Origin: Ramlibacter sp. PS4R-6
GTDB taxonomy: Bacteria > Pseudomonadota > Gammaproteobacteria > Burkholderiales > Burkholderiaceae_C
DNA length: 64,000 nt
Assembly (NCBI RefSeq): GCF_037572775.1
Contig: NZ_JBBHKA010000001.1
Coordinates: forward strand, 1,426,001 to 1,490,000
Direction: 5' to 3'
Under the pieces are notes generated by a model. That model saw only the letters and a program-made list of their open reading frames with translations, was not told the DNA's origin and ran no database searches. The translations under genes were made by a program, and so were the position numbers. Below, in pieces: positions 1 to 64,000 of this stretch (within the stretch, counting starts at the first letter, position 1; each line of letters opens with the position of its first letter).

Positions 1-453
1 AAGGTCGACGATGGTCATGCGCGTCGTCGAACCCAGGCGCATCATCATCTGGATGGTGAGCACCACCGCGGTGGCGAAGAACAGGATGCGAAGCGCGTCG
101 ACCAGGCGCGACAGCCAGAAACCCATCGCGCGCGGCATGTGGCGGTAGAAGAAGTCCACCTGGATGTGGTTGTTCTTGGCCACGCCGATCACGGCGCCCG
201 TGAACACCGTGGCGATGAGCAGGTAGCGCGCGATCTCCTCCGTCCACGACGCGGAGTCGTTCATCACGTAGCGCGTGAAGAACTGGTAGAAGACCGTCAG
301 CCCCAGGATCCAGAAGAAGCCCAGGGCCACCCACGCCTCCCTCGGCACGCCGGAGAAGTCGACGGCTTCGTCGGTGGCGTGGAACTCGCCGTCCTCCCCC
401 ATCACCCGGGGGAGGTCGTCGATCACGCTGCGCTCGGGGACGGCAGCGCTCAC
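1..453 (-). CDS. dctQ: TRAP transporter small permease DctQ-like (C-terminus cut by window edge)
   Basis: Small membrane subunit of a tripartite ATP-independent periplasmic (TRAP) transporter, which works with the large permease DctM and the binding protein DctP to import organic acids using an ion gradient. 151 residues are visible. They show hydrophobic segments around residues 38-55 and 70-90, with the DctQ-type signature of a Trp-Thr-Glu-Glu stretch followed by an Arg-Tyr and, later, an Asn-Asn-His-Ile motif. I chose the GTG start at 453 because it overlaps the dctP stop in a GTGA; an internal ATG at 402 is the alternative. The gene runs off the window start, where dctM would be expected next. 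Confidence 0.85.
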   Translation of the reverse strand, partial: MSAAVPERSVIDDLPRVMGEDGEFHATDEAVDFSGVPREAWVALGFFWILGLTVFYQFFTRYVMNDSASWTEEIARYLLIATVFTGAVIGVAKNNHIQVDFFYRHMPRAMGFWLSRLVDALRILFFATAVVLTIQMMMRLGSTTRMTIVDL

Positions 454-1436
454 TTGAGATTGACGATCTTGTCGTAGTCCGCCTGGCGGTAGCCCAGGTC
501 GGCGGGCTTGGTGGTCTTGAGCACGGCGTCGCGGAACGCGTTCTTGTCCACGCTGATCACGTTGATGCCGCGCTTCTTGAAGTCGTCGGCCAGCTTCGCC
601 TCGGTCGCGGCGATCTCGCGGCTGCACTTCTCGGCCGCCTCATGCAGCGTGTCGGCGAAGATCTTCTTGTCGGCGTCCGACAACTTGGCCCAAGTGGAGC
701 CCGACACCACCGTCAGCAGCGAATCGACGATGTGGCCCGTCAGCGAGATGTTCTTCTGCACTTCGTAGAACTTCTTGGCCTCGATGGTGGGCAGCGGGTT
801 CTCCTGTGCATCCACGGTGCCGTTCTGCAGCGCGAGGTAGACCTCGGCGAAGGCGATCGGCGTCGGGTTCGCGCCCAGGGCCTTCGGGAACGCCAGGTAG
901 GCCGGCGCGTCCGGCACGCGGATCTTCAGGCCCTTCATGTCCTCGGGCTTGGACACCGGCTTGTTCGAGGTGACGTGGCGCGCGCCGTAGTACGTGAGCG
1001 CAACGATGTGGTTGCCGCTGACCTTGTCGTAGCCGGCGGCGAGTTCCTTGAAGGTGTCGCTCGAGGCGTACTTCAACTGGTGCTCGGCGTCGCGGAAGAT
1101 GAAGGGGAAGTAGCTGATCGCCAGCGGCGTGTAGCTGCGCGCCGCGAAGCTGGCGCCGGTGAGGATCACGTCCACCGTGCCCAGCGTCAGGCCCTGGTTG
1201 ATGTCCGATTCCTTGCCCAGCGTGGAGGCCGGGAACACCTGCATCTCGTAGCGGCCGTTGGTGCGCTTCTTGATCTCGTCGGCCGCCCACAGCGCGTACT
1301 TGTGGTACGCCTCGGACGTCTCGTACACGTGCGCGAACTTCAGCTTGGTCTGCGCCTGCGCCAGCGTGGGCATGCCGAAGGCGGCGGCGATCGCGACGGC
1401 ACAGGCCGCCAGTTTCAAAGTGGAACGCTTGTCCAT
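450..1436 (-). CDS. dctP: TRAP transporter substrate-binding protein DctP-like
   Basis: Periplasmic solute-binding protein of the TRAP system, 328 residues, the usual family length. Residues 1-28 form a Sec signal peptide ending Ala-Gln-Ala. The middle carries the family pattern with the ligand-contacting Arg in a Lys-Ile-Arg-Val-Pro motif and a downstream Glu-Asn-Pro-Leu motif. The ATG at 1436 has a good AGGAGA ribosome site seven bases upstream; the open frame extends further upstream but lacks signal-peptide character there. It follows gntR by 38 bp and overlaps dctQ by 4 bp, so gntR-dctP-dctQ is one transcription unit. The ligand is not readable from sequence; the neighbouring genes suggest a sugar acid or similar carboxylate. 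Confidence 0.9.
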   Translation of the reverse strand: MDKRSTLKLAACAVAIAAAFGMPTLAQAQTKLKFAHVYETSEAYHKYALWAADEIKKRTNGRYEMQVFPASTLGKESDINQGLTLGTVDVILTGASFAARSYTPLAISYFPFIFRDAEHQLKYASSDTFKELAAGYDKVSGNHIVALTYYGARHVTSNKPVSKPEDMKGLKIRVPDAPAYLAFPKALGANPTPIAFAEVYLALQNGTVDAQENPLPTIEAKKFYEVQKNISLTGHIVDSLLTVVSGSTWAKLSDADKKIFADTLHEAAEKCSREIAATEAKLADDFKKRGINVISVDKNAFRDAVLKTTKPADLGYRQADYDKIVNLK

Positions 1437-1474
1437 CGTCTGTCTCCTAGGGTGTCTTGCTTGGGGGGAAGGAA

Positions 1475-2188
1475 TCAGTGCGGGTTGGCCTTGGACCAAC
1501 TCGCCGAGAAGCGGGCGTGCGACTTGTCCATGTGGGCGTGCATCGCCTCGCGCGCGGCTTCGGCGTCGTGCGCGCGGATCGCCTCGAGGATCGCCTCGTG
1601 CTCGCCGATGGCCGTGCGCCACGACGGCACGTTCTCGAAGTAGTCGCCCAGGCGCTCGAACAGCGGGCCGCGGCGCGCGTCCCAGAAGGTGCGCACGGTG
1701 TCCACAAGCACGGCGTTGCCCGCGGCCTCGGCGATGGCGGTGTGGAAGGCGCGGTCGCCGGCCGTCGGCGCGATGCCGCGCTCGGTGTCCTCGTGCATCA
1801 GGTCGATCGCTTCGCGGATGGCCTGGATGTCCTTGCGTTTCGCATGCGCGGCGGCCAGCGCGGCGATCTCGCCTTCGATCAAGCGCCGCGCGCGGATGAT
1901 CTCCAGCGGCCCCCATTCGTCGTCGGCGACCTTGCGCGTTTCGATCTTCTGCTGCGCGCGGTCGAGCACGAACACGCCCGAGCCGGTGCGCACCTCGACC
2001 CAGCCTTCGACTTCCAGCGCGATCAGCGCCTCGCGCACGGAAGGGCGGCTCACGCCCATCTGCTTGGCCAGGTCGCGTTCGGCCGGCAGCCGCGCGCCGG
2101 GCTTGAATTCGCCCTGCGTCATCAGTGCGCGCAACTGCTCGGCGATTTGCCGGTACAGGCGCTGGGGCTCGAGGGTCTGGAGGGGCAT
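1475..2188 (-). CDS. GntR/FadR-family (FCD) transcriptional regulator
   Basis: 237-residue repressor of the FadR subfamily. Residues about 8-75 form the GntR winged helix, with the recognition helix in the Ser-Arg-Pro-Ser-Val-Arg-Glu-Ala segment. The C-terminal FCD effector domain keeps the metal-ligand pattern Asp...Phe-His in 'RAFH', the Glu-His segment and a final His near the C-terminus. It sits head to head with the dehydrogenase at 2304 and upstream of dctPQ, and the gap between the divergent genes contains a perfect TGGTCAGACCA palindrome. It probably represses both arms until the transported acid or an intermediate binds. The ATG at 2188 is chosen because homology begins immediately after it. 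Confidence 0.9.
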   Translation of the reverse strand: MPLQTLEPQRLYRQIAEQLRALMTQGEFKPGARLPAERDLAKQMGVSRPSVREALIALEVEGWVEVRTGSGVFVLDRAQQKIETRKVADDEWGPLEIIRARRLIEGEIAALAAAHAKRKDIQAIREAIDLMHEDTERGIAPTAGDRAFHTAIAEAAGNAVLVDTVRTFWDARRGPLFERLGDYFENVPSWRTAIGEHEAILEAIRAHDAEAAREAMHAHMDKSHARFSASWSKANPH

Positions 2189-2237
2189 GCTGGAAGGCGC
2201 GTACGGGAAAGCTACGGGCTTATGCTGATTGGCCAAG

Positions 2238-2248
2238 TGGTCAGACCA
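2238..2248. promoter_or_regulatory. GntR-type operator, TGGTCAGACCA
   Basis: Perfect 5+1+5 inverted repeat, TGGTC-A-GACCA, in the 115-bp divergent gap between gntR and the first dehydrogenase. FadR-subfamily regulators (FadR, PdhR, LldR) are known to bind TGGT...ACCA half sites, so this is the obvious operator for the adjacent GntR protein. It is followed by AT-rich sequence (ATTAATATC) that could be part of a promoter. Confidence 0.7.
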
Positions 2249-2303
2249 ATTAATATCGAGCCAAACCCAGGGCCGGGCATCCGGCAAAACCCGAAGGCGC
2301 TCC

Positions 2304-3038
2304 ATGCGATTGCAAGGAAAACACATCCTCGTCACGGCCGCGGGCCAAGGTATCGGCAGAGCCAGCGTGCTGGCGCTCGCCGCCGAAGGCGCCACGGTGC
2401 TGGCCACCGACATCAACGAGCAGTTGCTGGCCTCGTACGAAGGCGTGCAGCGCGTGCGCACGCTGAAGCTCGACGTCCTGGACAAGGCGGCCATCGCAAA
2501 GGCTGTGACGTCGATGCCGGCGCTGGACGTGCTCTTCAACTGCGCGGGCTTCGTGCACAGCGGCACCGCGCTGCAGGCCACCGACGATGAATGGAATTTC
2601 GCGCTCAACCTGAACGTGCGCGCGCAGTTCTGGGCGATCCAGTCGGCGCTGCCGCGCATGGTCGCCGCCGGCCGCGGCAGCATCATCAACATGGCCAGCG
2701 TGTGCTCCAGCATCAAGGGCCTGCCCAACCGCTTCATCTACGGCACGACCAAGGCGGCGGTGATCGGCCTGACGAAGAGCGTGGCGGCCGACTACGTCGC
2801 CGACGGCATCCGCTGCAATGCGATCTGCCCCGGCACGGTGGATACGCCGTCGCTCGGCGAGCGCATCAACGCGAACCCCGACCCCGAGGCGGCGCGCAAG
2901 GCCTTCATCGCGCGCCAGCCGATGGGGCGGCTCGCCAAGGCCGAGGAGATCGCGCCGCTGGTGGTCTTCCTCGCCAGCGACGAATCGACCTTCGTCACGG
3001 GACAGACCTACGCCATCGATGGAGGCATCACGATATGA
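2304..3038 (+). CDS. SDR-family dehydrogenase, DHRS6/2-keto-3-deoxy-fuconate dehydrogenase-like
   Basis: 244-residue classical short-chain dehydrogenase. It has an N-terminal nucleotide-binding Gly motif (Ala-Gly-Gln-Gly-Ile-Gly), Asn-Cys-Ala-Gly, the catalytic Ser in 'NMASV' and the Tyr-x-x-x-Lys pair in 'YGTTK'. The sequence strongly resembles the DHRS6/BDH2 group, which also contains bacterial 2-keto-3-deoxy-L-fuconate dehydrogenases. The start at 2304 is set by homology; an upstream ATG at 2229 would place the operator inside the gene and is unlikely. It overlaps the next SDR by ATGA. With the FAH hydrolase downstream, oxidation of a 2-keto-3-deoxy acid is the best guess. The exact substrate is inference. 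Confidence 0.88.
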   Translation: MRLQGKHILVTAAGQGIGRASVLALAAEGATVLATDINEQLLASYEGVQRVRTLKLDVLDKAAIAKAVTSMPALDVLFNCAGFVHSGTALQATDDEWNFALNLNVRAQFWAIQSALPRMVAAGRGSIINMASVCSSIKGLPNRFIYGTTKAAVIGLTKSVAADYVADGIRCNAICPGTVDTPSLGERINANPDPEAARKAFIARQPMGRLAKAEEIAPLVVFLASDESTFVTGQTYAIDGGITI

Positions 3039-3781
3039 ACCAGCTGGATTTCAAGGGACGGCATGCGGTCGTCACGGGCGGGGCCACCGGCCTCGGGTTT
3101 GCGATTGCGCAGCGGCTGCTCGCTTCGGGCGGTACCGTCACCGTGTGGGATCGCGACGAGAAGGGCGCATCGGAGGCTACCGCGCGACTGGGGAAGGGCG
3201 CTTCCTTTGCGCTCGTGGACGTGGCGGACCACGCTTCGGTGCAAGGCGCGGTGAAAGCGACGCTGAAGGTCTCGCCCCGCATCGACGCATTGGTGAACAG
3301 CGCGGGCATCACGGGGCCCAACACCAAATTGTGGGAGTACCCGGTCGATGCGTGGCGGCAGGTGATGGACGTGAACCTCACGGGCCTGTTCATGTGCTGC
3401 CGCGAAATCGTGCCGGTGATGCGCGACGCCGGCTACGGCCGCATCGTCAACATCGCTTCGGTTGCGGGCAAGGACGGCAACCCCAACGCCAGCGCGTACA
3501 GCGCGAGCAAGGCGGCGGTGATCGGCCTGACGAAGTCGCTCGGCAAGGAGCTGGCCGACACGCAGATCCGCGTGAACTGCGTGACGCCCGCGGCGGTGAA
3601 GACCGCGATCTTCGACCAGATGACCGAGCAGCACATTCAGTTCATGCTGTCGAAGATCCCGATGGGCCGCTTCGGCACGCCCGAGGAGATCGCCGCGATG
3701 GTGGCGTGGCTGTGCACCGAGGATTGCTCGTTCTCCACGGGCGCGACGTTCGACCTGTCCGGCGGCCGCGCCACCTACTGA
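3035..3781 (+). CDS. SDR-family NAD(P)-dependent oxidoreductase
   Basis: 248-residue short-chain dehydrogenase with the cofactor motif Gly-Gly-Ala-Thr-Gly-Leu-Gly near residue 15, Asn-Ser-Ala-Gly, the catalytic Ser in 'NIASVAG' and Tyr-Ser-Ala-Ser-Lys. It is translationally coupled to the preceding SDR (ATGA overlap) and is followed 22 bp later by the FAH hydrolase. Two consecutive dehydrogenases in front of a hydrolase fit stepwise oxidation of a sugar or sugar acid. The substrate cannot be read from the sequence. Confidence 0.88.
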   Translation: MNQLDFKGRHAVVTGGATGLGFAIAQRLLASGGTVTVWDRDEKGASEATARLGKGASFALVDVADHASVQGAVKATLKVSPRIDALVNSAGITGPNTKLWEYPVDAWRQVMDVNLTGLFMCCREIVPVMRDAGYGRIVNIASVAGKDGNPNASAYSASKAAVIGLTKSLGKELADTQIRVNCVTPAAVKTAIFDQMTEQHIQFMLSKIPMGRFGTPEEIAAMVAWLCTEDCSFSTGATFDLSGGRATY

Positions 3782-3803
3782 ACCCCCAAGAAGGAAAGAA
3801 GAA

Positions 3804-4652
3804 ATGAAGCTGCTTCGCTATGGCGCCCCCGGCAAGGAAAAGCCGGGCCTGCTCGACGCCGAGGGCAAGATCCGTGACCTCTCGGGCATCGTGCCCGACA
3901 TCGGGCCCGCGCAACTGGGCGCGGTGGCGATGGCCAAGCTGCGCAAGGCCAACCCGGCCAAGCTGCCGCTGGTGCGCGGCAACCCGCGCATCGGCGCGTG
4001 CGTGAACGGCGTGGGCAAGTTCATCGCCATCGGCCTCAACTACGCGGACCATGCCGCCGAGTCGGGCGTGCCGATCCCGAAGGAGCCGGTGGTATTCATG
4101 AAGGCCACGAGCTGCATCCAGGGCCCCAACGACGCCGTGATGCTGCCGCGCGGTTCGGTCAAAACCGACTGGGAAGTGGAGCTGGGCGTCGTCATCGGCG
4201 CGCGCGCACGCTACGTCGCCAAGAAGGACGCGCTGGCATACGTCGCCGGCTATTGCGTGGTGAACGACGTGAGCGAGCGCGAGTACCAGCTCGAGCGCGG
4301 CCCGCAGTGGGACAAGGGCAAGGGCTGCGACACCTTCGGCCCCATCGGCCCGTGGCTGGTCACGCCCGACGAGATCGAAAACGTGCAGCGCCTGGACATG
4401 TGGCTGGACGTCAACGGCAAGCGCATGCAGAAGGGCAACACGCGCACCATGATCTTCGACGTGGCCAAGCTCGTGAGCTACGTCAGCCACTTCATGACGC
4501 TGATGCCCGGCGACGTGATCACCACCGGCACGCCGCCCGGCGTGGGCCTGGGCATGAAGCCGCCGACCTACCTGAAGCGCGGCGACGTGATGACGCTCGG
4601 GATCGAGGGGCTGGGCGAGCAGCGCCAGCAGGTGGTCGCCTTCAAGGCGTGA
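3804..4652 (+). CDS. Fumarylacetoacetate hydrolase (FAH) family protein
   Basis: 282-residue FAH-fold enzyme that would cleave a carbon-carbon bond in a diketo acid. It retains the metal ligands of the family in 'DWEVEL' (two Glu) and the Asp of 'VNDVSERE', plus the C-terminal Thr-Gly-Thr-Pro-Pro-Gly-Val-Gly motif. The N-terminal lid region (residues 1-70) is typical for the 280-residue 2,4-diketo-3-deoxy-L-fuconate hydrolase group. The ribosome site AAGGA is well placed. Following two SDR genes, a role in cleaving 2,4-diketo-3-deoxy acids to pyruvate plus a hydroxy acid is plausible. Acylpyruvate hydrolase activity is the alternative. Confidence 0.88.
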   Translation: MKLLRYGAPGKEKPGLLDAEGKIRDLSGIVPDIGPAQLGAVAMAKLRKANPAKLPLVRGNPRIGACVNGVGKFIAIGLNYADHAAESGVPIPKEPVVFMKATSCIQGPNDAVMLPRGSVKTDWEVELGVVIGARARYVAKKDALAYVAGYCVVNDVSEREYQLERGPQWDKGKGCDTFGPIGPWLVTPDEIENVQRLDMWLDVNGKRMQKGNTRTMIFDVAKLVSYVSHFMTLMPGDVITTGTPPGVGLGMKPPTYLKRGDVMTLGIEGLGEQRQQVVAFKA

Positions 4653-5473
4653 ACGCGCTGCGCCGCATCCTCCTCATCGCCGCAGGCCTCGCACTCGCGG
4701 CTTGCGGCGGGGGAGGAAGCGGCAGCGGCGGCGAGGGCGTGCCGCAGGTGGGCCGCCTCGAGTCGTTCAACATCACGTCGTCGAACACCGGCGCGCTCTA
4801 CCCGATCGACGTCTACGTGCCGCCGCAGTACGACGCCAGTGCCTCGGCGCGGCTGCCGGTGATCTACGCGGTCGACGGCGACGCGCGCTTCGGCTACCTC
4901 GCCGCGAGCAACCCCAGCGTCACGCGCTTCACGGCGCTCAAGGAGGTGCTGCAGCGGCGCGGCACCGCGGCCATCCTCGTCGGCATCGGCGGCACCGCGC
5001 GCCGCAACACCGACTTCCTGCCGCCGGGCTCGGTGGCGTACCACGAGTTCCTCACGAAGGAGCTCGTGCCGCGCATCGATTCGCAGTACCGCACACAGGC
5101 GGGCAATCGCATCCTCAACGGGCTGTCGTACGGCGGCACGATCACCTTCCTTTGCTTCACCTACGAGGCGACGGGCAACGCGACGTTCAAGCAGTTCTGG
5201 TCGACGGAGGCCAATGGCCCCGATGGCGCACTCGCGCCGGCGGAGGCCGCGCTGGCGGCGCAGGTGCAAGGCGCCAACGTGCCGCTGGTGCTGTTCCTGG
5301 CCGCGGCCACGCCGGGCACCAACACCAACGGCGCATTCGTGAATTCGCTCTACACCCAGATGGCCGGCCACCACTACGCGGGGCTCGACCTGCAGTTCGT
5401 GTCGTTCTCGGCCGACCACGTCGGCTCGGACCTGCCGGCCTTCGAGGAAGCGCTGAAGCGCTGGGGCCCCTGA
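4649..5473 (+). CDS. Lipoprotein alpha/beta-hydrolase, esterase D-like
   Basis: 274-residue predicted lipoprotein. A hydrophobic leader ends in the lipobox Leu-Ala-Ala-Cys with Cys19, followed by a Gly/Ser-rich linker. The rest resembles the putative esterase family (esterase D, enterochelin esterase-like), with the nucleophile Ser160 in Gly-Leu-Ser-Tyr-Gly-Gly and a late His in 'ADHVGSD'. The GTG start overlaps the FAH stop in GTGA, so it is co-translated with the catabolic genes. It may release the acid from an ester outside the cytoplasm before TRAP uptake; that is inference. Confidence 0.82.
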   Translation: MNALRRILLIAAGLALAACGGGGSGSGGEGVPQVGRLESFNITSSNTGALYPIDVYVPPQYDASASARLPVIYAVDGDARFGYLAASNPSVTRFTALKEVLQRRGTAAILVGIGGTARRNTDFLPPGSVAYHEFLTKELVPRIDSQYRTQAGNRILNGLSYGGTITFLCFTYEATGNATFKQFWSTEANGPDGALAPAEAALAAQVQGANVPLVLFLAAATPGTNTNGAFVNSLYTQMAGHHYAGLDLQFVSFSADHVGSDLPAFEEALKRWGP

Positions 5474-7474
5474 TCAGATGCTGGTGAGCGACGCCGGGCG
5501 CGTCGAGCGCGTGGCGGCCGGGCGCGCCTCGATCCAGCGGCCCAGCGCGTCCCACAGCACGTGCGGGTCGATGGGCTTGGTGACCACGTCGTCCATCCCC
5601 GCTGCGAGGCAGGCGGCGCGGTCGGCACCCATCGCGTTGGCCGTCATGGCCACGATGGGCAGCGCGGCATGGCGCGCGATCTTGCGGATGGCGCGCGTGG
5701 CGGCCAGGCCGTCCATCACCGGCATCTGCATGTCCATGAACACCAGGTCGAAGCGGCCGCGTTCGAGCGCTTCGAGCGCCAGCTGGCCGTTGTCGGCGAC
5801 TTCCACGCGCATGCCGGCTTCCTCCAGCAGTTCGCGCGCGACGATCTGGTTGATGTCGTTGTCTTCCACCAGCAGCACGCGCGCGCCGCGCTGGGCCGAC
5901 AGGTCGGGCAGGTCGGCGAAGGCTTCGTCGCGTGTGTCCGCGCGCGTCTTCGCCACCGGCAGCGTGACCTTGAACCAGAACGTGCTGCCCGCGCCCGCGC
6001 TGCTTTCCACGCCGACTTCGCCGCCCATCAGCTCCACCAGCTTCTTGCTGATCGCCAGGCCCAGGCCGGTGCCGCCGTACTTGCGCGTCGTCGAGCTGTC
6101 GGCCTGCGAGAAGCTCTGGAACAGGCGCCCGACCTGCTCGGGCGACAGGCCGATGCCGCTGTCGCGCACGCGGAACTCCAGCTGCCAGTCGCCCGTGGCC
6201 AGCTCGCGCCCGCGCACGCCGATGACGACGCTGCCGCGCTCGGTGAACTTCACCGCGTTGTTCGCGAAATTCAGGAGCACCTGCGCCAGGCGCAGCGAAT
6301 CGCCGAAGTAGCGCGTGGGCAGGCTCGGGCCCACGTCGACCTCCAGGTCCAGCTGCTTGCGCTCGCACTCGGCGTTGAGCAGGTCGGTGGTCGAGGCGAC
6401 GAGTTCGGCCAGGTCGAAGTCGGCGTCGACGAGTTCCAGCGCGCCGGCTTCCACCTTCGAGAAGTCCAGGATGTCGTTCACGATGCCCAGCAGGTGCGAG
6501 CCGGCGCTGTGCACCTTCTGGATGTAGTCGCGCTGCCGCGGCGCCAGCTCGCCCTTCAGCGCCAGGTGCGACAGGCCGATGATGGCGTTCATCGGCGTGC
6601 GGATCTCGTGGCTCATGTTCGAGAGAAAGCGCGTCTTGGCTTCCGTCGCCGCTTCGGCGACCGCCTTCGCGCGCTCCAGTTCGGCCACGCGGCGCAAGCC
6701 GTCGCGCATGGTCTTCATCTCGGCGAGCAGGCTGCTGTCGTCGCCGGGGCGTGTGTTCACGTCGGTCGTGAGGTCGCCGCCCGCGATGCGGCGCGCGACC
6801 GACTTCGCGTAACCGGGCTCGCCGCCGAGCTGGCGGTGCAGGTTGCGCACGATGGCGAGGGCGATCGCGATCCCGGCGAGGACGGCCACCAGCGCCAGCG
6901 CCGCCATCGTGTTCTGGATGACGTGCAGCTCGCGCATGGCGGCTTCGTGTTCGCGCACGCTCATGGCCTTCTGCACCCGTGCCAGGTGCAGCAAGGCGTC
7001 CACCGCGCGGGCGCCCAGCGGCAAGGTCGTCGCGGCACGCCATTCGCGCGCTTCTTCGGTACGGCCCTGCGACTGCAGTTCGAACCAGCGCGGCCGCGCC
7101 GCGACGTATTGGGCGTACACGCCCCGCAGTGCGCCCAGCGCCTCGCGCTCTTCCTGCGTCGACGCCGTGCGCTCGAATTCGTCCAGTTTCTGCGCGATCA
7201 GGGCCCGCAACCGCCGGTCGTCCGCCACGATCTTCTCGCGCACCTGCGCATCGCCGACCATGTATTGCGGAAAGCCGTAGCGAAGCTCCCACAGCGCGCT
7301 CTCGGCCTCGGCAATCGCGACGGAGCCCAGCAGGTTCTGGTGCACGTCGAGGGCCCGGCGTTCGAAGCGCGAGCCCTCCAGCCACAGCACCGCGCTGCTC
7401 GCCACCACCAGCGCCACGATGATCCCGAAGCCCAGGGCGAGCTGGGCGCCGACGGTGAGGTTCTTGATTCGCAT
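5474..7474 (-). CDS. Membrane hybrid histidine kinase with receiver domain
   Basis: 666-residue sensor kinase. A first membrane helix (residues 12-32), a periplasmic four-helix-bundle-like sensor (about 35-185) and a second helix (188-210) precede HAMP (about 208-262). Then come HisKA with the phospho-acceptor His289 in Ser-His-Glu-Ile-Arg-Thr-Pro, HATPase_c (N box around Asn405, G boxes at 439 and 468) and a C-terminal receiver with Asp581 in Met-Asp-Met-Gln-Met-Pro. No Hpt domain or separate response regulator lies next to it, so its output partner is elsewhere. It is divergent from the large surface protein gene across a 180-bp gap with paired CCCCTAGGG sites, which makes a functional link possible. 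Confidence 0.92.
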
Positions 7475-7504
7475 GGCGCAAAGGTAAGTTCGCGTCCCGC
7501 GCCA

Positions 7505-7536
7505 CCCCTAGGGAATCCGCGCCGGGCCCCTAGGGG
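7505..7536. promoter_or_regulatory. Paired CCCCTAGGG palindromes
   Basis: Two copies of a CTAG-centred palindrome, CCCCTAGGG at 7505-7513 and CCCCTAGGGG at 7527-7536, have centres 22 bp apart, which is two helical turns. They lie in the divergent gap between the hybrid kinase and the adhesin gene, about 65-95 bp upstream of the adhesin's likely -35 box. The geometry suits a dimeric activator binding on one face of the DNA. The regulator is unknown. Confidence 0.5.
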
Positions 7537-7598
7537 ATCGGCTTAAGGTGCATTCGTGACGGATACAACCGTTGGCTGTTTAGGCCTATACATTGTCA

Positions 7599-7627
7599 TT
7601 GACTTGAAACCATTCGTTTAACAGAAT
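7599..7627 (+). promoter_or_regulatory. Candidate sigma70 promoter of the surface protein gene
   Basis: TTGACT at 7599-7604 and CAGAAT at 7622-7627 are separated by 17 bp, so -35 is good and -10 is moderate. The predicted transcript would start near 7634, leaving a leader of about 20 bases with a strong GGAGGAG ribosome site before the ATG at 7655. Confidence 0.5.
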
Positions 7628-7654
7628 CGGTCCTCCCAAGGGGAGGAGAAAACA

Positions 7655-10600
7655 ATGGCTGGTGTTGGCTTGAGCATCGACGGGCGCCTGGTCGCGGGCG
7701 CGACCCTGCAGGCATGGGCAGTGGGCGGCGTCACGGGGCTGCAGTGGCAGGTCCTGGCAAATGGGGTCTGGACCAACGTGGGCGCGGCTGGCAGCGCCAC
7801 GTTCACCATCCCGGCCAATGCCGTCGGCCGCGCCTACCGCGTGGCGGGGACCGGCCCGGAAGGCACGGTCTACAGCCCGATCACGGGCTCAGTAGCCGCG
7901 GCCGACTCGAAGAAGGCGAGCGCGCCCGTGCTGTCGGGCACTTCCCTGTCGGTCCTCGCCACGGAAGGCGCCGGTCCGATCGGCGTCTTCGGCGGGCTCA
8001 CTTTCAGCGATGCCGACAAGGGCAACTACGGCGGCGGCTCGCTGCTGCTGCAGGACAGCACCTCCACCGTTTACGGCGGCGACGGCCACGACCTGCTCGC
8101 GATCCGTTTCGCGGGTACGGGCCTCGGCCAATTCAGCTACAACGCCGCCACGCGCGAGGTGAAGTACGCGTTCACCGCCGGCGTGGCGACGACCATCGGC
8201 ACCCTCGACGCCGCCCTCGACGGCAATGGCACGGACCTGAAAGTCACGTTCAACGCCAACGCCACGCAGGCGGTGGTCGACAAGCTGATCGACAACCTGC
8301 AGGTGACCAACACGGACGACAGCCCCACCGACAACCGGCTCGTCACGCTGCGCATCACCGATCCCACGGGCGAATCGGCGCAGCGCGTGACGTCGATCCA
8401 CATCGAAGGCGAAGCCGACGCGCCGGTGATCACCAGCCCGGCCGCCTTCGCCATCGACGAAGACCAGGCGGCGGTGGGCACCGTCGCGGCCTACGATCCC
8501 GACCGCGAAGCCGGTGCCCCGCAGGGCATCACCTACAGCCTCGTGAGCGGCGCGGGGAGCGCGGACAACGCGCTCTTCAGCATCGATGCGGCGACGGGCG
8601 CACTGCGCTTCGTCACCGCGCCGGATTTCGAAGGCGCGCATGCGCCCAGCTACAGCGTGCGCGTGCGCGCGAGCGACGGCAACGGCGGCGCGACGGACCA
8701 GGTGCTGGCGGTCACCGTGCGCGACGTAAACAACGAACCGGTCGCGTCGAACCTGCAGGCCACGGTGTCCGAAGACGGTCCCTCAGTGCTCATCGCTGCC
8801 AACGCGACGGACCCCACACCGGGCGACACGCTGACGTACGCGATCGACGCCGCGGGAACCCGCGGCAACGTCACGCTGGAGGGCGCTTCCTTCCGCTACG
8901 ACCCCACGGGGCGTTTCGAGATGCTGAAGGCCGGCGCCTCCGCGCAGGACACATTCAAGTACACGGTGACCGACGCGGCGGGCCACGCGGTCAACCGCAC
9001 GGTGACGGTGACGGTCCAAGGCGCCAACGATGCGCCGATCGCGGTCAGCCCCTTCGGCATCGTCACCGAGGCGGGCGCGGCGGGGGCGGGCACGGCCGTC
9101 TTCGCGGACACCATCGCCGCCTTCGACGTCGACGGGGAAGCGGTGACGTTCTCGCTCGCCGGCCAGGGAACGTACGGCTCGCTGCAGCTCACGAGCGACG
9201 GCCACTGGACCTACGTCCTGGACAACGCCAACGCCGCGGTTCAGGCGCTGGGCGATTTCGGCTCGCTGCAGGACACGATCGCGGTGGACGTGCGCGACCC
9301 GCAAGGCGCTGTCACGCCGCACCAGGTGCGCGTGATGATCTGGGGCGCGAACGACGCGCCGGTCGTCTCCGGCTCGCAGGTGGCGTTGGCGCCGCTGGTC
9401 GAAGCGGGCGCGGGCGTCGCTGGCGTGCGCACCAGCGCGGGCAGCGTCGCGGCTTCGGCGAGCGACCCGGAAGGCGACGCGCTGACGTGGGTCGCGGGCA
9501 CGCAGCAAGGGCAGTGGGGCGCGCTGACGCTCGACGCGGCGGGCAACTGGCACTACGACCTGGACGACGGCCGCACCGACCCGCTCACGCAAGGCCAGCG
9601 TGTCGGCGACACCTTCACGGTGCAAGTGCGGGATTCGCACGGCGCGAGCGGTACGCGCACCTTGTCCTTCGACGTGCAAGGCACCAACGATGCCGCCGTC
9701 ATCGGCGGCGCGTCCGAAGGCCACGTGCTGGAAGACATGGGCGCGACGCTGCATGCGGGCGGCGTGCTCACGGTGAGCGACCCCGACGCCGGCCAGTCGC
9801 AGCTGGTGGCGCGCAGCGGCGCGGCCGGTTCCGCGGGCGGCGTGTTCGACGTCGCGGCGGATGGCACGTGGTCGTATGCGATCGACAACGCCGCCGCCGT
9901 GGTGCAGTCGCTGGGCGAAGGCGACACCCTGGTGGACACGCTCACGGTCACCAGCATCGACGGCACCGCCGAGCAGGTGCTGTCCGTCACCTTGCATGGC
10001 GTCAACGACGCCGCGCAGTTCACCGGCACCACCACGCTCATCGCCGACGAAGACAGCTTCGACGCCGCCGGCCACCTCGTGCTCGATGCGGACATGGGCC
10101 TGCACGACGCCGATGCCGGCGAGAACGCCGTGCAGCCCAACAGCGGGACCGGCAGCGGCCAATTCGGCCAGTTCAACGTGGACGCCGCGGGCCACTGGAC
10201 GTGGTCGTCACAGGCCAACCCCTGGACGATCGAATCGCTAGCCGAAGGGCAGACGCTCACGGACATGTTCGGCGCCTTCACCACCGACGGCACGTTCTCG
10301 CTGCTGCAGGTCGTGGTCGCGGGCCGCAACGACGACCCCATCATCGCGATGGGCGACACGACCGGCCAGGTGATCGAGCCCGGCGGGTTCCCGCCGGAGA
10401 TGCCGCCGCCTCCCACGACGGCCACGGGCTCGCTGATGGCCTGGGACAAGGACAACGGCGACACCCTGACGTGGTCGTCGCAGGGCGACGGCCAGTACGG
10501 CAGCTTCACGGTCGACGCCACGGGCCACTGGACCTACGTGGTGGACGCGGTCAAGTCCGACCCGCTGGCGATGGGCCAGAGCGCCGTCGACACCGTGTAC

Positions 10601-12238
10601 GCCACCGTGTCGGACGGCCATGGCGGCAGCGCGACGCAGGCCATTGCCATCACCGTGTACGGCGGCAACGAGACGCCGGTGATCGACCCGTCGAGCACGC
10701 TGACGGCGACGGTGCACGAACTGCCCGCGCCCAACGGCACGCTCGTCATCGACCGCAGCGACGGCAGCGGCTACGCCGGCCTGATCGCTGCCGATCCGGC
10801 AGGCGGCCTGGTCGTGCTCAGCGACGTGGAGCAGTTCCCCGGCTACACGATCCGCACGCTGTCCCACTTCAACCCGGATGGCAGCCTGGACACCGACTAC
10901 GGGCAGGGCGGGCAGGCCATCTTCAACTCCCCGATCTCGGCCAGCTCCCTGCAGGTCGACGCGCAGGGGCGGGCGGTGGCCGTGGGTTACACCCTCACCG
11001 ACTACGGCAATGCACGCACCGACGCAGCCGTGATGCGCGTGCTGGCGGACGGCAGCCTCGACAACTCGTTCGGCACGGGTGGCGTGGTCGCACTGGACTT
11101 CGGCGGTTCGTACGACTACGGGTACAGGGCGTACTTCGCGGCCGACGGCAAGCTGCTGGTGACGCTGTCGGGCGGCGGTTCCGACATGGCGCCCGTGGTC
11201 GCGCGGCTGAACGAGAACGGCAGCCTCGACACGTCGTTCGGCACGGGCGGGGTCCTTCAGGTGCCGCGCGGTTCCTTCGAACAGCAGGTCTCGGTCGACG
11301 TCAATGGCCGCATCTACCTGTCGGCCGCGCAGTGGAATGAAGGGACGTACGCTTACGAACTGCACGTGCAGCGCTTCCTTTCGGACGGCACGGCCGACGC
11401 CTCGTTCGGCGACGCCGGGGCCGCCGACGTCGCGCTCCCGGCTTCTTCCATCTGGGGCACCAGCCTCACGGTGGGCAGCGACGGCCGGATCATCCTGTCG
11501 TCGACCGTGCCCGGCGATGGCCTGCAGCACGCGCACGCCATGCTCACCGCGCTGAACGCGGACGGCAGCCTCGACGAGTCGTTCGGCGCCGGCGGCACCT
11601 TGCATACGCAGGTGTGGCCGGGCCTGCAGGCCGTGCAGCTCGACGCGCAGGGCCGCATCCTGGTCGCCGGCCAGCCGGCCGGCTACCTGGGCAACACCAA
11701 CGACTTCATGGTGGCCCGCTACCTGGCGGACGGCAGCGTCGACACGTCTTTCGGCACCAATGGCGCCACCGTCACCGACATTTCGGGCGCGGGCCGCGAC
11801 GACTTCGTGATGCAACTGACGCTGGGCGCCGACGGCACCATCCTGCTCGCGGGCGCCACCAGCGAATCGACGTATGGGTGGGACCCGGCTGCCGCTCGGT
11901 ACACGGCGGACGGGCAGCTGGACGCGACCTTCGGCGTGGGGATCGAGCAGACCGTCACCGGCATCATCGAAGCGCACGACCCCGACCCTTTCGGCGGCGG
12001 CTGGCAGCCGTTGCAGTTCACCGCGGTGAACGAAGGCGCTTACGGGGATTTCAAGCTGATGTCGCCGCAGTACGGCTACTGGACGTACACCGTGGACAGC
12101 CAGCGCGCAGCGGCGCTGGACGAAGGCGAGACGGCGACCGACACGATCACCGTCGCGATCCGCGATGCATTCGGTGGGGTGACTTACCAGGACGTCGTGG
12201 TGACCGTCGTGGGTTCCTGGGATCCGCCGCAGGCCTGA
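7655..12238 (+). CDS. Large VCBS/cadherin-repeat surface protein with delta-60 repeat block
   Basis: 1527-residue repeat protein. Residues 1-75 look like an Ig-like module. A cadherin-like domain (about 250-365) follows, then about six VCBS-type units of roughly 100 residues, each with the 'YG.F..D..G.W.Y..D' core and ending 'V.G.ND.P'. From about residue 1040 to 1425 there are seven delta-60 repeats (Asp-Gly-Ser-Leu-Asp-x-Ser-Phe-Gly core) spaced 56-60 residues apart. After these, the second half of a VCBS unit resumes and ends the protein. There is no Sec signal peptide and no glycine-rich RTX nonapeptide run. No type I secretion genes lie nearby. A role in adhesion or biofilm is inferred from the families. 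Confidence 0.85.
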   Translation: MAGVGLSIDGRLVAGATLQAWAVGGVTGLQWQVLANGVWTNVGAAGSATFTIPANAVGRAYRVAGTGPEGTVYSPITGSVAAADSKKASAPVLSGTSLSVLATEGAGPIGVFGGLTFSDADKGNYGGGSLLLQDSTSTVYGGDGHDLLAIRFAGTGLGQFSYNAATREVKYAFTAGVATTIGTLDAALDGNGTDLKVTFNANATQAVVDKLIDNLQVTNTDDSPTDNRLVTLRITDPTGESAQRVTSIHIEGEADAPVITSPAAFAIDEDQAAVGTVAAYDPDREAGAPQGITYSLVSGAGSADNALFSIDAATGALRFVTAPDFEGAHAPSYSVRVRASDGNGGATDQVLAVTVRDVNNEPVASNLQATVSEDGPSVLIAANATDPTPGDTLTYAIDAAGTRGNVTLEGASFRYDPTGRFEMLKAGASAQDTFKYTVTDAAGHAVNRTVTVTVQGANDAPIAVSPFGIVTEAGAAGAGTAVFADTIAAFDVDGEAVTFSLAGQGTYGSLQLTSDGHWTYVLDNANAAVQALGDFGSLQDTIAVDVRDPQGAVTPHQVRVMIWGANDAPVVSGSQVALAPLVEAGAGVAGVRTSAGSVAASASDPEGDALTWVAGTQQGQWGALTLDAAGNWHYDLDDGRTDPLTQGQRVGDTFTVQVRDSHGASGTRTLSFDVQGTNDAAVIGGASEGHVLEDMGATLHAGGVLTVSDPDAGQSQLVARSGAAGSAGGVFDVAADGTWSYAIDNAAAVVQSLGEGDTLVDTLTVTSIDGTAEQVLSVTLHGVNDAAQFTGTTTLIADEDSFDAAGHLVLDADMGLHDADAGENAVQPNSGTGSGQFGQFNVDAAGHWTWSSQANPWTIESLAEGQTLTDMFGAFTTDGTFSLLQVVVAGRNDDPIIAMGDTTGQVIEPGGFPPEMPPPPTTATGSLMAWDKDNGDTLTWSSQGDGQYGSFTVDATGHWTYVVDAVKSDPLAMGQSAVDTVYATVSDGHGGSATQAIAITVYGGNETPVIDPSSTLTATVHELPAPNGTLVIDRSDGSGYAGLIAADPAGGLVVLSDVEQFPGYTIRTLSHFNPDGSLDTDYGQGGQAIFNSPISASSLQVDAQGRAVAVGYTLTDYGNARTDAAVMRVLADGSLDNSFGTGGVVALDFGGSYDYGYRAYFAADGKLLVTLSGGGSDMAPVVARLNENGSLDTSFGTGGVLQVPRGSFEQQVSVDVNGRIYLSAAQWNEGTYAYELHVQRFLSDGTADASFGDAGAADVALPASSIWGTSLTVGSDGRIILSSTVPGDGLQHAHAMLTALNADGSLDESFGAGGTLHTQVWPGLQAVQLDAQGRILVAGQPAGYLGNTNDFMVARYLADGSVDTSFGTNGATVTDISGAGRDDFVMQLTLGADGTILLAGATSESTYGWDPAAARYTADGQLDATFGVGIEQTVTGIIEAHDPDPFGGGWQPLQFTAVNEGAYGDFKLMSPQYGYWTYTVDSQRAAALDEGETATDTITVAIRDAFGGVTYQDVVVTVVGSWDPPQA

Positions 12239-12242
12239 ACGA

Positions 12243-12443
12243 TCAGTGCAGCGCCGGGCACACGGCCGGCGTCGCGACTTCGCGGCCGATCATGGCGCGC
12301 GCGTACAGGTAGTTGTTGCGCGCCTTCTCGCTCAGCGCGTCGAGGTCCACGTGGCCCTGCTCGTCGCACGGGAAGGCGAAACCGCGGCCAGGATCGAACA
12401 GCGACTGGAAGCGCAGCTGGAAATCGTTGCACGGTTGGTTCAT
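12243..12443 (-). CDS. Small hypothetical protein, 66 residues
   Basis: Short protein with three Cys and an acidic, Asn/Tyr-containing centre ('ARNNYLYARAMIGRE'). The start at 12443 has a GAGG ribosome site six bases upstream; an ATG at 12455 is the alternative. Codon usage follows the neighbouring real genes. It is convergent with the surface protein gene, 4 bp from its stop. It looks like a conserved small protein of Comamonadaceae, but I cannot assign a function. Confidence 0.65.
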   Translation of the reverse strand: MNQPCNDFQLRFQSLFDPGRGFAFPCDEQGHVDLDALSEKARNNYLYARAMIGREVATPAVCPALH

Positions 12444-12700
12444 TGCGGGCCTCATGCCTTCCTAAGTAACGCCTTCACTATGGTTGTTCCAACGCGCCTT
12501 CCCCATAAGCGGACGACCACGCCGGGTCTCGGTCTGTAGCGATTCGTGACGTGGGCGCACAGCCTGCGTGCATAGGACGGCTCCGACCGGCGTGCAGGCG
12601 GGATACGGCTGAGCCATCAGGGTTTCCCCGACACCAGCCTAGGAACGCCCCTCTAGAGCGCCACAAAGACGCACGCAATTCACGGATTCATGCAAAATAG

Positions 12701-12714
12701 AACGACCGTTCGTT
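12701..12714. promoter_or_regulatory. Probable TetR operator AACGACCGTTCGTT
   Basis: Near-perfect inverted repeat with arms AACGA and TCGTT separated by CCGT (12 of 14 positions symmetric). It is centred about 20 bp upstream of the ATG of the tetR gene at 12728. TetR-family repressors commonly autoregulate through such sites, so this is the likely control point of the beta-oxidation operon. The remaining 285 bases between 12443 and 12728 hold no gene that I can support. Confidence 0.6.
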
Positions 12715-12727
12715 TTATTTGACAACC

Positions 12728-13426
12728 ATGTCCGTCACCGAATTGCCGGCCCGCGGCCGCGCCCAGCGCGAGGGCCGGGCCTTGCAGAAAGGCCAGCAGA
12801 CCAAGGCGGCGATCGTCGACGCGGCGCTCGGCCTGGCCACCCAGATCGGCCTGGAGGGCCTGTCCATCGGCGCGCTGGCCGAGGTCACGCAAATGAGCAA
12901 GTCGGGCGTGTTCGCCCACTTCGGCTCGCGCGAAGAGCTGCAGATCTCCGTCATCCGCGAGTACCACCGCCGCTTCGAGGAAGAGGTGTTCTACCCGGCC
13001 ATGCGCGAGGGCCGCGGCCTGCCCCGCCTGCGCCAGCTCTTCGCCAACTGGATGAAGCGCACCTCGGTGGAGATCGACTCGGGCTGCATCTACATCTCCG
13101 GCGCCGTCGAGTTCGACGACCGGCCGGGCCCGGTGCGCGACGCGCTCGCCAGCTCGGTGCGCACCTGGCACTCGGCCATGAAGCGCGCCATCCAGTCGGC
13201 CATGGCCGAAGGGCACCTCGACACCGACGTGGAGGAAGAGCAGATGCTCTTCGAGATCCACGGCCTCATCCTCGCGCTGCACTACGAAGCGCGCTTCCTC
13301 AAGGACGCCGGCGCGTACGCGCGCGCCAACCGCGGCTTCGAGAACATCCTGCGCCGCTACGGCGCGGGCAAGGAAGCGCCGCCCGCGCGCGCCAGCAAGA
13401 AACCCACGAAGTCTCCGAAGGAGTAA
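12728..13426 (+). CDS. TetR-family transcriptional regulator of fatty-acid type operon
   Basis: 232-residue regulator. The N-terminal helix-turn-helix (about residues 22-70) contains the Ser-Lys-Ser-Gly-Val-Phe-Ala-His-Phe recognition segment, and the ligand domain is followed by a basic Lys/Ala/Pro tail. It is the first gene of the operon, 4 bp before the acyl-CoA dehydrogenase, so it probably senses an acyl-CoA and represses the downstream genes. No clear Shine-Dalgarno precedes the ATG; a TTG at 12719 is an alternative start. In Burkholderia the TetR protein FadP controls fatty acid degradation in a similar setting, but orthology is not shown here. Confidence 0.87.
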   Translation: MSVTELPARGRAQREGRALQKGQQTKAAIVDAALGLATQIGLEGLSIGALAEVTQMSKSGVFAHFGSREELQISVIREYHRRFEEEVFYPAMREGRGLPRLRQLFANWMKRTSVEIDSGCIYISGAVEFDDRPGPVRDALASSVRTWHSAMKRAIQSAMAEGHLDTDVEEEQMLFEIHGLILALHYEARFLKDAGAYARANRGFENILRRYGAGKEAPPARASKKPTKSPKE

Positions 13427-13430
13427 CACC

Positions 13431-15227
13431 ATGCCCGCCTACACCCCGCCCATCCGCGACATGCAGTTCGTCATGCACGAAGTGTTCAAGGTCGCCGACG
13501 AATACAAGGCGATGCCGCGCCACGCCGAAACGGACGTGGACACCATCAATGCCATCCTCGAGGAAGGCGGCAAGTTCGCCAGCGAAGTGACCTTCCCGCT
13601 GAACCGCACGGGCGACGAGGAGGGCTGCAAGCTCGACCAGAAGACGCACGAAGTGAAGACCCCCACCGGCTTCAAGGAGGCGTACCACAAGTACGTCGAA
13701 GGCGGCTGGCCGGCGCTGTCGTGCGACCCCGAGTACGGCGGCCAGGGCCTGCCGATCGTGGTGAACCAGTGCTTCTATGAGATGCTCAACTCCGCCAACC
13801 AGGCGTGGACGATGTATCCGGGCCTGACGCACGGCGCCTATGAAGCGCTGCATGCGCATGGCACCGACGAGCAGAAGAAAACCTACCTGCCCAAGCTCAC
13901 GAGCGGCGAGTGGACGGGCACGATGTGCCTGACCGAGCCGCACTGCGGCACCGACCTGGGCATGCTGCGCACGAAGGCCGAGCCGCAGCCCGACGGCACC
14001 TACAAGATCACCGGCAACAAGATCTTCATCAGCGCCGGCGAGCACGACATGGTGTCCAACATCATCCACCTCGTGCTCGCGCGCCTGCCGGACGCACCGA
14101 AGGGCAGCAAGGGCATTTCGCTCTTCATCGTGCCCAAGTTCAACGTGAACAAGGACGGCTCGCTCGGCTCGCGCAACGGCATCTACTGCACGGGCCTGGA
14201 GCACAAGATGGGCATCCACGGCAATTCGACCGCGCAGCTGCAGCTCGAAGACGCGGTGGGCACGCTGGTGGGCGAGCCCAACAAGGGCCTGCAGGCCATG
14301 TTCGTGATGATGAACGCCGCGCGCATCGGCGTCGGCATGCAGTCGCTGGGGCTGACCGAAGTCGCCTTCCAGAACGCGCTGGCCTATGCGAAGGACCGCA
14401 TCCAGATGCGCTCGCTGTCGGGCCCGAAGGCCAAGGACAAGCCGGCCGACCCGATCATCGTGCACCCCGACGTGCGCAAGATGCTGCTGACCGCGAAGGC
14501 CTATGCCGAGGGCGGCCGCGCGCTGTCGCTGTACTGCGCGTTCCTGATCGACAAGGAACTGCACCACCCCGACGAGAAGGTCCGCAAGGAAGCCGAGGAA
14601 CTCGTCGCGCTGCTCACGCCGATCGTCAAGGCCTTCATCACCGACAACGGCTGGATCGCCACGTCGGCCTGCATGCAGGTGTTCGGCGGCCACGGCTACA
14701 TCAAGGAGTCGGGCATGGAGCAGTTCGTGCGCGACGCCCGCATCAACATGATCTACGAAGGCACGAACACCGTGCAGTCGCTGGACCTGCTCGGCCGCAA
14801 GGTGCTGGGCAACAACGGCGCAACGCTGAAGAAGTTCGGCAAGATGGTGGCGCAGCTGGTCGAGGAAGAGGGCGTCAACGAGAAGATGGCCGAGTTCATC
14901 AACCCGATCGCCTACCTGGGCGACCAGATGACCAAGTTCACCACCGAGATCGGCTTCAAGGCTTTCCAGAACCCCGATGAAGTGGGCGCCGCCGCGGTCG
15001 ACTACCTGCGCGTGGCCGGCCACCTCGTGTTCGGCTACTTCTGGGCGCGCATGGCGCAGGTGGCGCTGCGCGAGATCGCGGCCGGCAACACCGACCCGTT
15101 CTACCAGGCCAAGCTGCAGACGGCGCGCTTCTACTTCGCCAAGCTGTTCCCCGAGACGGCGACGCTGATGCGCACCGCGCGCGCGGGCCTGAAGCCGCTG
15201 ATGGACACGGACCTCGCGCTGGCATGA
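13431..15227 (+). CDS. Acyl-CoA dehydrogenase with C-terminal extension
   Basis: 598-residue flavoenzyme performing the first oxidation of beta-oxidation. It belongs to the long form (about 600 residues) with an extra C-terminal domain, as in DmdC-like enzymes. The FAD/substrate motif 'CLTEPHCGTD' is near residue 165, and the catalytic Glu lies in the classical Ile-Tyr-Glu-Gly-Thr-Asn motif. The ribosome site GAAGGAG is strong. It is coupled by ATGA to the small DUF2147 gene and followed by fadB- and fadA-like genes, so its products feed straight into those enzymes. Chain-length preference cannot be read. Confidence 0.93.
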   Translation: MPAYTPPIRDMQFVMHEVFKVADEYKAMPRHAETDVDTINAILEEGGKFASEVTFPLNRTGDEEGCKLDQKTHEVKTPTGFKEAYHKYVEGGWPALSCDPEYGGQGLPIVVNQCFYEMLNSANQAWTMYPGLTHGAYEALHAHGTDEQKKTYLPKLTSGEWTGTMCLTEPHCGTDLGMLRTKAEPQPDGTYKITGNKIFISAGEHDMVSNIIHLVLARLPDAPKGSKGISLFIVPKFNVNKDGSLGSRNGIYCTGLEHKMGIHGNSTAQLQLEDAVGTLVGEPNKGLQAMFVMMNAARIGVGMQSLGLTEVAFQNALAYAKDRIQMRSLSGPKAKDKPADPIIVHPDVRKMLLTAKAYAEGGRALSLYCAFLIDKELHHPDEKVRKEAEELVALLTPIVKAFITDNGWIATSACMQVFGGHGYIKESGMEQFVRDARINMIYEGTNTVQSLDLLGRKVLGNNGATLKKFGKMVAQLVEEEGVNEKMAEFINPIAYLGDQMTKFTTEIGFKAFQNPDEVGAAAVDYLRVAGHLVFGYFWARMAQVALREIAAGNTDPFYQAKLQTARFYFAKLFPETATLMRTARAGLKPLMDTDLALA

Positions 15228-15619
15228 GGCGTTCGCTGATCGTGTGCGCGGCGCTCGCCGCCCTGCCGGTGTTCGCGCAGCCGACGCCCGTCGGCCTGTG
15301 GCGCAACGTCGACGACAAGACCGGCGAGGTAAAGGCGGAGATTCGCATCGCCGAATCGAACGGCGTCGTTTCCGGCCGCATCGAGAAGGTGCTGTCCAGG
15401 ACGTCGAAGCCGGACGCCAAGTGCGACAAGTGCGAGGACGACCGCAAGGACAAGCCGATGGTGGGCCTCGAGATCATTCGCGGCAACAAGATCCTCGACC
15501 CCGAGAACGGCAGCGAGTACCGCCTGCGCCTGACGCCGCTGGAAGAGGGCCGCAAGCTCGAAGTGCGCGGCTACCTCGGCCCCTTCTACAGAAACCAGGT
15601 CTGGGTGCGTGCCCAGTGA
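15224..15619 (+). CDS. DUF2147 family exported protein
   Basis: 131-residue protein with an N-terminal signal peptide (residues 1-18, ending Val-Phe-Ala). The mature part matches the DUF2147 pattern: Gly-Leu-Trp...Asp-Asp-Lys-Thr-Gly, an 'ESNGVVSGRIEK' segment, a Cys-x-x-Cys pair and a late 'GPFYRNQVW' end. The fold is expected to be a lipocalin-like small barrel in the periplasm. It overlaps the acyl-CoA dehydrogenase stop by ATGA and precedes the fadB-like gene by 13 bp. Its job in a beta-oxidation operon is unknown. Confidence 0.8.
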   Translation: MRRSLIVCAALAALPVFAQPTPVGLWRNVDDKTGEVKAEIRIAESNGVVSGRIEKVLSRTSKPDAKCDKCEDDRKDKPMVGLEIIRGNKILDPENGSEYRLRLTPLEEGRKLEVRGYLGPFYRNQVWVRAQ

Positions 15620-15632
15620 CCGGGAGAACAAG

Positions 15633-18032
15633 ATGAACCGATTCAACGTGAAGAAAGTCGCCGTGCTCGGCGCGGGCGTGATGGGCGCGCAGATCGCGGC
15701 GCACCTGGTCAACGTCAAGGTGCCGGTGGTCCTGTTCGACCTGCCGGCCAAGGAAGGCCCGAAGAACGGCGTCGTCACGAAGGCGATCGACGGGCTGAAG
15801 AAACTCAAGCCGTCGCCGCTGGGCGTCACGGCCGACGCCGACCTGATCCAGCAGGCCAACTACGAAGAGAACATGGAGCTGCTGCGCGAGTGCGACCTCG
15901 TCATCGAGGCCATCGCCGAGCGCATGGACTGGAAGCTGGACCTGTACAAGAAGATCGCGCCCTTCGTGGCGGAGCACGCGATCGTCGCGTCCAACACCTC
16001 GGGCCTCTCGATCACGAAGCTGTCCGAAGCGCTGCCGGCAGAGATCAAGCCGCGCTTCTGCGGCATCCACTTCTTCAACCCGCCGCGCTACATGTACCTC
16101 GTCGAGCTGATCTCGACGCCGACGACGCAGCCGAAAATCCTCGACGACCTCGAGACTTTCGTGACGACCGCCCTCGGCAAAGGCGTGGTGCGCGCCAAGG
16201 ACACGCCCAACTTCATCGCCAACCGCGTCGGCATCGCCGGCATGCTGGCGACGATGAAGGAGGTCGAGAAGTTCGGCCTGAGCTACGACGTGGTCGACGA
16301 CCTCACCGGCAAGAAGCTGGGGCGCGCGAGCTCCGGCACCTTCCGCACCGCGGACGTGGTCGGCCTGGACACGATGGCGCACGTCATCAAGACGCTGCAG
16401 GACAACCTGAACGCCGACACCGACCCCTTCTACGACAGCTTCGCGACGCCGAAGGTGCTGGCGACGCTGCTCGAGATGGGCAACCTCGGCCAGAAGGCCA
16501 AGGCGGGCTTCTACAAGAAGGTCGGCCGCGACATCCTGCGCTTCGACCTGGAGAAGAAGGACTATGTGCCCGGCGGCGAGAAGTCCGACGAGGTCTACGC
16601 GCGCATGCTCAAGAAGCCCGCGGGCGAGCGCCTGAAGCTGTTGCGCGAGTCCGAAGGCCCGCAAGGCCAGTTCCTGTGGTCGATCCTGCGCAATGGCTTC
16701 CACTACGCCGCCGTGCACCTCGCGACGATTGCGGAAACCGCGCGCGACGTCGACCTGGCCATGCGCTGGGGCTTCGGCCTGAAGCAAGGCCCCTTCGAGC
16801 TGTGGCAGGAAGCCGGCTGGTCGCAGGTGGCGAAGTGGATCCAGGAAGACATCGCTGCGGGCAAGGCGCTGTCGAAGGCGCCGCTGCCGGAGTGGGTGTT
16901 CAAGGGCCCCGTGGCCGACGCGGGTGGCGTGCACACGCCCGAGGGCTCGTGGAACCCGACGGCGAAGAAGTTCCAGCCCAAGCGCGTGCTGCCCGTGTAC
17001 TCGCGCCAGCTGTTCCCCGAAACGGTCCTTGGCAGCAAGGCGCCCGGTTTCGAGACGGCCGGCAAGACGATCGAAGAGACCGATGCGGTGCGCCTGTGGA
17101 CGCTGGACGACGAGGTGCTCATCGCCAGCATCAAGACCAAGATGCATGCGATCAGCCCCGACGTCTGCGAAGGCCTGACGCAAGCCGTCGAACTCGCCGA
17201 GAAGTCCTACCAGGGCCTCGTGGTCTGGTCCGGCGACGAACCGTTCTCCGTCGGCGCCGACCTGCAGGGGCTGATGCCTGCATTCATGGCCGTGGGCGTT
17301 TCCGCCGTCGACGACGCCGAGGGCTACATGCAGCAGACGATGCTCAAGCTGCGCTACGCCACCGTGCCCGTCATCTCCGCGATCCGCGGCATGGCGCTGG
17401 GCGGCGGCTGCGAGCTGGCGGTGTATTCGAGCAAGCGCGTGGCCGCGATGGAAAGCTACATCGGCCTCGTCGAAGTCGGCGTGGGCCTCGTGCCCGGCGC
17501 CGGCGGCCTCACGTACATTGCGCGCCGCGCCGCCGAGAACCAGGCGAAGTCCACGCACAAGGACATCCTGCCCTTCCTCACCGACGGCTTCACGGCCGCG
17601 GCGATGGCCAAGGTCGGCACCAGCGCGCTGGAGTCGCGCCAGCTCGGCTACCTGCTCGAGGACGACATCGTCGTGCCGAACAGGGACGAACTGCTGTACG
17701 TCGCGATCCGCGAAGCCAAGGCCATGTTCGACACCGGCTACCGGCCGCCGCACAAGCGCTTGTTCCCGGTGGCGGGGCGCAGCGGCAAGGCGACCATCAC
17801 GGGCCAGCTCGTGAACATGCGCGACGGCGGCTTCATCAGCGCGCACGACTTCCGCATCGCCTCGCTGATCGCCAACGTGGTGACCGGCGGCGACGTGGAG
17901 ACCGGCACGCTCGTCAGCGAGGAATACCTGATGACGCTGGAGCGCCAGGCCTTCTGCGAACTCGTGCAGAACCCCAAGACCCATGAACGCATCCTCGGCA
18001 TGCTGAACACCGGCAAGCCGGTGAGGAACTGA
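15633..18032 (+). CDS. 3-hydroxyacyl-CoA dehydrogenase / enoyl-CoA hydratase fusion (FadB/FadN-like)
   Basis: 799-residue bifunctional beta-oxidation enzyme. The NAD-binding hydroxyacyl-CoA dehydrogenase comes first (Gly-Ala-Gly-Val-Met-Gly at about residue 13, the catalytic His in 'CGIHFFNPP'). The crotonase domain is at the C-terminus (about 480-700, with 'GMALGGGCEL' and 'VEVGVGLVPGAGG'). This order is the reverse of E. coli FadB and matches FadN-type proteins. The start at 15633 has GGGAGA upstream; a GTG at 15609 is the alternative. It lies 2 bp before the thiolase, the usual fadBA pairing. Confidence 0.93.
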   Translation: MNRFNVKKVAVLGAGVMGAQIAAHLVNVKVPVVLFDLPAKEGPKNGVVTKAIDGLKKLKPSPLGVTADADLIQQANYEENMELLRECDLVIEAIAERMDWKLDLYKKIAPFVAEHAIVASNTSGLSITKLSEALPAEIKPRFCGIHFFNPPRYMYLVELISTPTTQPKILDDLETFVTTALGKGVVRAKDTPNFIANRVGIAGMLATMKEVEKFGLSYDVVDDLTGKKLGRASSGTFRTADVVGLDTMAHVIKTLQDNLNADTDPFYDSFATPKVLATLLEMGNLGQKAKAGFYKKVGRDILRFDLEKKDYVPGGEKSDEVYARMLKKPAGERLKLLRESEGPQGQFLWSILRNGFHYAAVHLATIAETARDVDLAMRWGFGLKQGPFELWQEAGWSQVAKWIQEDIAAGKALSKAPLPEWVFKGPVADAGGVHTPEGSWNPTAKKFQPKRVLPVYSRQLFPETVLGSKAPGFETAGKTIEETDAVRLWTLDDEVLIASIKTKMHAISPDVCEGLTQAVELAEKSYQGLVVWSGDEPFSVGADLQGLMPAFMAVGVSAVDDAEGYMQQTMLKLRYATVPVISAIRGMALGGGCELAVYSSKRVAAMESYIGLVEVGVGLVPGAGGLTYIARRAAENQAKSTHKDILPFLTDGFTAAAMAKVGTSALESRQLGYLLEDDIVVPNRDELLYVAIREAKAMFDTGYRPPHKRLFPVAGRSGKATITGQLVNMRDGGFISAHDFRIASLIANVVTGGDVETGTLVSEEYLMTLERQAFCELVQNPKTHERILGMLNTGKPVRN

Positions 18033-18034
18033 CC

Positions 18035-19243
18035 ATGAGCAGACAAGTTCAAGACGCCTACATCGTCGCCGCCACGCGCACGCCCATCGGCCGCTCGCAC
18101 CGCGGCTACTTCCGCAACACGCGCCCCGACGACCTGCTGGCGATCGCGCTGCGGTCGGCCCTGTCGCAAGTGCCCGGGCTCGACCCGAAGGCCATCGAGG
18201 ACGTGGTGTGCGGCTGCGCGATTCCCGAGGCGCAGCAGGGCCTGAACGTCGCGCGCATCGGCGCCGTGCTGGCCGGCCTGCCCAAGAGCGTGGGCGGCAT
18301 CACGGTGAACCGCTTCTGCGCCTCCGGCCTGTCGGCGGTGCAGATGGCCGCGGACCGCATCCGCGTCGGCGAGGCCGACGTGATGATCGCCGCCGGCACG
18401 GAGAGCATGTCGATGGTGCCGATGATGGGCAATTCGCCCTCGCTGTCGCCCACCATCTTCTCCAACCCCGACGACATCGAGAGCTACGGCATCGCGTACG
18501 GCATGGGCCTGACCGCCGAGAAGGTCGCGCAGCAATGGAAGGTCTCGCGCGAGGCGCAGGACGAGTTCGCCTACCAGTCGCACATGAAGGCGCTGGCGGC
18601 GATGAAGGCCGGCGAATTCGCCAACGAGATGACGGAAGTCGAGGTCGAGGAGCGCAGCGTCGACCTCGCCTCAGCGGAAGTGAGCGTGAGCAAGCGCAAG
18701 GTCAGCCTGGACGAAGGCGCGCGACCCGACACGACGGTCGAAGGCCTGTCGAAGCTGCGGACGGTGTTCGCAGCGCGCGGCAGCGTGACGGCGGGCAACA
18801 GCTCGCAGACCTCCGATGGCGCCGGCGCGCTGATCCTCGCCAGCGAAGCGGCGGTCAAGCGCTTCGGCCTGACGCCGCTGGCGCGCTTCGTCAGCTACGC
18901 GAGCCGCGGCGTGCCGCCGCACATCATGGGCATCGGGCCGATCGAGGCGATCCCGGCGGCGCTGAAGGCCGCGGGCCTGAAGCAGGACGCCATCGACTGG
19001 ATCGAATTGAACGAAGCCTTCGCCGCGCAGTCGCTGGCCGTGATCAACACGATCGGGCTGGACGCGAAGAAGGTCAACCCGATGGGCGGCGCCATCGCTC
19101 TGGGTCATCCCCTGGGGGCCACCGGGGCTATCCGCTCGGCGACAGTCGTGCACGCGCTTCGCCGCAAGAATCTGAAGTACGGCATGGTCACCATGTGCGT
19201 GGGCATGGGACAAGGCGCAGCGGGCATCTTCGAACGGGTCTAG
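18035..19243 (+). CDS. fadA: Acetyl-CoA C-acyltransferase (thiolase)
   Basis: 402-residue thiolase that cleaves 3-ketoacyl-CoA. The acyl-accepting Cys is in 'NRFCASGLSA', the catalytic His in 'NEAFAAQ' context and 'GGAIALGHPLGATGA', and the final Cys in 'TMCVGMGQGAAG'. The length and C-terminus are normal. It follows the fadB-like gene by 2 bp with a GAGGA ribosome site, forming the last core step of the pathway encoded in this operon. Confidence 0.93.
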   Translation: MSRQVQDAYIVAATRTPIGRSHRGYFRNTRPDDLLAIALRSALSQVPGLDPKAIEDVVCGCAIPEAQQGLNVARIGAVLAGLPKSVGGITVNRFCASGLSAVQMAADRIRVGEADVMIAAGTESMSMVPMMGNSPSLSPTIFSNPDDIESYGIAYGMGLTAEKVAQQWKVSREAQDEFAYQSHMKALAAMKAGEFANEMTEVEVEERSVDLASAEVSVSKRKVSLDEGARPDTTVEGLSKLRTVFAARGSVTAGNSSQTSDGAGALILASEAAVKRFGLTPLARFVSYASRGVPPHIMGIGPIEAIPAALKAAGLKQDAIDWIELNEAFAAQSLAVINTIGLDAKKVNPMGGAIALGHPLGATGAIRSATVVHALRRKNLKYGMVTMCVGMGQGAAGIFERV

Positions 19244-19253
19244 GAGAACGGGC

Positions 19254-20117
19254 ATGAGGGCTGAAGTCATCGAGTCGAAGGACGGAACGAAGATCGCAGC
19301 CCGGGTGTTCGAGACACCGGGCCCCGCACGCGGCAGCGTCGTCATCGGCGGCGCCATGGGCGTGCGCCAGGACTACTACCAGCCGTTCGCGCAATGGGCC
19401 GCGCAGCAGGGCTGGCGCGTGACCACCTTCGACTACCGCGGCAGCGGCGACTCCGCGCCGGCGTCGTTGCGCGGCTTCCGCGCCGACCTGTTCGACTGGA
19501 CGCGCGACTACGAAGCGGTCGTCGATGCAGCGCATGCCGCGTTGCCGGGCCAGCCGCTGTACCTCCTCGGGCACAGCCTCGGCGCGCAGTTGCCGGGCCT
19601 GTTCACCAACCAGCACAAGGTGAGCGGCCTGCTCAGCGTCGCCGCCGGCAGCGGCTACTGGCGCGAGAACGCGCCGCAACTCAAGCGCATCGTTCCCTAC
19701 TTCTGGTTCGTGCTGGTGCCGATCGCCACGCGCCTCTTCGGCTACTTCCCGGGCCGCAAGCTGCGCAAGGTCGGCGACCTGCCCGCCGGCGTGGTGCTGC
19801 AATGGCGCAAGTGGTGCCTGTCGCCGCGCTACAGCGTCAGCGCCGAAGGCGAGGCCGTGCGGGCCAGCTACGCCAACGCCCGATTCCCGGTGCACGCGCT
19901 GTCCATCACCGACGACGAGCTCATGACCTGGAAGGGCACGCACAGCCTCATCGACCTGTACGAGAACGCGCCGCGCGAGGTGCGCAAGCTCGCGCCCGCC
20001 GACATCGGCGCGCGGCGCCTGGGCCACTTCGGCGCCTTCCGCCCCGAGAACGAGCAGCGCCTGTGGCCGCGCATCGGCGAATGGCTCGCCGGCCTGGGGA
20101 CGGCGCGCACCGCATGA
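19254..20117 (+). CDS. Alpha/beta-hydrolase
   Basis: 287-residue serine hydrolase of the alpha/beta fold. The nucleophile is in Gly-His-Ser-Leu-Gly near residue 107, preceded by the family strand 'TFDYRGSGDS'; a C-terminal His lies in 'RRLGHFGAF'. There is no signal peptide. The AGGAG ribosome site directly follows the thiolase stop. It overlaps the next gene by ATGA. In this operon it may release a CoA or alkyl ester; the substrate is unknown. Confidence 0.83.
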   Translation: MRAEVIESKDGTKIAARVFETPGPARGSVVIGGAMGVRQDYYQPFAQWAAQQGWRVTTFDYRGSGDSAPASLRGFRADLFDWTRDYEAVVDAAHAALPGQPLYLLGHSLGAQLPGLFTNQHKVSGLLSVAAGSGYWRENAPQLKRIVPYFWFVLVPIATRLFGYFPGRKLRKVGDLPAGVVLQWRKWCLSPRYSVSAEGEAVRASYANARFPVHALSITDDELMTWKGTHSLIDLYENAPREVRKLAPADIGARRLGHFGAFRPENEQRLWPRIGEWLAGLGTARTA

Positions 20118-20923
20118 GCGGCCCCCACCTGTTCGACGCGGGCGTCGCACTCGAGCCGGCGGGCGACGTCCTGCGCGGCCGCACGCGGCCCGAGTGGAAG
20201 AACTTCATCGGCCCGTTCGGTGGGTTGATCGCCGCGCAGGCCATGAATGCCGTGCTGCTGCACCGCCAGCGGCTCGGTGATCCCGTTTCTCTCACCGTGA
20301 ACTTCGCCGCCGCCATCGAGGATGGCGAGTTCGACGCCATCGCCACCCCGGCGCGCACCAACCGCTCGACGCAGCACTGGATCGTGACGCTGCAGCAAAA
20401 GGGCGAGGTGGTCGCGACGGCCACCGCGCTCACGGCGATCCGCCGCGACACCTGGGGCGCGAAGGAAGCGCCCGTGCCGCAGGTGCCGCGTCCCTCCGAC
20501 GTGCCGCTGCCCGAAGGGCCCACGCGCGTCGAGTGGGTCAAGCGCTACGAGCTGCGCTTCATCGAAGGCGGCTTTCCCGGCGCGTGGGACGGCGGCGACA
20601 CCGGCGCGAGCCGCACGCGCCTGTGGGTGCGCGACAACCCGCCGCGGCCGCTGGACTGGCTCTCGCTCACGGCGATGAGCGACGTGTTCTTCCCGCGCAT
20701 CTGGCTGCGCCGCGCGACCTTCACGCCGCTGGGCACGATCACGATGACGACCCATTTCCACGCGACGCAGGCGCAGCTCGCGGAAACGGGCACCGGCTAC
20801 CTGCTGGGCCAGACGCAAGGCCAGGGCTTCGGCGCGGGCTACTTCGACCACAGCGCGCAGCTGTGGAACGAAGCGGGTACGCTGCTGGCCACGACCAGCC
20901 AGGTCTATTACTTCAAGGAGTAG
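20114..20923 (+). CDS. Acyl-CoA thioesterase, TesB-like double hotdog
   Basis: 269-residue protein with two hotdog-fold halves (about 1-115 and 150-269), resembling the TesB/4HBT_3 thioesterase family. The N-terminal half has 'FIGPFGGLIAAQAM', the usual hotdog helix entry; the second half ends 'LLATTSQVYYF'. It is coupled to the hydrolase by ATGA. It likely releases free acids from acyl-CoA intermediates and protects the CoA pool during beta-oxidation. Confidence 0.8.
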   Translation: MSGPHLFDAGVALEPAGDVLRGRTRPEWKNFIGPFGGLIAAQAMNAVLLHRQRLGDPVSLTVNFAAAIEDGEFDAIATPARTNRSTQHWIVTLQQKGEVVATATALTAIRRDTWGAKEAPVPQVPRPSDVPLPEGPTRVEWVKRYELRFIEGGFPGAWDGGDTGASRTRLWVRDNPPRPLDWLSLTAMSDVFFPRIWLRRATFTPLGTITMTTHFHATQAQLAETGTGYLLGQTQGQGFGAGYFDHSAQLWNEAGTLLATTSQVYYFKE

Positions 20924-20927
20924 CGGC

Positions 20928-21524
20928 ATGGGCAAGCGCGTGGAGTTCTGGTTCGACGTCGGCAGCCCGGCGTCGTACTTGGCGTGGCACCGCCTGCCGC
21001 GCGTCGCGCAGGAGGCCGGCGCCACGATCGACTACCGCCCCATGCTGCTCGGCGGCGTCTTCCAGTCCACCGGCAACCAGTCGCCGATGATGGTCGCGGC
21101 CAAGGGCAAGTGGATGCAGGGCGACCTCGAGCGCTTCGCCGCGCGCGACGGCACGCCCTACCGCCACAACCCGCATTTCCCGATCAACACGCTGGTGCTG
21201 ATGCGCGGTGCCCTCGGCCTGCAGATGCGCGATCCCGGGCGGTTCGTGCCGTACGTCGACACGGTGTACCGCGCGATCTGGGCCGAAGGGCTGAACATGA
21301 ACGACCCGGGCGTCGTCGCCGGCGTGCTCGACGCCGCGGGCTTCGAGCCGCAGGCGGTGCTGGCGCTCACGGCCGACCCGCAGGTGAAGGAAAAACTCAA
21401 GGCCGTCACGGCCGAAGCGGTGGAGCGCGGCGTGTTCGGCGCGCCCACCTTCTTCGTCGACGGCGCCATGTACTGGGGCCAGGACCGGCTCGATTTCGTC
21501 GAAGAAGCACTCAAGAAGGCATGA
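20928..21524 (+). CDS. DsbA-family 2-hydroxychromene-2-carboxylate isomerase-like protein
   Basis: 198-residue thioredoxin-fold protein of the GST-kappa/HCCA isomerase type. It begins 'VEFWFDVGSPASYLAW', where the Ser is the usual glutathione-contacting residue, and ends with the cis-Pro motif 'VFGAPTFFVDG'. It has no Cys-x-x-Cys, so it is not a disulfide oxidoreductase. AAGGAG lies before the ATG. Such genes are common inside acyl-CoA operons of Burkholderiales; the substrate is unknown. Confidence 0.83.
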   Translation: MGKRVEFWFDVGSPASYLAWHRLPRVAQEAGATIDYRPMLLGGVFQSTGNQSPMMVAAKGKWMQGDLERFAARDGTPYRHNPHFPINTLVLMRGALGLQMRDPGRFVPYVDTVYRAIWAEGLNMNDPGVVAGVLDAAGFEPQAVLALTADPQVKEKLKAVTAEAVERGVFGAPTFFVDGAMYWGQDRLDFVEEALKKA

Positions 21525-21526
21525 CC

Positions 21527-22291
21527 ATGCAAGAGATCCTCGTCAACGCCGAAGGCGGCGTCACCACCATCACGCTCAACCGCCTGGACCGCAAGAACTC
21601 CATCACCGCCGACATGTACGGCGCCATCGCCGATGCGCTGGCCACGGCCGAAGCCGACGCCGCCACGCGTGTGGTCGTCATCCAGGGGCACGAAACCGTG
21701 TTCTCCGCGGGCAACGACATCGGCGACTTCCTGAACAAGCCGCCGGCCGGGCGCGACTCGCCCGTCTTCCGCTTCCTGCGCGGCATCGCCACCTTCAGCA
21801 AGCCGCTCGTGGCGGCGGTGTGCGGGCCCGCCGTCGGCGTGGGCACCACGATGCTGTTCCATTGCGACCTGGTCTATGCCGGCGACAACGCGGCGTTCTC
21901 CATGCCGTTCGTGAACCTGGGGCTGGTGCCCGAAGCCGCGTCGAGCCTGCTGGTGCCGCAGATGCTGGGCTACCACCGCGCCGCCGAAGCGCTGATGCTG
22001 GGCGAGCCCTTCATGGCCGAAGCGGCGCTCGAAGTGGGGCTGGTCAACCGCGTGCTGCCGCCCACCGAGGCCAACCAGTACGCGCAGCAGGTGGCGCGCA
22101 AGCTGGCGGCCAAGCCGCTGTCGTCGCTGGTCGCCACCAAGCGGCTGATGAAGAAGGGCCGCCAGGATGCGGTCCTGGCGCAGATGGAAGAGGAAGGCGC
22201 CCTCTTCTCGAAGATGCTGGGCGAGCCGGCCGCGAAGGAGGCTTTCGGCGCCTTCATGGCCAAGCGCAAGCCCGATTTCTCGAACCTGTAA
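21527..22291 (+). CDS. Enoyl-CoA hydratase/isomerase family protein
   Basis: 254-residue crotonase. The oxyanion-hole motif is 'FSAGNDIGDF' and the second motif 'CGPAVGVGTTMLFHCDLVYA' is intact, followed by 'FVNLGLVPEAASS'. I prefer the ATG at 21527, which has AAGG at proper distance; the ATG at 21521 overlaps the previous stop and is possible. The active site has Glu in 'LVPEAAS' but not the usual Glu at the first position, so it may be an isomerase rather than a hydratase. It is the last gene of the beta-oxidation run and is followed by a hairpin. Confidence 0.87.
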   Translation: MQEILVNAEGGVTTITLNRLDRKNSITADMYGAIADALATAEADAATRVVVIQGHETVFSAGNDIGDFLNKPPAGRDSPVFRFLRGIATFSKPLVAAVCGPAVGVGTTMLFHCDLVYAGDNAAFSMPFVNLGLVPEAASSLLVPQMLGYHRAAEALMLGEPFMAEAALEVGLVNRVLPPTEANQYAQQVARKLAAKPLSSLVATKRLMKKGRQDAVLAQMEEEGALFSKMLGEPAAKEAFGAFMAKRKPDFSNL

Positions 22292-22310
22292 GGGCCCCGG
22301 CGGGCCCCTT
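22291..22310 (+). terminator. GC-rich hairpin after the beta-oxidation operon
   Basis: An AAGGGCCC/GGGCCCCTT stem with one bulged C sits directly at the stop codon of the enoyl-CoA hydratase gene. Only a short TTG follows, so it is a weak or partial intrinsic terminator. It separates the beta-oxidation operon from the kinase gene 35 bp downstream. Confidence 0.4.
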
Positions 22311-22325
22311 GTGCCGGGGGCGGGG

Positions 22326-23666
22326 ATGAGCGACCATCGCGTTTCCATGGCCGCGACCGATACGCCGACCTTCATCGGCAAGTACAACGTCCTTCGCGAA
22401 CTCGGGCGGGGGGCCAGCAGCACCGTCTACCTCGCGGAGGACCCGTTCCACGCGCGCAAGGTGGCGGTCAAGCGCATCCATGCGCACCTGCTCACGGACG
22501 AACGCCAGGCCGCGCGCTACCGCAAGGCGCTGCGCAACGAGGCGCTCCTGGCCGGCCAGCTGAAGCACCCGCACATCGTCACCGTCCACGACGCCGACGG
22601 CGAGGCCAACCCGCCCTACCTGGTGCTCGAATACGTGGAGGGCGCTGCGCTGTCCCGGTTCACGCGCCCCGACCGCCTGCTGCCCGTGGAGCAGGTGCTG
22701 GACATCTGCTACAAGGTTTGTAGCGCCCTGGACTACGCGCACACGCGCGGCCTCGTGCACCGCGACATCAAGCCGGCCAACCTGATGCTGCAGACCAGCG
22801 GCGACGTGAAGGTGATGGACTTCGGCACGGCACTGGCCACCGGCGGCGAGATCACGCAGATCAGCGGCTTCGTCGGCTCGCCCCAGTACATGTCGCCCGA
22901 GCACGTGCGCGAAGAGGGCTGCACCTGGCGCAGCGACATGTGGTCCCTCGGCGTGGTCTGCTACGAGATGCTCACGGGCCGCCGGCCCTTCGAGAGCGAA
23001 TCGGACTTCACCACCATCTACAAGATCACCAACGAGGAGCCCACCCAGCCCAGCACCCTGCGGCCCGGGCTGCCCGAGCAGGTGGACAAGGTTCTGATGC
23101 GCGCCCTGGCCAAGCACCCCGAGGCGCGGTTCAAGCAGTGGATGGACTTCGCCGACTCGCTGCTGCAGATCAACCGCGGCATGTCGGCCAAGACCGCGCG
23201 CCACCGCGAGGGCGACGCCTTCGCGCGCATGCGCGACCTGCCGTTCTTCCAGGGCTTCCCCGACGCGGTGCTGTGGGAGGCGCTGCGCCTGGGCACGCTG
23301 TCGCTGCGCCCGGCCGACACGGTGCTGATGGAAGAGGGCTCGATGGGCGAGTCCTTCCTGCTGCTGTTGCAAGGCACGGCCGCCGTCATGCGCGACAACA
23401 ACAAGGTCGCCACGCTGGACCCGGGCGTCACCCTGGGCGAGATGGCCTACCTGCGGCGCGATGAGCCCAAGCGCACGGCCACCGTCAAGGCGGACACCGC
23501 GGTGCTGGTGCTCGAGATCAAGAACGAGGCCCTGCACCGGGCGTCGGAAGAGCTGCAGATCTGCTTCGACAAGGCCTTCATCGAGCTGCTGCTGCAGCGC
23601 CTGATGCGCACGACCGAGTCGCTGAGCAAGCTGCAGTCGTCCAGCCTCACGCTCGAAGGCCATTGA
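22326..23666 (+). CDS. Serine/threonine protein kinase fused to a cyclic-nucleotide-binding domain
   Basis: 446-residue soluble protein. Residues 20-280 are a Hanks-type kinase with a complete active site: Gly-rich loop 'GRGASSTVY', Lys49, His-Arg-Asp at 145-147, Asp-Phe-Gly at 165-167 and Ser-Pro-Glu at 190-192. Residues about 300-425 form a cNMP-binding-like domain that keeps the Gly-Glu (Glu372) and Arg-Thr-Ala (Arg383) of the phosphate-binding cassette, the residues that normally hold ribose and phosphate. There is no membrane segment or PASTA repeat. The start at 22326 gives the full kinase N-lobe. It is the first of four tightly spaced genes ending with an adenylate cyclase and a STAS-like protein. 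The layout resembles PKG/PKA chemistry in one chain; activation by cAMP is inference. Confidence 0.9.
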   Translation: MSDHRVSMAATDTPTFIGKYNVLRELGRGASSTVYLAEDPFHARKVAVKRIHAHLLTDERQAARYRKALRNEALLAGQLKHPHIVTVHDADGEANPPYLVLEYVEGAALSRFTRPDRLLPVEQVLDICYKVCSALDYAHTRGLVHRDIKPANLMLQTSGDVKVMDFGTALATGGEITQISGFVGSPQYMSPEHVREEGCTWRSDMWSLGVVCYEMLTGRRPFESESDFTTIYKITNEEPTQPSTLRPGLPEQVDKVLMRALAKHPEARFKQWMDFADSLLQINRGMSAKTARHREGDAFARMRDLPFFQGFPDAVLWEALRLGTLSLRPADTVLMEEGSMGESFLLLLQGTAAVMRDNNKVATLDPGVTLGEMAYLRRDEPKRTATVKADTAVLVLEIKNEALHRASEELQICFDKAFIELLLQRLMRTTESLSKLQSSSLTLEGH

Positions 23667-23670
23667 CGCG

Positions 23671-24501
23671 ATGACGCTCAAGGGCCGCACGCTCTTCATC
23701 ACCGGCGCGTCGCGCGGCATCGGCCTGGCGATCGGCAAGCGCGCGGCGGCCGACGGCGCCAACATCGTCATCGCCGCCAAGACCACCGACCCCAACCCGA
23801 AGCTGCCCGGCACCATCTACTCGGCGGCCGAGGAGATCCGCGCCGCGGGCGGGCAGGCCTTGCCGCTGGCGGTGGACATCCGCGACGAGGAGGGCGTGCT
23901 CGCCGCCGTGGCGAAGGCCGTGCAGGAGTTCGGCGGCATCGACGTGCTGGTGAACAACGCCAGCGCGATCAGCCTGACGGACACCGAGCACACGCCGATG
24001 AAGCGCTACGACCTGATGAACGGGATCAACGCGCGCGGCACCTACTTGTGCACGCAGGCCTGCCTGCCGCAGCTGCAGAAGGCAGCCGGGGCGGGGCGCA
24101 ACGCGCACGTGCTGAACATGTCGCCGCCGCTGTCCATGAAGCAGCACTGGTTCGCGCCGCACACCGCCTACACCATGGCCAAGTACGGCATGAGCATGTG
24201 CACGCTGGGCCACTCGGGCGAATTCGCGAAGTACGGCATCGCGGTGAACAGCCTGTGGCCGCGCACGGCGATCGCCACCGCGGCGCTGCAGATGATCCCC
24301 GGTGTGGATCTCAACCTGTGCCGCAAGCCGGAGATCCTGGCCGACGCCGCGTACTTCATCCTCACGAGCGACGCGAAGACGACCACGGGCAACTTCTTCA
24401 TCGACGACGAACTGCTCGCGAAGCACGGCGTGACCGACCTGGAGCAGTACTCGGTCAAGCCCGGTACCAGGAAGTTCATCCCGGATTTCTTCGTCGACTG
24501 A
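23671..24501 (+). CDS. SDR-family oxidoreductase, HSDL2-like
   Basis: 276-residue short-chain dehydrogenase with 'GASRGIGLAIGKRAA', 'VNNASAISL', a catalytic Tyr-Thr-Met-Ala-Lys and the Ser of 'NMSPP'. The long insert after the second strand ('TTDPNPKLPGTIY') and the 'FIDDELL' C-terminal segment are features of the hydroxysteroid dehydrogenase-like 2 group, linked to fatty acid metabolism. It lies 4 bp after the kinase gene and 9 bp before the cyclase, inside the signalling run. It may be a kinase target or simply a metabolic passenger. Confidence 0.87.
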   Translation: MTLKGRTLFITGASRGIGLAIGKRAAADGANIVIAAKTTDPNPKLPGTIYSAAEEIRAAGGQALPLAVDIRDEEGVLAAVAKAVQEFGGIDVLVNNASAISLTDTEHTPMKRYDLMNGINARGTYLCTQACLPQLQKAAGAGRNAHVLNMSPPLSMKQHWFAPHTAYTMAKYGMSMCTLGHSGEFAKYGIAVNSLWPRTAIATAALQMIPGVDLNLCRKPEILADAAYFILTSDAKTTTGNFFIDDELLAKHGVTDLEQYSVKPGTRKFIPDFFVD

Positions 24502-24510
24502 CGGCGCGCG

Positions 24511-25785
24511 ATGGAGGCCGCGTATCCCTACCGGCTCCTGACCCTGCGCTTCCACGACCGGCAGGCGGAAGCCGCCTTCGCTGCGGAAAGGGCGCTGCGG
24601 CTGGTCCGCCCGTTCCGTTGGGTCGTGGCCATCCTCGCGGCGCTGTCGTTGCTCGTCGGTGTTGCGATCACGGTGATCGCACCCGAGTCGACAGCGCTCC
24701 TGAACCGCACGCTCCTGCCTTCGCTCGTGCTCTCGGCAGCCTCGCTGGCGGTCACCTGGCATCCCGTCTTCATCGCGCGGCAGCAGGCCGTGGTCGGCAG
24801 CGTCATCACGCTGGCCGTCCTGGCCACCTTGAACATGGCCGTGCAGTACCCGACGGAGAGGTTCCTCGCATCCGGCTTCTTCCTGCCGGCGGTACAGACG
24901 TTCTGCATCTATGCGCTCGTCGGGCTGCGGTTCCCGCTCGCCGTGGCGCTTGGCTGGGCCATGCTCGCCGGCTACGCAGCCATCGCGCATGTCGTGCACG
25001 GCCTCGCGGGCCCCGCGCTCGCGCGCCAGGTCCTCGCACTGGTGCTCGTGAACCTCGTGGGCATGCTCGCCGGCTGGCAGCTCGAGGCCGCGACGCGGCG
25101 CGCGTTCCTCGGGCGGCGCGCGGTCGAGCACGAGCGCGCCCGTTCGGAGGCCCTGCTGCTGAACATCCTGCCGGCGCCGATCGCCGAAAGGCTCAAGAAC
25201 TCTCCCGGAACGATTGCCGAAGCGCACCCGTCGGTCACCGTGCTGTTCGCCGACATCGCGGGGTTCACGACCTGGTGCGCCACGCGCAATGCCGCCAGCG
25301 TGGTGCAGATGCTGGACCGCGTGTTCACCGCGTTCGACGCGCTCGCCGCGCGGCACGGGCTGGAAAAGATCAAGACGATCGGCGACTGCTACATGGCGGC
25401 CGCGGGCCTGCCCAAAGCGCGCGAGGACCATGCGCAGGCCGCGCTCGCGATGGCCCGCGAGATGCTCGCCGAATGCGAGCGCATCGCACGCGAGACCGGC
25501 GAGCCGCTGCAGATGCGCATCGGGCTGAGCTCCGGCCCCGTGGTCGCCGGCGTCATCGGGCGCAGCAAGTTCATCTTCGACCTGTGGGGCGACACGGTGA
25601 ACACCGCGAGCCGCATGGAGTCGTGCGGCGAGCCCGGCCGCATCCAGTGCAGCGCCTCGACGGCGCGGCTGCTCGACGGCGTGGCCCTGGAATCGCGCGG
25701 CCGGGTGGAGGTGCGCGGCAAGGGGTCGATGGAGGTGTTCCTCATCGGCACGCGTACCGCCGAGGCAGCACTTGCGCTAGATTGA
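24511..25785 (+). CDS. Membrane class III adenylate cyclase
   Basis: 424-residue protein. Residues 1-190 contain about five to six hydrophobic helices (around 36-57, 68-85, 94-112, 122-138, 143-165, 172-190). A short signalling helix (200-230) precedes the catalytic domain (about 240-415). Metal ligands are Asp248 ('FADIAGFT') and Asp292 ('IGDCYM'). The adenine-selecting pair Lys288 ('IKTIG') and Asp357 ('FDLWG') and the transition-state Asn364 and Arg368 ('VNTASRM') are all present, so this should make cAMP rather than cGMP. No HAMP domain. It is co-oriented with the cNMP-domain kinase two genes upstream. Confidence 0.92.
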   Translation: MEAAYPYRLLTLRFHDRQAEAAFAAERALRLVRPFRWVVAILAALSLLVGVAITVIAPESTALLNRTLLPSLVLSAASLAVTWHPVFIARQQAVVGSVITLAVLATLNMAVQYPTERFLASGFFLPAVQTFCIYALVGLRFPLAVALGWAMLAGYAAIAHVVHGLAGPALARQVLALVLVNLVGMLAGWQLEAATRRAFLGRRAVEHERARSEALLLNILPAPIAERLKNSPGTIAEAHPSVTVLFADIAGFTTWCATRNAASVVQMLDRVFTAFDALAARHGLEKIKTIGDCYMAAAGLPKAREDHAQAALAMAREMLAECERIARETGEPLQMRIGLSSGPVVAGVIGRSKFIFDLWGDTVNTASRMESCGEPGRIQCSASTARLLDGVALESRGRVEVRGKGSMEVFLIGTRTAEAALALD

Positions 25786-25789
25786 CGGC

Positions 25790-26152
25790 ATGTCGCTGCA
25801 AGTCTCCCTAGCCCGCCAGGGGCCGGTCCTCGCCGTGAAGGGCAGCGGGCCGGCGAACCTCGCCGACCTCAAGGGCTTCGCGGACATGATGGCCACCGTC
25901 TGCCGCGAAGAGCAGCTCACGCACGTGCTGGTGGACCTGCTGGACGTCCAGCAACAGCTCACCTTCACCGAGCACCTGCAGCTGGGCGTGTACCTCGCCG
26001 AGCGCCTGCACTTCCTCACCAAGATGGCCTCAGTGGTCCCCGAGCAGATGCGCAGCGGCAACAGCGAGCGTGCCGCGCAGAAGTCGGGGCTGCAGATCCG
26101 CACCTTCACCGACATGGGCGAGGCACGCGACTGGCTGAAGCAGCCGGACTGA
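25790..26152 (+). CDS. STAS/SpoIIAA-like small protein
   Basis: 120-residue protein with a pattern of alternating beta strands and helices like the SpoIIAA-like/STAS group: 'HVLVDLLDVQQQLTFTEHLQLGVYLAERL' in the centre and 'SGLQIRTFTDMGEARDWL' at the end. It starts 4 bp after the cyclase stop, so it belongs to the same transcription unit. STAS domains often act as phospho-switch or nucleotide-sensing partners. A partner role for the kinase or cyclase is speculation. Confidence 0.6.
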   Translation: MSLQVSLARQGPVLAVKGSGPANLADLKGFADMMATVCREEQLTHVLVDLLDVQQQLTFTEHLQLGVYLAERLHFLTKMASVVPEQMRSGNSERAAQKSGLQIRTFTDMGEARDWLKQPD

Positions 26153-26186
26153 GCCGTCCGTATCATCGCGGCACAAGGAGGCCCGG

Positions 26187-26540
26187 ATGCCCTACATGCT
26201 CCTCATCCACGAACCGGTCGGCCAGCGCCAGCAGCGCACGCCGGCCGAAGGCGAAGCGGTGTACGGCCGCATGCTGCAGTTCGCCGATTCGCTCAAGTCG
26301 CGCGGCATCCTGCGCGGCGTCGAGTCGCTCACCTCGCTGGACGGCGCGTCGCGCCTGCAGGTGCGCAGCGGCAAGGCGCACGTGGTCGACGGCCCGTTCG
26401 CCGAAACCAAGGAGATGGTGGGCGGCTTCTTCCTGATCGACGTGCCCACGCGCGAACAGGCGGTGGCCATCGCGCGCGAATGCCCGGCGGCCGAGTGGGC
26501 CACGGTGGAGGTGCGCGAGACGGGCCCCTGCTATACGTAG
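26187..26540 (+). CDS. YCII/DGPF-domain protein 1
   Basis: 117-residue ferredoxin-like alpha+beta protein of the YCII-related family with the hallmark Asp-Gly-Pro-Phe-Ala-Glu-Thr-Lys-Glu motif at about residue 68. AAGGAGG lies before the ATG. DGPF proteins are known to be encoded beside ECF42 sigma factors, as here (sigma gene 0.9 kb downstream). Their biochemical function is unsettled. I saw no TGTCGA-type promoter in the 34 bp upstream of this copy. Confidence 0.85.
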   Translation: MPYMLLIHEPVGQRQQRTPAEGEAVYGRMLQFADSLKSRGILRGVESLTSLDGASRLQVRSGKAHVVDGPFAETKEMVGGFFLIDVPTREQAVAIARECPAAEWATVEVRETGPCYT

Positions 26541-26559
26541 ACGCCTAGGTAGCCGCGCC

Positions 26560-26586
26560 TGTCGAAAGGGCGCGGCGCGGATCGTC
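26560..26586 (+). promoter_or_regulatory. ECF42-type promoter motif (TGTCGA-N17-CGTC)
   Basis: TGTCGA at 26560-26565 and CGTC at 26583-26586 are separated by 17 bp, ending 28 bp before the second DGPF gene. ECF42 sigma factors are reported to recognise TGTCGA at -35 and a CGA/TC element at -10. The site sits inside the gene set that encodes such a sigma factor, so autoregulation of DGPF-VOC-sigma is likely. Confidence 0.65.
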
Positions 26587-26613
26587 GTGGGGATGTAACC
26601 ACCAGGAGCACCC

Positions 26614-27039
26614 ATGAAATTCATGATCATCGTGAAGGCCACGCCCGACTCCGAGGCCGGCCGCTTCCCGCCCGATTCCGACCAGCTGTTTCAGCAGATG
26701 GCGGCCTACCACGAGGACCTGGCCAAGGCCGGCGTGTTGCTGGATGGCTCGGGCCTGCAGCCGAGCAGCAAGGGCTGGCGCATCCGCTACGAGGCCGGCG
26801 ACAAGCGCCGCGTCATCGACGGCCCTTTCGCGGAAACGAAGGAGCTGATCGCCGGCTACACGCTCATCCAGTGCCGCAGCCGCGAAGAGGCGCTGGAGTG
26901 GTCGCGCCGCTTCCCCAACCCGGTCGGCCCGAACCAGCCGGCGGAGATCGAGGTGCGGCAGCTGTACGAGTTCGAGGACTTCGAAGGGCTCCTGAGCAGC
27001 GAGACCGAGGAGCGCTTCAAGAAGATCGGCTTCGAGTGA
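26614..27039 (+). CDS. YCII/DGPF-domain protein 2
   Basis: 141-residue DGPF protein with the motif Ile-Asp-Gly-Pro-Phe-Ala-Glu-Thr-Lys-Glu near residue 70. A longer acidic C-terminal tail ('EFEDFEGLLSSETEERF') is missing in copy 1. The ribosome site CAGGAG is good. It is preceded by a candidate ECF42 promoter and followed by the VOC and sigma genes, the typical ECF42 neighbourhood. The function of this family is not established. Confidence 0.88.
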   Translation: MKFMIIVKATPDSEAGRFPPDSDQLFQQMAAYHEDLAKAGVLLDGSGLQPSSKGWRIRYEAGDKRRVIDGPFAETKELIAGYTLIQCRSREEALEWSRRFPNPVGPNQPAEIEVRQLYEFEDFEGLLSSETEERFKKIGFE

Positions 27040-27050
27040 AGGGGATGGAC

Positions 27051-27464
27051 ATGGCGCGCCAGATCTTCGTCAACCTGCCCATCGCCGACATGAAGCGCAG
27101 CCGCGCCTTCTTCGAGGCGCTGGGCTTCACGTTCAACCCGCAGTTCACCAACGAGCAGGGCGCCTGCATGGTGATCGCCGAAGGCAGCATCCACGCGATG
27201 CTGCTCGTCAAGCCCTTCTTCCAGACCTTCATCGACACCGACATCGCCGATGCGACGAAGACGACCGAGGTGCTCACGTGCCTGTCGTGCGCCAGCCGCG
27301 CGGAAATCGACGAGCTGGTGAAGAAGGCGGTGGCCGCGGGCGGCCGCGCGCACCGCAAGCCGCAGGACCACGGTTTCATGTACGGCCACGGTTTCGTCGA
27401 TCCCGACGGCCACGTGTGGGAGCTGGTGTACATGGACCCCAACGCCGCGCCGCCGCAGGCCTGA
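27051..27464 (+). CDS. VOC-family (glyoxalase/bleomycin-resistance-like) protein
   Basis: 137-residue protein built of two beta-alpha-beta-beta-beta modules: 'QIFVNLPIADMKRSRAFFEALGFTF' opens the first and 'HGFVDPDGHVWELVYMD' closes the second. The C-terminal Glu of 'HVWELVY' and a His are usual metal ligands. The second ATG (27051) has the better-spaced GAAGG; the first is at 27045. It overlaps the sigma factor start by one base (TGATG). The substrate is unknown. Confidence 0.85.
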   Translation: MARQIFVNLPIADMKRSRAFFEALGFTFNPQFTNEQGACMVIAEGSIHAMLLVKPFFQTFIDTDIADATKTTEVLTCLSCASRAEIDELVKKAVAAGGRAHRKPQDHGFMYGHGFVDPDGHVWELVYMDPNAAPPQA

Positions 27465-28741
27465 TGCATTCGGCGACCCACGGCACGATCGCGGCGGTCT
27501 GGCGGATGGAGTCCGCGAAGATCGTCGCCGTCGTGGCGCGCATGGTGCGCGACGTGGGCGTCGCCGAGGAGCTCTCGCAGGATGCGCTCGTCGCCGCGCT
27601 CGAACGCTGGCCCGCCGACGGCGTGCCGGACAAGCCCGCCGCCTGGCTCATGGCCGCGGCGAAGAACCGCGCGCTCGACCACCTGCGCCACGCCAGGCTC
27701 GCCGCGCAGAAGCACGAGGAGATCGGCCACGACCTCGAAGCGCAGGAGGCGCTGATCGTGCCGGACTTCGTCGACGCCCTGGCCGCCGCGCAGGAAGACC
27801 CGATCGGCGACGACATGCTGCGCCTGGTGTTCACCGCGTGCCACCCGGTGCTGCCGACCGAAGCACGCGTGGCGCTCACGCTCAAGCTGCTGGCGGGACT
27901 GACGACGCACGAGATCGCGCGCGCCTACCTGGTGCCCGAGCCGACCATCGCGCAGCGCATCGTGCGCGCCAAGAAGACGCTCGCGGAAGCGAAGGTGCCG
28001 TTCGAGCTGCCGCCGGCGCCAGCGCTCGGCGCGCGGCTCGCGTCGGTGCTGGAGGCCATCTACCTGATCTACAACGAGGGCTACACGGCCACCTCGGGCG
28101 AGGACTGGCTGCGGCCCGCACTGTGCGACGAGGCGCTGCGCCTGGGCCGCATGCTGGCGGAACTCGCACCGGCCGAGCCCGAGGTGCATGGCCTTGTCGC
28201 GCTGATGGAACTGCAATCGTCGCGCGCCGCGGCGCGTGTCGATGCAAAGGGCAAGCCCGTGCTGCTGCTGGAGCAGGACCGCATGCGCTGGGACCGCCTC
28301 CTGATCCGGCGCGGGCTCGCCGCACTGGAGCGCGCGCACGCGGCCGGGGGCGACGCGGGGCCGTACCAGTTGCAGGCCGAGATCGCTGCGTGCCACGCGC
28401 GCGCCGCGACTTCCGATGCGACGGACTGGCAGCGCATCGCCGCCGTGTACGGCCGGCTCGCGAAGGCCGCGCCTTCGCCCGTGATCGAGCTCAATCGCGC
28501 GGTGGCGGTGGGCATGGCCGAAGGGCCCGCTGCGGGCCTGGCCATCGTCGACCGCATCGCCGGCGACAAGCAGCTGCGCAACTACCAGTGGCTCCCCAGC
28601 GTGCGTGGCGACCTGCTGTCCAAGCTGGGTCGCAAGGACGAGGCGAAAGAGGAGTTCGAGCGCGCCGCCATGCTCGCGGCCAACGAGCGCGAACGCGAGC
28701 TTCTGCTGGAGCGCGCGGCCGCCATGGGCCGCCAGCACTAG
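27464..28741 (+). CDS. ECF42-type RNA polymerase sigma factor with C-terminal TPR-like extension
   Basis: 425-residue sigma factor. Region 2 (about residues 10-80, 'SQDALVAALERWP' and 'PAAWLMAAAKNRALDHLR') and region 4 (about 120-170, 'EARVALTLKLLAGLTTHEIARAYLVPEPTIAQRI') are followed by a long C-terminal part with 'YLIYNEGY' and 'PSPVIELNRAVAVGMAEGPAAGL', characteristic of ECF42. No anti-sigma factor is adjacent. In this group the C-terminal TPR-like part is thought to replace one. Co-transcribed with VOC and DGPF genes. The inducing signal is unknown. Confidence 0.9.
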   Translation: MHSATHGTIAAVWRMESAKIVAVVARMVRDVGVAEELSQDALVAALERWPADGVPDKPAAWLMAAAKNRALDHLRHARLAAQKHEEIGHDLEAQEALIVPDFVDALAAAQEDPIGDDMLRLVFTACHPVLPTEARVALTLKLLAGLTTHEIARAYLVPEPTIAQRIVRAKKTLAEAKVPFELPPAPALGARLASVLEAIYLIYNEGYTATSGEDWLRPALCDEALRLGRMLAELAPAEPEVHGLVALMELQSSRAAARVDAKGKPVLLLEQDRMRWDRLLIRRGLAALERAHAAGGDAGPYQLQAEIAACHARAATSDATDWQRIAAVYGRLAKAAPSPVIELNRAVAVGMAEGPAAGLAIVDRIAGDKQLRNYQWLPSVRGDLLSKLGRKDEAKEEFERAAMLAANERERELLLERAAAMGRQH

Positions 28742-28747
28742 GCGGCT

Positions 28748-29404
28748 TTACCAGCCGAGGCGCACGCGCGCGATCGCCATGCCGACGGCGGCCTGCGTCG
28801 GGTCGACCACGGGCACGCCGAGTTCCTGCTGCAGGCCTTCGCGGTAGGCGGCCATGCCGGCGCAACCCAGCACCACCACGTCCGCGCCGTCGTCGTCGCG
28901 CAGTTGCCGGCCGATTTCCACCATGCGCTGCGCGGTGCGCTGCGCATCCTGCAATCCCACCACGCCGATCTCCAGCGCGCGTTCGCCGGCCAGCCGCGAG
29001 CCGATGCCCATGGCGCCGATGTAGCGCAGGTGGCGCGGGATGGACTTGCGCAGGATGGCGATGACGCCGACGCGGTGGCCCATGGTCATCGCGGTGAGCA
29101 GGCCGCATTCGCCGATGCCCAGCACCGGCTTTTTCGTCTGCTCCCGCAGCGAGTGCAGGCCCGGGTCGGAGTAGCAGGCCAGCACGAAGGCGTCGTGGTT
29201 GCCTTCCTCGCGCTTGAGCAGCTGGCCGAGCGGCACGATCACGCTGTCGGCGTGCTGCTGCAGCTCGATGCCGGGCGGGCCTTCCTTGAGCGTGACGCAG
29301 CGGATCTGCGCGTCGTCGGCGTAGCAGGACAGCGCCTCGTCCACGGCGCGCGTCACCGCCTCGGTGGAATTCGGGTTGATGACGAGGATGCGGGGCTGGG
29401 CCAT
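28748..29404 (-). CDS. Hydantoin racemase / Asp-Glu racemase family
   Basis: 218-residue racemase. The two catalytic cysteines are in 'VLACYSDPG' and 'VVLGCAGMA', and the N-terminus 'ILVINPNST' is the signature of hydantoin racemases. It is the third gene of an operon with D-carbamoylase and hydantoinase. It would interconvert L- and D-5-substituted hydantoins so that both enantiomers enter the D-specific route. Allantoin racemase is the main alternative, but no allantoinase or ureidoglycolate genes are nearby. Confidence 0.87.
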   Translation of the reverse strand: MAQPRILVINPNSTEAVTRAVDEALSCYADDAQIRCVTLKEGPPGIELQQHADSVIVPLGQLLKREEGNHDAFVLACYSDPGLHSLREQTKKPVLGIGECGLLTAMTMGHRVGVIAILRKSIPRHLRYIGAMGIGSRLAGERALEIGVVGLQDAQRTAQRMVEIGRQLRDDDGADVVVLGCAGMAAYREGLQQELGVPVVDPTQAAVGMAIARVRLGW

Positions 29405-29409
29405 GGTCG

Positions 29410-30870
29410 TTACGAATCGATGAGCCGGCGGAAGGCGCCAGCCGCATTGTCCCGCCTTTCGCCTGCCCTTGCGACGGGCGCGGGTGTTCCGCAGGGGATG
29501 AAGCGGCCGCTGCCCCGCGCCGCCAGCAGGCGGCCGTCGTCCACCACGAGCTGGCCGCGCACCAGCACCTGCACCGGCCAGCCCTTGACCGTGCGGCCTT
29601 CGTAGGGGGTGTAGCCGGCGTTGTCCTTCATCATCGAGGCGGACAGCGTCACCTCGCGCTGCGGGTCCCAGACCGCGATGTCGGCGTCGGCGCCGGGATC
29701 GAGCGTGCCCTTGCGCGGCGCGATGCCGTACATGCGCGCATGGTTGGTGGCCGTGAGCGCCACGAATTCGTTGGGCGTGATGCGGCCCTTGCCGACGCCC
29801 TCGGAGAACAGGAGCGGCATGCGTGCCTGGATGCCGGGCACGCCGTTGGCCATTTCCTTGAAGGTGGTCGCCTCGCCGTGGGGCAGCTTGCCGGTCGCGT
29901 CGAAGCGGTAGGGCGCGTGGTCGGACGAATAGATGCCGATGGTGCCGTCCTTCAACGCCTGCCACACCGCTTCCTGCGAGCGTGCGTCGCGCGGCGGCGG
30001 GCTGCAGCACCACTTGGCGCCTTCCAGCCCGGGCTTGTCGGCGTCGTCGGCGGTGAGGAACAGATACTGCGGGCAGCTTTCGGCGTGGATGGATGCGCCC
30101 AGCTTCTGTCCCGCGCGGATCGCCTCGATGGCCTCGATCCCCGACACGTGAACGATCAGCGCCGGCACGTCGAGCAGGCGCGTGAGCGAGATGACGCGGT
30201 GCGTGGCCTCGGCTTCGGCGATCGGGTGGTGGCTGGTGGCGTGGAACTTCGGCGCCTTGTGGCCGCGCTCGAGCAGCCGCCGCGCGATCCACTGGATCAC
30301 CTCGTGGTTCTCGGCGTGCACCATGACCAGCGCCCGCTCGCGGTCGGCGGCGAGCAGCACGTCCAGCACCTCGTCGTCCTTCAGGCGCAGCAGCTCGTAC
30401 GTGGTGTAGATCTTCAGCGAGGTGATGCCGCGCTTCACCATCGCCGGCAAGTCCTCTTGCAGCGCCTGGGGCGTCGGGTCCGAGACGATCAGGTGGAAGG
30501 CGTAGTCGACCACCGCCTTCTCCGCGGCGCGCTTCGCATAGTCGTCGACGACTGCGGGGATCGAGTCGCCGCGGTGCTGCGCGGCGAAGGGCATGATGGT
30601 GGTCGTGCCGCCGAACGCAGCGGCGACGCTGGCGCTGTAGAAGTCGTCCGCGCACATCACGCCCGAGGAGGAGCGCTGCTCCACGTGGCAATGGCTGTCG
30701 ATGCCGCCGGGCATCACGAGCTTGCCGCGCGCGTCGATTTCCGTCGCACCGGCGGGAAGACCCGCACGCACTTCCGCGACCTTGCCGCCCCGCACGCCGA
30801 CGTCGGCTTGCAGCGTGCGCTCGGCGGTCACCACCGTGCCGCCGCGCACCACCAGGTCGAAGTCAGCCAT
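29410..30870 (-). CDS. Dihydropyrimidinase / D-hydantoinase
   Basis: 486-residue cyclic amidohydrolase that opens hydantoin or dihydropyrimidine rings. Binuclear metal site residues are visible: His60 and His62 in 'GGIDSHCHVEQ', the Lys153 to be carboxylated in 'SLKIYTTYE', later His residues, and the Asp in 'YSSDHAPY'. A slightly long C-terminal tail (about residues 455-486) is basic and low in conservation. It overlaps the carbamoylase gene by 8 bp and precedes the racemase by 5 bp. Given the D-carbamoylase partner, D-hydantoinase is the better name than pyrimidine catabolism. Confidence 0.9.
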   Translation of the reverse strand: MADFDLVVRGGTVVTAERTLQADVGVRGGKVAEVRAGLPAGATEIDARGKLVMPGGIDSHCHVEQRSSSGVMCADDFYSASVAAAFGGTTTIMPFAAQHRGDSIPAVVDDYAKRAAEKAVVDYAFHLIVSDPTPQALQEDLPAMVKRGITSLKIYTTYELLRLKDDEVLDVLLAADRERALVMVHAENHEVIQWIARRLLERGHKAPKFHATSHHPIAEAEATHRVISLTRLLDVPALIVHVSGIEAIEAIRAGQKLGASIHAESCPQYLFLTADDADKPGLEGAKWCCSPPPRDARSQEAVWQALKDGTIGIYSSDHAPYRFDATGKLPHGEATTFKEMANGVPGIQARMPLLFSEGVGKGRITPNEFVALTATNHARMYGIAPRKGTLDPGADADIAVWDPQREVTLSASMMKDNAGYTPYEGRTVKGWPVQVLVRGQLVVDDGRLLAARGSGRFIPCGTPAPVARAGERRDNAAGAFRRLIDS

Positions 30871-31810
30871 TGGCGGGCGTCACTTCCGCCCCGGTCCGCT
30901 CGACGATCAGCTTGTAGTGCTCGGGCCGGCGGTGGCGCGCGAAATCGAACATCGTGCGCTTGAGGTCCGCGGCCAGGTCCAGGTCGCAATTGAACGCGAT
31001 CACCTCGTCCTGCTCGGTGACGCTCTTCGCCACGATCTCGCCCGTGGGCGCGACGATCAGCGAGTTGCCGAACATGCGGAAGCCGTCCTCGAAGCCGCAC
31101 TTGGCCGTCTCCACCAGCCAGGTCGCGTTCTGGAACGCCATGGCCTGCGCCATGATCAGGTGGTGGTGCACGCGCAGCGCGGGCGGCTCGGGGTAGTGCA
31201 GGTTCTCGCTCGGCGTGTTGAAGCCCAGCGCCACCAGCTCGGCGCCCTGCAGCGCCAGCACGCGGAAGGCCTCGGGCCAGCGCCGGTCGTTGCAGATCAG
31301 CATGCCGGCGATGGTGTTCATGTACTTCCACACGCGAAAGCCCAGGTCACCCACCTCGAAGTACTTCTTCTCCAGGTGCTGGAAGGCGGCCTGCGGCTTG
31401 TGGTCCGAGTGGCCGGGCAGGTGGATCTTGCGGTACTTGCCGACGATGCTGCCGTCGGGGCCGACGAGGATCGCGGTGTTGAAGCGGCGCACCTGGCCGG
31501 CCTCCAGCGTCTTCTCGGCGTAGCCGATGTAGAAGCCGATGCCCAGCTTCTTCGCCTCGTCGAAGAGCGGCTGCGTCTGCGCCGACGGCATGGTCTCCTC
31601 GAAGTACAGCCGGTCGACTTCGGCCTGGTCCTCGATCCACCAGCGCGGGAAGAACGTGGTGAACGCGAGCTCGGGAAACACCACGAACTTCGCACCCGCC
31701 GTGTGCGCTTCGCGCAGCAGGTTGACGAGGCGCTGGGTGGCGTCGACGCGTGTGTCGGAGCGGTGCAGCGGCCCGAGCTGCGCGGCCGCGATCCTGAGGT
31801 GTCTGCTCAT
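30863..31810 (-). CDS. N-carbamoyl-D-amino acid hydrolase
   Basis: 315-residue nitrilase-superfamily amidase that hydrolyses N-carbamoyl-D-amino acids to D-amino acids, CO2 and ammonia. The catalytic triad is Glu47 ('FPELAFTTFFPR'), Lys128 ('KYRKIHLPGH') and Cys173 ('ICNDRRWPE'). The flanking residues match Agrobacterium D-carbamoylases closely, including the active-site Arg-Arg-Trp and the later His-His. It is the first gene of the hydantoin operon and no regulator is adjacent. Confidence 0.9.
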   Translation of the reverse strand: MSRHLRIAAAQLGPLHRSDTRVDATQRLVNLLREAHTAGAKFVVFPELAFTTFFPRWWIEDQAEVDRLYFEETMPSAQTQPLFDEAKKLGIGFYIGYAEKTLEAGQVRRFNTAILVGPDGSIVGKYRKIHLPGHSDHKPQAAFQHLEKKYFEVGDLGFRVWKYMNTIAGMLICNDRRWPEAFRVLALQGAELVALGFNTPSENLHYPEPPALRVHHHLIMAQAMAFQNATWLVETAKCGFEDGFRMFGNSLIVAPTGEIVAKSVTEQDEVIAFNCDLDLAADLKRTMFDFARHRRPEHYKLIVERTGAEVTPANG

Positions 31811-31866
31811 GAAGGGTGTCCAGCGGGAAACTTCCGTCCCGCCCAGACTACGTTATATCCGCAGCG

Positions 31867-34320
31867 CTAGTAGGAGCGCAGGATCGGGATGCCGCCTTGC
31901 GCGTTCGCCGCCGGTGGCGCAGGGGGCGGCGGCAGGTAGGGACGCTCGTCGCGTGGCTCGAGGGAAGGGCGGTACGGCGGGCCGCCCAGTTCGGCGGTGC
32001 CGCTGCGCGGCGGCGGCCCGCCGGAAAAGCCGGGCGAGTCCTGGAATTCCGTGCTGCGCTGGCTCTTCGGCGTCCACGTGAAGTCGGGCGTGCGGCCCAC
32101 GACGGCCGGCGCTTCCGGCGGCGGCGAGACCGGCACGATGACCGGCGCGCGTTGCGGCGCGGCGACGACGGTCGGAAGCTGCTGCTGCTCCTGCGCCGCC
32201 TGGTTCGTGCTGGCCCACCACTCCTTCATGCGCTCGATCGCGTCGGCATCGGGCTGGCTGGTGTCGCGCGGCGCATTGAACTTCGCCTTGGCGTCGACCA
32301 GTTTCGCCTTGGAGGCCTGCTGGAAGAAGTTGCCCACCACCAGCAGCGCGTTGCGCGCGCCTTGGCCCCAGGCGTCGCCCATGGTGATGCGCGCGTCGTT
32401 GAATCCCACCCACGCGCCGGCGACCAGCTTCGGATGCATCAGCATGAACCAGCCGTCGGTGTTGTCCTGCGTGGTACCGGTCTTGCCGGCCAGGTCGCCC
32501 TGCAGCCCGTAGCGGCTGCGGATGCCGGCGCCGGTGCCGCGGTCGACCACGCCGCGCATCACGTCGAGCAGGGTGTTCGCCGCCACTTCGGGCAGCGCCT
32601 GCTCGGCCGCGCGCGGATGGAAGTCCTCGATCACCTCGCCGTTGCGCTTCTCGATGCGCAGCACCAGCACGGGCTCGACGTAGCGGCCCGACGCGGCGAT
32701 GGTGCTGTACGCCGACACCATCTCCTTGAGCGTGACGGGGCTGGTGCCCAGCGCGAGCGAAGGCACCTCCTCCAGCTTGCTCTGGCGCACGCCCATGGCC
32801 TTGGCGGTGCTCGCGACGCGCTGCGCGCCGACGCGCTGCACCAGCTGCGCGGTGATGGTGTTCTTCGAGAACACGAGGCCGTCGCGCAGCGTCGTCGGCT
32901 CGTTGGTCGATTCGTGCACGTCGGTGGGCTTCCACACCGTCTTCGCGTCGATGCGGATCTCCACCGGCTGGTCGATGAACAGTTCGTTGGGGCTCAGGCC
33001 CATCTCGAAGGCCGCGCCGTACACGAAGGGCTTGAAGGTGGAGCCGGGCTGGCGCCGCGCCTGCTGCACGTGGTCGAACTGGTCCTGGCGGAAGTCGCGG
33101 CTGCCCACCCACGCTTTCACGTGGCCGTTGGCGGGGTCCTGCGCCAGGAAGGCCGCCTGCAGGTGCGTCTTGTCCTTCCACAGGGCCTGCAGGAAAGCGC
33201 TGTCGCCTTCCAGCTTCTTCAGCGCCTGGGCATCGGGCGTGCCGGCCTCCACTTCGGCGCGGAATTGCGCGGTGTCGCGCACCAGCGCATCGAGCAGCGG
33301 CTTGTTGCGCGTGGGTTTCGCGTACGCCTTGTCGGCGATGGCCTGGAGCTTGTCGGCCTCCGCGGTCAGCGCGGTCACCGCCATCTGCTGCAGCCGCGAG
33401 TCGATGGTGGTGCGCACGACCAGCCCGTCGGCATAGATGTTGTAGCCGCGCTTGTCGGCCCACGCGATCAACCAGCGCTTGAGCTGCTGCGCGAGGTGCG
33501 GCGACGCGCCCAGGTCTTCCTCCTGGCGTTCGAAGTCCAGCGCCAGCGGCTGCTTCTTCAGGCGCGCGCATTCCTCGGCCAAGAGCTTGCCGTGCTTGAC
33601 CAGCTGCGCCAGCACGATGTTGCGGCGCTGCGCGGCGCGCTCGGGGTTGAGCACCGGGTTGTAGTAGGTCGTGCCCTTGAGCATGCCGATCAGCGTCGCC
33701 GACTCCAGCACGTCCAGCTCGCGCGCCGACTTGTCGAAATAGGTGCGCGCGGCCATCTCGATGCCGTACGCGTTGTAGAGGAACGGCACGGTGTTCAGGT
33801 AGATCTCGAGGATCTCGTCCTTGCCGTACAGCGACTCCAGGCGCAGCGCGGTGACGGCTTCCTTCACCTTGCGCTCCAGCGTCGGTGCGCGGCCGATCTC
33901 CTCGGGGAACATGTTGCGCGCGAGCTGCTGCGACAGCGTCGAGCCGCCCTGCAGGTCGCCGCGCATCGTGCGCCACGCCGCCGCCAGCGTGCGGCGCAGG
34001 TCCAGGCCGCCGTGCTCGAAGAAGCGGTGGTCCTCGGTGGCCAGGAGCGCGTCGCGCACGTGCGGCGACACGTCGGCCAGCTTGATCCATTCGCGGTTGG
34101 TGCGCTTGAACGCGGCGAGCTCCTGGCCGTCGGCCGTCACGAGCACGCTCGGCGACTGCGAGCGCCGGCCCTGGATGTCGGCCTTGCTCGGCGCGTCAGG
34201 AATCATTGCCGCGACGTACGCGACGCCCGCCAGCGGGACGGCCGCGAGCGCCGCCAGCAGCCACCACGGATGGCGGCGGATGGCGCTCCACCCCCGCTGC
34301 AAGGTTTCGGTCACACGCAC
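31867..34320 (-). CDS. Class A penicillin-binding protein (PBP1A/1B-like bifunctional)
   Basis: 817-residue peptidoglycan synthase. One membrane anchor (about 18-40) is followed by the glycosyltransferase domain (catalytic Glu96 in 'ATEDHRFFEHGG', 'GGSTLSQQLARN'). The transpeptidase domain has Ser427 in 'GSTFKP', Ser485-Lys-Asn and Lys613-Thr-Gly. A Pro-rich tail (about 720-817) is predicted to be disordered. The start is GTG at 34320. A GC-rich hairpin at 31824-31843 lies between its stop and the D-carbamoylase start and may limit read-through. The gene is not linked to other cell-wall genes here. Confidence 0.92.
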   Translation of the reverse strand: MRVTETLQRGWSAIRRHPWWLLAALAAVPLAGVAYVAAMIPDAPSKADIQGRRSQSPSVLVTADGQELAAFKRTNREWIKLADVSPHVRDALLATEDHRFFEHGGLDLRRTLAAAWRTMRGDLQGGSTLSQQLARNMFPEEIGRAPTLERKVKEAVTALRLESLYGKDEILEIYLNTVPFLYNAYGIEMAARTYFDKSARELDVLESATLIGMLKGTTYYNPVLNPERAAQRRNIVLAQLVKHGKLLAEECARLKKQPLALDFERQEEDLGASPHLAQQLKRWLIAWADKRGYNIYADGLVVRTTIDSRLQQMAVTALTAEADKLQAIADKAYAKPTRNKPLLDALVRDTAQFRAEVEAGTPDAQALKKLEGDSAFLQALWKDKTHLQAAFLAQDPANGHVKAWVGSRDFRQDQFDHVQQARRQPGSTFKPFVYGAAFEMGLSPNELFIDQPVEIRIDAKTVWKPTDVHESTNEPTTLRDGLVFSKNTITAQLVQRVGAQRVASTAKAMGVRQSKLEEVPSLALGTSPVTLKEMVSAYSTIAASGRYVEPVLVLRIEKRNGEVIEDFHPRAAEQALPEVAANTLLDVMRGVVDRGTGAGIRSRYGLQGDLAGKTGTTQDNTDGWFMLMHPKLVAGAWVGFNDARITMGDAWGQGARNALLVVGNFFQQASKAKLVDAKAKFNAPRDTSQPDADAIERMKEWWASTNQAAQEQQQLPTVVAAPQRAPVIVPVSPPPEAPAVVGRTPDFTWTPKSQRSTEFQDSPGFSGGPPPRSGTAELGGPPYRPSLEPRDERPYLPPPPAPPAANAQGGIPILRSY

Positions 34321-34428
34321 CGGGCCAATCTAAGAGCCGCGCTGGCTCAGCCATGTAGGACGCCGTCGCGTGGCCGCAAGGACAACGCCGTGAATGCCCA
34401 GTATTTCGCGCCTTGGGGGCGGCGCGGG

Positions 34429-35250
34429 CTAGCGCGCCGGGGTGTGCGTGTGCCGCCGCATGAACTTCGTGCCGGCGTAGATGAACGCGAGCACCGCGGC
34501 GTAGGAAAGCAGCTGCGCGCCCGACGGCGTCGCGTCATAGCCCATGAGGGCCTTCAGGAAGGTGCCCAGCGCCGAATCGGGCGCGAGCAGTTCGGACGTG
34601 TCCCACACCGGCGAGGTCCAGGCCTCCAGGAAACCGGCCTGCGCCAGCGACTTCACCAGCTGGCTGGCGATGGAGCCGGCCAGGATCGCGATCAGCACGT
34701 TCGTGACCGTGAAGATGTGGCGCGTGGGCACGCGGGCCAGGCCCGCGTAGATCACCGCGCCGATGCCGCCGCCCAGGCTCACGCCGATGATTACCGCGAG
34801 GACGATGTCGGTGAACGACGTGCTGCCGCCGGTGGCGGAGCCCGCGATGAACAGCACCGTCTCCGCGCCTTCGCGCAGCACCGCCAATGCGACGGCCACG
34901 AGCAGCGCCCAGGGCTTGCGTTCGCCGCCTTGCACCGACGCGCCCAGGCGCTGCGCCTCCAGCGCCATCTCGCGCGTGTGCGTCGTGACCCAGATGCAAT
35001 GCCACAGCAGCATGGCCAGCGCCACCGACAGCACGACGATGTTGACCATGTCCTGGCCCATGCCGCCCGCCATCTCGCTCACGTACGGCGCAAGGGCCGC
35101 GAGGATCAGCGCGCCCACCACGCCGATAGCCACGCCGGCGCCCAGCCAGCCGCCGCGGCCGGGCAGGCCGCGGGTGGCGGCGGCGACGATGCCGATGAAC
35201 AGCGCCGCTTCCAGCGATTCGCGAAAGACGATGAGGGCGGCGGCGAACAT
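34429..35250 (-). CDS. FTR1-family iron permease
   Basis: 273-residue membrane protein with about seven hydrophobic helices. It carries the two iron-binding Arg-Glu-x-x-Glu motifs of the family, 'RESLEAALF' in the first helix and 'REGAETVLF' in the fourth. This is the EfeU/FTR1 architecture for importing iron across the inner membrane. It follows a cupredoxin gene by 7 bp, and both lie behind a Fur box, so expression should rise under iron limitation. No EfeB peroxidase gene is adjacent. Confidence 0.9.
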   Translation of the reverse strand: MFAAALIVFRESLEAALFIGIVAAATRGLPGRGGWLGAGVAIGVVGALILAALAPYVSEMAGGMGQDMVNIVVLSVALAMLLWHCIWVTTHTREMALEAQRLGASVQGGERKPWALLVAVALAVLREGAETVLFIAGSATGGSTSFTDIVLAVIIGVSLGGGIGAVIYAGLARVPTRHIFTVTNVLIAILAGSIASQLVKSLAQAGFLEAWTSPVWDTSELLAPDSALGTFLKALMGYDATPSGAQLLSYAAVLAFIYAGTKFMRRHTHTPAR

Positions 35251-35257
35251 GGCTTTC

Positions 35258-35590
35258 TTATTCCGCGATCACGACGCCTTGCGCCGTTTTCTCGTGGAAC
35301 TCGCCGAAGAAGGTGTAGCGGCCGGGCTTGAGCGGGCCGATGAGGATGGTGGCCTTCTGCCCGCCGGGGATCACCTTCTCGCGCTTGAGGCTGTGGCTCT
35401 CGAACTCTTCCGGCGTGCTGTCCTGGTTATGGACGACCAGCTTGATCTTCTGGCCGGCCTTGACCTTGACCTCGGCGGGTTCGAAGCGGTGGTTCTTGAT
35501 GACGAGCAGGACTTCCGGGTCGGCTGCGAGTGCGCCCGTGGCGAGAAGGCAGCCGGCAAGGGCCAGGCCGAAAAGGCGGCGGGATGTCAT
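35258..35590 (-). CDS. Periplasmic cupredoxin-domain protein (EfeO N-domain/P19-like)
   Basis: 110-residue exported protein with a signal peptide (residues 1-22). The mature part is a single cupredoxin fold: 'IKNHRFEPAEVKVKAGQKIKLVVHNQD' at the start, the metal-ligand region 'EFESHSLKREKVI', and 'GRYTFFGEFHEKTAQGVVIAE' at the end. It has His and Glu but no Cys in the ligand loop, as in EfeO-type domains that bind iron or copper. It is the first gene of the iron uptake pair and probably hands metal to FTR1. Confidence 0.85.
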   Translation of the reverse strand: MTSRRLFGLALAGCLLATGALAADPEVLLVIKNHRFEPAEVKVKAGQKIKLVVHNQDSTPEEFESHSLKREKVIPGGQKATILIGPLKPGRYTFFGEFHEKTAQGVVIAE

Positions 35591-35624
35591 GGATCGGGCT
35601 CCGGTTGAGGATTTGCACGATCTT

Positions 35625-35643
35625 AATGCAAATCATTCCCATT
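35625..35643 (-). promoter_or_regulatory. Fur box
   Basis: Read on the minus strand the 19 bases are AATGGGAATGATTTGCATT, close to the Fur consensus of alternating AATG/ATT units. The site lies 35 bp upstream of the cupredoxin start, the right place for iron repression of the cupredoxin-FTR1 pair. Confidence 0.72.
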
Positions 35644-35683
35644 CGCCAGCCAGCGGCGGCAGAAGGGGGATTCCGGGCGGCGT

Positions 35684-35830
35684 TCAGTGGGAGTCGAAGT
35701 CGTCGTCGGGCAGCAGGGCCTCGATGCCGGCGTCGGTCAGGTCGGCCGCGTCGTACTCGCGCGAATCCAGCAGCCAGTCTGCGACATCGTCCCAGAAGCG
35801 GCTCTCGTTGGCGTGCGTCGGCTCGTCCAT
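35684..35830 (-). CDS. Small acidic hypothetical protein, 48 residues
   Basis: A short open frame of 48 codons. The product is rich in Asp and Glu ('MDEPTHANESRFWDDVADWL' at the start, ending with a run of Asp). Codon third positions are G/C-rich as in real genes, and the amino acid mix is not what frame shadows give here. No strong ribosome site was seen. The function is unknown. It occupies the gap between the Fur-controlled iron pair and the RND operon. Confidence 0.5.
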   Translation of the reverse strand: MDEPTHANESRFWDDVADWLLDSREYDAADLTDAGIEALLPDDDFDSH

Positions 35831-35997
35831 GCCCGCACTATGGAATCGCCGCGGGCCGCGGCCTGTCGGCGGCCTGCGCCGGCCTGCGTCGGCGGGGGCG
35901 GAAAGCCGCCGTCATCCTGCATTTCATCGCGCCATACGGCGTTTCGTCGCATCGTGGGTGGGAGCCTTTCGCGCGGCGAACTATGCTTGAGGTCTTC

Positions 35998-36016
35998 GCG
36001 GGGCCACAAGCCCCGC
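35998..36016 (+). promoter_or_regulatory. Leader hairpin of the RND operon
   Basis: Perfect 7-bp stem GCGGGGC/GCCCCGC with a five-base loop, seven bases before the GGAGGAG ribosome site of the MFP gene. A TATGCT at 35982 could be the -10 element. The hairpin might affect transcript stability or translation; I see no known riboswitch. Confidence 0.35.
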
Positions 36017-36032
36017 TTCCCGGAGGAGATTC

Positions 36033-37175
36033 ATGCGTTTTACCCTGACCTTGCTGGTCATCGGCCTGGCGTCCACGCTATCCGCGTGCAACCGGGGCGC
36101 CGATGCCAAGTCGCAAGCCGCCGCCGCGCCCGCGGTGCTCGTCGCCCCCGAAGACGTGTTCACCGTCAAGCCGTCCGCGCTGGCCGCCGGCCCGCTGGTG
36201 ACCGGCAGCATCCAGCCCGAGCGCAAGGCCGACCTGCGCGCCGAAGTGCCCGCCGTCGTCATGGCCGTGCACAAGGAAAACGGCCAGAGCGTGCAGAAGG
36301 GCGACCTGCTCGTGCGCCTGGACGACACCTCCATCCGCGACGGCCTCGTTTCCGCACAGGAAGCCGAGCGCGCCGCCTCGCAGGCCTTCGACCAGGCCCA
36401 GCGCCAGTCGCAGCGCATGAAGACGCTGCGCGAGCAGGGCATGGCCTCGGCGCAGCAGCTCGAGGACGCCGAGATCCGCCGCAACACCACGCAGAGCGAC
36501 CTGTCGGCCGCGCGCACGCGCCTGGTGGCCGCGCGCCAGCAGCTGCAGCGCACCGAGGTGCGCGCGCCCTTCGACGGCATCGTCGCCGAGAAGAAGGTCT
36601 CCGCCGGCGACACGGCGCAGGTCGGCAAGGAACTGCTCAAGGTCATCGACCCGCGCAGCCTGCGCTTCGACGGGCTCGTGTCCTCGGACGCGATCCAGTC
36701 GGTCAAGGTCGGCCAGGCCGTCGCCTTCCGCGTGAACGGCTACGGCAAGCAGGAGTTCGGCGGCAAGGTCAAGTTCGTCAGCCCCACCGCCAACCCGATG
36801 ACGCGGCAGGTCGAGGTGATCGTTGAGATCGCCGGCGACGCGCCCGCGCGCCTGGCGGGCCTGTATGCCGAAGGCCGCATCGAAGCATCGTCCTCGATGG
36901 CGCTGATGATCCCCGAGTCGGCGATCGTGCGCGACGGCGAACGCGCCTTCGCCTGGCGCATCAAGGACAACGCGCTGCACAAGGTGGCCGTCACCGTGGG
37001 CGACCGCGACACGCGCCGCGGCGACCGCGTCGTGAAGTCGGGGCTGGCGGACGGCGACAGGCTGCTGCGCCACCCGGTGGCCACGCTGAAGGACGGCCAG
37101 GCCGTCAAGGACACCGCGTCCGCGGTGGCCGCCCCGTCGGCGCCCGCCACGGCCGAAGCGCCCAAGACGCCTTAA
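36033..37175 (+). CDS. RND efflux periplasmic adaptor (membrane fusion protein)
   Basis: 380-residue lipoprotein: leader ending Leu-Ser-Ala-Cys (Cys19). The lipoyl-like halves ('EVPAVVMAVHKENGQSVQKGD' and 'RAPFDGIVAEKKVSAGDTA') surround a coiled-coil hairpin (about 105-165), followed by beta-barrel and membrane-proximal parts. An Ala/Pro-rich tail ends it. It sits 9 bp upstream of the permease with an AAGGAGG ribosome site between. It connects the inner-membrane pump to an outer-membrane channel, whose gene is not in this window. Confidence 0.92.
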   Translation: MRFTLTLLVIGLASTLSACNRGADAKSQAAAAPAVLVAPEDVFTVKPSALAAGPLVTGSIQPERKADLRAEVPAVVMAVHKENGQSVQKGDLLVRLDDTSIRDGLVSAQEAERAASQAFDQAQRQSQRMKTLREQGMASAQQLEDAEIRRNTTQSDLSAARTRLVAARQQLQRTEVRAPFDGIVAEKKVSAGDTAQVGKELLKVIDPRSLRFDGLVSSDAIQSVKVGQAVAFRVNGYGKQEFGGKVKFVSPTANPMTRQVEVIVEIAGDAPARLAGLYAEGRIEASSSMALMIPESAIVRDGERAFAWRIKDNALHKVAVTVGDRDTRRGDRVVKSGLADGDRLLRHPVATLKDGQAVKDTASAVAAPSAPATAEAPKTP

Positions 37176-37184
37176 GGAGGCGCC

Positions 37185-40100
37185 ATGTTCCTGTCCGACT
37201 TTTCCATCCGCCGCCCGGTGGCGACGGTGGTCCTCATCATCGCCCTGATGGCCATGGGCGCGCTGGCGCTGTCCAAGCTGCGCGTCAACGAGATTCCCGA
37301 CGTGCAGCAGCCGGTGCTGGTCGTGAACATCGCCTACCCCGGCGCTTCGCCCGAGACGGTCGAGCGCGAGATCATCAACCGCATCGAGAAGTCGCTGCAG
37401 AGCGTGACGGGCGTGTACGAGGTGCGCTCCACCGCCAAGGACAGCAGCGCGCAGCTGGTGATGGTGTTCAACTTCAACAAGAACATGATCGAGGCGAGCG
37501 ACGAGGTGCGCAACGCCATCGCCACCGTCCGCTACAAGCTGCCGATCGAGATGCGCGAACCCGTGCTGGTGCGCATCGACCCCAGCGCGCAGCCGATCCT
37601 GAACCTGTCGCTGTCGTCCACGAAGCAGACGCAGGCCGAGATTTCGCGCCTGGCCGAAGACACCGTCGCCGACCGCCTGCGTGGCGTCGACGGCGTGGCC
37701 ACGGTGGAGATCAACGGGTCGCTCAAGCGCGAGCTGTCGGTGCTATTGAAGGCCGACCGCCTGCGCGAATACAACGTGTCGGTGGCCGAGGTGATCGCCT
37801 CGCTGCAGGGCGCCAACACCAACGCGCCGGTGGGCCGCATCATCGGCCCGCTGAAGGACCAGAGCATCCGCCTGATCGGCCGCATCGAATCGCCCGCCGA
37901 GTTCGCGCAGATCATCGTCAAGCGCCGCGGCGACGAGATCGTGCGCCTGGGGCAGGTGGCGAGCACGGTGGACGGCTTCGCCGAGCGCGACAGCTTCAGC
38001 CTGCGCAGCGCCCACCCGAACGTGAGCATGTACATCACCCGTGCGCGCGACGGCAGCACGGTGACGGTGGCCAACCGCGTCAAGAAGGAGATCGCGAAGA
38101 TCAACAAGGACCTGCCCGAGGGCACGCGCATCGACGTGACCTACGACGGCGGCGAAGGCGCGCAGGACAACCTGAACAACGTGATCCACGCGCTCATGCT
38201 TGGCGCGGGGCTCACCGTGTTCGTCGTGTACCTGTTCCTGAACTCATGGCGCTCGACGCTGATCACGGCCACCAGCCTGCCGACGTCGGCGCTGGCCGCG
38301 TTCATCGCCGTGTGGGCCTGCGGCTTCACGCTGAACTTCATGACGCTGCTGGGCCTGTCGCTGGCCATCGGCGTGCTGATCGACGACGCGATCGTCGTGC
38401 GCGAAAACATCGTGCGCCACATGGAGCGCGGCGCCGACCGGATGACCGCCGCACGCCTGGGCACGGCCGAGATCGGCATGGCGGTGGCGGCCACCACGTT
38501 CTCGATCATCGCGATCTTCATCCCCGTGGCCTTCATGCCGGGCGTGGCCGGCGAGTGGTTCCGACCCTTCGCGCTCACCGTGGCCTTCTCGGTGATGGTC
38601 AGCTTGCTGATCTCCTTCACGCTCGACCCGATGCTGTCCGCCTACTGGGGCGACCCCCCGGGCTACCAGCACGATGCGCCGCGCAGCAAGGTGTCGGTGT
38701 GGCTCAAGAAGTTCAATGCGTGGTTCGACCACCAGGCCGACCGCTACGGCAACGTGATCGCGTGGGCGCTGCACCACCGCAAGTGGATGGCCGCGGCGGC
38801 GGTCGGCAGCTTCGTGGGCGCCATCGCGCTGCACGCGTGGCTGGGCGGCTCGAGCTTCCTGCCGGTGGCCGACAGCCCCATGATCGCGATCGAGGTCCGC
38901 ACGCCGTCGTCGGCGAGCCTGGAATACACCAAGCTCAAGATCGAGAAGGCGGCGGAGCTCGCACGCACGCTGCCCGAAACCGTGGCGACCAACAGCCGCG
39001 TGAACATCGGCGGCGGCCGCGTGTACGTGGACATCGGCAAGACCACGCAGCGCAAGCGCACGGCCCAGGAGATCGCCGTGGAGATGCGCAAGCTCATGGC
39101 GCAGCTGGTGGGTGCGGAATACGTCGTGCTCGACGACCTGAACAACGGCGCGCGCAAGCCGGTGGAGATCCGCTTCTACGGCCAGGACACGCGCACGCTG
39201 CTGGACATCACCAATGCCTACATGGAGCGCATGCGCAAGATCCCGGGCGCGGTGGACGTGGGCCTGTCGGAGCTGAGCCCGAAGGACGAACTGCGCATCG
39301 AGATGAACCGCGGCCTGGCCAATGCGCTGGGCATTTCGGTGAACGACGCCGCGCAGGCCTTGCGCGTCGCGTTCGCGGGCGTGGAAGTCGGCGACTGGAT
39401 CGACCCGTCGGGCCAGGCGCGCGACGTCGCCGTGCGCCTCGACCCGGCCGACCGCGTCGACGCCGAGAACATCGAGCGCCTGCCGATCGCGGTGGCCGGC
39501 ACCAACATGGTCGTGCCGCTGAACCAGATCGCCACCGTGACCATGGGCGTGGGCCCGGCGCAGATCCAGCACCTGAACGGCCGCCGCATGATCGCCGTCT
39601 CGGCCAACGCGGAAGGCCGCGCATCGGGCGACGTCACCAAGGACGCGCTCAAGCTCGCGCAGTCGCTCGACTACCCCGTCGGCTACGGCGTGGAGATCGG
39701 CGGCGCGGGCAAGGACCAGCAGGAGGTCTTCTCGGCCATGTTCACGGCGCTGATCATGGGCGTGGGCCTGATGTACCTGATCCTGGTGATGCAGTTCGGC
39801 TCGTTCACCGCGCCGCTGGCGGTGATGATCTCGCTGCCGCTGTCGCTGATCGGCGTGGTGGTGGCGCTCCTGCTCACGCGCGCGACGCTCAACCTCATGA
39901 GCTTCATCGGCATCATCATGCTGATGGGCCTGGTGGCGAAGAACGCCATCCTGCTGCTCGACGCGGCGCGCAAGCTCGAGTCGGACGGCGTGGACCGCGA
40001 AGAGGCGCTGATGGCCGCGGGCCGCGCGCGCCTGCGCCCCATCCTGATGACGACCTTCGCGCTGATCGCCGGCATGCTGCCGGTGGCCATCGGCATCGGC

Positions 40101-40382
40101 GAGGGTGGCGACTTCTACCGGCCGCTCGCGATCTCCATCATCGGCGGCACGATCACGTCGACGGTGCTCACGCTGCTCGTGGTGCCGTCGTTCTACGACA
40201 GCATCGAGGTGTCGCACGACCGCATGCTCGCGAAGTTCCGTCGCCGCCAGGGCGAGCGCAACGCCGCGATCGCGTTCGGCCTGACGTTCGTCGAAGCGGT
40301 GCTGACGCTGCTGGGCGTGCGGGCGGCTTACCGCGGCCTGATGCGCCTGCGTTCGCGCCGCGTGGCGGCGGCTGCCGCCTAG
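37185..40382 (+). CDS. RND-family efflux permease (HAE1-like)
   Basis: 1065-residue proton-driven multidrug-type pump of AcrB architecture: twelve membrane helices with two large periplasmic loops (about 32-335 and 560-870). The proton-relay residues are visible: Asp-Asp in 'GVLIDDAIVVRENI' (helix 4) and Lys in 'GLVAKNAILLLDAARK' (helix 10). The C-terminus extends with a basic, Arg-rich cytoplasmic tail. Co-transcribed with its adaptor; no outer-membrane factor or local regulator. Substrates cannot be predicted. It ends in a 4-bp convergent overlap with the next small gene. Confidence 0.94.
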   Translation: MFLSDFSIRRPVATVVLIIALMAMGALALSKLRVNEIPDVQQPVLVVNIAYPGASPETVEREIINRIEKSLQSVTGVYEVRSTAKDSSAQLVMVFNFNKNMIEASDEVRNAIATVRYKLPIEMREPVLVRIDPSAQPILNLSLSSTKQTQAEISRLAEDTVADRLRGVDGVATVEINGSLKRELSVLLKADRLREYNVSVAEVIASLQGANTNAPVGRIIGPLKDQSIRLIGRIESPAEFAQIIVKRRGDEIVRLGQVASTVDGFAERDSFSLRSAHPNVSMYITRARDGSTVTVANRVKKEIAKINKDLPEGTRIDVTYDGGEGAQDNLNNVIHALMLGAGLTVFVVYLFLNSWRSTLITATSLPTSALAAFIAVWACGFTLNFMTLLGLSLAIGVLIDDAIVVRENIVRHMERGADRMTAARLGTAEIGMAVAATTFSIIAIFIPVAFMPGVAGEWFRPFALTVAFSVMVSLLISFTLDPMLSAYWGDPPGYQHDAPRSKVSVWLKKFNAWFDHQADRYGNVIAWALHHRKWMAAAAVGSFVGAIALHAWLGGSSFLPVADSPMIAIEVRTPSSASLEYTKLKIEKAAELARTLPETVATNSRVNIGGGRVYVDIGKTTQRKRTAQEIAVEMRKLMAQLVGAEYVVLDDLNNGARKPVEIRFYGQDTRTLLDITNAYMERMRKIPGAVDVGLSELSPKDELRIEMNRGLANALGISVNDAAQALRVAFAGVEVGDWIDPSGQARDVAVRLDPADRVDAENIERLPIAVAGTNMVVPLNQIATVTMGVGPAQIQHLNGRRMIAVSANAEGRASGDVTKDALKLAQSLDYPVGYGVEIGGAGKDQQEVFSAMFTALIMGVGLMYLILVMQFGSFTAPLAVMISLPLSLIGVVVALLLTRATLNLMSFIGIIMLMGLVAKNAILLLDAARKLESDGVDREEALMAAGRARLRPILMTTFALIAGMLPVAIGIGEGGDFYRPLAISIIGGTITSTVLTLLVVPSFYDSIEVSHDRMLAKFRRRQGERNAAIAFGLTFVEAVLTLLGVRAAYRGLMRLRSRRVAAAAA

Positions 40383-40549
40383 GACGGGTCCTGGCCCGGC
40401 GGGCTGCCCGGCAGGGCCGGGTCCGCCGGCGGAATCTCCCCGCGCTTTTTCTTCAGCACGTCGAGCGCGCTGTCGGCGCCTTCCCCCGTCGACGGCAGGG
40501 GCTCGGGACGGGGCTGTTCGGGCTCGTTCTTGTTGTTCTGGCTGGTCAT
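40379..40549 (-). CDS. Small disordered hypothetical protein, 56 residues
   Basis: 56 codons. The product is rich in Pro, Glu, Asn and Gln at the ends, with a short helical 'ADSALDVLKKKRGEIP' centre. It has no membrane segment. Its stop overlaps the RND permease stop by 4 bp on the other strand. The amino acid composition differs from frame-shadow ORFs (no Arg/Ala/His excess), supporting a real gene. I cannot assign a function. Confidence 0.6.
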   Translation of the reverse strand: MTSQNNKNEPEQPRPEPLPSTGEGADSALDVLKKKRGEIPPADPALPGSPPGQDPS

Positions 40550-40611
40550 GGAGGCGCCGACTCTACCGTGCCCGGACCTGCACATCAATTGCAACCCAAC
40601 GCACATAAAGG

Positions 40612-40637
40612 GAAACGGCCCCCGCAGGGGCCGTTTC
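40612..40637. terminator. Intrinsic hairpin between small protein and SSADH genes
   Basis: Perfect 11-bp stem GAAACGGCCCC/GGGGCCGTTTC with a four-base loop. It lies 17 bp after the aldehyde dehydrogenase stop (minus strand). The TTTC arm gives a short U run. It can end transcription of the dehydrogenase gene and possibly act in both directions. Confidence 0.7.
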
Positions 40638-40653
40638 GCCGGAGCAAGGGCCG

Positions 40654-42093
40654 TCAGACGTTGGCGATCGCGACCGAGCGCGAGTTGAGGTAAGCCTCCA
40701 TCGCCTCGGGCCCGCCTTCGGAGCCGTAGCCCGAATCCTTCACGCCGCCGAACGGCATCTCGGCCGAGGGCAGCGCGGGCATGTTGATCCACATCATGCC
40801 GACTTCGACGCGGCGCGCCAGCAGGTCGGCGTTCTTCAGCGACTTCGTGAAGCCGTAGCCCGCCAGGCCGAACGACAGGCGGTTCGCTTCCGCGATCGCC
40901 TCGTCGAGCGTCTTGAAGCCGCGGATCGCGGCCATCGGGCCAAAGGGCTCGTCGTTGAACACCTTGGCTTCGGTGGGCACGTCGGCCAGGATGGTGGGCT
41001 GGAAGAAGTTGCCCGCGTCGCCGATGCGCTCGCCGCCGGCCAGCACCGTGGCGCCGCGCTCCACGGCGTCCTTCGTGAACTCGGCCATCGCCGTGAGGCG
41101 GCGCGGGTTCGCGAGCGGGCCCATCGTCGTGCCTTCGGCCAGGCCATCGCCGACCTTCAGCGCCGCGGCGGTCTTGACCATCAGGTCCGCGAATTCCTTC
41201 TTCACGCTCTCGTGCACCAGGAAGCGCGTCGGCGAGATGCACACCTGGCCGGCGTTGCGGAACTTGGCCGCGCCCGAGGCCTTCACCGCCAGCGCGATGT
41301 CGGCGTCCTCGCACACGATCACCGGCGCGTGGCCGCCGAGTTCCATCGTCACGCGCTTCATGTGCTTGCCCGCGATGGCCGCCAGCTGCTTGCCGATCGG
41401 CGTGGAGCCCGTGAACGTGATCTTGCGGATCACCGGGTGCGGAATCAGGTATTCGGAGATCTGCGCCGGGTTGCCGTAGACGAGGTTCAGCACGCCGGGC
41501 GGGATGCCCGCGTCCTGGAAGGCGCGCACCAGCGCGGCGGGCGCCGCCGGCGTTTCTTCCGGGGCCTTGATGATCATCGAGCAGCCGCTCGCCAGCGCGG
41601 CGCCGAGCTTGCGCACCACCTGGTTGATCGGGAAGTTCCACGGCGTGAAGGCCGCCACCGGGCCCACCGGGTCCTTCAGCACCATCTGGCGCGTGGTCAG
41701 CGCAAAGCGCGAGGGCACGATGCGGCCGTACACGCGCAGGCCTTCGTCGGCGAACCACTCGATGATGTCGCCGGCGGCCATCGCCTCGCCCTTGGCTTCC
41801 ACCAGCGGCTTGCCTTGTTCCTGCGTCAGCACGGCGCCGATCTCGGCGGCGCGCTCACGCATGAGCGCGGCGGCCTTGCGCATGATCTTGTTGCGCTCGA
41901 TGGGCGCCATGTCGCGCCACACCTCGAAGCCCTTCTGGACGGCGGCCAGCGCGCGGTCGAGGTCGGGGATGGACGCATGCGCCACGCGGCCGATCTCCTT
42001 GCCGGTGGCCGGGTTGAAGACGGCCAGCGACTTGCCGTCCTGGGCGTCCTGCCATTCGCCGTTGATGAAGAGCTGGGTGTTGGGGTAAGTCAT
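40654..42093 (-). CDS. NAD(P)-dependent succinate-semialdehyde-type aldehyde dehydrogenase
   Basis: 479-residue aldehyde dehydrogenase of the GabD type, oxidising a semialdehyde to the acid. The catalytic Cys285 is in '[12 protein letters not shown]', the general base Glu251 in 'MELGGHAP' and Asn154 in 'PWNFP'. The Arg and Ser of the 'CISPTRF' stretch fit carboxylated substrates such as succinate semialdehyde, though glutarate semialdehyde and 2,5-dioxovalerate are possible. It is a single gene with its own terminator and no transaminase next to it, so the pathway cannot be fixed. Confidence 0.9.
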
Positions 42094-42198
42094 GGCTGTC
42101 CTGTGGAAGCGGGGAGGGGAAGGGGCTATTTTCGGCCAAGCGGGCCCCGCGTGCTCGTGGTGGGTTATGCGTACCCGGCAGAGGAGGTCGATTTATAC

Positions 42199-42212
42199 CA
42201 AGCACGCGCTTG
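42199..42212. promoter_or_regulatory. Probable TetR operator CAAGC-N4-GCTTG
   Basis: Perfect 5-bp arms separated by ACGC, in a locally AT-richer stretch 35 bp upstream of the second tetR gene and between it and the divergent dehydrogenase. Position and symmetry suit autoregulation by the TetR protein that heads the carboxylase operon. Confidence 0.55.
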
Positions 42213-42246
42213 CTGAAAATAGCCGGCTCTGCCATGATTGCCCGCC

Positions 42247-42891
42247 ATGGACATGCCCGCCCTGCCCCTGGCCGCGCCGAAACGCCCGCGCGGACGCCCG
42301 CGCAAGACGCACGCGGAGATCGACGACGGCAACCGCCGCCGCGACCTGCTCAACTCGGCCGCCCGGCTGTTCCGCCGCAAGGGTTTCGATGCGACGACCA
42401 CGCGCGACATCGCGGCGGCCGTGGGCATGCACAGCGGCTCGCCCTTCTACCACTTCGAGAGCAAGGGGGCGCTGCTGGCGGCGGTGATGGAGGAGGGCAT
42501 GCGCACGGCGATCGAGCGCCAGCGCACCGCGCTCGAGGCGGCCGGCGACCGCATCCCGGCGTCGCAGCGGCTGCGCGTGCTGGTGCGCAACCACTTCGAC
42601 GTGTTGCTCGGCCCCGGCAGCGACTTCATCCCGGTGATGCTGTACGAGGCGCGTTCGCTCACGCCCAAGCAACGGCGCGTCATCACCGACCTGCAAAGCG
42701 AGTACGAGGCCGCTTGGGTCCCGGTCCTGCAGCAGCTGGTGACGGTGGGCAAGCTCAAGGGCGACGTCAAGCTGGCGCGGCTGCTGATCTTCGGCGCGCT
42801 GAACTGGTCGGCGCAGTGGTACGACCGGCGCAAGGGTGCGTCGCTGGACGAGCTGACCGATGCGGCGCTCGCCCTGTTCATCCGGTGCTGA
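42247..42891 (+). CDS. TetR-family regulator of the acyl-CoA carboxylase operon
   Basis: 214-residue regulator. A basic N-terminal arm ('PKRPRGRPRKTHAE') precedes the helix-turn-helix (about 35-80, 'TTRDIAAAVGMHSGSPFYHFESKG') and an all-helical ligand domain. The ATG at 42247 is preferred over a TTG at 42238. It is the first gene of the unit: its stop lies 4 bp before the carboxyltransferase ATG. It likely senses a CoA thioester of the pathway and controls the operon through the CAAGC/GCTTG site upstream. TetR-type LiuQ regulators of branched-acid catabolism in betaproteobacteria are a possible parallel. Confidence 0.88.
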   Translation: MDMPALPLAAPKRPRGRPRKTHAEIDDGNRRRDLLNSAARLFRRKGFDATTTRDIAAAVGMHSGSPFYHFESKGALLAAVMEEGMRTAIERQRTALEAAGDRIPASQRLRVLVRNHFDVLLGPGSDFIPVMLYEARSLTPKQRRVITDLQSEYEAAWVPVLQQLVTVGKLKGDVKLARLLIFGALNWSAQWYDRRKGASLDELTDAALALFIRC

Positions 42892-42895
42892 TGCC

Positions 42896-44527
<1,632 letters not shown>

Positions 44528-44535
44528 GGGACACT

Positions 44536-45717
44536 ATGCAATACACGCACGAACACCTCGAGATCCAGAAGACGCTCAAGCGCTTCATTGACGAGGAGAT
44601 CAACCCGCACGTCGACGAATGGGAAGCCGCCGAGATGTTCCCGGCGCACCAGGTGTTCAAGCGGCTGGGGCAGCTGGGCTTGCTGGGGCTGACCAAGCCC
44701 GAGGCATACGGCGGCGCGGCGCTGGACTATTCCTACTCGATGGCGATGACCGAAGCGCTCGGCTGGATCGAGTGCGGCGGCGTGCCCATGGCCATCGGCG
44801 TGCAGACCGACATGGCCACGCCGGCCCTGGCGCGCTACGGCAGCGACGAGCTGCGGAGCCAGTTCCTCGCGCCGGCGATCGCGGGCGACATGGTGGCGTG
44901 CATCGGCGTCTCCGAACCCGGCGCGGGCAGCGACGTCGCCAACATCAAGAGCCGCGCGGTGAAGGACGGCGACGACTACGTCATCACCGGCCAGAAGATG
45001 TGGATCACCAACAGCCTGCAGGCCGACTGGATGTGCATGCTGGTCAACACCGGCGAGGGCCCGGTGCACAAGAACAAGTCGCTGGTGATCGTGCCCATGC
45101 GCGACGGGTCCAACGGCAAGCTCACCAAGGGCATCGAGGTCGCGCAGAAGATCAGGAAGATCGGGATGAACTCGTCCGACACGGGCCTGATCTACTTCGA
45201 CGAGGTGCGCGTGCCGCAGCGCTTTCGCATCGGCAACGAGGGCGCGGGCTTCGTCTACCAGATGCAGCAGTTCCAGGAAGAGCGCCTGTGGGGCGCGGCA
45301 AGCTGCTTGGTGTCGCTGTCCAACTGCATCGGGTGGACGATCGAGTGGGCGCAGGAGCGCAAGCTCTTTGGCGCGACGCTCGCCGACCAGCAGTGGGTGC
45401 AGTTCAAGCTGGCGGAGCTGAAGACCGAGGTGGAGGCGCTGCGCGCGTTGACCTACCGCGCCTGCGAGCTCTACGTGCAGGGCCAGGACGTGCTGGAGCT
45501 GGCATCGATGGCCAAGCTCAAGGCGGGCCGCCTGAATCGCATCGTTCCCGACACCTGCCTGCAGTTCTGGGGCGGCATGGGCTTCACCTGGGAGAACAAG
45601 GTTTCGCGCATGTACCGCGACGGGCGCCTGGTGTCCATTGGCGGCGGCGCGGACGAAGTGATGCTGCAGATCCTGTCGAAGATCATGGGCATCGCCAAGA
45701 AGCCCAACGCCGCATGA
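44536..45717 (+). CDS. Acyl-CoA dehydrogenase (AtuD-like)
   Basis: 393-residue acyl-CoA dehydrogenase. FAD contacts are in 'CIGVSEPGAGSDVAN' and 'MWITNS'. At the position where many family members carry Tyr-Glu-Gly it has Ile-Gly-Gly-Gly-Ala, so the catalytic base is probably the Glu of 'QFQEERLW' on helix G. That arrangement is known from isovaleryl- and long-chain acyl-CoA dehydrogenases. The closest style is citronellyl-CoA dehydrogenase AtuD. It is followed by the biotin carboxylase with ATGA overlap. Confidence 0.9.
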   Translation: MQYTHEHLEIQKTLKRFIDEEINPHVDEWEAAEMFPAHQVFKRLGQLGLLGLTKPEAYGGAALDYSYSMAMTEALGWIECGGVPMAIGVQTDMATPALARYGSDELRSQFLAPAIAGDMVACIGVSEPGAGSDVANIKSRAVKDGDDYVITGQKMWITNSLQADWMCMLVNTGEGPVHKNKSLVIVPMRDGSNGKLTKGIEVAQKIRKIGMNSSDTGLIYFDEVRVPQRFRIGNEGAGFVYQMQQFQEERLWGAASCLVSLSNCIGWTIEWAQERKLFGATLADQQWVQFKLAELKTEVEALRALTYRACELYVQGQDVLELASMAKLKAGRLNRIVPDTCLQFWGGMGFTWENKVSRMYRDGRLVSIGGGADEVMLQILSKIMGIAKKPNAA

Positions 45718-47540
45718 CCCTTCGCCGGCTGCTCATCGCGAACCGCGGCGAGATCGCGCGCCGGGTGATCCGCACCTGCAAGCGGCTCGGGATCGAGACG
45801 GTGGCGGTGTATTCCGATGCCGACCGCAATGCGCTGCACGTGCGCGAGGCCACGCTGTCGTTCGCGCTCGGCGGCAACACGTCGGCCGAGTCGTACCTGC
45901 GCATCGAGCGCCTGCTGGAAGCGGCGCGCGCGACGCAGGCCGACGCGATCCATCCCGGCTACGGCTTCCTCAGCGAGAACGCCGATTTCGCGCAGGCGGT
46001 GGCGGGTGCGGGCCTGGTGTGGGTCGGGCCTCCTGCCGCGGCGATTCGCGCGCTGGGCAGCAAGTCCTCGGCAAAGGCGATCGCGCAGCAGCGCGGCGTG
46101 CCGTGCCTGCCCGGTTACTTCGGTGAGGACCAGACGGACGAACGCCTGGCGCGCGAGGCGCAGCGCATCGGCTTCCCGGTGATGGTGAAGGCCGCGGCCG
46201 GTGGCGGCGGGCGCGGCATGCGGCTGGTCACCGAGGCCTCGCAGTTGCGAGCGGCCGTGCAAAGCGCGCGGTCCGAGGCGCAATCGTCCTTCGGGTCCGG
46301 CGAACTGCTCCTGGAGCGCGCGCTCATCGCGCCGCGCCACGTCGAGGTGCAGGTGTTTGCCGATTCGCACGGCCACTGCATCCACCTGGGCGAGCGCGAC
46401 TGCTCGGTGCAGCGCCGCCACCAGAAGCTCGTCGAGGAAACGCCGAGCCCGGCCGTGGGCGCCGCGCTGCGCGAGCGCATGGGCGCGTGCGCAGTGGAGC
46501 TCGCGAAGGCGGCGGGCTACGTCGGTGCCGGCACCGTCGAGTTCCTGGTCGAGGGCGACGCCTTCTTCCTGATGGAGATGAACACGCGGCTGCAGGTGGA
46601 ACACCCGGTGACGGAGGCCGTCACGGGGCTTGACCTCGTCGAGTGGCAGTTGCGCGTCGCGCAGGGTGAGCCCTTGCCGCTGGCGCAGGAGCAGGTGCGC
46701 TTCGACGGCCATGCCATCGAGGTGCGGTTGTGCGCGGAAGACGAGAACTTCGCGCCGCATGCGGGCACTGTGCGGCGCTTCGCCGAACCCGCCGGTGTGC
46801 GCTTCGACCATGCGATCTACGAAGGGCTGCGGGTCCCGCCGTACTACGACTCCATGCTGGGCAAGCTGGTCGTGCACGCACCCACGCGCGGCGGGGCCAT
46901 CGACCGGCTGGCGGCGGCGCTGGATGCGACCACCGTGCTCGGCCTGCCGACCAACCGCCGTTTCCTCGCCGCGTGCCTGCGTCACCCGCTGTTCCGCGAG
47001 GGCCAGGCCTTGATCCCGTTCCTGGCGGAACACGCGCAGGCGATTCGCGAGCAACTGGCCGACGAGGAGAGCAGGGTCGTTGCAGCGGCGGTCCGCCAGG
47101 CGTTCGCACCGCACGCAACCGCGCTGGCCTGCCCGTTCGATCGCCCGTTGCGCATCCGGCACCGCGACGCTGTCGTCACCATGGGTAAAGGCGCTGCCAT
47201 GAACATCGAGTGCGTCCCCGTCGCCGGCACCACCTGGCACCTGCAAGCCGGCGCCATCGATTGCTTCGTCGACGACCTGTCCTTCGAGCCTGCCACCCGC
47301 GGCGGCGACGCGGCCCATGCGGGCGAGCTGCGCGCCCCCTTCAACGGCAAGGTGATCGCGGTGAAGGCGCAACCCGGCGCCAAGGTCGCGCGCGGCGACA
47401 CGCTCCTGGTGATCGAATCGATGAAGCTGGAACACGCGCTGGCCGCCACGCGCGATGCCGTGATCAAGACCATCCATGTGCAGCCGGGCCAGCAGGCCGC
47501 CACGTCCCAGGTGCTCGTGACCTTCGAGGCCGCCACATGA
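45714..47540 (+). CDS. Acyl-CoA carboxylase biotin carboxylase (alpha) subunit
   Basis: 608-residue alpha subunit. The biotin carboxylase domain covers residues 1-445 with the Gly-rich ATP loop 'KAAAGGGGRGMR', the catalytic 'EMNTRLQVEHPVTE' and 'RDCSVQRRHQK'. After a linker, the biotinyl domain ends the protein with the biotin-accepting Lys571 in Glu-Ser-Met-Lys-Leu-Glu. With the beta subunit at 42896 it makes a complete carboxylase that adds bicarbonate to an acyl-CoA. It is overlapped by ATGA on both sides. Confidence 0.92.
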   Translation: MTLRRLLIANRGEIARRVIRTCKRLGIETVAVYSDADRNALHVREATLSFALGGNTSAESYLRIERLLEAARATQADAIHPGYGFLSENADFAQAVAGAGLVWVGPPAAAIRALGSKSSAKAIAQQRGVPCLPGYFGEDQTDERLAREAQRIGFPVMVKAAAGGGGRGMRLVTEASQLRAAVQSARSEAQSSFGSGELLLERALIAPRHVEVQVFADSHGHCIHLGERDCSVQRRHQKLVEETPSPAVGAALRERMGACAVELAKAAGYVGAGTVEFLVEGDAFFLMEMNTRLQVEHPVTEAVTGLDLVEWQLRVAQGEPLPLAQEQVRFDGHAIEVRLCAEDENFAPHAGTVRRFAEPAGVRFDHAIYEGLRVPPYYDSMLGKLVVHAPTRGGAIDRLAAALDATTVLGLPTNRRFLAACLRHPLFREGQALIPFLAEHAQAIREQLADEESRVVAAAVRQAFAPHATALACPFDRPLRIRHRDAVVTMGKGAAMNIECVPVAGTTWHLQAGAIDCFVDDLSFEPATRGGDAAHAGELRAPFNGKVIAVKAQPGAKVARGDTLLVIESMKLEHALAATRDAVIKTIHVQPGQQAATSQVLVTFEAAT

Positions 47541-48691
47541 ACGCCGAACTTCGCGCCGACGTCGAAGCGCTGACGGACTCCGTGCGCCGCTTCGCGCTGG
47601 AGCGCATCGCCCCCCATGTCGATGCGTGGGACAAGGCGGGCATGGTCCCGCGTGAGCTGTACCGCGAGGCGGCGGCGCTGGGGCTGCTCGGCCTGGGCTA
47701 CCCGGAGGACTACGGCGGCACGCCTGCGCCCTTCGCGTTGCGCAATGCCATGTCGGTGGCGATGGCGCGCTACGGCGCGAGCGGCGGCGCGATGGCGGCG
47801 CTGTTCTCGCACAACATCGGCCTGCCGCCGATCCTGCGCCACGGTTCGCGCGAGCTGCAGAAGCTGGTGGTCCCGGCGGTGCTGCGTGGCGACGCCATCG
47901 CGGCGCTGGCGATCACCGAGCCCGGCGGCGGTTCCGACGTGGCCGCGATCCGCACGCGGGCGCACCGGCAGGGCGACGAATACGTCATCGAGGGCGAAAA
48001 GACCTTCATCACCTCGGGCGTGCGTGCCGACTGGATCACGATGGCCGTGCGCACCGGCGAAGCCAAGGGCCCCTCGGGCATCTCGATGATCCTGGTGCCG
48101 GGCAAGGCGAAGGGCCTGCAACGTTCCGCGCTCGACAAGATGGGCTGGCTGTGCTCCGACACCGGGCACCTGCGGCTGGAGGGCGTGCGCGTGCCGGCGC
48201 GCTATCTCGTGGGCGACGAGGGCGCGGGCTTCAAGATGATCATGAGCAACTTCAACGGCGAGCGGCTGGCGATGTCGGCGATGGCGCTGGGCTTCGCGCA
48301 GGCCTGCTACGACGAGGCGCTGGACTGGGCGCGCCAGCGCCAGGCCTTCGGCTCGGCGCTGGTGGAGAAGCAGGCCATCCGCCACAAGCTGGTCGACATG
48401 CGCATGCGCATCGAATCGACGAAGGCCTGGCTGGACGCCGTCACGGAAATGGCGGACGCGGGGAAATTGGAATCCGACCCCGATTGCGTGGCGCAGGTGT
48501 GCGTGCTGAAGAACCACGCGACGCAGGCCATGCAGTTCTGCGCCGATGCCGCCGTGCAGATCCTCGGCGGCATGGGCTTCATGCGCGGGACGAAGTGCGA
48601 GCGCATCTACCGCGAGGTGAAGGTGATGATGATCGGCGGCGGGGCGGAGGAGATCATGAAGGACCTGGCCGCGCGACAATGGCAGCTATGA
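47537..48691 (+). CDS. Acyl-CoA dehydrogenase, second copy in carboxylase operon
   Basis: 384-residue acyl-CoA dehydrogenase with 'AITEPGGGSDVAA', 'KTFITSG' and a C-terminal 'MIGGGAEEIMKDL'. As in the other dehydrogenase of this operon, the Tyr-Glu-Gly motif is replaced by Gly-Gly-Gly, and the Glu in 'NFNGERLAM' is the probable base. The two enzymes are clearly different in sequence, so they likely act on different steps or substrates of one pathway. Coupled to neighbours by ATGA overlaps. Confidence 0.9.
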   Translation: MNAELRADVEALTDSVRRFALERIAPHVDAWDKAGMVPRELYREAAALGLLGLGYPEDYGGTPAPFALRNAMSVAMARYGASGGAMAALFSHNIGLPPILRHGSRELQKLVVPAVLRGDAIAALAITEPGGGSDVAAIRTRAHRQGDEYVIEGEKTFITSGVRADWITMAVRTGEAKGPSGISMILVPGKAKGLQRSALDKMGWLCSDTGHLRLEGVRVPARYLVGDEGAGFKMIMSNFNGERLAMSAMALGFAQACYDEALDWARQRQAFGSALVEKQAIRHKLVDMRMRIESTKAWLDAVTEMADAGKLESDPDCVAQVCVLKNHATQAMQFCADAAVQILGGMGFMRGTKCERIYREVKVMMIGGGAEEIMKDLAARQWQL

Positions 48692-49164
48692 AGAACCCGC
48701 CGCCGCTGGAATTCGAGCCGCAGTTCGTCGCGGCCCTGCGCGAGCTGTTCGAAAAGCGCGTCGTCTTCAACACGGTGCTGGGCCTGCAGATCACGCAGCT
48801 CAAGCCCGAGTTCGTCGAAGGCCGCATCGCGATGAAGCCGGAGCTGATCGGGCACTTCGCGCACCAGCGCCTGCACGGCGGCGTGATCAGCGCCACGCTG
48901 GACGCGATGGGCGGGCTGGCGGTGATGGCCGCGATCGGCGCTCGCCACATGGACGAGGAGCCGATGCAAAGGCTGCACCGCTTCATGAAGCTGGGCACCA
49001 TCGACCTGCGCATCGACTACCTGCGGCCCGCCATCGGCGAGTGGTTCGGGATGAAAGCCGAGGTGCTGCGGCTGGGGTCGCGCGTGGCGTCCGCGCGCAT
49101 GGAGTTCCTGGGCTCCGACGGCAAGCTGCTCGCCACCGGCGCCGGCGCCTACATCATTTCCTAG
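48688..49164 (+). CDS. Hotdog-fold thioesterase (PaaI/YiiD-like)
   Basis: 158-residue single hotdog protein. The central helix follows 'HQRLHGGVISATLDAMGGLAVMAA', where the His-Gly-Gly and Asp form the expected catalytic area. The start at 48688 overlaps the previous stop in ATGA; an ATG at 48679 is possible. It ends the carboxylase operon and overlaps the convergent permease gene by 11 bp. It may release free acid from stalled CoA esters. Confidence 0.82.
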   Translation: MKNPPPLEFEPQFVAALRELFEKRVVFNTVLGLQITQLKPEFVEGRIAMKPELIGHFAHQRLHGGVISATLDAMGGLAVMAAIGARHMDEEPMQRLHRFMKLGTIDLRIDYLRPAIGEWFGMKAEVLRLGSRVASARMEFLGSDGKLLATGAGAYIIS

Positions 49165-50242
49165 AAGGCGGCGCTTTCTCTTCCTGCCGGGCCTCGGAGA
49201 AGATCTCCCACGTCACGATGAACACGGCCGCGATGGCCGGGCCGATGACGAAGCCGTTCAGGCCGAACACCGCCAGGCCACCGAGCGTGGCGATCAGCAC
49301 CAGCCAGTCGGGAAGGCGCGTGTCCTTGCCGACCAGGATGGGCCGCAGCACGTTGTCCACCAGGCCGATGACCAGCACACCCCAGGCCACCAGCCCGAAG
49401 CCGCCGAACAGCGACCCGGTCGTCAGCAGGTACAGCGCCACCGGCCCCCACACCAGCGCCGCGCCCACGGCGGGCAGCAGCGAGAGGATCGCCATCACGG
49501 CGCCCCACAGCAGCGCGCCCGTGATGTCGAGGAACCAGAAGGCCAGCCAGCCGAGCGCGCCTTGCACCAGCGCGACGACGACGTTGCCCTTGACGGTGGC
49601 GCGCACGACGGTGGCGAACTGCTGCAGGATGCGGCGCGTGTGCTCGGGGGCCAGCGGCATCGCCTTGGCGGTCTCGCGCGCGAGCGCCGGCCCGTCGCGC
49701 AGGAAGAAATACAGCAGGTAGAGCATCACGAAGAAGCTCACCACGAAGTCCAGAGTGCCCTGGCCGATCTGGAACACGCGCTGCGTCACGGCGTCGCTGC
49801 TGCGCCCCAGCGCGTCGGCCAGCTTGTGCTGCACGGCCGGCAGGTCGTCCACGCCGAAGCGCACCAGCCAGCCGCGCAGCCACTCGGGCAGCGCGCCCAC
49901 CATGCGCTGGAAGTATTCGGCCAGCTGGATGTCGCCGGACTTGAAGCGCTGGTAGAAGGCCGATGCCTCGTTGGTGACCGAGACCGCGAGCAGCGCCAGC
50001 GGCAGCAGCACGCTCACGACGATCACGAGCAGCGTGGCGAGGGCGGCCCAGCCGCGCCTGCCGTTGAGCGCACGCACCGAGCGCTCCTGCAGCGACGAGA
50101 ACACGATCGCCATGAACAGGGCCCACGAGATCGCGCCGCTCATCGGCGACAGCACGACCGCGAAGAGGACGGTGACGACGAGGACAAGGCCCAGGAGGGC
50201 CTTGCCTTGGAGGGAGGGGGAGTTGAGGGGATCGGCCGCCAT
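49154..50242 (-). CDS. AI-2E family transporter (PerM-like)
   Basis: 362-residue membrane protein with about eight hydrophobic helices. It has the long soluble insert between helices 3 and 4 (about 85-150) and the family segment 'WGVLVIGLVDNVLRPILVGKDTRLPDWLVLIATLGGLAVFG'. The family includes exporters of autoinducer 2 and Na+/H+ antiporters, so the substrate is uncertain. The start at 50242 is chosen; the frame is open to 50299 but would overlap the binding protein gene. It lies 23 bp after the binding-protein stop on the same strand. Confidence 0.87.
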   Translation of the reverse strand: MAADPLNSPSLQGKALLGLVLVVTVLFAVVLSPMSGAISWALFMAIVFSSLQERSVRALNGRRGWAALATLLVIVVSVLLPLALLAVSVTNEASAFYQRFKSGDIQLAEYFQRMVGALPEWLRGWLVRFGVDDLPAVQHKLADALGRSSDAVTQRVFQIGQGTLDFVVSFFVMLYLLYFFLRDGPALARETAKAMPLAPEHTRRILQQFATVVRATVKGNVVVALVQGALGWLAFWFLDITGALLWGAVMAILSLLPAVGAALVWGPVALYLLTTGSLFGGFGLVAWGVLVIGLVDNVLRPILVGKDTRLPDWLVLIATLGGLAVFGLNGFVIGPAIAAVFIVTWEIFSEARQEEKAPPSRK

Positions 50243-50265
50243 GTCTAGCGGCCGATTATGGGCGC

Positions 50266-51423
50266 TCAGGGCTTGACGTAGTCCGACACGACCTTCCACT
50301 TGCCGTCCTGGATCTGCGACAGGCGCGACAGGTCGTTGCCCAGGCGCTTGCTCGCGGAGTAGCTGCTGGGCGGCGCGCCGAAGATGTCGGTGTCGAACTT
50401 GATCGAGTCCATGGTCTTCACGAAGCTGTCGGTCGTGAGGTTCGGGCCCGCCTTCTGCGCCGCGGTCGCGAACTGGTCGATGATCGAGTAGCCGTACACC
50501 GAGAACACCGTCGGGTCCTCGTTGAACTTGGTCTTGTACTTGTTGGCCCAGAAGCGGATCGGCTGCGAGGCTTCGTCCAGGTACGGGTTCTGCACCGTGT
50601 GCGTGCCGTACAGGCCGTCCATCGCCTTGCCGCCCAGCTTGTGGATGAGGTCCGTGTACACCGCGCTGGAGCCGAGGAAGATCGGGTTGAAGCCGGTCTT
50701 GCGCGCCTCGCCGATCGTGCCGATGGTCTCGCGGATGATGGTGCCCAGCACCACCAGGTCGCAGTTGGCCGCCTTCATGCGCGCGACCTGCGAGCTGAAG
50801 TCGGTGGCGCCGCGCTTGTAGCTGGTCTTCTCGGCCAGCTCCATGTTCATGGACTTCAGGCCCGCCTCGGCGCCGCGCAGCACCTCCAGGCCGAAGTCGT
50901 CGTCCTGGTAGTTGATGCAGACCTTCTTGGCGCCCTTTTCCTTCACCAGCTTGGGCAGGGTGATGCGCATCTGGTCGTAGTAGGTGGCGGCGAACGAGTA
51001 CTTCAGCTTGTGCAGCGGCTCGTACATCTCGCGCGCCGCCGTGATCGGCATGAAGTTGACGACGTTCTTCTCGAACTGCACCGGCATCGCGGCCATGTTC
51101 TGCGCCGTGCCCAGGTGGCCGGCCATGATGAAGATCTTGTCCTGGTTGACCAGCTTCTGCGCGGCGAGGACGGCCTTCTTGGGGTCGTAGCCGTCGTCCT
51201 CGACCAGCAGCTTCAGCTTGCGGCCATGGATGCCGCCCTGCTCATTGATCTCATCGACGCGCAGCTGCATGCCGTTGCGCGCCTGCTTGCCGAAGCCGGC
51301 GAGCGGGCCCGACAGGTCCTGGATGGTGCCGATCAGGATCTCGTTCTTGCTCACGCCCTGCTGGGCGCCCGCCCACGAAGCGGCGAGCGCGAGCGCGGCC
51401 GCCGCGGCGAATTTCATCTTCAT
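50266..51423 (-). CDS. Branched-chain amino acid-type ABC substrate-binding protein 1
   Basis: 385-residue periplasmic binding protein of the LivK/type I family. Signal peptide residues 1-20 (ends Ala-Gly-Ala). The mature start 'GVSKNEILIGTIQDLSGPLAGFG' and 'YQDDDFG' are typical. It is a clear paralogue of the protein at 58149, with near-identical blocks throughout. It lies apart from the livFGMH genes and on its own promoter side, so it may give the same permease a second ligand range. Confidence 0.9.
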   Translation of the reverse strand: MKMKFAAAAALALAASWAGAQQGVSKNEILIGTIQDLSGPLAGFGKQARNGMQLRVDEINEQGGIHGRKLKLLVEDDGYDPKKAVLAAQKLVNQDKIFIMAGHLGTAQNMAAMPVQFEKNVVNFMPITAAREMYEPLHKLKYSFAATYYDQMRITLPKLVKEKGAKKVCINYQDDDFGLEVLRGAEAGLKSMNMELAEKTSYKRGATDFSSQVARMKAANCDLVVLGTIIRETIGTIGEARKTGFNPIFLGSSAVYTDLIHKLGGKAMDGLYGTHTVQNPYLDEASQPIRFWANKYKTKFNEDPTVFSVYGYSIIDQFATAAQKAGPNLTTDSFVKTMDSIKFDTDIFGAPPSSYSASKRLGNDLSRLSQIQDGKWKVVSDYVKP

Positions 51424-51492
51424 GCCTGGTCTCCTCGGTTACGTTGGTTTGCCACGATTCTTGCCACGGTCCCCGGGGTGTCAAGCTGGATT

Positions 51493-51522
51493 ACCCCGCC
51501 GGGGCAAGGCCCCGTCCTACAG
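51493..51522. repeat. REP-like short palindromic element
   Basis: Read on the minus strand it begins CTGTAGGACGGGGCC and folds into a CGGGGC/GCCCCG hairpin with a three-base loop, followed by a CCCCGG/GGGG-rich tail. The GTAGGA-hairpin form is that of RAYT-associated REP elements described in Pseudomonas and Xanthomonas. It lies in the 155-bp divergent gap between the binding protein gene and the MEDS gene. Only one copy is seen here. Confidence 0.4.
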
Positions 51523-51578
51523 ACGAGCGCGAACCGTTGAGCCATAAACGTCCGTGTTAACTGCACGAGGTGAGCACC

Positions 51579-52238
51579 ATGCGCGACCGGACCCGGAACA
51601 TCAACCTGTGCGGCGAGTCGCTCCAGGGCCTCCAGCACGTCTGCGCGTTCTTCGACTCCCGCGAGGAGCAGTACGAAGTGCTCAACCCCTATTTCAGCGA
51701 GGGCCTGGAAACCGGCGACGAAGTCGTGACCATCGTGGAGTCCGCCTTCCACGAGGAACACGTGCGCCGGATGTCCCAGGGCGGCGTGCATGTCGGCAAG
51801 GGCCTCGAGTCGGGGCAGCTGAAGGTGGTGGCCTCGGAAGCGTCGTACATCAAGGACAAGGTCTTCGTCGCGGACCGGATGTACGCCATGCTCGAGGAGG
51901 TCCTGTGCAATGCCACGAACGGACCGTACGGGTCCGTGCGGACGATGGGCGACATGGAGTGGGCCCTGAAGAACCTGCCGGGCACGGACGAGCTCATGAT
52001 GTACGAGGCGCGGGTCAATCTGCTGGCGTCCCACCACGACTGCACGCTGCTGTGCGCCTACGACGTCAACCGGTTCAGCGGCCGCGTGATCGCCGACGTG
52101 CTGGCCACGCACTCGCACGTGATCATCAACGGCAAGGTGCACACGAACCCGTACTACGTCGATCCCGTCACGTACCTGAGCAAGCTGGCCCTGCGCCGGC
52201 CCGCGGAGTCGACGGCAAGCCCGGGCCACCGGCATTGA
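51579..52238 (+). CDS. Stand-alone MEDS-domain sensory protein
   Basis: 219-residue soluble protein. It matches the MEDS (DcmR-type sensory) domain: 'LQHVCAFFDSREEQYEVLNPYFSEGLETGDEVVTIVES' at the start, and 'DCTLLCAYDVNRFSGRVIADVLATHSHVIINGK' near the end. MEDS domains are usually fused to a DNA-binding or kinase domain; here none is attached. ATG at 51579 with GAGGTG eight bases upstream; a GTG at 51570 is possible. The ligand is unknown. Confidence 0.8.
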   Translation: MRDRTRNINLCGESLQGLQHVCAFFDSREEQYEVLNPYFSEGLETGDEVVTIVESAFHEEHVRRMSQGGVHVGKGLESGQLKVVASEASYIKDKVFVADRMYAMLEEVLCNATNGPYGSVRTMGDMEWALKNLPGTDELMMYEARVNLLASHHDCTLLCAYDVNRFSGRVIADVLATHSHVIINGKVHTNPYYVDPVTYLSKLALRRPAESTASPGHRH

Positions 52239-52269
52239 AGTCCGCTACTGCTCCCCGCGAAGCACGGTC

Positions 52270-52506
52270 ATGAGCGACAGGTTTCGCTCGCTCCTGGCGG
52301 AGTGGAAGGGTCTCGAGCGCGAGGCCAACGACGCCCAGCGCGCGCTCAACGAGAAGTTCCACGCCTTCCTGAACGGCGAAGGCGCCGAACCCCCCGAGTC
52401 GGAGCGGCAGCAGGTGGAGAGGCTGCGCGACCGGGCAAATTCAGCGCTCGAGGTGGCGATGGCTTACGTCCGCACCGCGGCGCACGGGCCCATCTCCCGG
52501 AAGTAG
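52270..52506 (+). CDS. Small helical hypothetical protein, 78 residues
   Basis: 78-residue charged protein predicted as two long amphipathic helices ('FRSLLAEWKGLEREANDAQ' and 'ERQQVERLRDRANSALEVA'), a coiled-coil-like profile. No signal peptide or membrane segment. It lies 31 bp after the MEDS gene on the same strand, so it could be its partner. I do not recognise the family. Confidence 0.6.
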   Translation: MSDRFRSLLAEWKGLEREANDAQRALNEKFHAFLNGEGAEPPESERQQVERLRDRANSALEVAMAYVRTAAHGPISRK

Positions 52507-52542
52507 GGACTTCGGCGCCTGCGGAAGGCGGCCGCGTGGGCG

Positions 52543-54393
52543 CTAGCCGTACATCGCCTCGATCTGCGGCGAATACTTCTTCTGCACCAGCGCGCGCTTC
52601 AGCTTCATCGTCGGCGTCAGCTCCTCGTCCTCGGCCGACAGCTGCGTGTCCAGCAGGAAGAACTTCTTGACCTGCTCGACGCGCGCGAACTTCTTGTTGG
52701 CGCGGTCGATCTCGGCCTGGATCAGCGCCTGCACCTCCGGCGCGCGCGTGAGGCTGGCGTAGTTGGAGAAGGGCACGTCGTTGTCCTGCGCGTACTTCTC
52801 CACGTTCTCCTGGTCGATCATGATGATCACCGTGAGGAACGGGCGGCGGTCGCCGATCACCACCGCGTCGGTGATGTAGGGCGAGAACTTCAGCTCGTTC
52901 TCGAACTCGCTGGGCGTGATGTTCTTGCCGCCCGCGGTGATGATGATGTCCTTCATGCGGTCGGTGATCTTGTAGAAGCCGTCCTCGTCGACCACGCCGA
53001 CGTCGCCGGTTTTCAGCCACCCGTCGTCGGTGAAGGTCTCGCGCGTCTTCTCCGGCTGGTTCAGGTAGCCCATGAAGATGTTGGGGCCCTTCACCTGGAT
53101 CTCGCCCGTCTCGGGATCCAGCCGCATCTGGTTGTGCTTGCCGGCCGGGCCGATGCTGCCGGTCTTCAGGCGGCTCAGCGGAATGCAGGTGGATGCGCCG
53201 CAGGTTTCGGTCATGCCCCAGGCTTCCAGCATGGGCACGCCCAGCGCCATGTACCACTTGACCAGCTCGGGCGAGATCGGCGCCGCGCCCGTCAGGAGCA
53301 GCTTGGCGCGGTGGATGCCGATCAGCTTGCGCACGTTGTCCAGCGCCAGGATGCGCGCGACGCGGAACTTGACCTTCAGCCCCTCGGGCACCGGCTGGCC
53401 CGCGAGCACCAGCTCCGCGATCTGCATGCCCACGCCGATGGACCAGCGGTAGGCGGCCTGCTGCGACTTCGTGGCTTCCTTCAGGCCGATCATCACGCCC
53501 GAGTAGAACTTCTCCCACACGCGCGGCACCGCGAACAGAACCGTGGGCTGGATCTCGCGCACGTTCTCGGGCACGGTCTCGGGGTTCTCGACGAAGTTGA
53601 TCACCACGCCCACGTACAGCGGCAGGAACTCGCCGAAGATGCGCTCGGCGATGTGGCACAGGGGCAGGAAGCACATGCGCTCGCCGTTCTCCTCGGCCGG
53701 GATCAGCTCGGGATAGGAGTGCAGCTGGTACACCAGCGCGCCGTGGCTGTGCATCGCGCCCTTGGGCTTGCCCGTGGTGCCGGACGTATAGACCAGCAGC
53801 GCCAGTTCTTCCGGCTTGGTCGCGTTCACGCGCGCCATCAGTTCATCCGGGTGCTGGGCGTTGTACTGCCGCCCCAGCTCGCGCAGCGCGTCCATGCTGA
53901 TCACGTTGGGGTCCTTCAGCTCGCGCAGGCCCTTCATGTCGAAGACGATGATCATGCGCAGCTTCGGCAGCTGAGGGCGCGTCTCCAGCACCTTGTCCAG
54001 TTGCTCCTCGTCCTCGACGAAGAGCAGGCTGGTGCCCGAGTCGGCGCACAGGTATTCCACCTGCGAGGCGGCGTCGGTGGGGTAGATGCCGTTGGCCACG
54101 CCGTTGCACGAGAGGATCGCCAGATCCGCCCACGTCCACTCGGCGCGCGTGTTGGACAGGATCGACGCCGTCTCGCGCGGCTGGAAGCCCAGCGCCATCA
54201 GCCCGCCGGCCACCTCTCGCACGATGTCGCCCACCTGCGCCCAGGTCCACGGCTGCCAGATGCCCAGCTCCTTCTGGCGCATGCAGGTGCGCGTGGCGCG
54301 CGCCTGCACACCCTGCCAGAACATCACGGGGATGGTCGGTCCCTCGAGGAAATCCCTGGCCGTCTCGACCGTCGCTGCTTCCCACAGGTTCAT
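52543..54393 (-). CDS. Long-chain-type acyl-CoA synthetase (AMP-dependent ligase)
   Basis: 616-residue adenylating enzyme that activates a carboxylic acid as its CoA thioester. The P-loop-like motif 'YTSGTTGKPKG' is at about 202-212, 'EAWGMTETCG' follows, then 'GWLKTGDVG' and the C-terminal Lys in 'TPTMKLKR'. It resembles FadD15-type long-chain ligases. It is the last gene of the livH-livM-livG-livF unit (4 bp after livF), so the transporter likely brings in the acid that this enzyme activates. The chain type cannot be read. Confidence 0.92.
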   Translation of the reverse strand: MNLWEAATVETARDFLEGPTIPVMFWQGVQARATRTCMRQKELGIWQPWTWAQVGDIVREVAGGLMALGFQPRETASILSNTRAEWTWADLAILSCNGVANGIYPTDAASQVEYLCADSGTSLLFVEDEEQLDKVLETRPQLPKLRMIIVFDMKGLRELKDPNVISMDALRELGRQYNAQHPDELMARVNATKPEELALLVYTSGTTGKPKGAMHSHGALVYQLHSYPELIPAEENGERMCFLPLCHIAERIFGEFLPLYVGVVINFVENPETVPENVREIQPTVLFAVPRVWEKFYSGVMIGLKEATKSQQAAYRWSIGVGMQIAELVLAGQPVPEGLKVKFRVARILALDNVRKLIGIHRAKLLLTGAAPISPELVKWYMALGVPMLEAWGMTETCGASTCIPLSRLKTGSIGPAGKHNQMRLDPETGEIQVKGPNIFMGYLNQPEKTRETFTDDGWLKTGDVGVVDEDGFYKITDRMKDIIITAGGKNITPSEFENELKFSPYITDAVVIGDRRPFLTVIIMIDQENVEKYAQDNDVPFSNYASLTRAPEVQALIQAEIDRANKKFARVEQVKKFFLLDTQLSAEDEELTPTMKLKRALVQKKYSPQIEAMYG

Positions 54394-54397
54394 CGCA

Positions 54398-55195
54398 TCA
54401 TCTCCACGTCTTCTTCTTCTTCCAGCGCCGCTCGCCGCGCACGCCGGCTTCCTTCATGCCCAGGTAGAACTCCTTGATGTCGTCCTTCTCGCGCAGCTTG
54501 GCGCAGGAGTCCTCCATCACGATGCGGCCGTTCTCCAGCACGTAGCCGTAGTCGGACGCGTTCAGGGCCATGTTGGCGTTCTGCTCCACGAGAAGGATGG
54601 TCGTGCCGCGCTCGCGGTTGATGCGCACGACGATCTCGAAGATCTCCTTGGTGAGCTTGGGCGACAGGCCCAGGCTCGGCTCGTCCAGCAGGATGAGGTC
54701 GGGCGACGCCATGATGGCGCGCGAGATGGCCAGCATCTGCTGCTGGCCGCCGGAGAGCAGGCCGGCGTCCTGCGCCGAACGCTCCTTGAGGATCGGGAAG
54801 TAGCCGTACACGGCTTCCATGTCGCGCGCGATCCCGTCCTTGTCCTTGCGCGTGTAGGCGCCCATCACCAGGTTGTCGTGCACCGACAGCAGCGGGAACA
54901 CCTCGCGGCCCTCGGGCACGTGCGACAGGCCTTCCTGCACGATGTGCGCGGGGTCCTTCGCGGTGATGTCCTCGCCCTTGAACTCGATCGAGCCCTTGCG
55001 CGGGTCGATGATCCCCGAGATGGTCTTGAGGATGGTGGTCTTGCCGGCGCCGTTGGAGCCGAGCACGGTGGCGATCTCGCCGCGGCGCACCTGCAGGCTC
55101 ACGCCGCGGATGGCCTTGATGGGCCCGTACGCCGATTCGACGTTCAGCAGCTTCAGGACCGGCAGGTCGCTGACGGCGGGTGGGTTCATGCTCAT
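54398..55195 (-). CDS. livF: ABC transporter ATP-binding protein, LivF-like
   Basis: 265-residue ATPase: Walker A 'GSNGAGKTT', signature 'LLSGGQQQML', Walker B 'LILLDEPSLGLS', His-loop region 'LVEQN'. The Glu-Gln-Asn form of the switch is typical for LivF. It has a basic C-terminal tail ('RRWKKKKTWR'). The start at 55195 overlaps the livG stop by ATGA. With livG it forms the ATPase pair of the Liv-type transporter. Confidence 0.92.
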   Translation of the reverse strand: MSMNPPAVSDLPVLKLLNVESAYGPIKAIRGVSLQVRRGEIATVLGSNGAGKTTILKTISGIIDPRKGSIEFKGEDITAKDPAHIVQEGLSHVPEGREVFPLLSVHDNLVMGAYTRKDKDGIARDMEAVYGYFPILKERSAQDAGLLSGGQQQMLAISRAIMASPDLILLDEPSLGLSPKLTKEIFEIVVRINRERGTTILLVEQNANMALNASDYGYVLENGRIVMEDSCAKLREKDDIKEFYLGMKEAGVRGERRWKKKKTWR

Positions 55196-55995
55196 GCCGC
55201 GGCCCTCCGCAGGTCGGCCACTTCGTCGATGGTGCCGAGGTAGGCCTCGATCACACCGGGATGCGTCTGCACTTCGCGCGGGCTGCCCATGGCCAGCACC
55301 TCGCCCTGGTTCATGGCCAGCACGCGGTCGGACACGCGCGAGACCAGCGTCATGTCGTGCTCCACCATCAGCACGGTGATGCCCAGCTCGTGCTGGATGT
55401 CCTGGATCCAGAAGGCCATGTCCTCCGTCTCTTCCACGTTCAGGCCCGACGAGGGTTCGTCGAGCAGCAGCAGTTTGGGCTCCGTGCACAGCGCGCGCGC
55501 CAGCTCCACCACCTTGCGCACGCCGTAGGGCAGGCCGGCCACCATGGACTCGCGGTGGTGCTGCAGGTCCAGCAGGTCGATCACGCGCTCGACCCTTTCG
55601 CGCGCCTCGATCTCGCCACGGCGCGCGGCCGGCGTGAAGAACATGTCGCTCCAGAAGCCGGTGCTGCGGTGCGTGTGGCGGCCGATCAGCAGGTTCTGCA
55701 GCACGGTGGCGTGCTCGAAGAGCTCGATGTTCTGGAAGGTGCGCGCGATGCCCAGCGAGGCGACGCTGTGGGGCGGCAGCCGCGTGAGCTCCCGGCCCTC
55801 GAACAGGATGGAGCCTTCGGTCGGGTTGTAGATGCGGCTGATCAGGTTGAACACGGTGGTCTTGCCGGCGCCGTTGGGGCCAATCAAGGTGAACACCTCG
55901 CCGCGCCGCACGTCGAAGCTGACGTTGTTGACGGCCAGCACGCCGCCGAAGCGCACGCTGATGTTCTTGGCCGAGAGGAGGAAGTCGTTGCTCAT
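55192..55995 (-). CDS. livG: ABC transporter ATP-binding protein, LivG-like
   Basis: 267-residue ATPase with Walker A 'GPNGAGKTT', a 'LPYGVRKVVELARAL' signature region (Tyr-Gly-Val-Arg-Lys in place of the canonical Ser-Gly-Gly-Gln, a common LivG variant), Walker B 'LLLLDEPSSGLN' and 'VLMVEHDM'. It lies 10 bp after livM and overlaps livF. Confidence 0.92.
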   Translation of the reverse strand: MSNDFLLSAKNISVRFGGVLAVNNVSFDVRRGEVFTLIGPNGAGKTTVFNLISRIYNPTEGSILFEGRELTRLPPHSVASLGIARTFQNIELFEHATVLQNLLIGRHTHRSTGFWSDMFFTPAARRGEIEARERVERVIDLLDLQHHRESMVAGLPYGVRKVVELARALCTEPKLLLLDEPSSGLNVEETEDMAFWIQDIQHELGITVLMVEHDMTLVSRVSDRVLAMNQGEVLAMGSPREVQTHPGVIEAYLGTIDEVADLRRAAA

Positions 55996-56005
55996 GTCGG
56001 TCGTT

Positions 56006-57082
56006 TCAGCGCAGGCGGTCGGATTTCTGGAAGCTCTTCTGCCGCTTGAACAGGCCCTGGCGGTAGAAGGGGAAGAGCTGCAGGTACGTGCGCACCTTCA
56101 GCCAGCGGCCGTACAGGCCCAGCGGCTCGAACAGCACGAAGGCGATCAGCACGGCGCCGTACACCACGCCCTGCAGGCCCGGCGCCTGGCCGATGGCGGC
56201 GGGCAGCCAGTCCTTGCCCAGTGCGATCAGCTGCGGCATGGAGATGAAGAAGATCGCGCCCAGGAACGCCCCGTGCACCGAACCCAGCCCGCCGATCACC
56301 ACGATCAGCAGCAGGTTGATCGACTCGAGGATGTTGAACTGGTCCGGCGAGATGAACGTGAGCTTGTGCGCGTACAACGCGCCGCCCAGGCCCGCCAGCG
56401 CCGCGGAGATCGCGAACGACAGCGTCTTGTAGCGCGCCAGGTGGATGCCCATGCTCTGCGCCGACACCTCCGAGTCGCGGATGGCGACGAAGGCGCGGCC
56501 GGTGGGCGAGCGCAGCAGGTTCAGGATGGCCAGCGTCGTGATGATGGTGACCACCAGGCACAGGAAGTAGAAGCTGGTGGGCGTGTCGATGGCCCAGTCG
56601 CCGATGGCCGGCTTCTTCACCGCCAGGCCCGCGTTGCCGCCGGTCACGTGCTCCCAGCGGGCCAGCACTTCCTCGACGATGAAGGCCATGGCGATGGTGG
56701 CGATGCCCAGGTAGATGCCTTTCACGCGCAGCGCCGGCAGGCCGACGATGACACCCACGGCCGCCGACAGCGCCGCCGAGGTGACCAGCGCCAGCGGGAA
56801 GGGCACGCCGTGGTTGACGAGGTAGGCCTCGGTGTACGCGCCCACGCCCAGGAAAGCCGCGTGGCCGATGGAGAACAGGCCGGTGAAACCCGCCAGCAGC
56901 ATCAGGCCCACGCCGACGATGCCGTAGATCAGCGTGAAGGTCAGCTGCGCCAGCCAGTAGTCCGGCACGATCCACGGCGCGCCGAAGAGGAACGCCAGCA
57001 GCAGCCCGTACCAGAACACATGGCCGCCGTGCTTGGCCAGCGCGATGTCCTGCGCGTAGTCGGTCTTGAACAGGAATCTCAT
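56006..57082 (-). CDS. livM: Branched-chain amino acid-type ABC permease, LivM-like
   Basis: 358-residue permease with about nine hydrophobic helices. The family segment 'GHAAFLGVGAYTEA' (about 95-110) and the coupling loop 'GRAFVAIRDSEVSAQSMGI' are clear. A longer N-terminal cytoplasmic arm and a basic C-terminus are present. It starts 1 bp after the livH stop, so translation is coupled. Substrate class is set by the binding proteins; activation by the linked CoA ligase suggests a carboxylic acid rather than an amino acid. Confidence 0.92.
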   Translation of the reverse strand: MRFLFKTDYAQDIALAKHGGHVFWYGLLLAFLFGAPWIVPDYWLAQLTFTLIYGIVGVGLMLLAGFTGLFSIGHAAFLGVGAYTEAYLVNHGVPFPLALVTSAALSAAVGVIVGLPALRVKGIYLGIATIAMAFIVEEVLARWEHVTGGNAGLAVKKPAIGDWAIDTPTSFYFLCLVVTIITTLAILNLLRSPTGRAFVAIRDSEVSAQSMGIHLARYKTLSFAISAALAGLGGALYAHKLTFISPDQFNILESINLLLIVVIGGLGSVHGAFLGAIFFISMPQLIALGKDWLPAAIGQAPGLQGVVYGAVLIAFVLFEPLGLYGRWLKVRTYLQLFPFYRQGLFKRQKSFQKSDRLR

Positions 57083-57083
57083 C

Positions 57084-57959
57084 TCAGACTTTCTTGCGCA
57101 GCTTCTCGCCGAACAGCCCGTTGGGCTTGATCATCAGCATGAGCAGCACGACGATGTAGGGGGCGGTGTCCTTGAAGCCGTCGGGCAGGTAGAAGCCCGC
57201 GAGCGATTCGACGACGCCGATGACGAGGCCGCCCACGATGGCGCCGGGCAGGCTGCCGAAGCCGCCGACCACCGCGGCCGGGAAGGCCTTCAGGCCGACG
57301 AAGCCCATGTTGGAATGGACGAAGGTGATGGGCGCGAGCAGCAGGCCCGCGATGGCGGCGACCGCCGCGGCCAGCGCCCAGACCAGCCCGTTGAGCGTCT
57401 TGACCGGGATGCCCATGTAGTAGGCCGCCAGCTGGTTCTGCGACGACGCCTGCATGGCGATGCCGATCTTGCTGTACTTGAAGACGGCGAACAGCACCAG
57501 GCACAGCGTGGCCGTGGCGCCGATCACCACCAGCTGCTCCACATTGAGCACCAGCGTGCCGGCGTTGATGATGCCGTCCTTGTAGGGCACCGGCAGCGAA
57601 TGCGTATCGGTGCCGATGCCGGGGATCATGGTGATGAGCCCGCGCGCCACGTAGCCGATGCCGATGGTGAGCATGACGATGGAGAACGCCGGCTGGCCGA
57701 GGATGGGCCGGATCACGATGCGCTCGAGCAGCAGCCCGAACAGCGCCATGCCGGCGATGGCCGCGGGCACGGCGGCCCAGAAGGGCACGCCCATGAGCGT
57801 GAGCGCGGCAAGCCCGCCGAACGCGCCCAGCATCATCAGGTCGCCCTGCACGAAGCTCACGGTTTCGGTGGCCTTGTAGATCAGCACGAAGCCCAGCGCG
57901 ATGAGGCCGTAGATGCACCCCTGCGCAATGCCGCTGACCACGAGTTGGACGATCTGCAA
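57084..57959 (-). CDS. livH: Branched-chain amino acid-type ABC permease, LivH-like
   Basis: 291-residue permease with about eight hydrophobic helices and the LivH features 'GIAQGCIYGLIALGFVLIYKAT' at the start and 'GGFGSLPGAIVGGLVIGVVES' near the end. The start is TTG at 57959 with GGAG six bases upstream; no ATG or GTG fits the conserved N-terminus. It is the first gene of the liv-ligase unit. The 189-bp gap upstream is shared with the divergent binding protein gene and has a GCCCCT/AGGGGC hairpin. Confidence 0.9.
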   Translation of the reverse strand: MQIVQLVVSGIAQGCIYGLIALGFVLIYKATETVSFVQGDLMMLGAFGGLAALTLMGVPFWAAVPAAIAGMALFGLLLERIVIRPILGQPAFSIVMLTIGIGYVARGLITMIPGIGTDTHSLPVPYKDGIINAGTLVLNVEQLVVIGATATLCLVLFAVFKYSKIGIAMQASSQNQLAAYYMGIPVKTLNGLVWALAAAVAAIAGLLLAPITFVHSNMGFVGLKAFPAAVVGGFGSLPGAIVGGLVIGVVESLAGFYLPDGFKDTAPYIVVLLMLMIKPNGLFGEKLRKKV

Positions 57960-57978
57960 TTGGGTCTCCGTCGTTGGG

Positions 57979-57996
57979 GCCCCTCGCGAAAGGGGC
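57979..57996. promoter_or_regulatory. GCCCCT/AGGGGC hairpin in the divergent liv gap
   Basis: Six-base-pair stem with a six-base loop, 20 bp upstream of the livH start (minus strand leader). It may shape translation of livH or be a relic repeat. The rest of the 189-bp gap between livH and the binding protein at 58149 shows no open frame I can support. Confidence 0.3.
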
Positions 57997-58148
57997 GATT
58001 TCGTTATAGCTTGGGGGCAGTGTGCCCGTTAGCGGGTTCTCCACTAAGTCCTGTCGTCACGGCGACGGTCGTTGTCGCGGGCCCGACACGAGTTGGACGC
58101 GCGTGCGCCACGCACCACCATCGCGCCACCCCAACTCAGGAGACATCC

Positions 58149-59402
58149 ATGGCCATCCGCACCGTCCTCACCGCCGCCGTCATCGCGCTCGCGGCCTCCA
58201 TGGCCTGCGCTCAGTCGCAGGGCGTGAGCAAGAACGAGATCGTGCTCGGCACGATCCAGGACCTGTCCGGCCCGCTGGCCGCCTACGGCAAGCAGGCGCG
58301 CAACGGCATGCAGCTGCGCATCGACGAAGCCAACGAGCAGGGCGGCGTGTACGAGCGCAAGCTGAAGCTGGCCGTCGAGGACTCGGGCTACGACCCCAAG
58401 AAGGCCGTGCTGGCCGCGCAGAAGCTGGTCGAGCAGGAGAAGATCTTCGCGCTGCTGGGCCACATCGGCACGGCGCCCAACATCGCCGCCATGCCGGTGC
58501 TGTTCGACAAGGGCGTCATCAACTTCCTGCCGCTGACGGGCGCGCGCGAGATGTACGAGAACCCGCCCCACAAGCTGAAGTACGCGCTGCTGTCGCCCTA
58601 CTACGAGCAGATGCGCCTGGCCCTGCCCAAGCTGGTGGCGGAGAAGAAGGCCGAGAAGGTCTGCATCATCTACCAGGACGACGACTTCGGGAACGAGGTG
58701 CTCAAGGGCGCCGAGGCGGGCCTCAAGTCCATGGGCAAGGACCTGGTGGAGAAGACCACCTTCAAGCGCGGCGCCACCGACTTCTCCTCGCAGGTGCAGA
58801 AGATGAAGTCCGCCGGCTGCGACTTCGTGGTGCTGGGCACCATCATCCGCGAGACGGTGGGCACCATCGCCGAATCGCGCAAGAACGGCTTCAACCCCAC
58901 CTTCCTGGGCACCGTGGCCGCCTACAGCGACCTGATCCACAAGCTGGGCGGCAAGGCGGTGGACGGCATGTACGCCACCATGACCTCGCAGATGCCTTAC
59001 ACGGACGAGACCGACCTGGCGATCCGCTTCTGGGCCAACAAGTACAAGACGCGTTTCAACGAGGACCCGACGATCTTCTCGGTGTACGGCTACACCATCG
59101 TCGACATGTTCATCAAGGGCGCGCGCAAGACCGGCCCGCAGCTGACCACCGAGGGGTTCCTCAAGGCCATGGACCTCACGTCCTTCCCGAGCGACAGCTT
59201 CGGCTCGCCCAAGATGTACTTCGCCCCCGGCCGCCGCCTGGGCAGCGACGCGTCGCGCCTGTCGCAGATCACCGACGGCCGCTGGAAGGTCGTGTCCGAC
59301 TACTTCGGCACGGAAGCCGCGATGCAAGCCAAGGCGCCGCCCGCCGCGGCGACCGCGACGAAGTCCACCACCAACGGCAAGAAGCCCGCGACGAAGTCCT
59401 GA
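58149..59402 (+). CDS. Branched-chain amino acid-type ABC substrate-binding protein 2
   Basis: 417-residue LivK-type periplasmic binding protein. Signal peptide residues 1-22 end Ala-Cys-Ala. The mature sequence is paralogous to the protein at 50266, differing mostly in ligand-loop stretches and by a C-terminal Ala/Thr/Lys-rich tail of about 30 residues. It is divergent from livH, so it is probably the main binding protein of the linked permease. Confidence 0.92.
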   Translation: MAIRTVLTAAVIALAASMACAQSQGVSKNEIVLGTIQDLSGPLAAYGKQARNGMQLRIDEANEQGGVYERKLKLAVEDSGYDPKKAVLAAQKLVEQEKIFALLGHIGTAPNIAAMPVLFDKGVINFLPLTGAREMYENPPHKLKYALLSPYYEQMRLALPKLVAEKKAEKVCIIYQDDDFGNEVLKGAEAGLKSMGKDLVEKTTFKRGATDFSSQVQKMKSAGCDFVVLGTIIRETVGTIAESRKNGFNPTFLGTVAAYSDLIHKLGGKAVDGMYATMTSQMPYTDETDLAIRFWANKYKTRFNEDPTIFSVYGYTIVDMFIKGARKTGPQLTTEGFLKAMDLTSFPSDSFGSPKMYFAPGRRLGSDASRLSQITDGRWKVVSDYFGTEAAMQAKAPPAAATATKSTTNGKKPATKS

Positions 59403-59436
59403 TGCGCCGCCGGCGCGGATGCTGTGTAATCCGCGC

Positions 59437-60222
59437 ATGGCAGCACCCATCCACGTCGAGCGCGACGGCCCGGTCACGGTCGTCGCGCTCGATCGCCGTG
59501 AGGTGCGCAACGCCGTCGACGATGCGACGGCGCGCGCGCTTCACGAAGCCTTTCTCGCGTTCGACGCCGACGATTCCGCGCGCGTGGCGGTGTTCCACGG
59601 CGAGCACGGCCACTTCTGCGCGGGCTGGGACCTGCAGGCCGGCGCGAAGCTCGGCGGCGCCGTCTTCGATCACCTCGACTTCGATCCCGCCGATGCGAAA
59701 GCGCTGGGCCCGATGGGCCCTTCGCGCCTGCTGCTGTCCAAGCCGGTGATCGCCGCCGTCAGCGGTGCGGCCGTGGCGGGCGGCATGGAGCTCGCGCTGT
59801 GGTGCGACATGCGCGTGATGGAAGAGGACGCGTACTTCGGCGTCTACTGCCGCCGCTTCGGCGTGCCGCTGATCGACGGCGGCACCGTGCGCCTGCCACG
59901 CCTGGTCGGCATGGGCCATGCGATGGACCTGATCCTCACGGGGCGCAAGGTGGAAGCGGCGGAAGCGCTGCAGATGGGGCTGGCCAACCGCGTGGTGCCG
60001 AAGGGCAAGTCACGCGAAGCAGCGATCGAACTGGCGCAGCAGCTGGCGAAATTCCCGCAGGCGACGATGCTCGCCGACCGCATGAACGCCTACGAGCAGT
60101 GGGGCAAGTTGCTACCTGAAGCACTGCACGCCGAATGGGAGCGCAGCAAGCAGCGCATCGCCGACGGCATCGAGGGCGCGGGCCGCTTCGCCTCGGGCGA
60201 AGGCCGGCACGGCAAGTTCTAG
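59437..60222 (+). CDS. Enoyl-CoA hydratase/isomerase family protein
   Basis: 261-residue crotonase. The first oxyanion motif is 'FCAGWDLQAGAKL' and the second 'SGAAVAGGMELALWCDMRV'; the Asp-Gly-Gly after 'RRFGVPLIDGG' is the usual variant of hydratases of this subgroup. The ATG at 59437 is chosen by homology; an ATG at 59419 is in frame. It follows the binding protein by 34 bp on the same strand and ends 4 bp inside the convergent thioesterase gene. Confidence 0.87.
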   Translation: MAAPIHVERDGPVTVVALDRREVRNAVDDATARALHEAFLAFDADDSARVAVFHGEHGHFCAGWDLQAGAKLGGAVFDHLDFDPADAKALGPMGPSRLLLSKPVIAAVSGAAVAGGMELALWCDMRVMEEDAYFGVYCRRFGVPLIDGGTVRLPRLVGMGHAMDLILTGRKVEAAEALQMGLANRVVPKGKSREAAIELAQQLAKFPQATMLADRMNAYEQWGKLLPEALHAEWERSKQRIADGIEGAGRFASGEGRHGKF

Positions 60223-60626
60223 GGCTTCGGGATCTCGCGCGGCCGGCCCATGTCGTCGATGGCGACGTAGGTGAGGTTGGCCTCCGTCACCTTCACGTAC
60301 TGGCCTTGCGCCAGGTGGCGTTCGGCGTACACCTCCACCTTCACCGACACCGACGTGCGGCCCACGCGCGTCACCTCGGAAAAGAACGACAGGATGTCGC
60401 CCACGCGCACCGGCTGCTTGAAGATGAATTCGTTCACGGCCACCGTGGCCATGCGGCCCTTGGTGTAGCGCGCGGGCAGCACGGAGCCGGCCAAGTCGAC
60501 CTGGGCCATGACCCAGCCGCCGAAGATGTCGCCGTTGCCGTTGGTGTCCGCGGGCAGCGGGATCACCTTGAGCACCAGCTCCTTGTCCTTGGGCAGCGGC
60601 ACCGGGGCACTTGAGTTCGTCGACAT
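60219..60626 (-). CDS. Acyl-CoA thioesterase, YciA-like hotdog protein
   Basis: 135-residue single-domain hotdog thioesterase. 'PLPADTNGNGDIFGGWVMAQVDLAGSVLPAR' contains the catalytic Asp of the YciA/BACH group, and 'FIFKQPVRVGDILSFFSEVTRVGRTS' is typical. ATG at 60626 with AGGAG nine bases upstream. Divergent from the ABC exporter across 30 bp. Hydrolyses a broad set of acyl-CoAs in characterised relatives. Confidence 0.9.
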   Translation of the reverse strand: MSTNSSAPVPLPKDKELVLKVIPLPADTNGNGDIFGGWVMAQVDLAGSVLPARYTKGRMATVAVNEFIFKQPVRVGDILSFFSEVTRVGRTSVSVKVEVYAERHLAQGQYVKVTEANLTYVAIDDMGRPREIPKP

Positions 60627-60656
60627 GGGCACAATCTCCTCAAGAAGGATTGTTGC

Positions 60657-62519
60657 ATGCGAGCCCAACGAGAAATGTCCCCCCGGGTAATGGCCACCGC
60701 CGCGGAAGCGGTGCGCGTGCCGGGCCACTCGGACTGGGCCACGCTGGGGCGCCTGGCGCCCTACCTGTGGGAATACAAGGTGCGCGTGGTGGCCGCGCTG
60801 CTCTTCATGATCGGCGCGAAGCTGGCCAACGTGGGGGTGCCGCTGCTGCTCAAGCAGCTGGTCGATGCGATGAGCCTCAAGCCGGGCGACGCAACGGCCG
60901 TGCTGGTGGTGCCCATCGGGCTGCTGCTGGCCTATGGCCTGCTGCGCCTGTCCACCACGCTCTTCACCGAACTGCGCGAGCTGGTGTTCTCCAAGGCCAC
61001 GCAGGGCGCGGCGCGCAAGATCGCGCTGCAGACGTTCGAGCACCTGCATGCGCTGTCGCTGCGCTTCCACCTGGAGCGCCAGACCGGCGGCATGACGCGC
61101 GACATCGAGCGCGGCGTGCGCGGCATCGAGTCGCTGATCTCCTATTCGCTCTACAGCATCGTGCCCACGATCATCGAGGTGGCGCTGGTGCTGACGATCC
61201 TGGCCGTGCGCTTCGACGCGTGGTTCGCCTGGATCACCATCGCGGCGCTGGTGGTGTACGTGACCTTCACCGTGTCCGTCACCGAATGGCGCACGCAGTT
61301 CCGCCGCGAGGCCAACGAGTTCGATTCGGCCGCGCACACCAAGGCGGTGGACTCGCTCCTCAACTACGAGACGGTCAAGTACTTCAACAACGAAGGGTTC
61401 GAATCGAACCGCTACGACCAGAGCCTGCAACAGCTGCGCAAGGCGCGCCTGAAAAGCCAGACGACGCTGTCGCTCTTGAACACCGGGCAGCAGGTGATCA
61501 TCGCCACGGGCCTGGTGCTGATGCTGTGGCGCGCCACCGAAGGCGTGGTCGCCGGGCACATGACGCTGGGCGACCTGGTGATGGTCAACGCTTTCATGAT
61601 CCAGCTGTACATCCCGCTCAACTTCCTGGGCGTGCTGTACCGCGAGATCAAGCAGAGCATGACCGACCTGGACAAGATGTTCGTGCTGATGGACCGCGAG
61701 CGCGAGGTGGCCGACAAGCCGGGCGCGCAGCCGCTGGTGGCGGACCAGGGCGACTGGACGGTGCGCTTCGAGCACGTGGACTTCGCGTACGAGCCGGCGC
61801 GGCCCATCCTGCACGACGTGTCGTTCGAGATCCCCGCCGGCAAGACGGTGGCGGTGGTCGGGCCCTCGGGCTCGGGCAAGTCGACACTCGCGCGCCTGCT
61901 GTACCGCTTCTACGACGTGAAGGGCGGGCGCATCACCATCGCCGGCCACGACATCCGCGAGGTGACGCAGTTCAGCCTGCGCCGCTCGATCGGCATCGTG
62001 CCGCAGGACACGGTGCTGTTCAACGACACCGTGGAATACAACATCGCCTACGGCCGCACCGGCGCCTCGCGCGAGGAGGTGGAGGAAGCCGCCCGCCAGG
62101 CCCGCATCCACGATTTCGTCGCCTCCACGCCCAAGGGCTACGCCACGATGGTCGGCGAGCGCGGCCTGAAGCTGTCGGGCGGCGAGAAGCAGCGCGTGGC
62201 CATCGCGCGCACGCTGCTGAAGAACCCGCCGGTGATGATCTTCGACGAGGCCACCTCGGCGCTGGACTCGGCCAACGAACGCGCCATTCAGGCCGAACTG
62301 AAAGGCGTGGCGCAGAACAAGACGGCGCTGGTCATCGCGCACCGCCTGTCCACCATCGTCGACGCGCACGAGATCCTGGTGATGGACGCCGGCCGCATCG
62401 TCGAGCGCGGCACGCACCAGCAGCTGCTGGCCAAGGGCGGCCGCTACGCCGAGATGTGGTCGCTGCAGCAGCAGTCGAGCGACGAAGCCGAGAAGTTCAC
62501 CGACGTGATCGGGCTATAG
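60657..62519 (+). CDS. ATM1-like ABC exporter (membrane-ATPase half transporter)
   Basis: 620-residue half transporter: a six-helix membrane domain (about 40-345) and an ATPase (about 375-610) with Walker A 'GPSGSGKST', signature 'LSGGEKQRVA', Walker B 'VMIFDEATSALDS' and 'AHRLSTI'. The 'FNNEGFE' stretch after helix 4 and overall style match the mitochondrial ATM1/bacterial AtmA group that exports glutathione-linked sulfur or metal adducts. The substrate remains inference. Ends 2 bp from the convergent antiporter gene. Confidence 0.9.
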   Translation: MRAQREMSPRVMATAAEAVRVPGHSDWATLGRLAPYLWEYKVRVVAALLFMIGAKLANVGVPLLLKQLVDAMSLKPGDATAVLVVPIGLLLAYGLLRLSTTLFTELRELVFSKATQGAARKIALQTFEHLHALSLRFHLERQTGGMTRDIERGVRGIESLISYSLYSIVPTIIEVALVLTILAVRFDAWFAWITIAALVVYVTFTVSVTEWRTQFRREANEFDSAAHTKAVDSLLNYETVKYFNNEGFESNRYDQSLQQLRKARLKSQTTLSLLNTGQQVIIATGLVLMLWRATEGVVAGHMTLGDLVMVNAFMIQLYIPLNFLGVLYREIKQSMTDLDKMFVLMDREREVADKPGAQPLVADQGDWTVRFEHVDFAYEPARPILHDVSFEIPAGKTVAVVGPSGSGKSTLARLLYRFYDVKGGRITIAGHDIREVTQFSLRRSIGIVPQDTVLFNDTVEYNIAYGRTGASREEVEEAARQARIHDFVASTPKGYATMVGERGLKLSGGEKQRVAIARTLLKNPPVMIFDEATSALDSANERAIQAELKGVAQNKTALVIAHRLSTIVDAHEILVMDAGRIVERGTHQQLLAKGGRYAEMWSLQQQSSDEAEKFTDVIGL

Positions 62520-62521
62520 CC

Positions 62522-64000
62522 CTAGCCCATCGTCTGTTCGCCGATCTCGCGGGCGGCCACGCGCACGGGCGAATTCGCGGCGGGCAGCTTGGCCTGCTCG
62601 TAGTCCAGCGTCTCCATCAGGTGGTGCATCACCTCGTCGCTGATGAGGTTCTCGCGCCACAGGCGCAGCAGCTCCAGCCTTTCGGCCTGGATCACGTCGT
62701 GGCGCACGCGCGTCACCCATTCGAGCTTGGGCGTGAGGTCCGAATCGCTCGTGGCCACCAGCGAAATGCGCTCGCCCATTTCGGCCTTCAGGCCGTCGGC
62801 CCACTGCGGCGGCACGCCGTCGGCGACGATCTTGCGGTCGATGGCGGCGAGCGCCACGGTGCTCATCGCCGCCCGCACGCGCACCTGCTCGTCGTGCAGG
62901 CTCCAGCGCGAACCCACCTTCAGCCGCCGGATCACGGGCGGGAGCGTCAGGCCCTGGCCCACAAGTGTGGACACGACCACCACGAAGGTCGTGAAGATGA
63001 TCAGGTCGCGGTACGGGAAGGGGTGCCAGCTGGGCAGCATGAGCGGCAACGCCAGCGCCGCCGCCAGCGACACGATGCCGCGCATGCCGCACCAGCCCAT
63101 GATGGTGAGCTGGCTCGTCTTCGGGCGGCCCTTGCTGCCCAGGCCGCGGTCCTGGAAGACGCCCGGCAGCCAGCCGATGAAGTAGATCCACGCGAAACGC
63201 ACCGCCACGGAAACCCCCGTGACCGAAAACGCGATCGCGGCCAGCAGGAAGGGCGGGTAGCGGTCCAGGCTCTGGACCACGCCGTGGATCTGCAGGCCGA
63301 TCAGCATGAACACCAGGGTGTTCATCAGGAACACGAGGATGTTCCAGACCGACCGCGCCATGATGCGCGTCTCCGCCGACACGATCATCGGCGCGTAGCG
63401 GCCGCGCACCAGCCCCGCCGCGACGACGGCGAGCACGCCCGAGGTGTGCACCGCCTCGGCGGCGAGGTACGCCGCGTAGGGAATGGTCAGCACGGTGAGC
63501 ACCTCGATGAAAGGGTCGCCCAGGCGCTTGTGCACTTCGATGTAGATGAAGGCCAGGGCCATGCCGATGGCGACGCCGCCGGCCGACACGCCGACGAACT
63601 GCACCGTCGCGTCGGCCCAGGAGAAAGTGCCCGTGAGGACGGCGGCCGTCGCGAACTTGTACAGCACCAGGCCCGATGCGTCGTTGACCAGGCTTTCGCC
63701 TTCGAGGATGGTGACGATGCGGCGCGGGATGCTCAGGCGCGAGAGGATCGCGGTGGCCGCCACGGCATCGGGGGGCGACACGATCGCGCCCAGCGCGAAA
63801 GCCGCCGCCCACGGCACGTCGGGCACCAGCAGCTTGAGCGTGCAGCCGACGGCGAGCGTGGTGGCCGCCACGAGGCCGATCGCGAGCAGGCCAATGGGCT
63901 TCAGGTGCGCCTTGAAGTCCGTCCACGAGGTGAGCAGGGCCGCCTGGTACAGGATGGGCGGCAGCACCGTGACCAGCACGAATTCGGGGTCGAACTCGGG
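62522..64000 (-). CDS. Na+/H+ antiporter, CPA1/NhaP type (N-terminus cut by window edge)
   Basis: 492 visible residues, open to the window end, so the N-terminus is missing; the first visible residues 'PEFDPEF' before 'VLVTVLPPILYQAAL' show the frame continues upstream. Membrane helices follow with the ion-binding Asp pattern 'SPPDAVAATAI' and 'EGESLVNDASGLVLYK', and a conserved Arg in 'GWCGMRGIVSLAAALALP'. A cytoplasmic tail of about 110 charged residues ends the protein. Exchanges Na+ or K+ for protons. Confidence 0.9.
   Translation of the reverse strand, partial: PEFDPEFVLVTVLPPILYQAALLTSWTDFKAHLKPIGLLAIGLVAATTLAVGCTLKLLVPDVPWAAAFALGAIVSPPDAVAATAILSRLSIPRRIVTILEGESLVNDASGLVLYKFATAAVLTGTFSWADATVQFVGVSAGGVAIGMALAFIYIEVHKRLGDPFIEVLTVLTIPYAAYLAAEAVHTSGVLAVVAAGLVRGRYAPMIVSAETRIMARSVWNILVFLMNTLVFMLIGLQIHGVVQSLDRYPPFLLAAIAFSVTGVSVAVRFAWIYFIGWLPGVFQDRGLGSKGRPKTSQLTIMGWCGMRGIVSLAAALALPLMLPSWHPFPYRDLIIFTTFVVVVSTLVGQGLTLPPVIRRLKVGSRWSLHDEQVRVRAAMSTVALAAIDRKIVADGVPPQWADGLKAEMGERISLVATSDSDLTPKLEWVTRVRHDVIQAERLELLRLWRENLISDEVMHHLMETLDYEQAKLPAANSPVRVAAREIGEQTMG

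Follow-up and report, generated by a model that had tools for sequence, protein, structure and literature searches.

The window, a 64,000-nucleotide stretch of the Ramlibacter sp. PS4R-6 genome (contig NZ_JBBHKA010000001.1, positions 1,426,001 to 1,490,000), carries four adjoining genes encoding a Ser/Thr kinase with a cyclic-nucleotide-binding (CNB) domain, an SDR oxidoreductase, a membrane class III adenylyl cyclase, and a small SpoIIAA-like protein (Table 1). ORF calling placed the four ORFs on the forward strand and bore out the intergenic gaps of 4, 9, and 4 bp given in an earlier note on this DNA, and the domain assignments of all four products were reproduced with Pfam. The quartet forms the end of a 13-gene same-strand run devoted chiefly to beta-oxidation: the kinase gene starts 34 bp past the end of the enoyl-CoA hydratase gene, and no intergenic gap exceeds 34 bp from the quartet back to the TetR gene at 12728, a spacing that suggests a single transcript for all 13 genes. 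No internal promoter or terminator delimiting a module was detected at 21400–26700 by simple consensus, a weak criterion in a GC-rich genome.

Table 1. Features of the locus, in window coordinates.
Feature	Position	Strand	Basis
Upstream stretch of the run: TetR, acyl-CoA dehydrogenase, DUF2147, 3-hydroxyacyl-CoA dehydrogenase, thiolase, alpha/beta hydrolase, acyl-CoA thioesterase, DsbA-like, enoyl-CoA hydratase	12728..22291	+	
Variable slot, enoyl-CoA hydratase to SDR, occupied here by the kinase gene	22292..23670	+	
Ser/Thr kinase-CNB gene	22326..23666	+	ORF call, Pfam
CNB domain of kinase, residues 329-406, with Gly341, Gly350, Glu372, Arg383	23310..23543	+	Pfam, alignment
SDR oxidoreductase, NF006133 subfamily, core gene of the beta-oxidation cluster	23671..24501	+	Pfam, NF profile
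Membrane class III adenylyl cyclase, Rv1625c/mammalian type, helical membrane anchor and catalytic domain, 424 aa	24511..25785	+	Pfam, PDB matches
SpoIIAA-like (PF11964) small protein, 120 aa	25790..26152	+	Pfam
Downstream genes: two YCII proteins, VOC protein, sigma factor; present in many congeners	26187..28741	+	

The kinase protein consists of a Pkinase domain (residues 20–270, E 3.2e-53) and, C-terminal to it, a single CNB domain (cNMP_binding, residues 329–406, E 7.4e-12). Lys49, Asp147 (HRD), and Asp165 (DFG) are present and, with the kinase fold, place the protein among the Hanks-type (PknB-like) Ser/Thr kinases. The AlphaFold2 model is confident across most of its length (pLDDT 92.2, pTM 0.89), and its kinase half superposes on Mycobacterium tuberculosis PknB (5u94) with a Z of 35.4 and an rmsd of 1.5 over 258 aligned residues; the fold search with this model was filled by kinase domains and is uninformative on the CNB fold. 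The ribose-contacting Glu372 and the phosphate-contacting Arg383, both residues of the PKA/PKG-type cassette, are intact where the earlier note had placed them, and with Gly341 we take them to be the counterparts of PKA Glu200, Arg209, and Gly169, respectively, on the strength of an alignment made by eye.

In PKG, the CNB domains lie N-terminal to the kinase domain. The window protein resembles PKG and PKA in combining a kinase with a CNB domain that has the ribose Glu and the phosphate Arg—in PKG, as here, within one chain—but differs in having one CNB domain rather than two or more, located behind the kinase rather than in front of it or on a separate subunit, and in having a cassette two residues longer and a kinase domain nearest to PknB. 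The distance from Glu372 to Arg383 is 11 residues, in place of the canonical 9 of the PKA and PKG consensus given in PMC2246266, and Thr384, just past Arg383, is closer to the PKG consensus than to the PKA consensus of the same source.

The earlier note had called a miniature PKA/PKG-like pathway rare in bacteria; the kinase-CNB fusion itself proved to be common. Across the family, 74 of 200 genomes gave full-length matches, the window's being one of these 74 (a row count: a tally of 90 minus 16 matching the kinase part only), with the whole-genome searches scoring the best first-look candidates, 8 a genome. Within the genus, 12 of 60 genomes, again including the window's, encode a kinase-CNB protein, and in the order 87 of 300 match at E ≤ 1e-72, all of them, among the matches listed, reaching the CNB domain. 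Holders include Roseateles, Rhizobacter, Ideonella, Piscinibacter, Azoarcus, and Gallionellaceae; a scan of genome contigs with the window protein alone recovered no relative. The fusion itself was noted in 2007, as "Other_bacterial" in Table 1 of PMC2246266, and the accessible part of that account describes neither a cyclase context nor a function. In the literature outside most subscription journals and all preprints, no published study of a bacterial kinase-CNB protein was found.

In the fetched loci, 103 distinct genes were matched, of which 101 are full length (the window counted once) and two were dropped. The catalytic residues Lys49, Asp147, and Asp165 are all kept in 101/101, Glu372 in 100, Arg383 in 96, and both in 95, with a Glu-to-Arg spacing of 11 in 94 (window included) and of 10 in one. 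The domain layout bears out the fusion in cis that the earlier note described, and the many members of this kinase family share its pocket. The predicted pocket is well conserved, conservation does not settle its ligand, and control of kinase activity by cyclic nucleotides (cAMP) is possible. It is rather improbable that the CNB domain instead binds cGMP, a nucleoside, or some other small molecule, making the neighboring cyclase irrelevant to the kinase. The lengthened spacing and the PKG-like rather than PKA-like Thr384 would suit such a ligand, as would the CNB domain of trypanosome PKA, which, in the available portion of that report, binds nucleosides (PMC10959531); the conservation of Gly341, Glu372, and Arg383 argues against it, as PMC2246266 associates both Gly169 and Arg209 with domains that bind cAMP.

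In four other genus loci the kinase gene is flanked by mutS-anbu and uppP, and a fifth locus, on a short contig, shows uppP; these gene names are our reading, with Pfam confirming a proteasome-type protein for anbu. In the window's genome mutS-anbu and uppP are present with no kinase between them, and the simple reading is that the gene moved. It may instead be a second paralog, because one congener (G201) has both kinds. The window kinase has as its sister, with support of 98/96 in a tree of 22, one of the G201 kinases (C35, locus L089), which is its closest relative. A plasmid origin was also considered and rejected, no plasmid record matching the kinase at E ≤ 1e-60.

The cyclase contains a Guanylate_cyc domain at residues 236–412 (E 1.3e-60). 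Asp248, Lys288, Asp292, Asp357, Asn364, and Arg368 are invariant in the window protein and four relatives; we take Asp248 and Asp292 to be metal ligands, Lys288 and Asp357 to be the base-selecting pair, and Asn364 and Arg368 to be catalytic as well. All six being present, the complete catalytic set with an ATP-selecting Lys/Asp pair, as the earlier note had it, stands under these roles. By sequence, the closest PDB entries come from membrane adenylyl cyclases of mammals and from mycobacterial cyclases, Rv1625c among them: 4p2x (the Rv1625c catalytic domain) is matched over residues 202–417 (E 5.5e-57), and 7yzi, presumably full-length Cya (Rv1625c), over residues 121–417 (E 1.4e-57). Helices at 17–56, 58–83, 85–112, 124–137, 141–161, and 167–219 fit a six-helix anchor in a model that is weak (pLDDT 63.4, pTM 0.49, five sequences), and a Foldseek search with this weak model returned matches including AC9 and AC5 with low TM-scores.

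When the eight best first-look candidates were scored in each of the 200 family genomes, this cyclase type was matched at E ≤ 1e-70 in one, that of the window. At the same threshold, the genus gave, besides the window, one match in G240, two in G201, and two in G227, one of the last covering residues 147–415 only. In G201 and G227 (L103 and L105) a cyclase copy ends a cluster that also encodes acyl-CoA dehydrogenase, SDR, thiolase, and AceK, and the two clusters look like one inherited arrangement. The other G227 copy (L104) is convergent with TctC and AtuA-type terpene-utilization genes, and the G240 copy (L102) adjoins HPr-kinase and PTS genes. By BLAST, an acyl-CoA-type gene lies within five genes in 4/17 cyclase loci (two of these, L197 and L198, resting on weak 24% matches) versus 3/69 kinase loci, after 7/24 cyclase and 4/73 kinase stretches with no called center gene were dropped. 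Pfam searches of nine neighbors added the AtuA genes in L104 and gave no lipid-type gene in L102. The association of the cyclase with lipid genes is a lead only.

The surroundings of the SDR gene show which members of the quartet belong to the cluster. The SDR (adh_short; NF006133, 430.9 bits versus a cut-off of 250) was found at E ≤ 1e-90 in 30 of 60 genus genomes, window included, with 82–89% identity in the 29 others. Neither the kinase nor the cyclase is present at the SDR site in any of these 29, of which 20 were covered by tblastn and nine by BLASTP and profiles on called genes, the latter nine lacking kinase, CNB, and cyclase genes near the SDR. The slot between hydratase and SDR holds no gene in 23 congeners and is occupied in six: by a CNB-NTE-patatin phospholipase in two (L171 and L172, genomes G255 and G245), and by a 298–299 aa protein in four, which is a cytochrome c by Pfam in L169 and L177 and in L240 and L243 has a start similar to that of the L169/L177 protein. 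Outside the genus, 53 genomes have a match, and in short loci from 26 of them the hydratase adjoins the SDR (eight), a 213–250 aa gene lies between (16), or the locus is incomplete (two); no CNB gene or cyclase was seen in these 26. Because of this comparison, the kinase, cyclase, and SpoIIAA-like genes are recognized as guests in a conserved beta-oxidation cluster, and the free-standing four-gene module of the earlier note dissolves into a run that reaches back to the TetR gene and lacks kinase and cyclase in all 29 congener loci.

The SpoIIAA-like protein scores 27.5 bits with PF11964, narrowly above the gathering cut-off of 25. Its relatives occur at E ≤ 1e-6 in 46 of 60 genus genomes, often in several copies, and at one of the 29 congener SDR loci (L166, 41%). 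Two SpoIIAA-like proteins resemble CRAL-TRIO lipid carriers, as stated in the accessible portion of the report on them (PMC2954212). A eukaryote-like PKA module, that is, a dedicated four-gene pathway with the SDR as substrate and the SpoIIAA-like (STAS-like) protein as switch, as originally proposed, is very improbable: gene order and spacing speak for it, but the switch is a multi-copy protein of the genus, and the SDR has little to recommend it as a dedicated substrate, since it is an ordinary core gene of the cluster kept in 29 genomes without kinase or cyclase at the site. The search did not recover the quartet in any other genome, with 0/29 among the SDR loci and, among 111 other kinase stretches, two with cyclases of other types.

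These two stretches both lie within the genus. In L089, the locus of the sister kinase, a receiver-cyclase detected by profile search lies 1.1 kb from the kinase with one opposite-strand gene between, and in L098 a CHASE2-cyclase is transcribed divergently from the kinase. The 111 stretches comprise every further genus locus (13 of 13), 60 of the 73 family genomes besides the window's that gave a full-length match, 20 order stretches (19 genomes), and 18 of 80 named loci, these 18 being the ones with a match reaching the CNB domain and at least one (Piscinibacter) seeming to be the same contig as another in the set; their flanks are unequal (about 3 to 20 kb), such that distant cyclases could be missed, and the ORF caller, tuned to high GC, missed genes in lower-GC loci, the order stretches being searched over all ORFs. 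With expectations from hand-copied counts and rounded genome sizes, and with distances chosen post hoc, 2/13 other genus kinase loci have a cyclase within 1.2 kb versus 0.085 expected, 0.44 are expected at 9 kb (P 0.07), and none was seen at the 60 other family loci versus 0.47 expected at 6.5 kb. Genome-wide co-occurrence was set aside as proof of pairing: class III cyclases occur in 179/200 family and 60/60 genus genomes in any case, and G067 and G102 (65% complete), which are among the 73 further family genomes that encode a full-length kinase, have no PF00211 match at E ≤ 1e-8.

The earlier note had held that its idea would fail if the pairing of kinase-CNB with this cyclase occurred in one genome only, and the exact pairing was seen in the window genome alone; the force of this is softened by the receiver-cyclase close to the sister kinase and by a third genus kinase that is transcribed divergently from a CHASE2-cyclase. 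What is left of the module idea is an assembly, seen in one genome, of two families whose parts are intact, situated in a lipid-catabolism cluster. It is distinctly possible, though short of probable, that these are chance neighbors: the cluster would take in foreign genes freely, its guests would serve unrelated processes, and any kinase ligand would come from the general cAMP pool. The single-genome pairing speaks for this, as do the cytochrome c among the slot guests and the 109/111 other stretches with no nearby class III cyclase at the kinase; the window genome has 10 class III cyclase matches, and therefore cAMP need not come from the neighboring one. Against it, kinases of this one genus have cyclases of three different types nearby, and a CNB domain is present in two of three kinds of slot guest versus non-kinase CNB domains in 2/1830 genes called in the fetched loci (the two slot guests set aside), a base rate that is an underestimate, as its profile was built from kinase CNB domains, and that was drawn from loci picked for unrelated purposes.

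The reading that we prefer, with a probability of about 0.42, is that a cyclic-nucleotide circuit was recruited into an operon for lipid catabolism. In this genome, the beta-oxidation operon would have taken in three guests, the kinase-CNB gene between hydratase and SDR, and the cyclase and SpoIIAA-like genes after the SDR. The helical membrane domain of the cyclase may sense membrane lipids or free fatty acids and set the cAMP output; a cyclic nucleotide, putatively cAMP, bound to the C-terminal CNB domain would then alter kinase activity in one direction or the other, and the kinase would phosphorylate targets, possibly including operon enzymes. Beyond the gene anatomy, we infer each of these steps. 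C18 mono-unsaturated fatty acids act via the membrane domain of Rv1625c to inhibit this cyclase, according to PMC12505454, and the cAMP of M. tuberculosis Rv3645 controls fatty-acid metabolism, according to that of PMC9995111. These published relatives, together with the SpoIIAA-like lipid-carrier likeness and the gene cluster, suggest a cyclase that would report on lipids and whose cAMP would reach the neighboring kinase; the fatty-acid inhibition of Rv1625c and the CNB-patatin phospholipase in the slot of two congeners keep the pathway idea alive.

In weighing the recruited-circuit reading, we counted in its favor the intact pocket and catalytic residues, the PDB kinship of the cyclase, the lipid-gene neighbors in L103, L105, and L104, the CNB slot guest, and the sister kinase near a receiver-cyclase; against it were counted the 0/29 absence at the site, the 2/111, the 10 cyclases, G067 and G102, the longer cassette, the apparently shared inheritance of the L103 and L105 clusters, and the PTS context of L102. 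A bolder form, unlikely though not negligible, would join fatty acid, membrane cyclase, cAMP, and cis-regulated kinase in a one-operon circuit tuning beta-oxidation, with the slot before the SDR a recurrent socket for cyclic-nucleotide-controlled effectors and the kinase-CNB family an unstudied bacterial counterpart of PKG.

What merits attention is a large kinase-CNB family with a lengthened cassette, and a slot that took two unrelated CNB effectors. Should these kinases respond to cyclic nucleotides, PKG-like enzymes would be present in a large share of Burkholderiales and related groups, and the usual picture, in which bacterial cAMP works chiefly via transcription factors of the CRP type, would have to be broadened. 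As a place to test this, the window is compact, with fatty acids as the candidate signal and beta-oxidation as the candidate output.

Several known systems share parts of this arrangement. Rv1625c (Cya) of M. tuberculosis is alike in its catalytic domain, whereas the window cyclase sits in a beta-oxidation cluster. The TOMM kinase/cyclase fusion TIGR03903, by its name and description, is a single chain with no CNB domain mentioned. Mycobacterial cAMP-dependent Pat (NF058543) acts on acyl-CoA enzymes; it is similar in being a CNB-controlled protein-modifying enzyme, but is an acetyltransferase rather than a kinase. Pkn2 of Myxococcus likewise joins a Hanks kinase to a class III cyclase, but in one chain and with no CNB domain in the accessible description (PMC1262709). 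The NF058543 profile matches residues 308–405 of the window kinase protein with an E of 8.5e-8, far below the profile cut-off.

In two congeners, the interval between the enoyl-CoA hydratase and SDR genes of the beta-oxidation cluster—occupied in the window by the kinase-CNB gene (Hanks-type Ser/Thr kinase with a C-terminal cyclic-nucleotide-binding domain)—was found to hold a CNB-NTE P-loop-patatin phospholipase gene. Relatives of the window's membrane class III cyclase terminate, at two loci, a cluster containing acyl-CoA dehydrogenase, SDR, thiolase, and AceK genes; at another (L104:9060-13036), TctC, AtuA ferredoxin-like, and AtuA genes are convergent with the relative. Other membrane cyclases of the genus (L200, L202, L204, L205, L206, and L207) are adjoined by a 333 aa gene and a 646-676 aa gene, together with which they possibly constitute a separate cyclase system.

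Features at loci from other genomes (coordinates local to each locus)
Locus	Position	Feature
L103	8450-10974	Window-cyclase relatives, tandem pair, cluster end
L105	9393-10193	Window-cyclase relative, cluster end
L171	7029-8945	CNB-NTE P-loop-patatin phospholipase, enoyl-CoA hydratase/SDR interval
L172	8832-10718	CNB-NTE P-loop-patatin phospholipase, enoyl-CoA hydratase/SDR interval

Kinase-CNB genes were also observed at other sites. At six loci (L148-L151, L153, and L154), two lie ~11-16 kb apart, separated by a housekeeping-like region with, as named from the sequences, cytochrome b and c1-like, sspA/GST-like, and sucCD-like genes. At L090 (9259-11411), convergent kinase-CNB and proteasome-like (Anbu-type) genes overlap by 4 bp, flanked by mutS-like and uppP-like genes, and at L098 (594-3771), a kinase-CNB gene and a CHASE2-class III cyclase gene are divergent.
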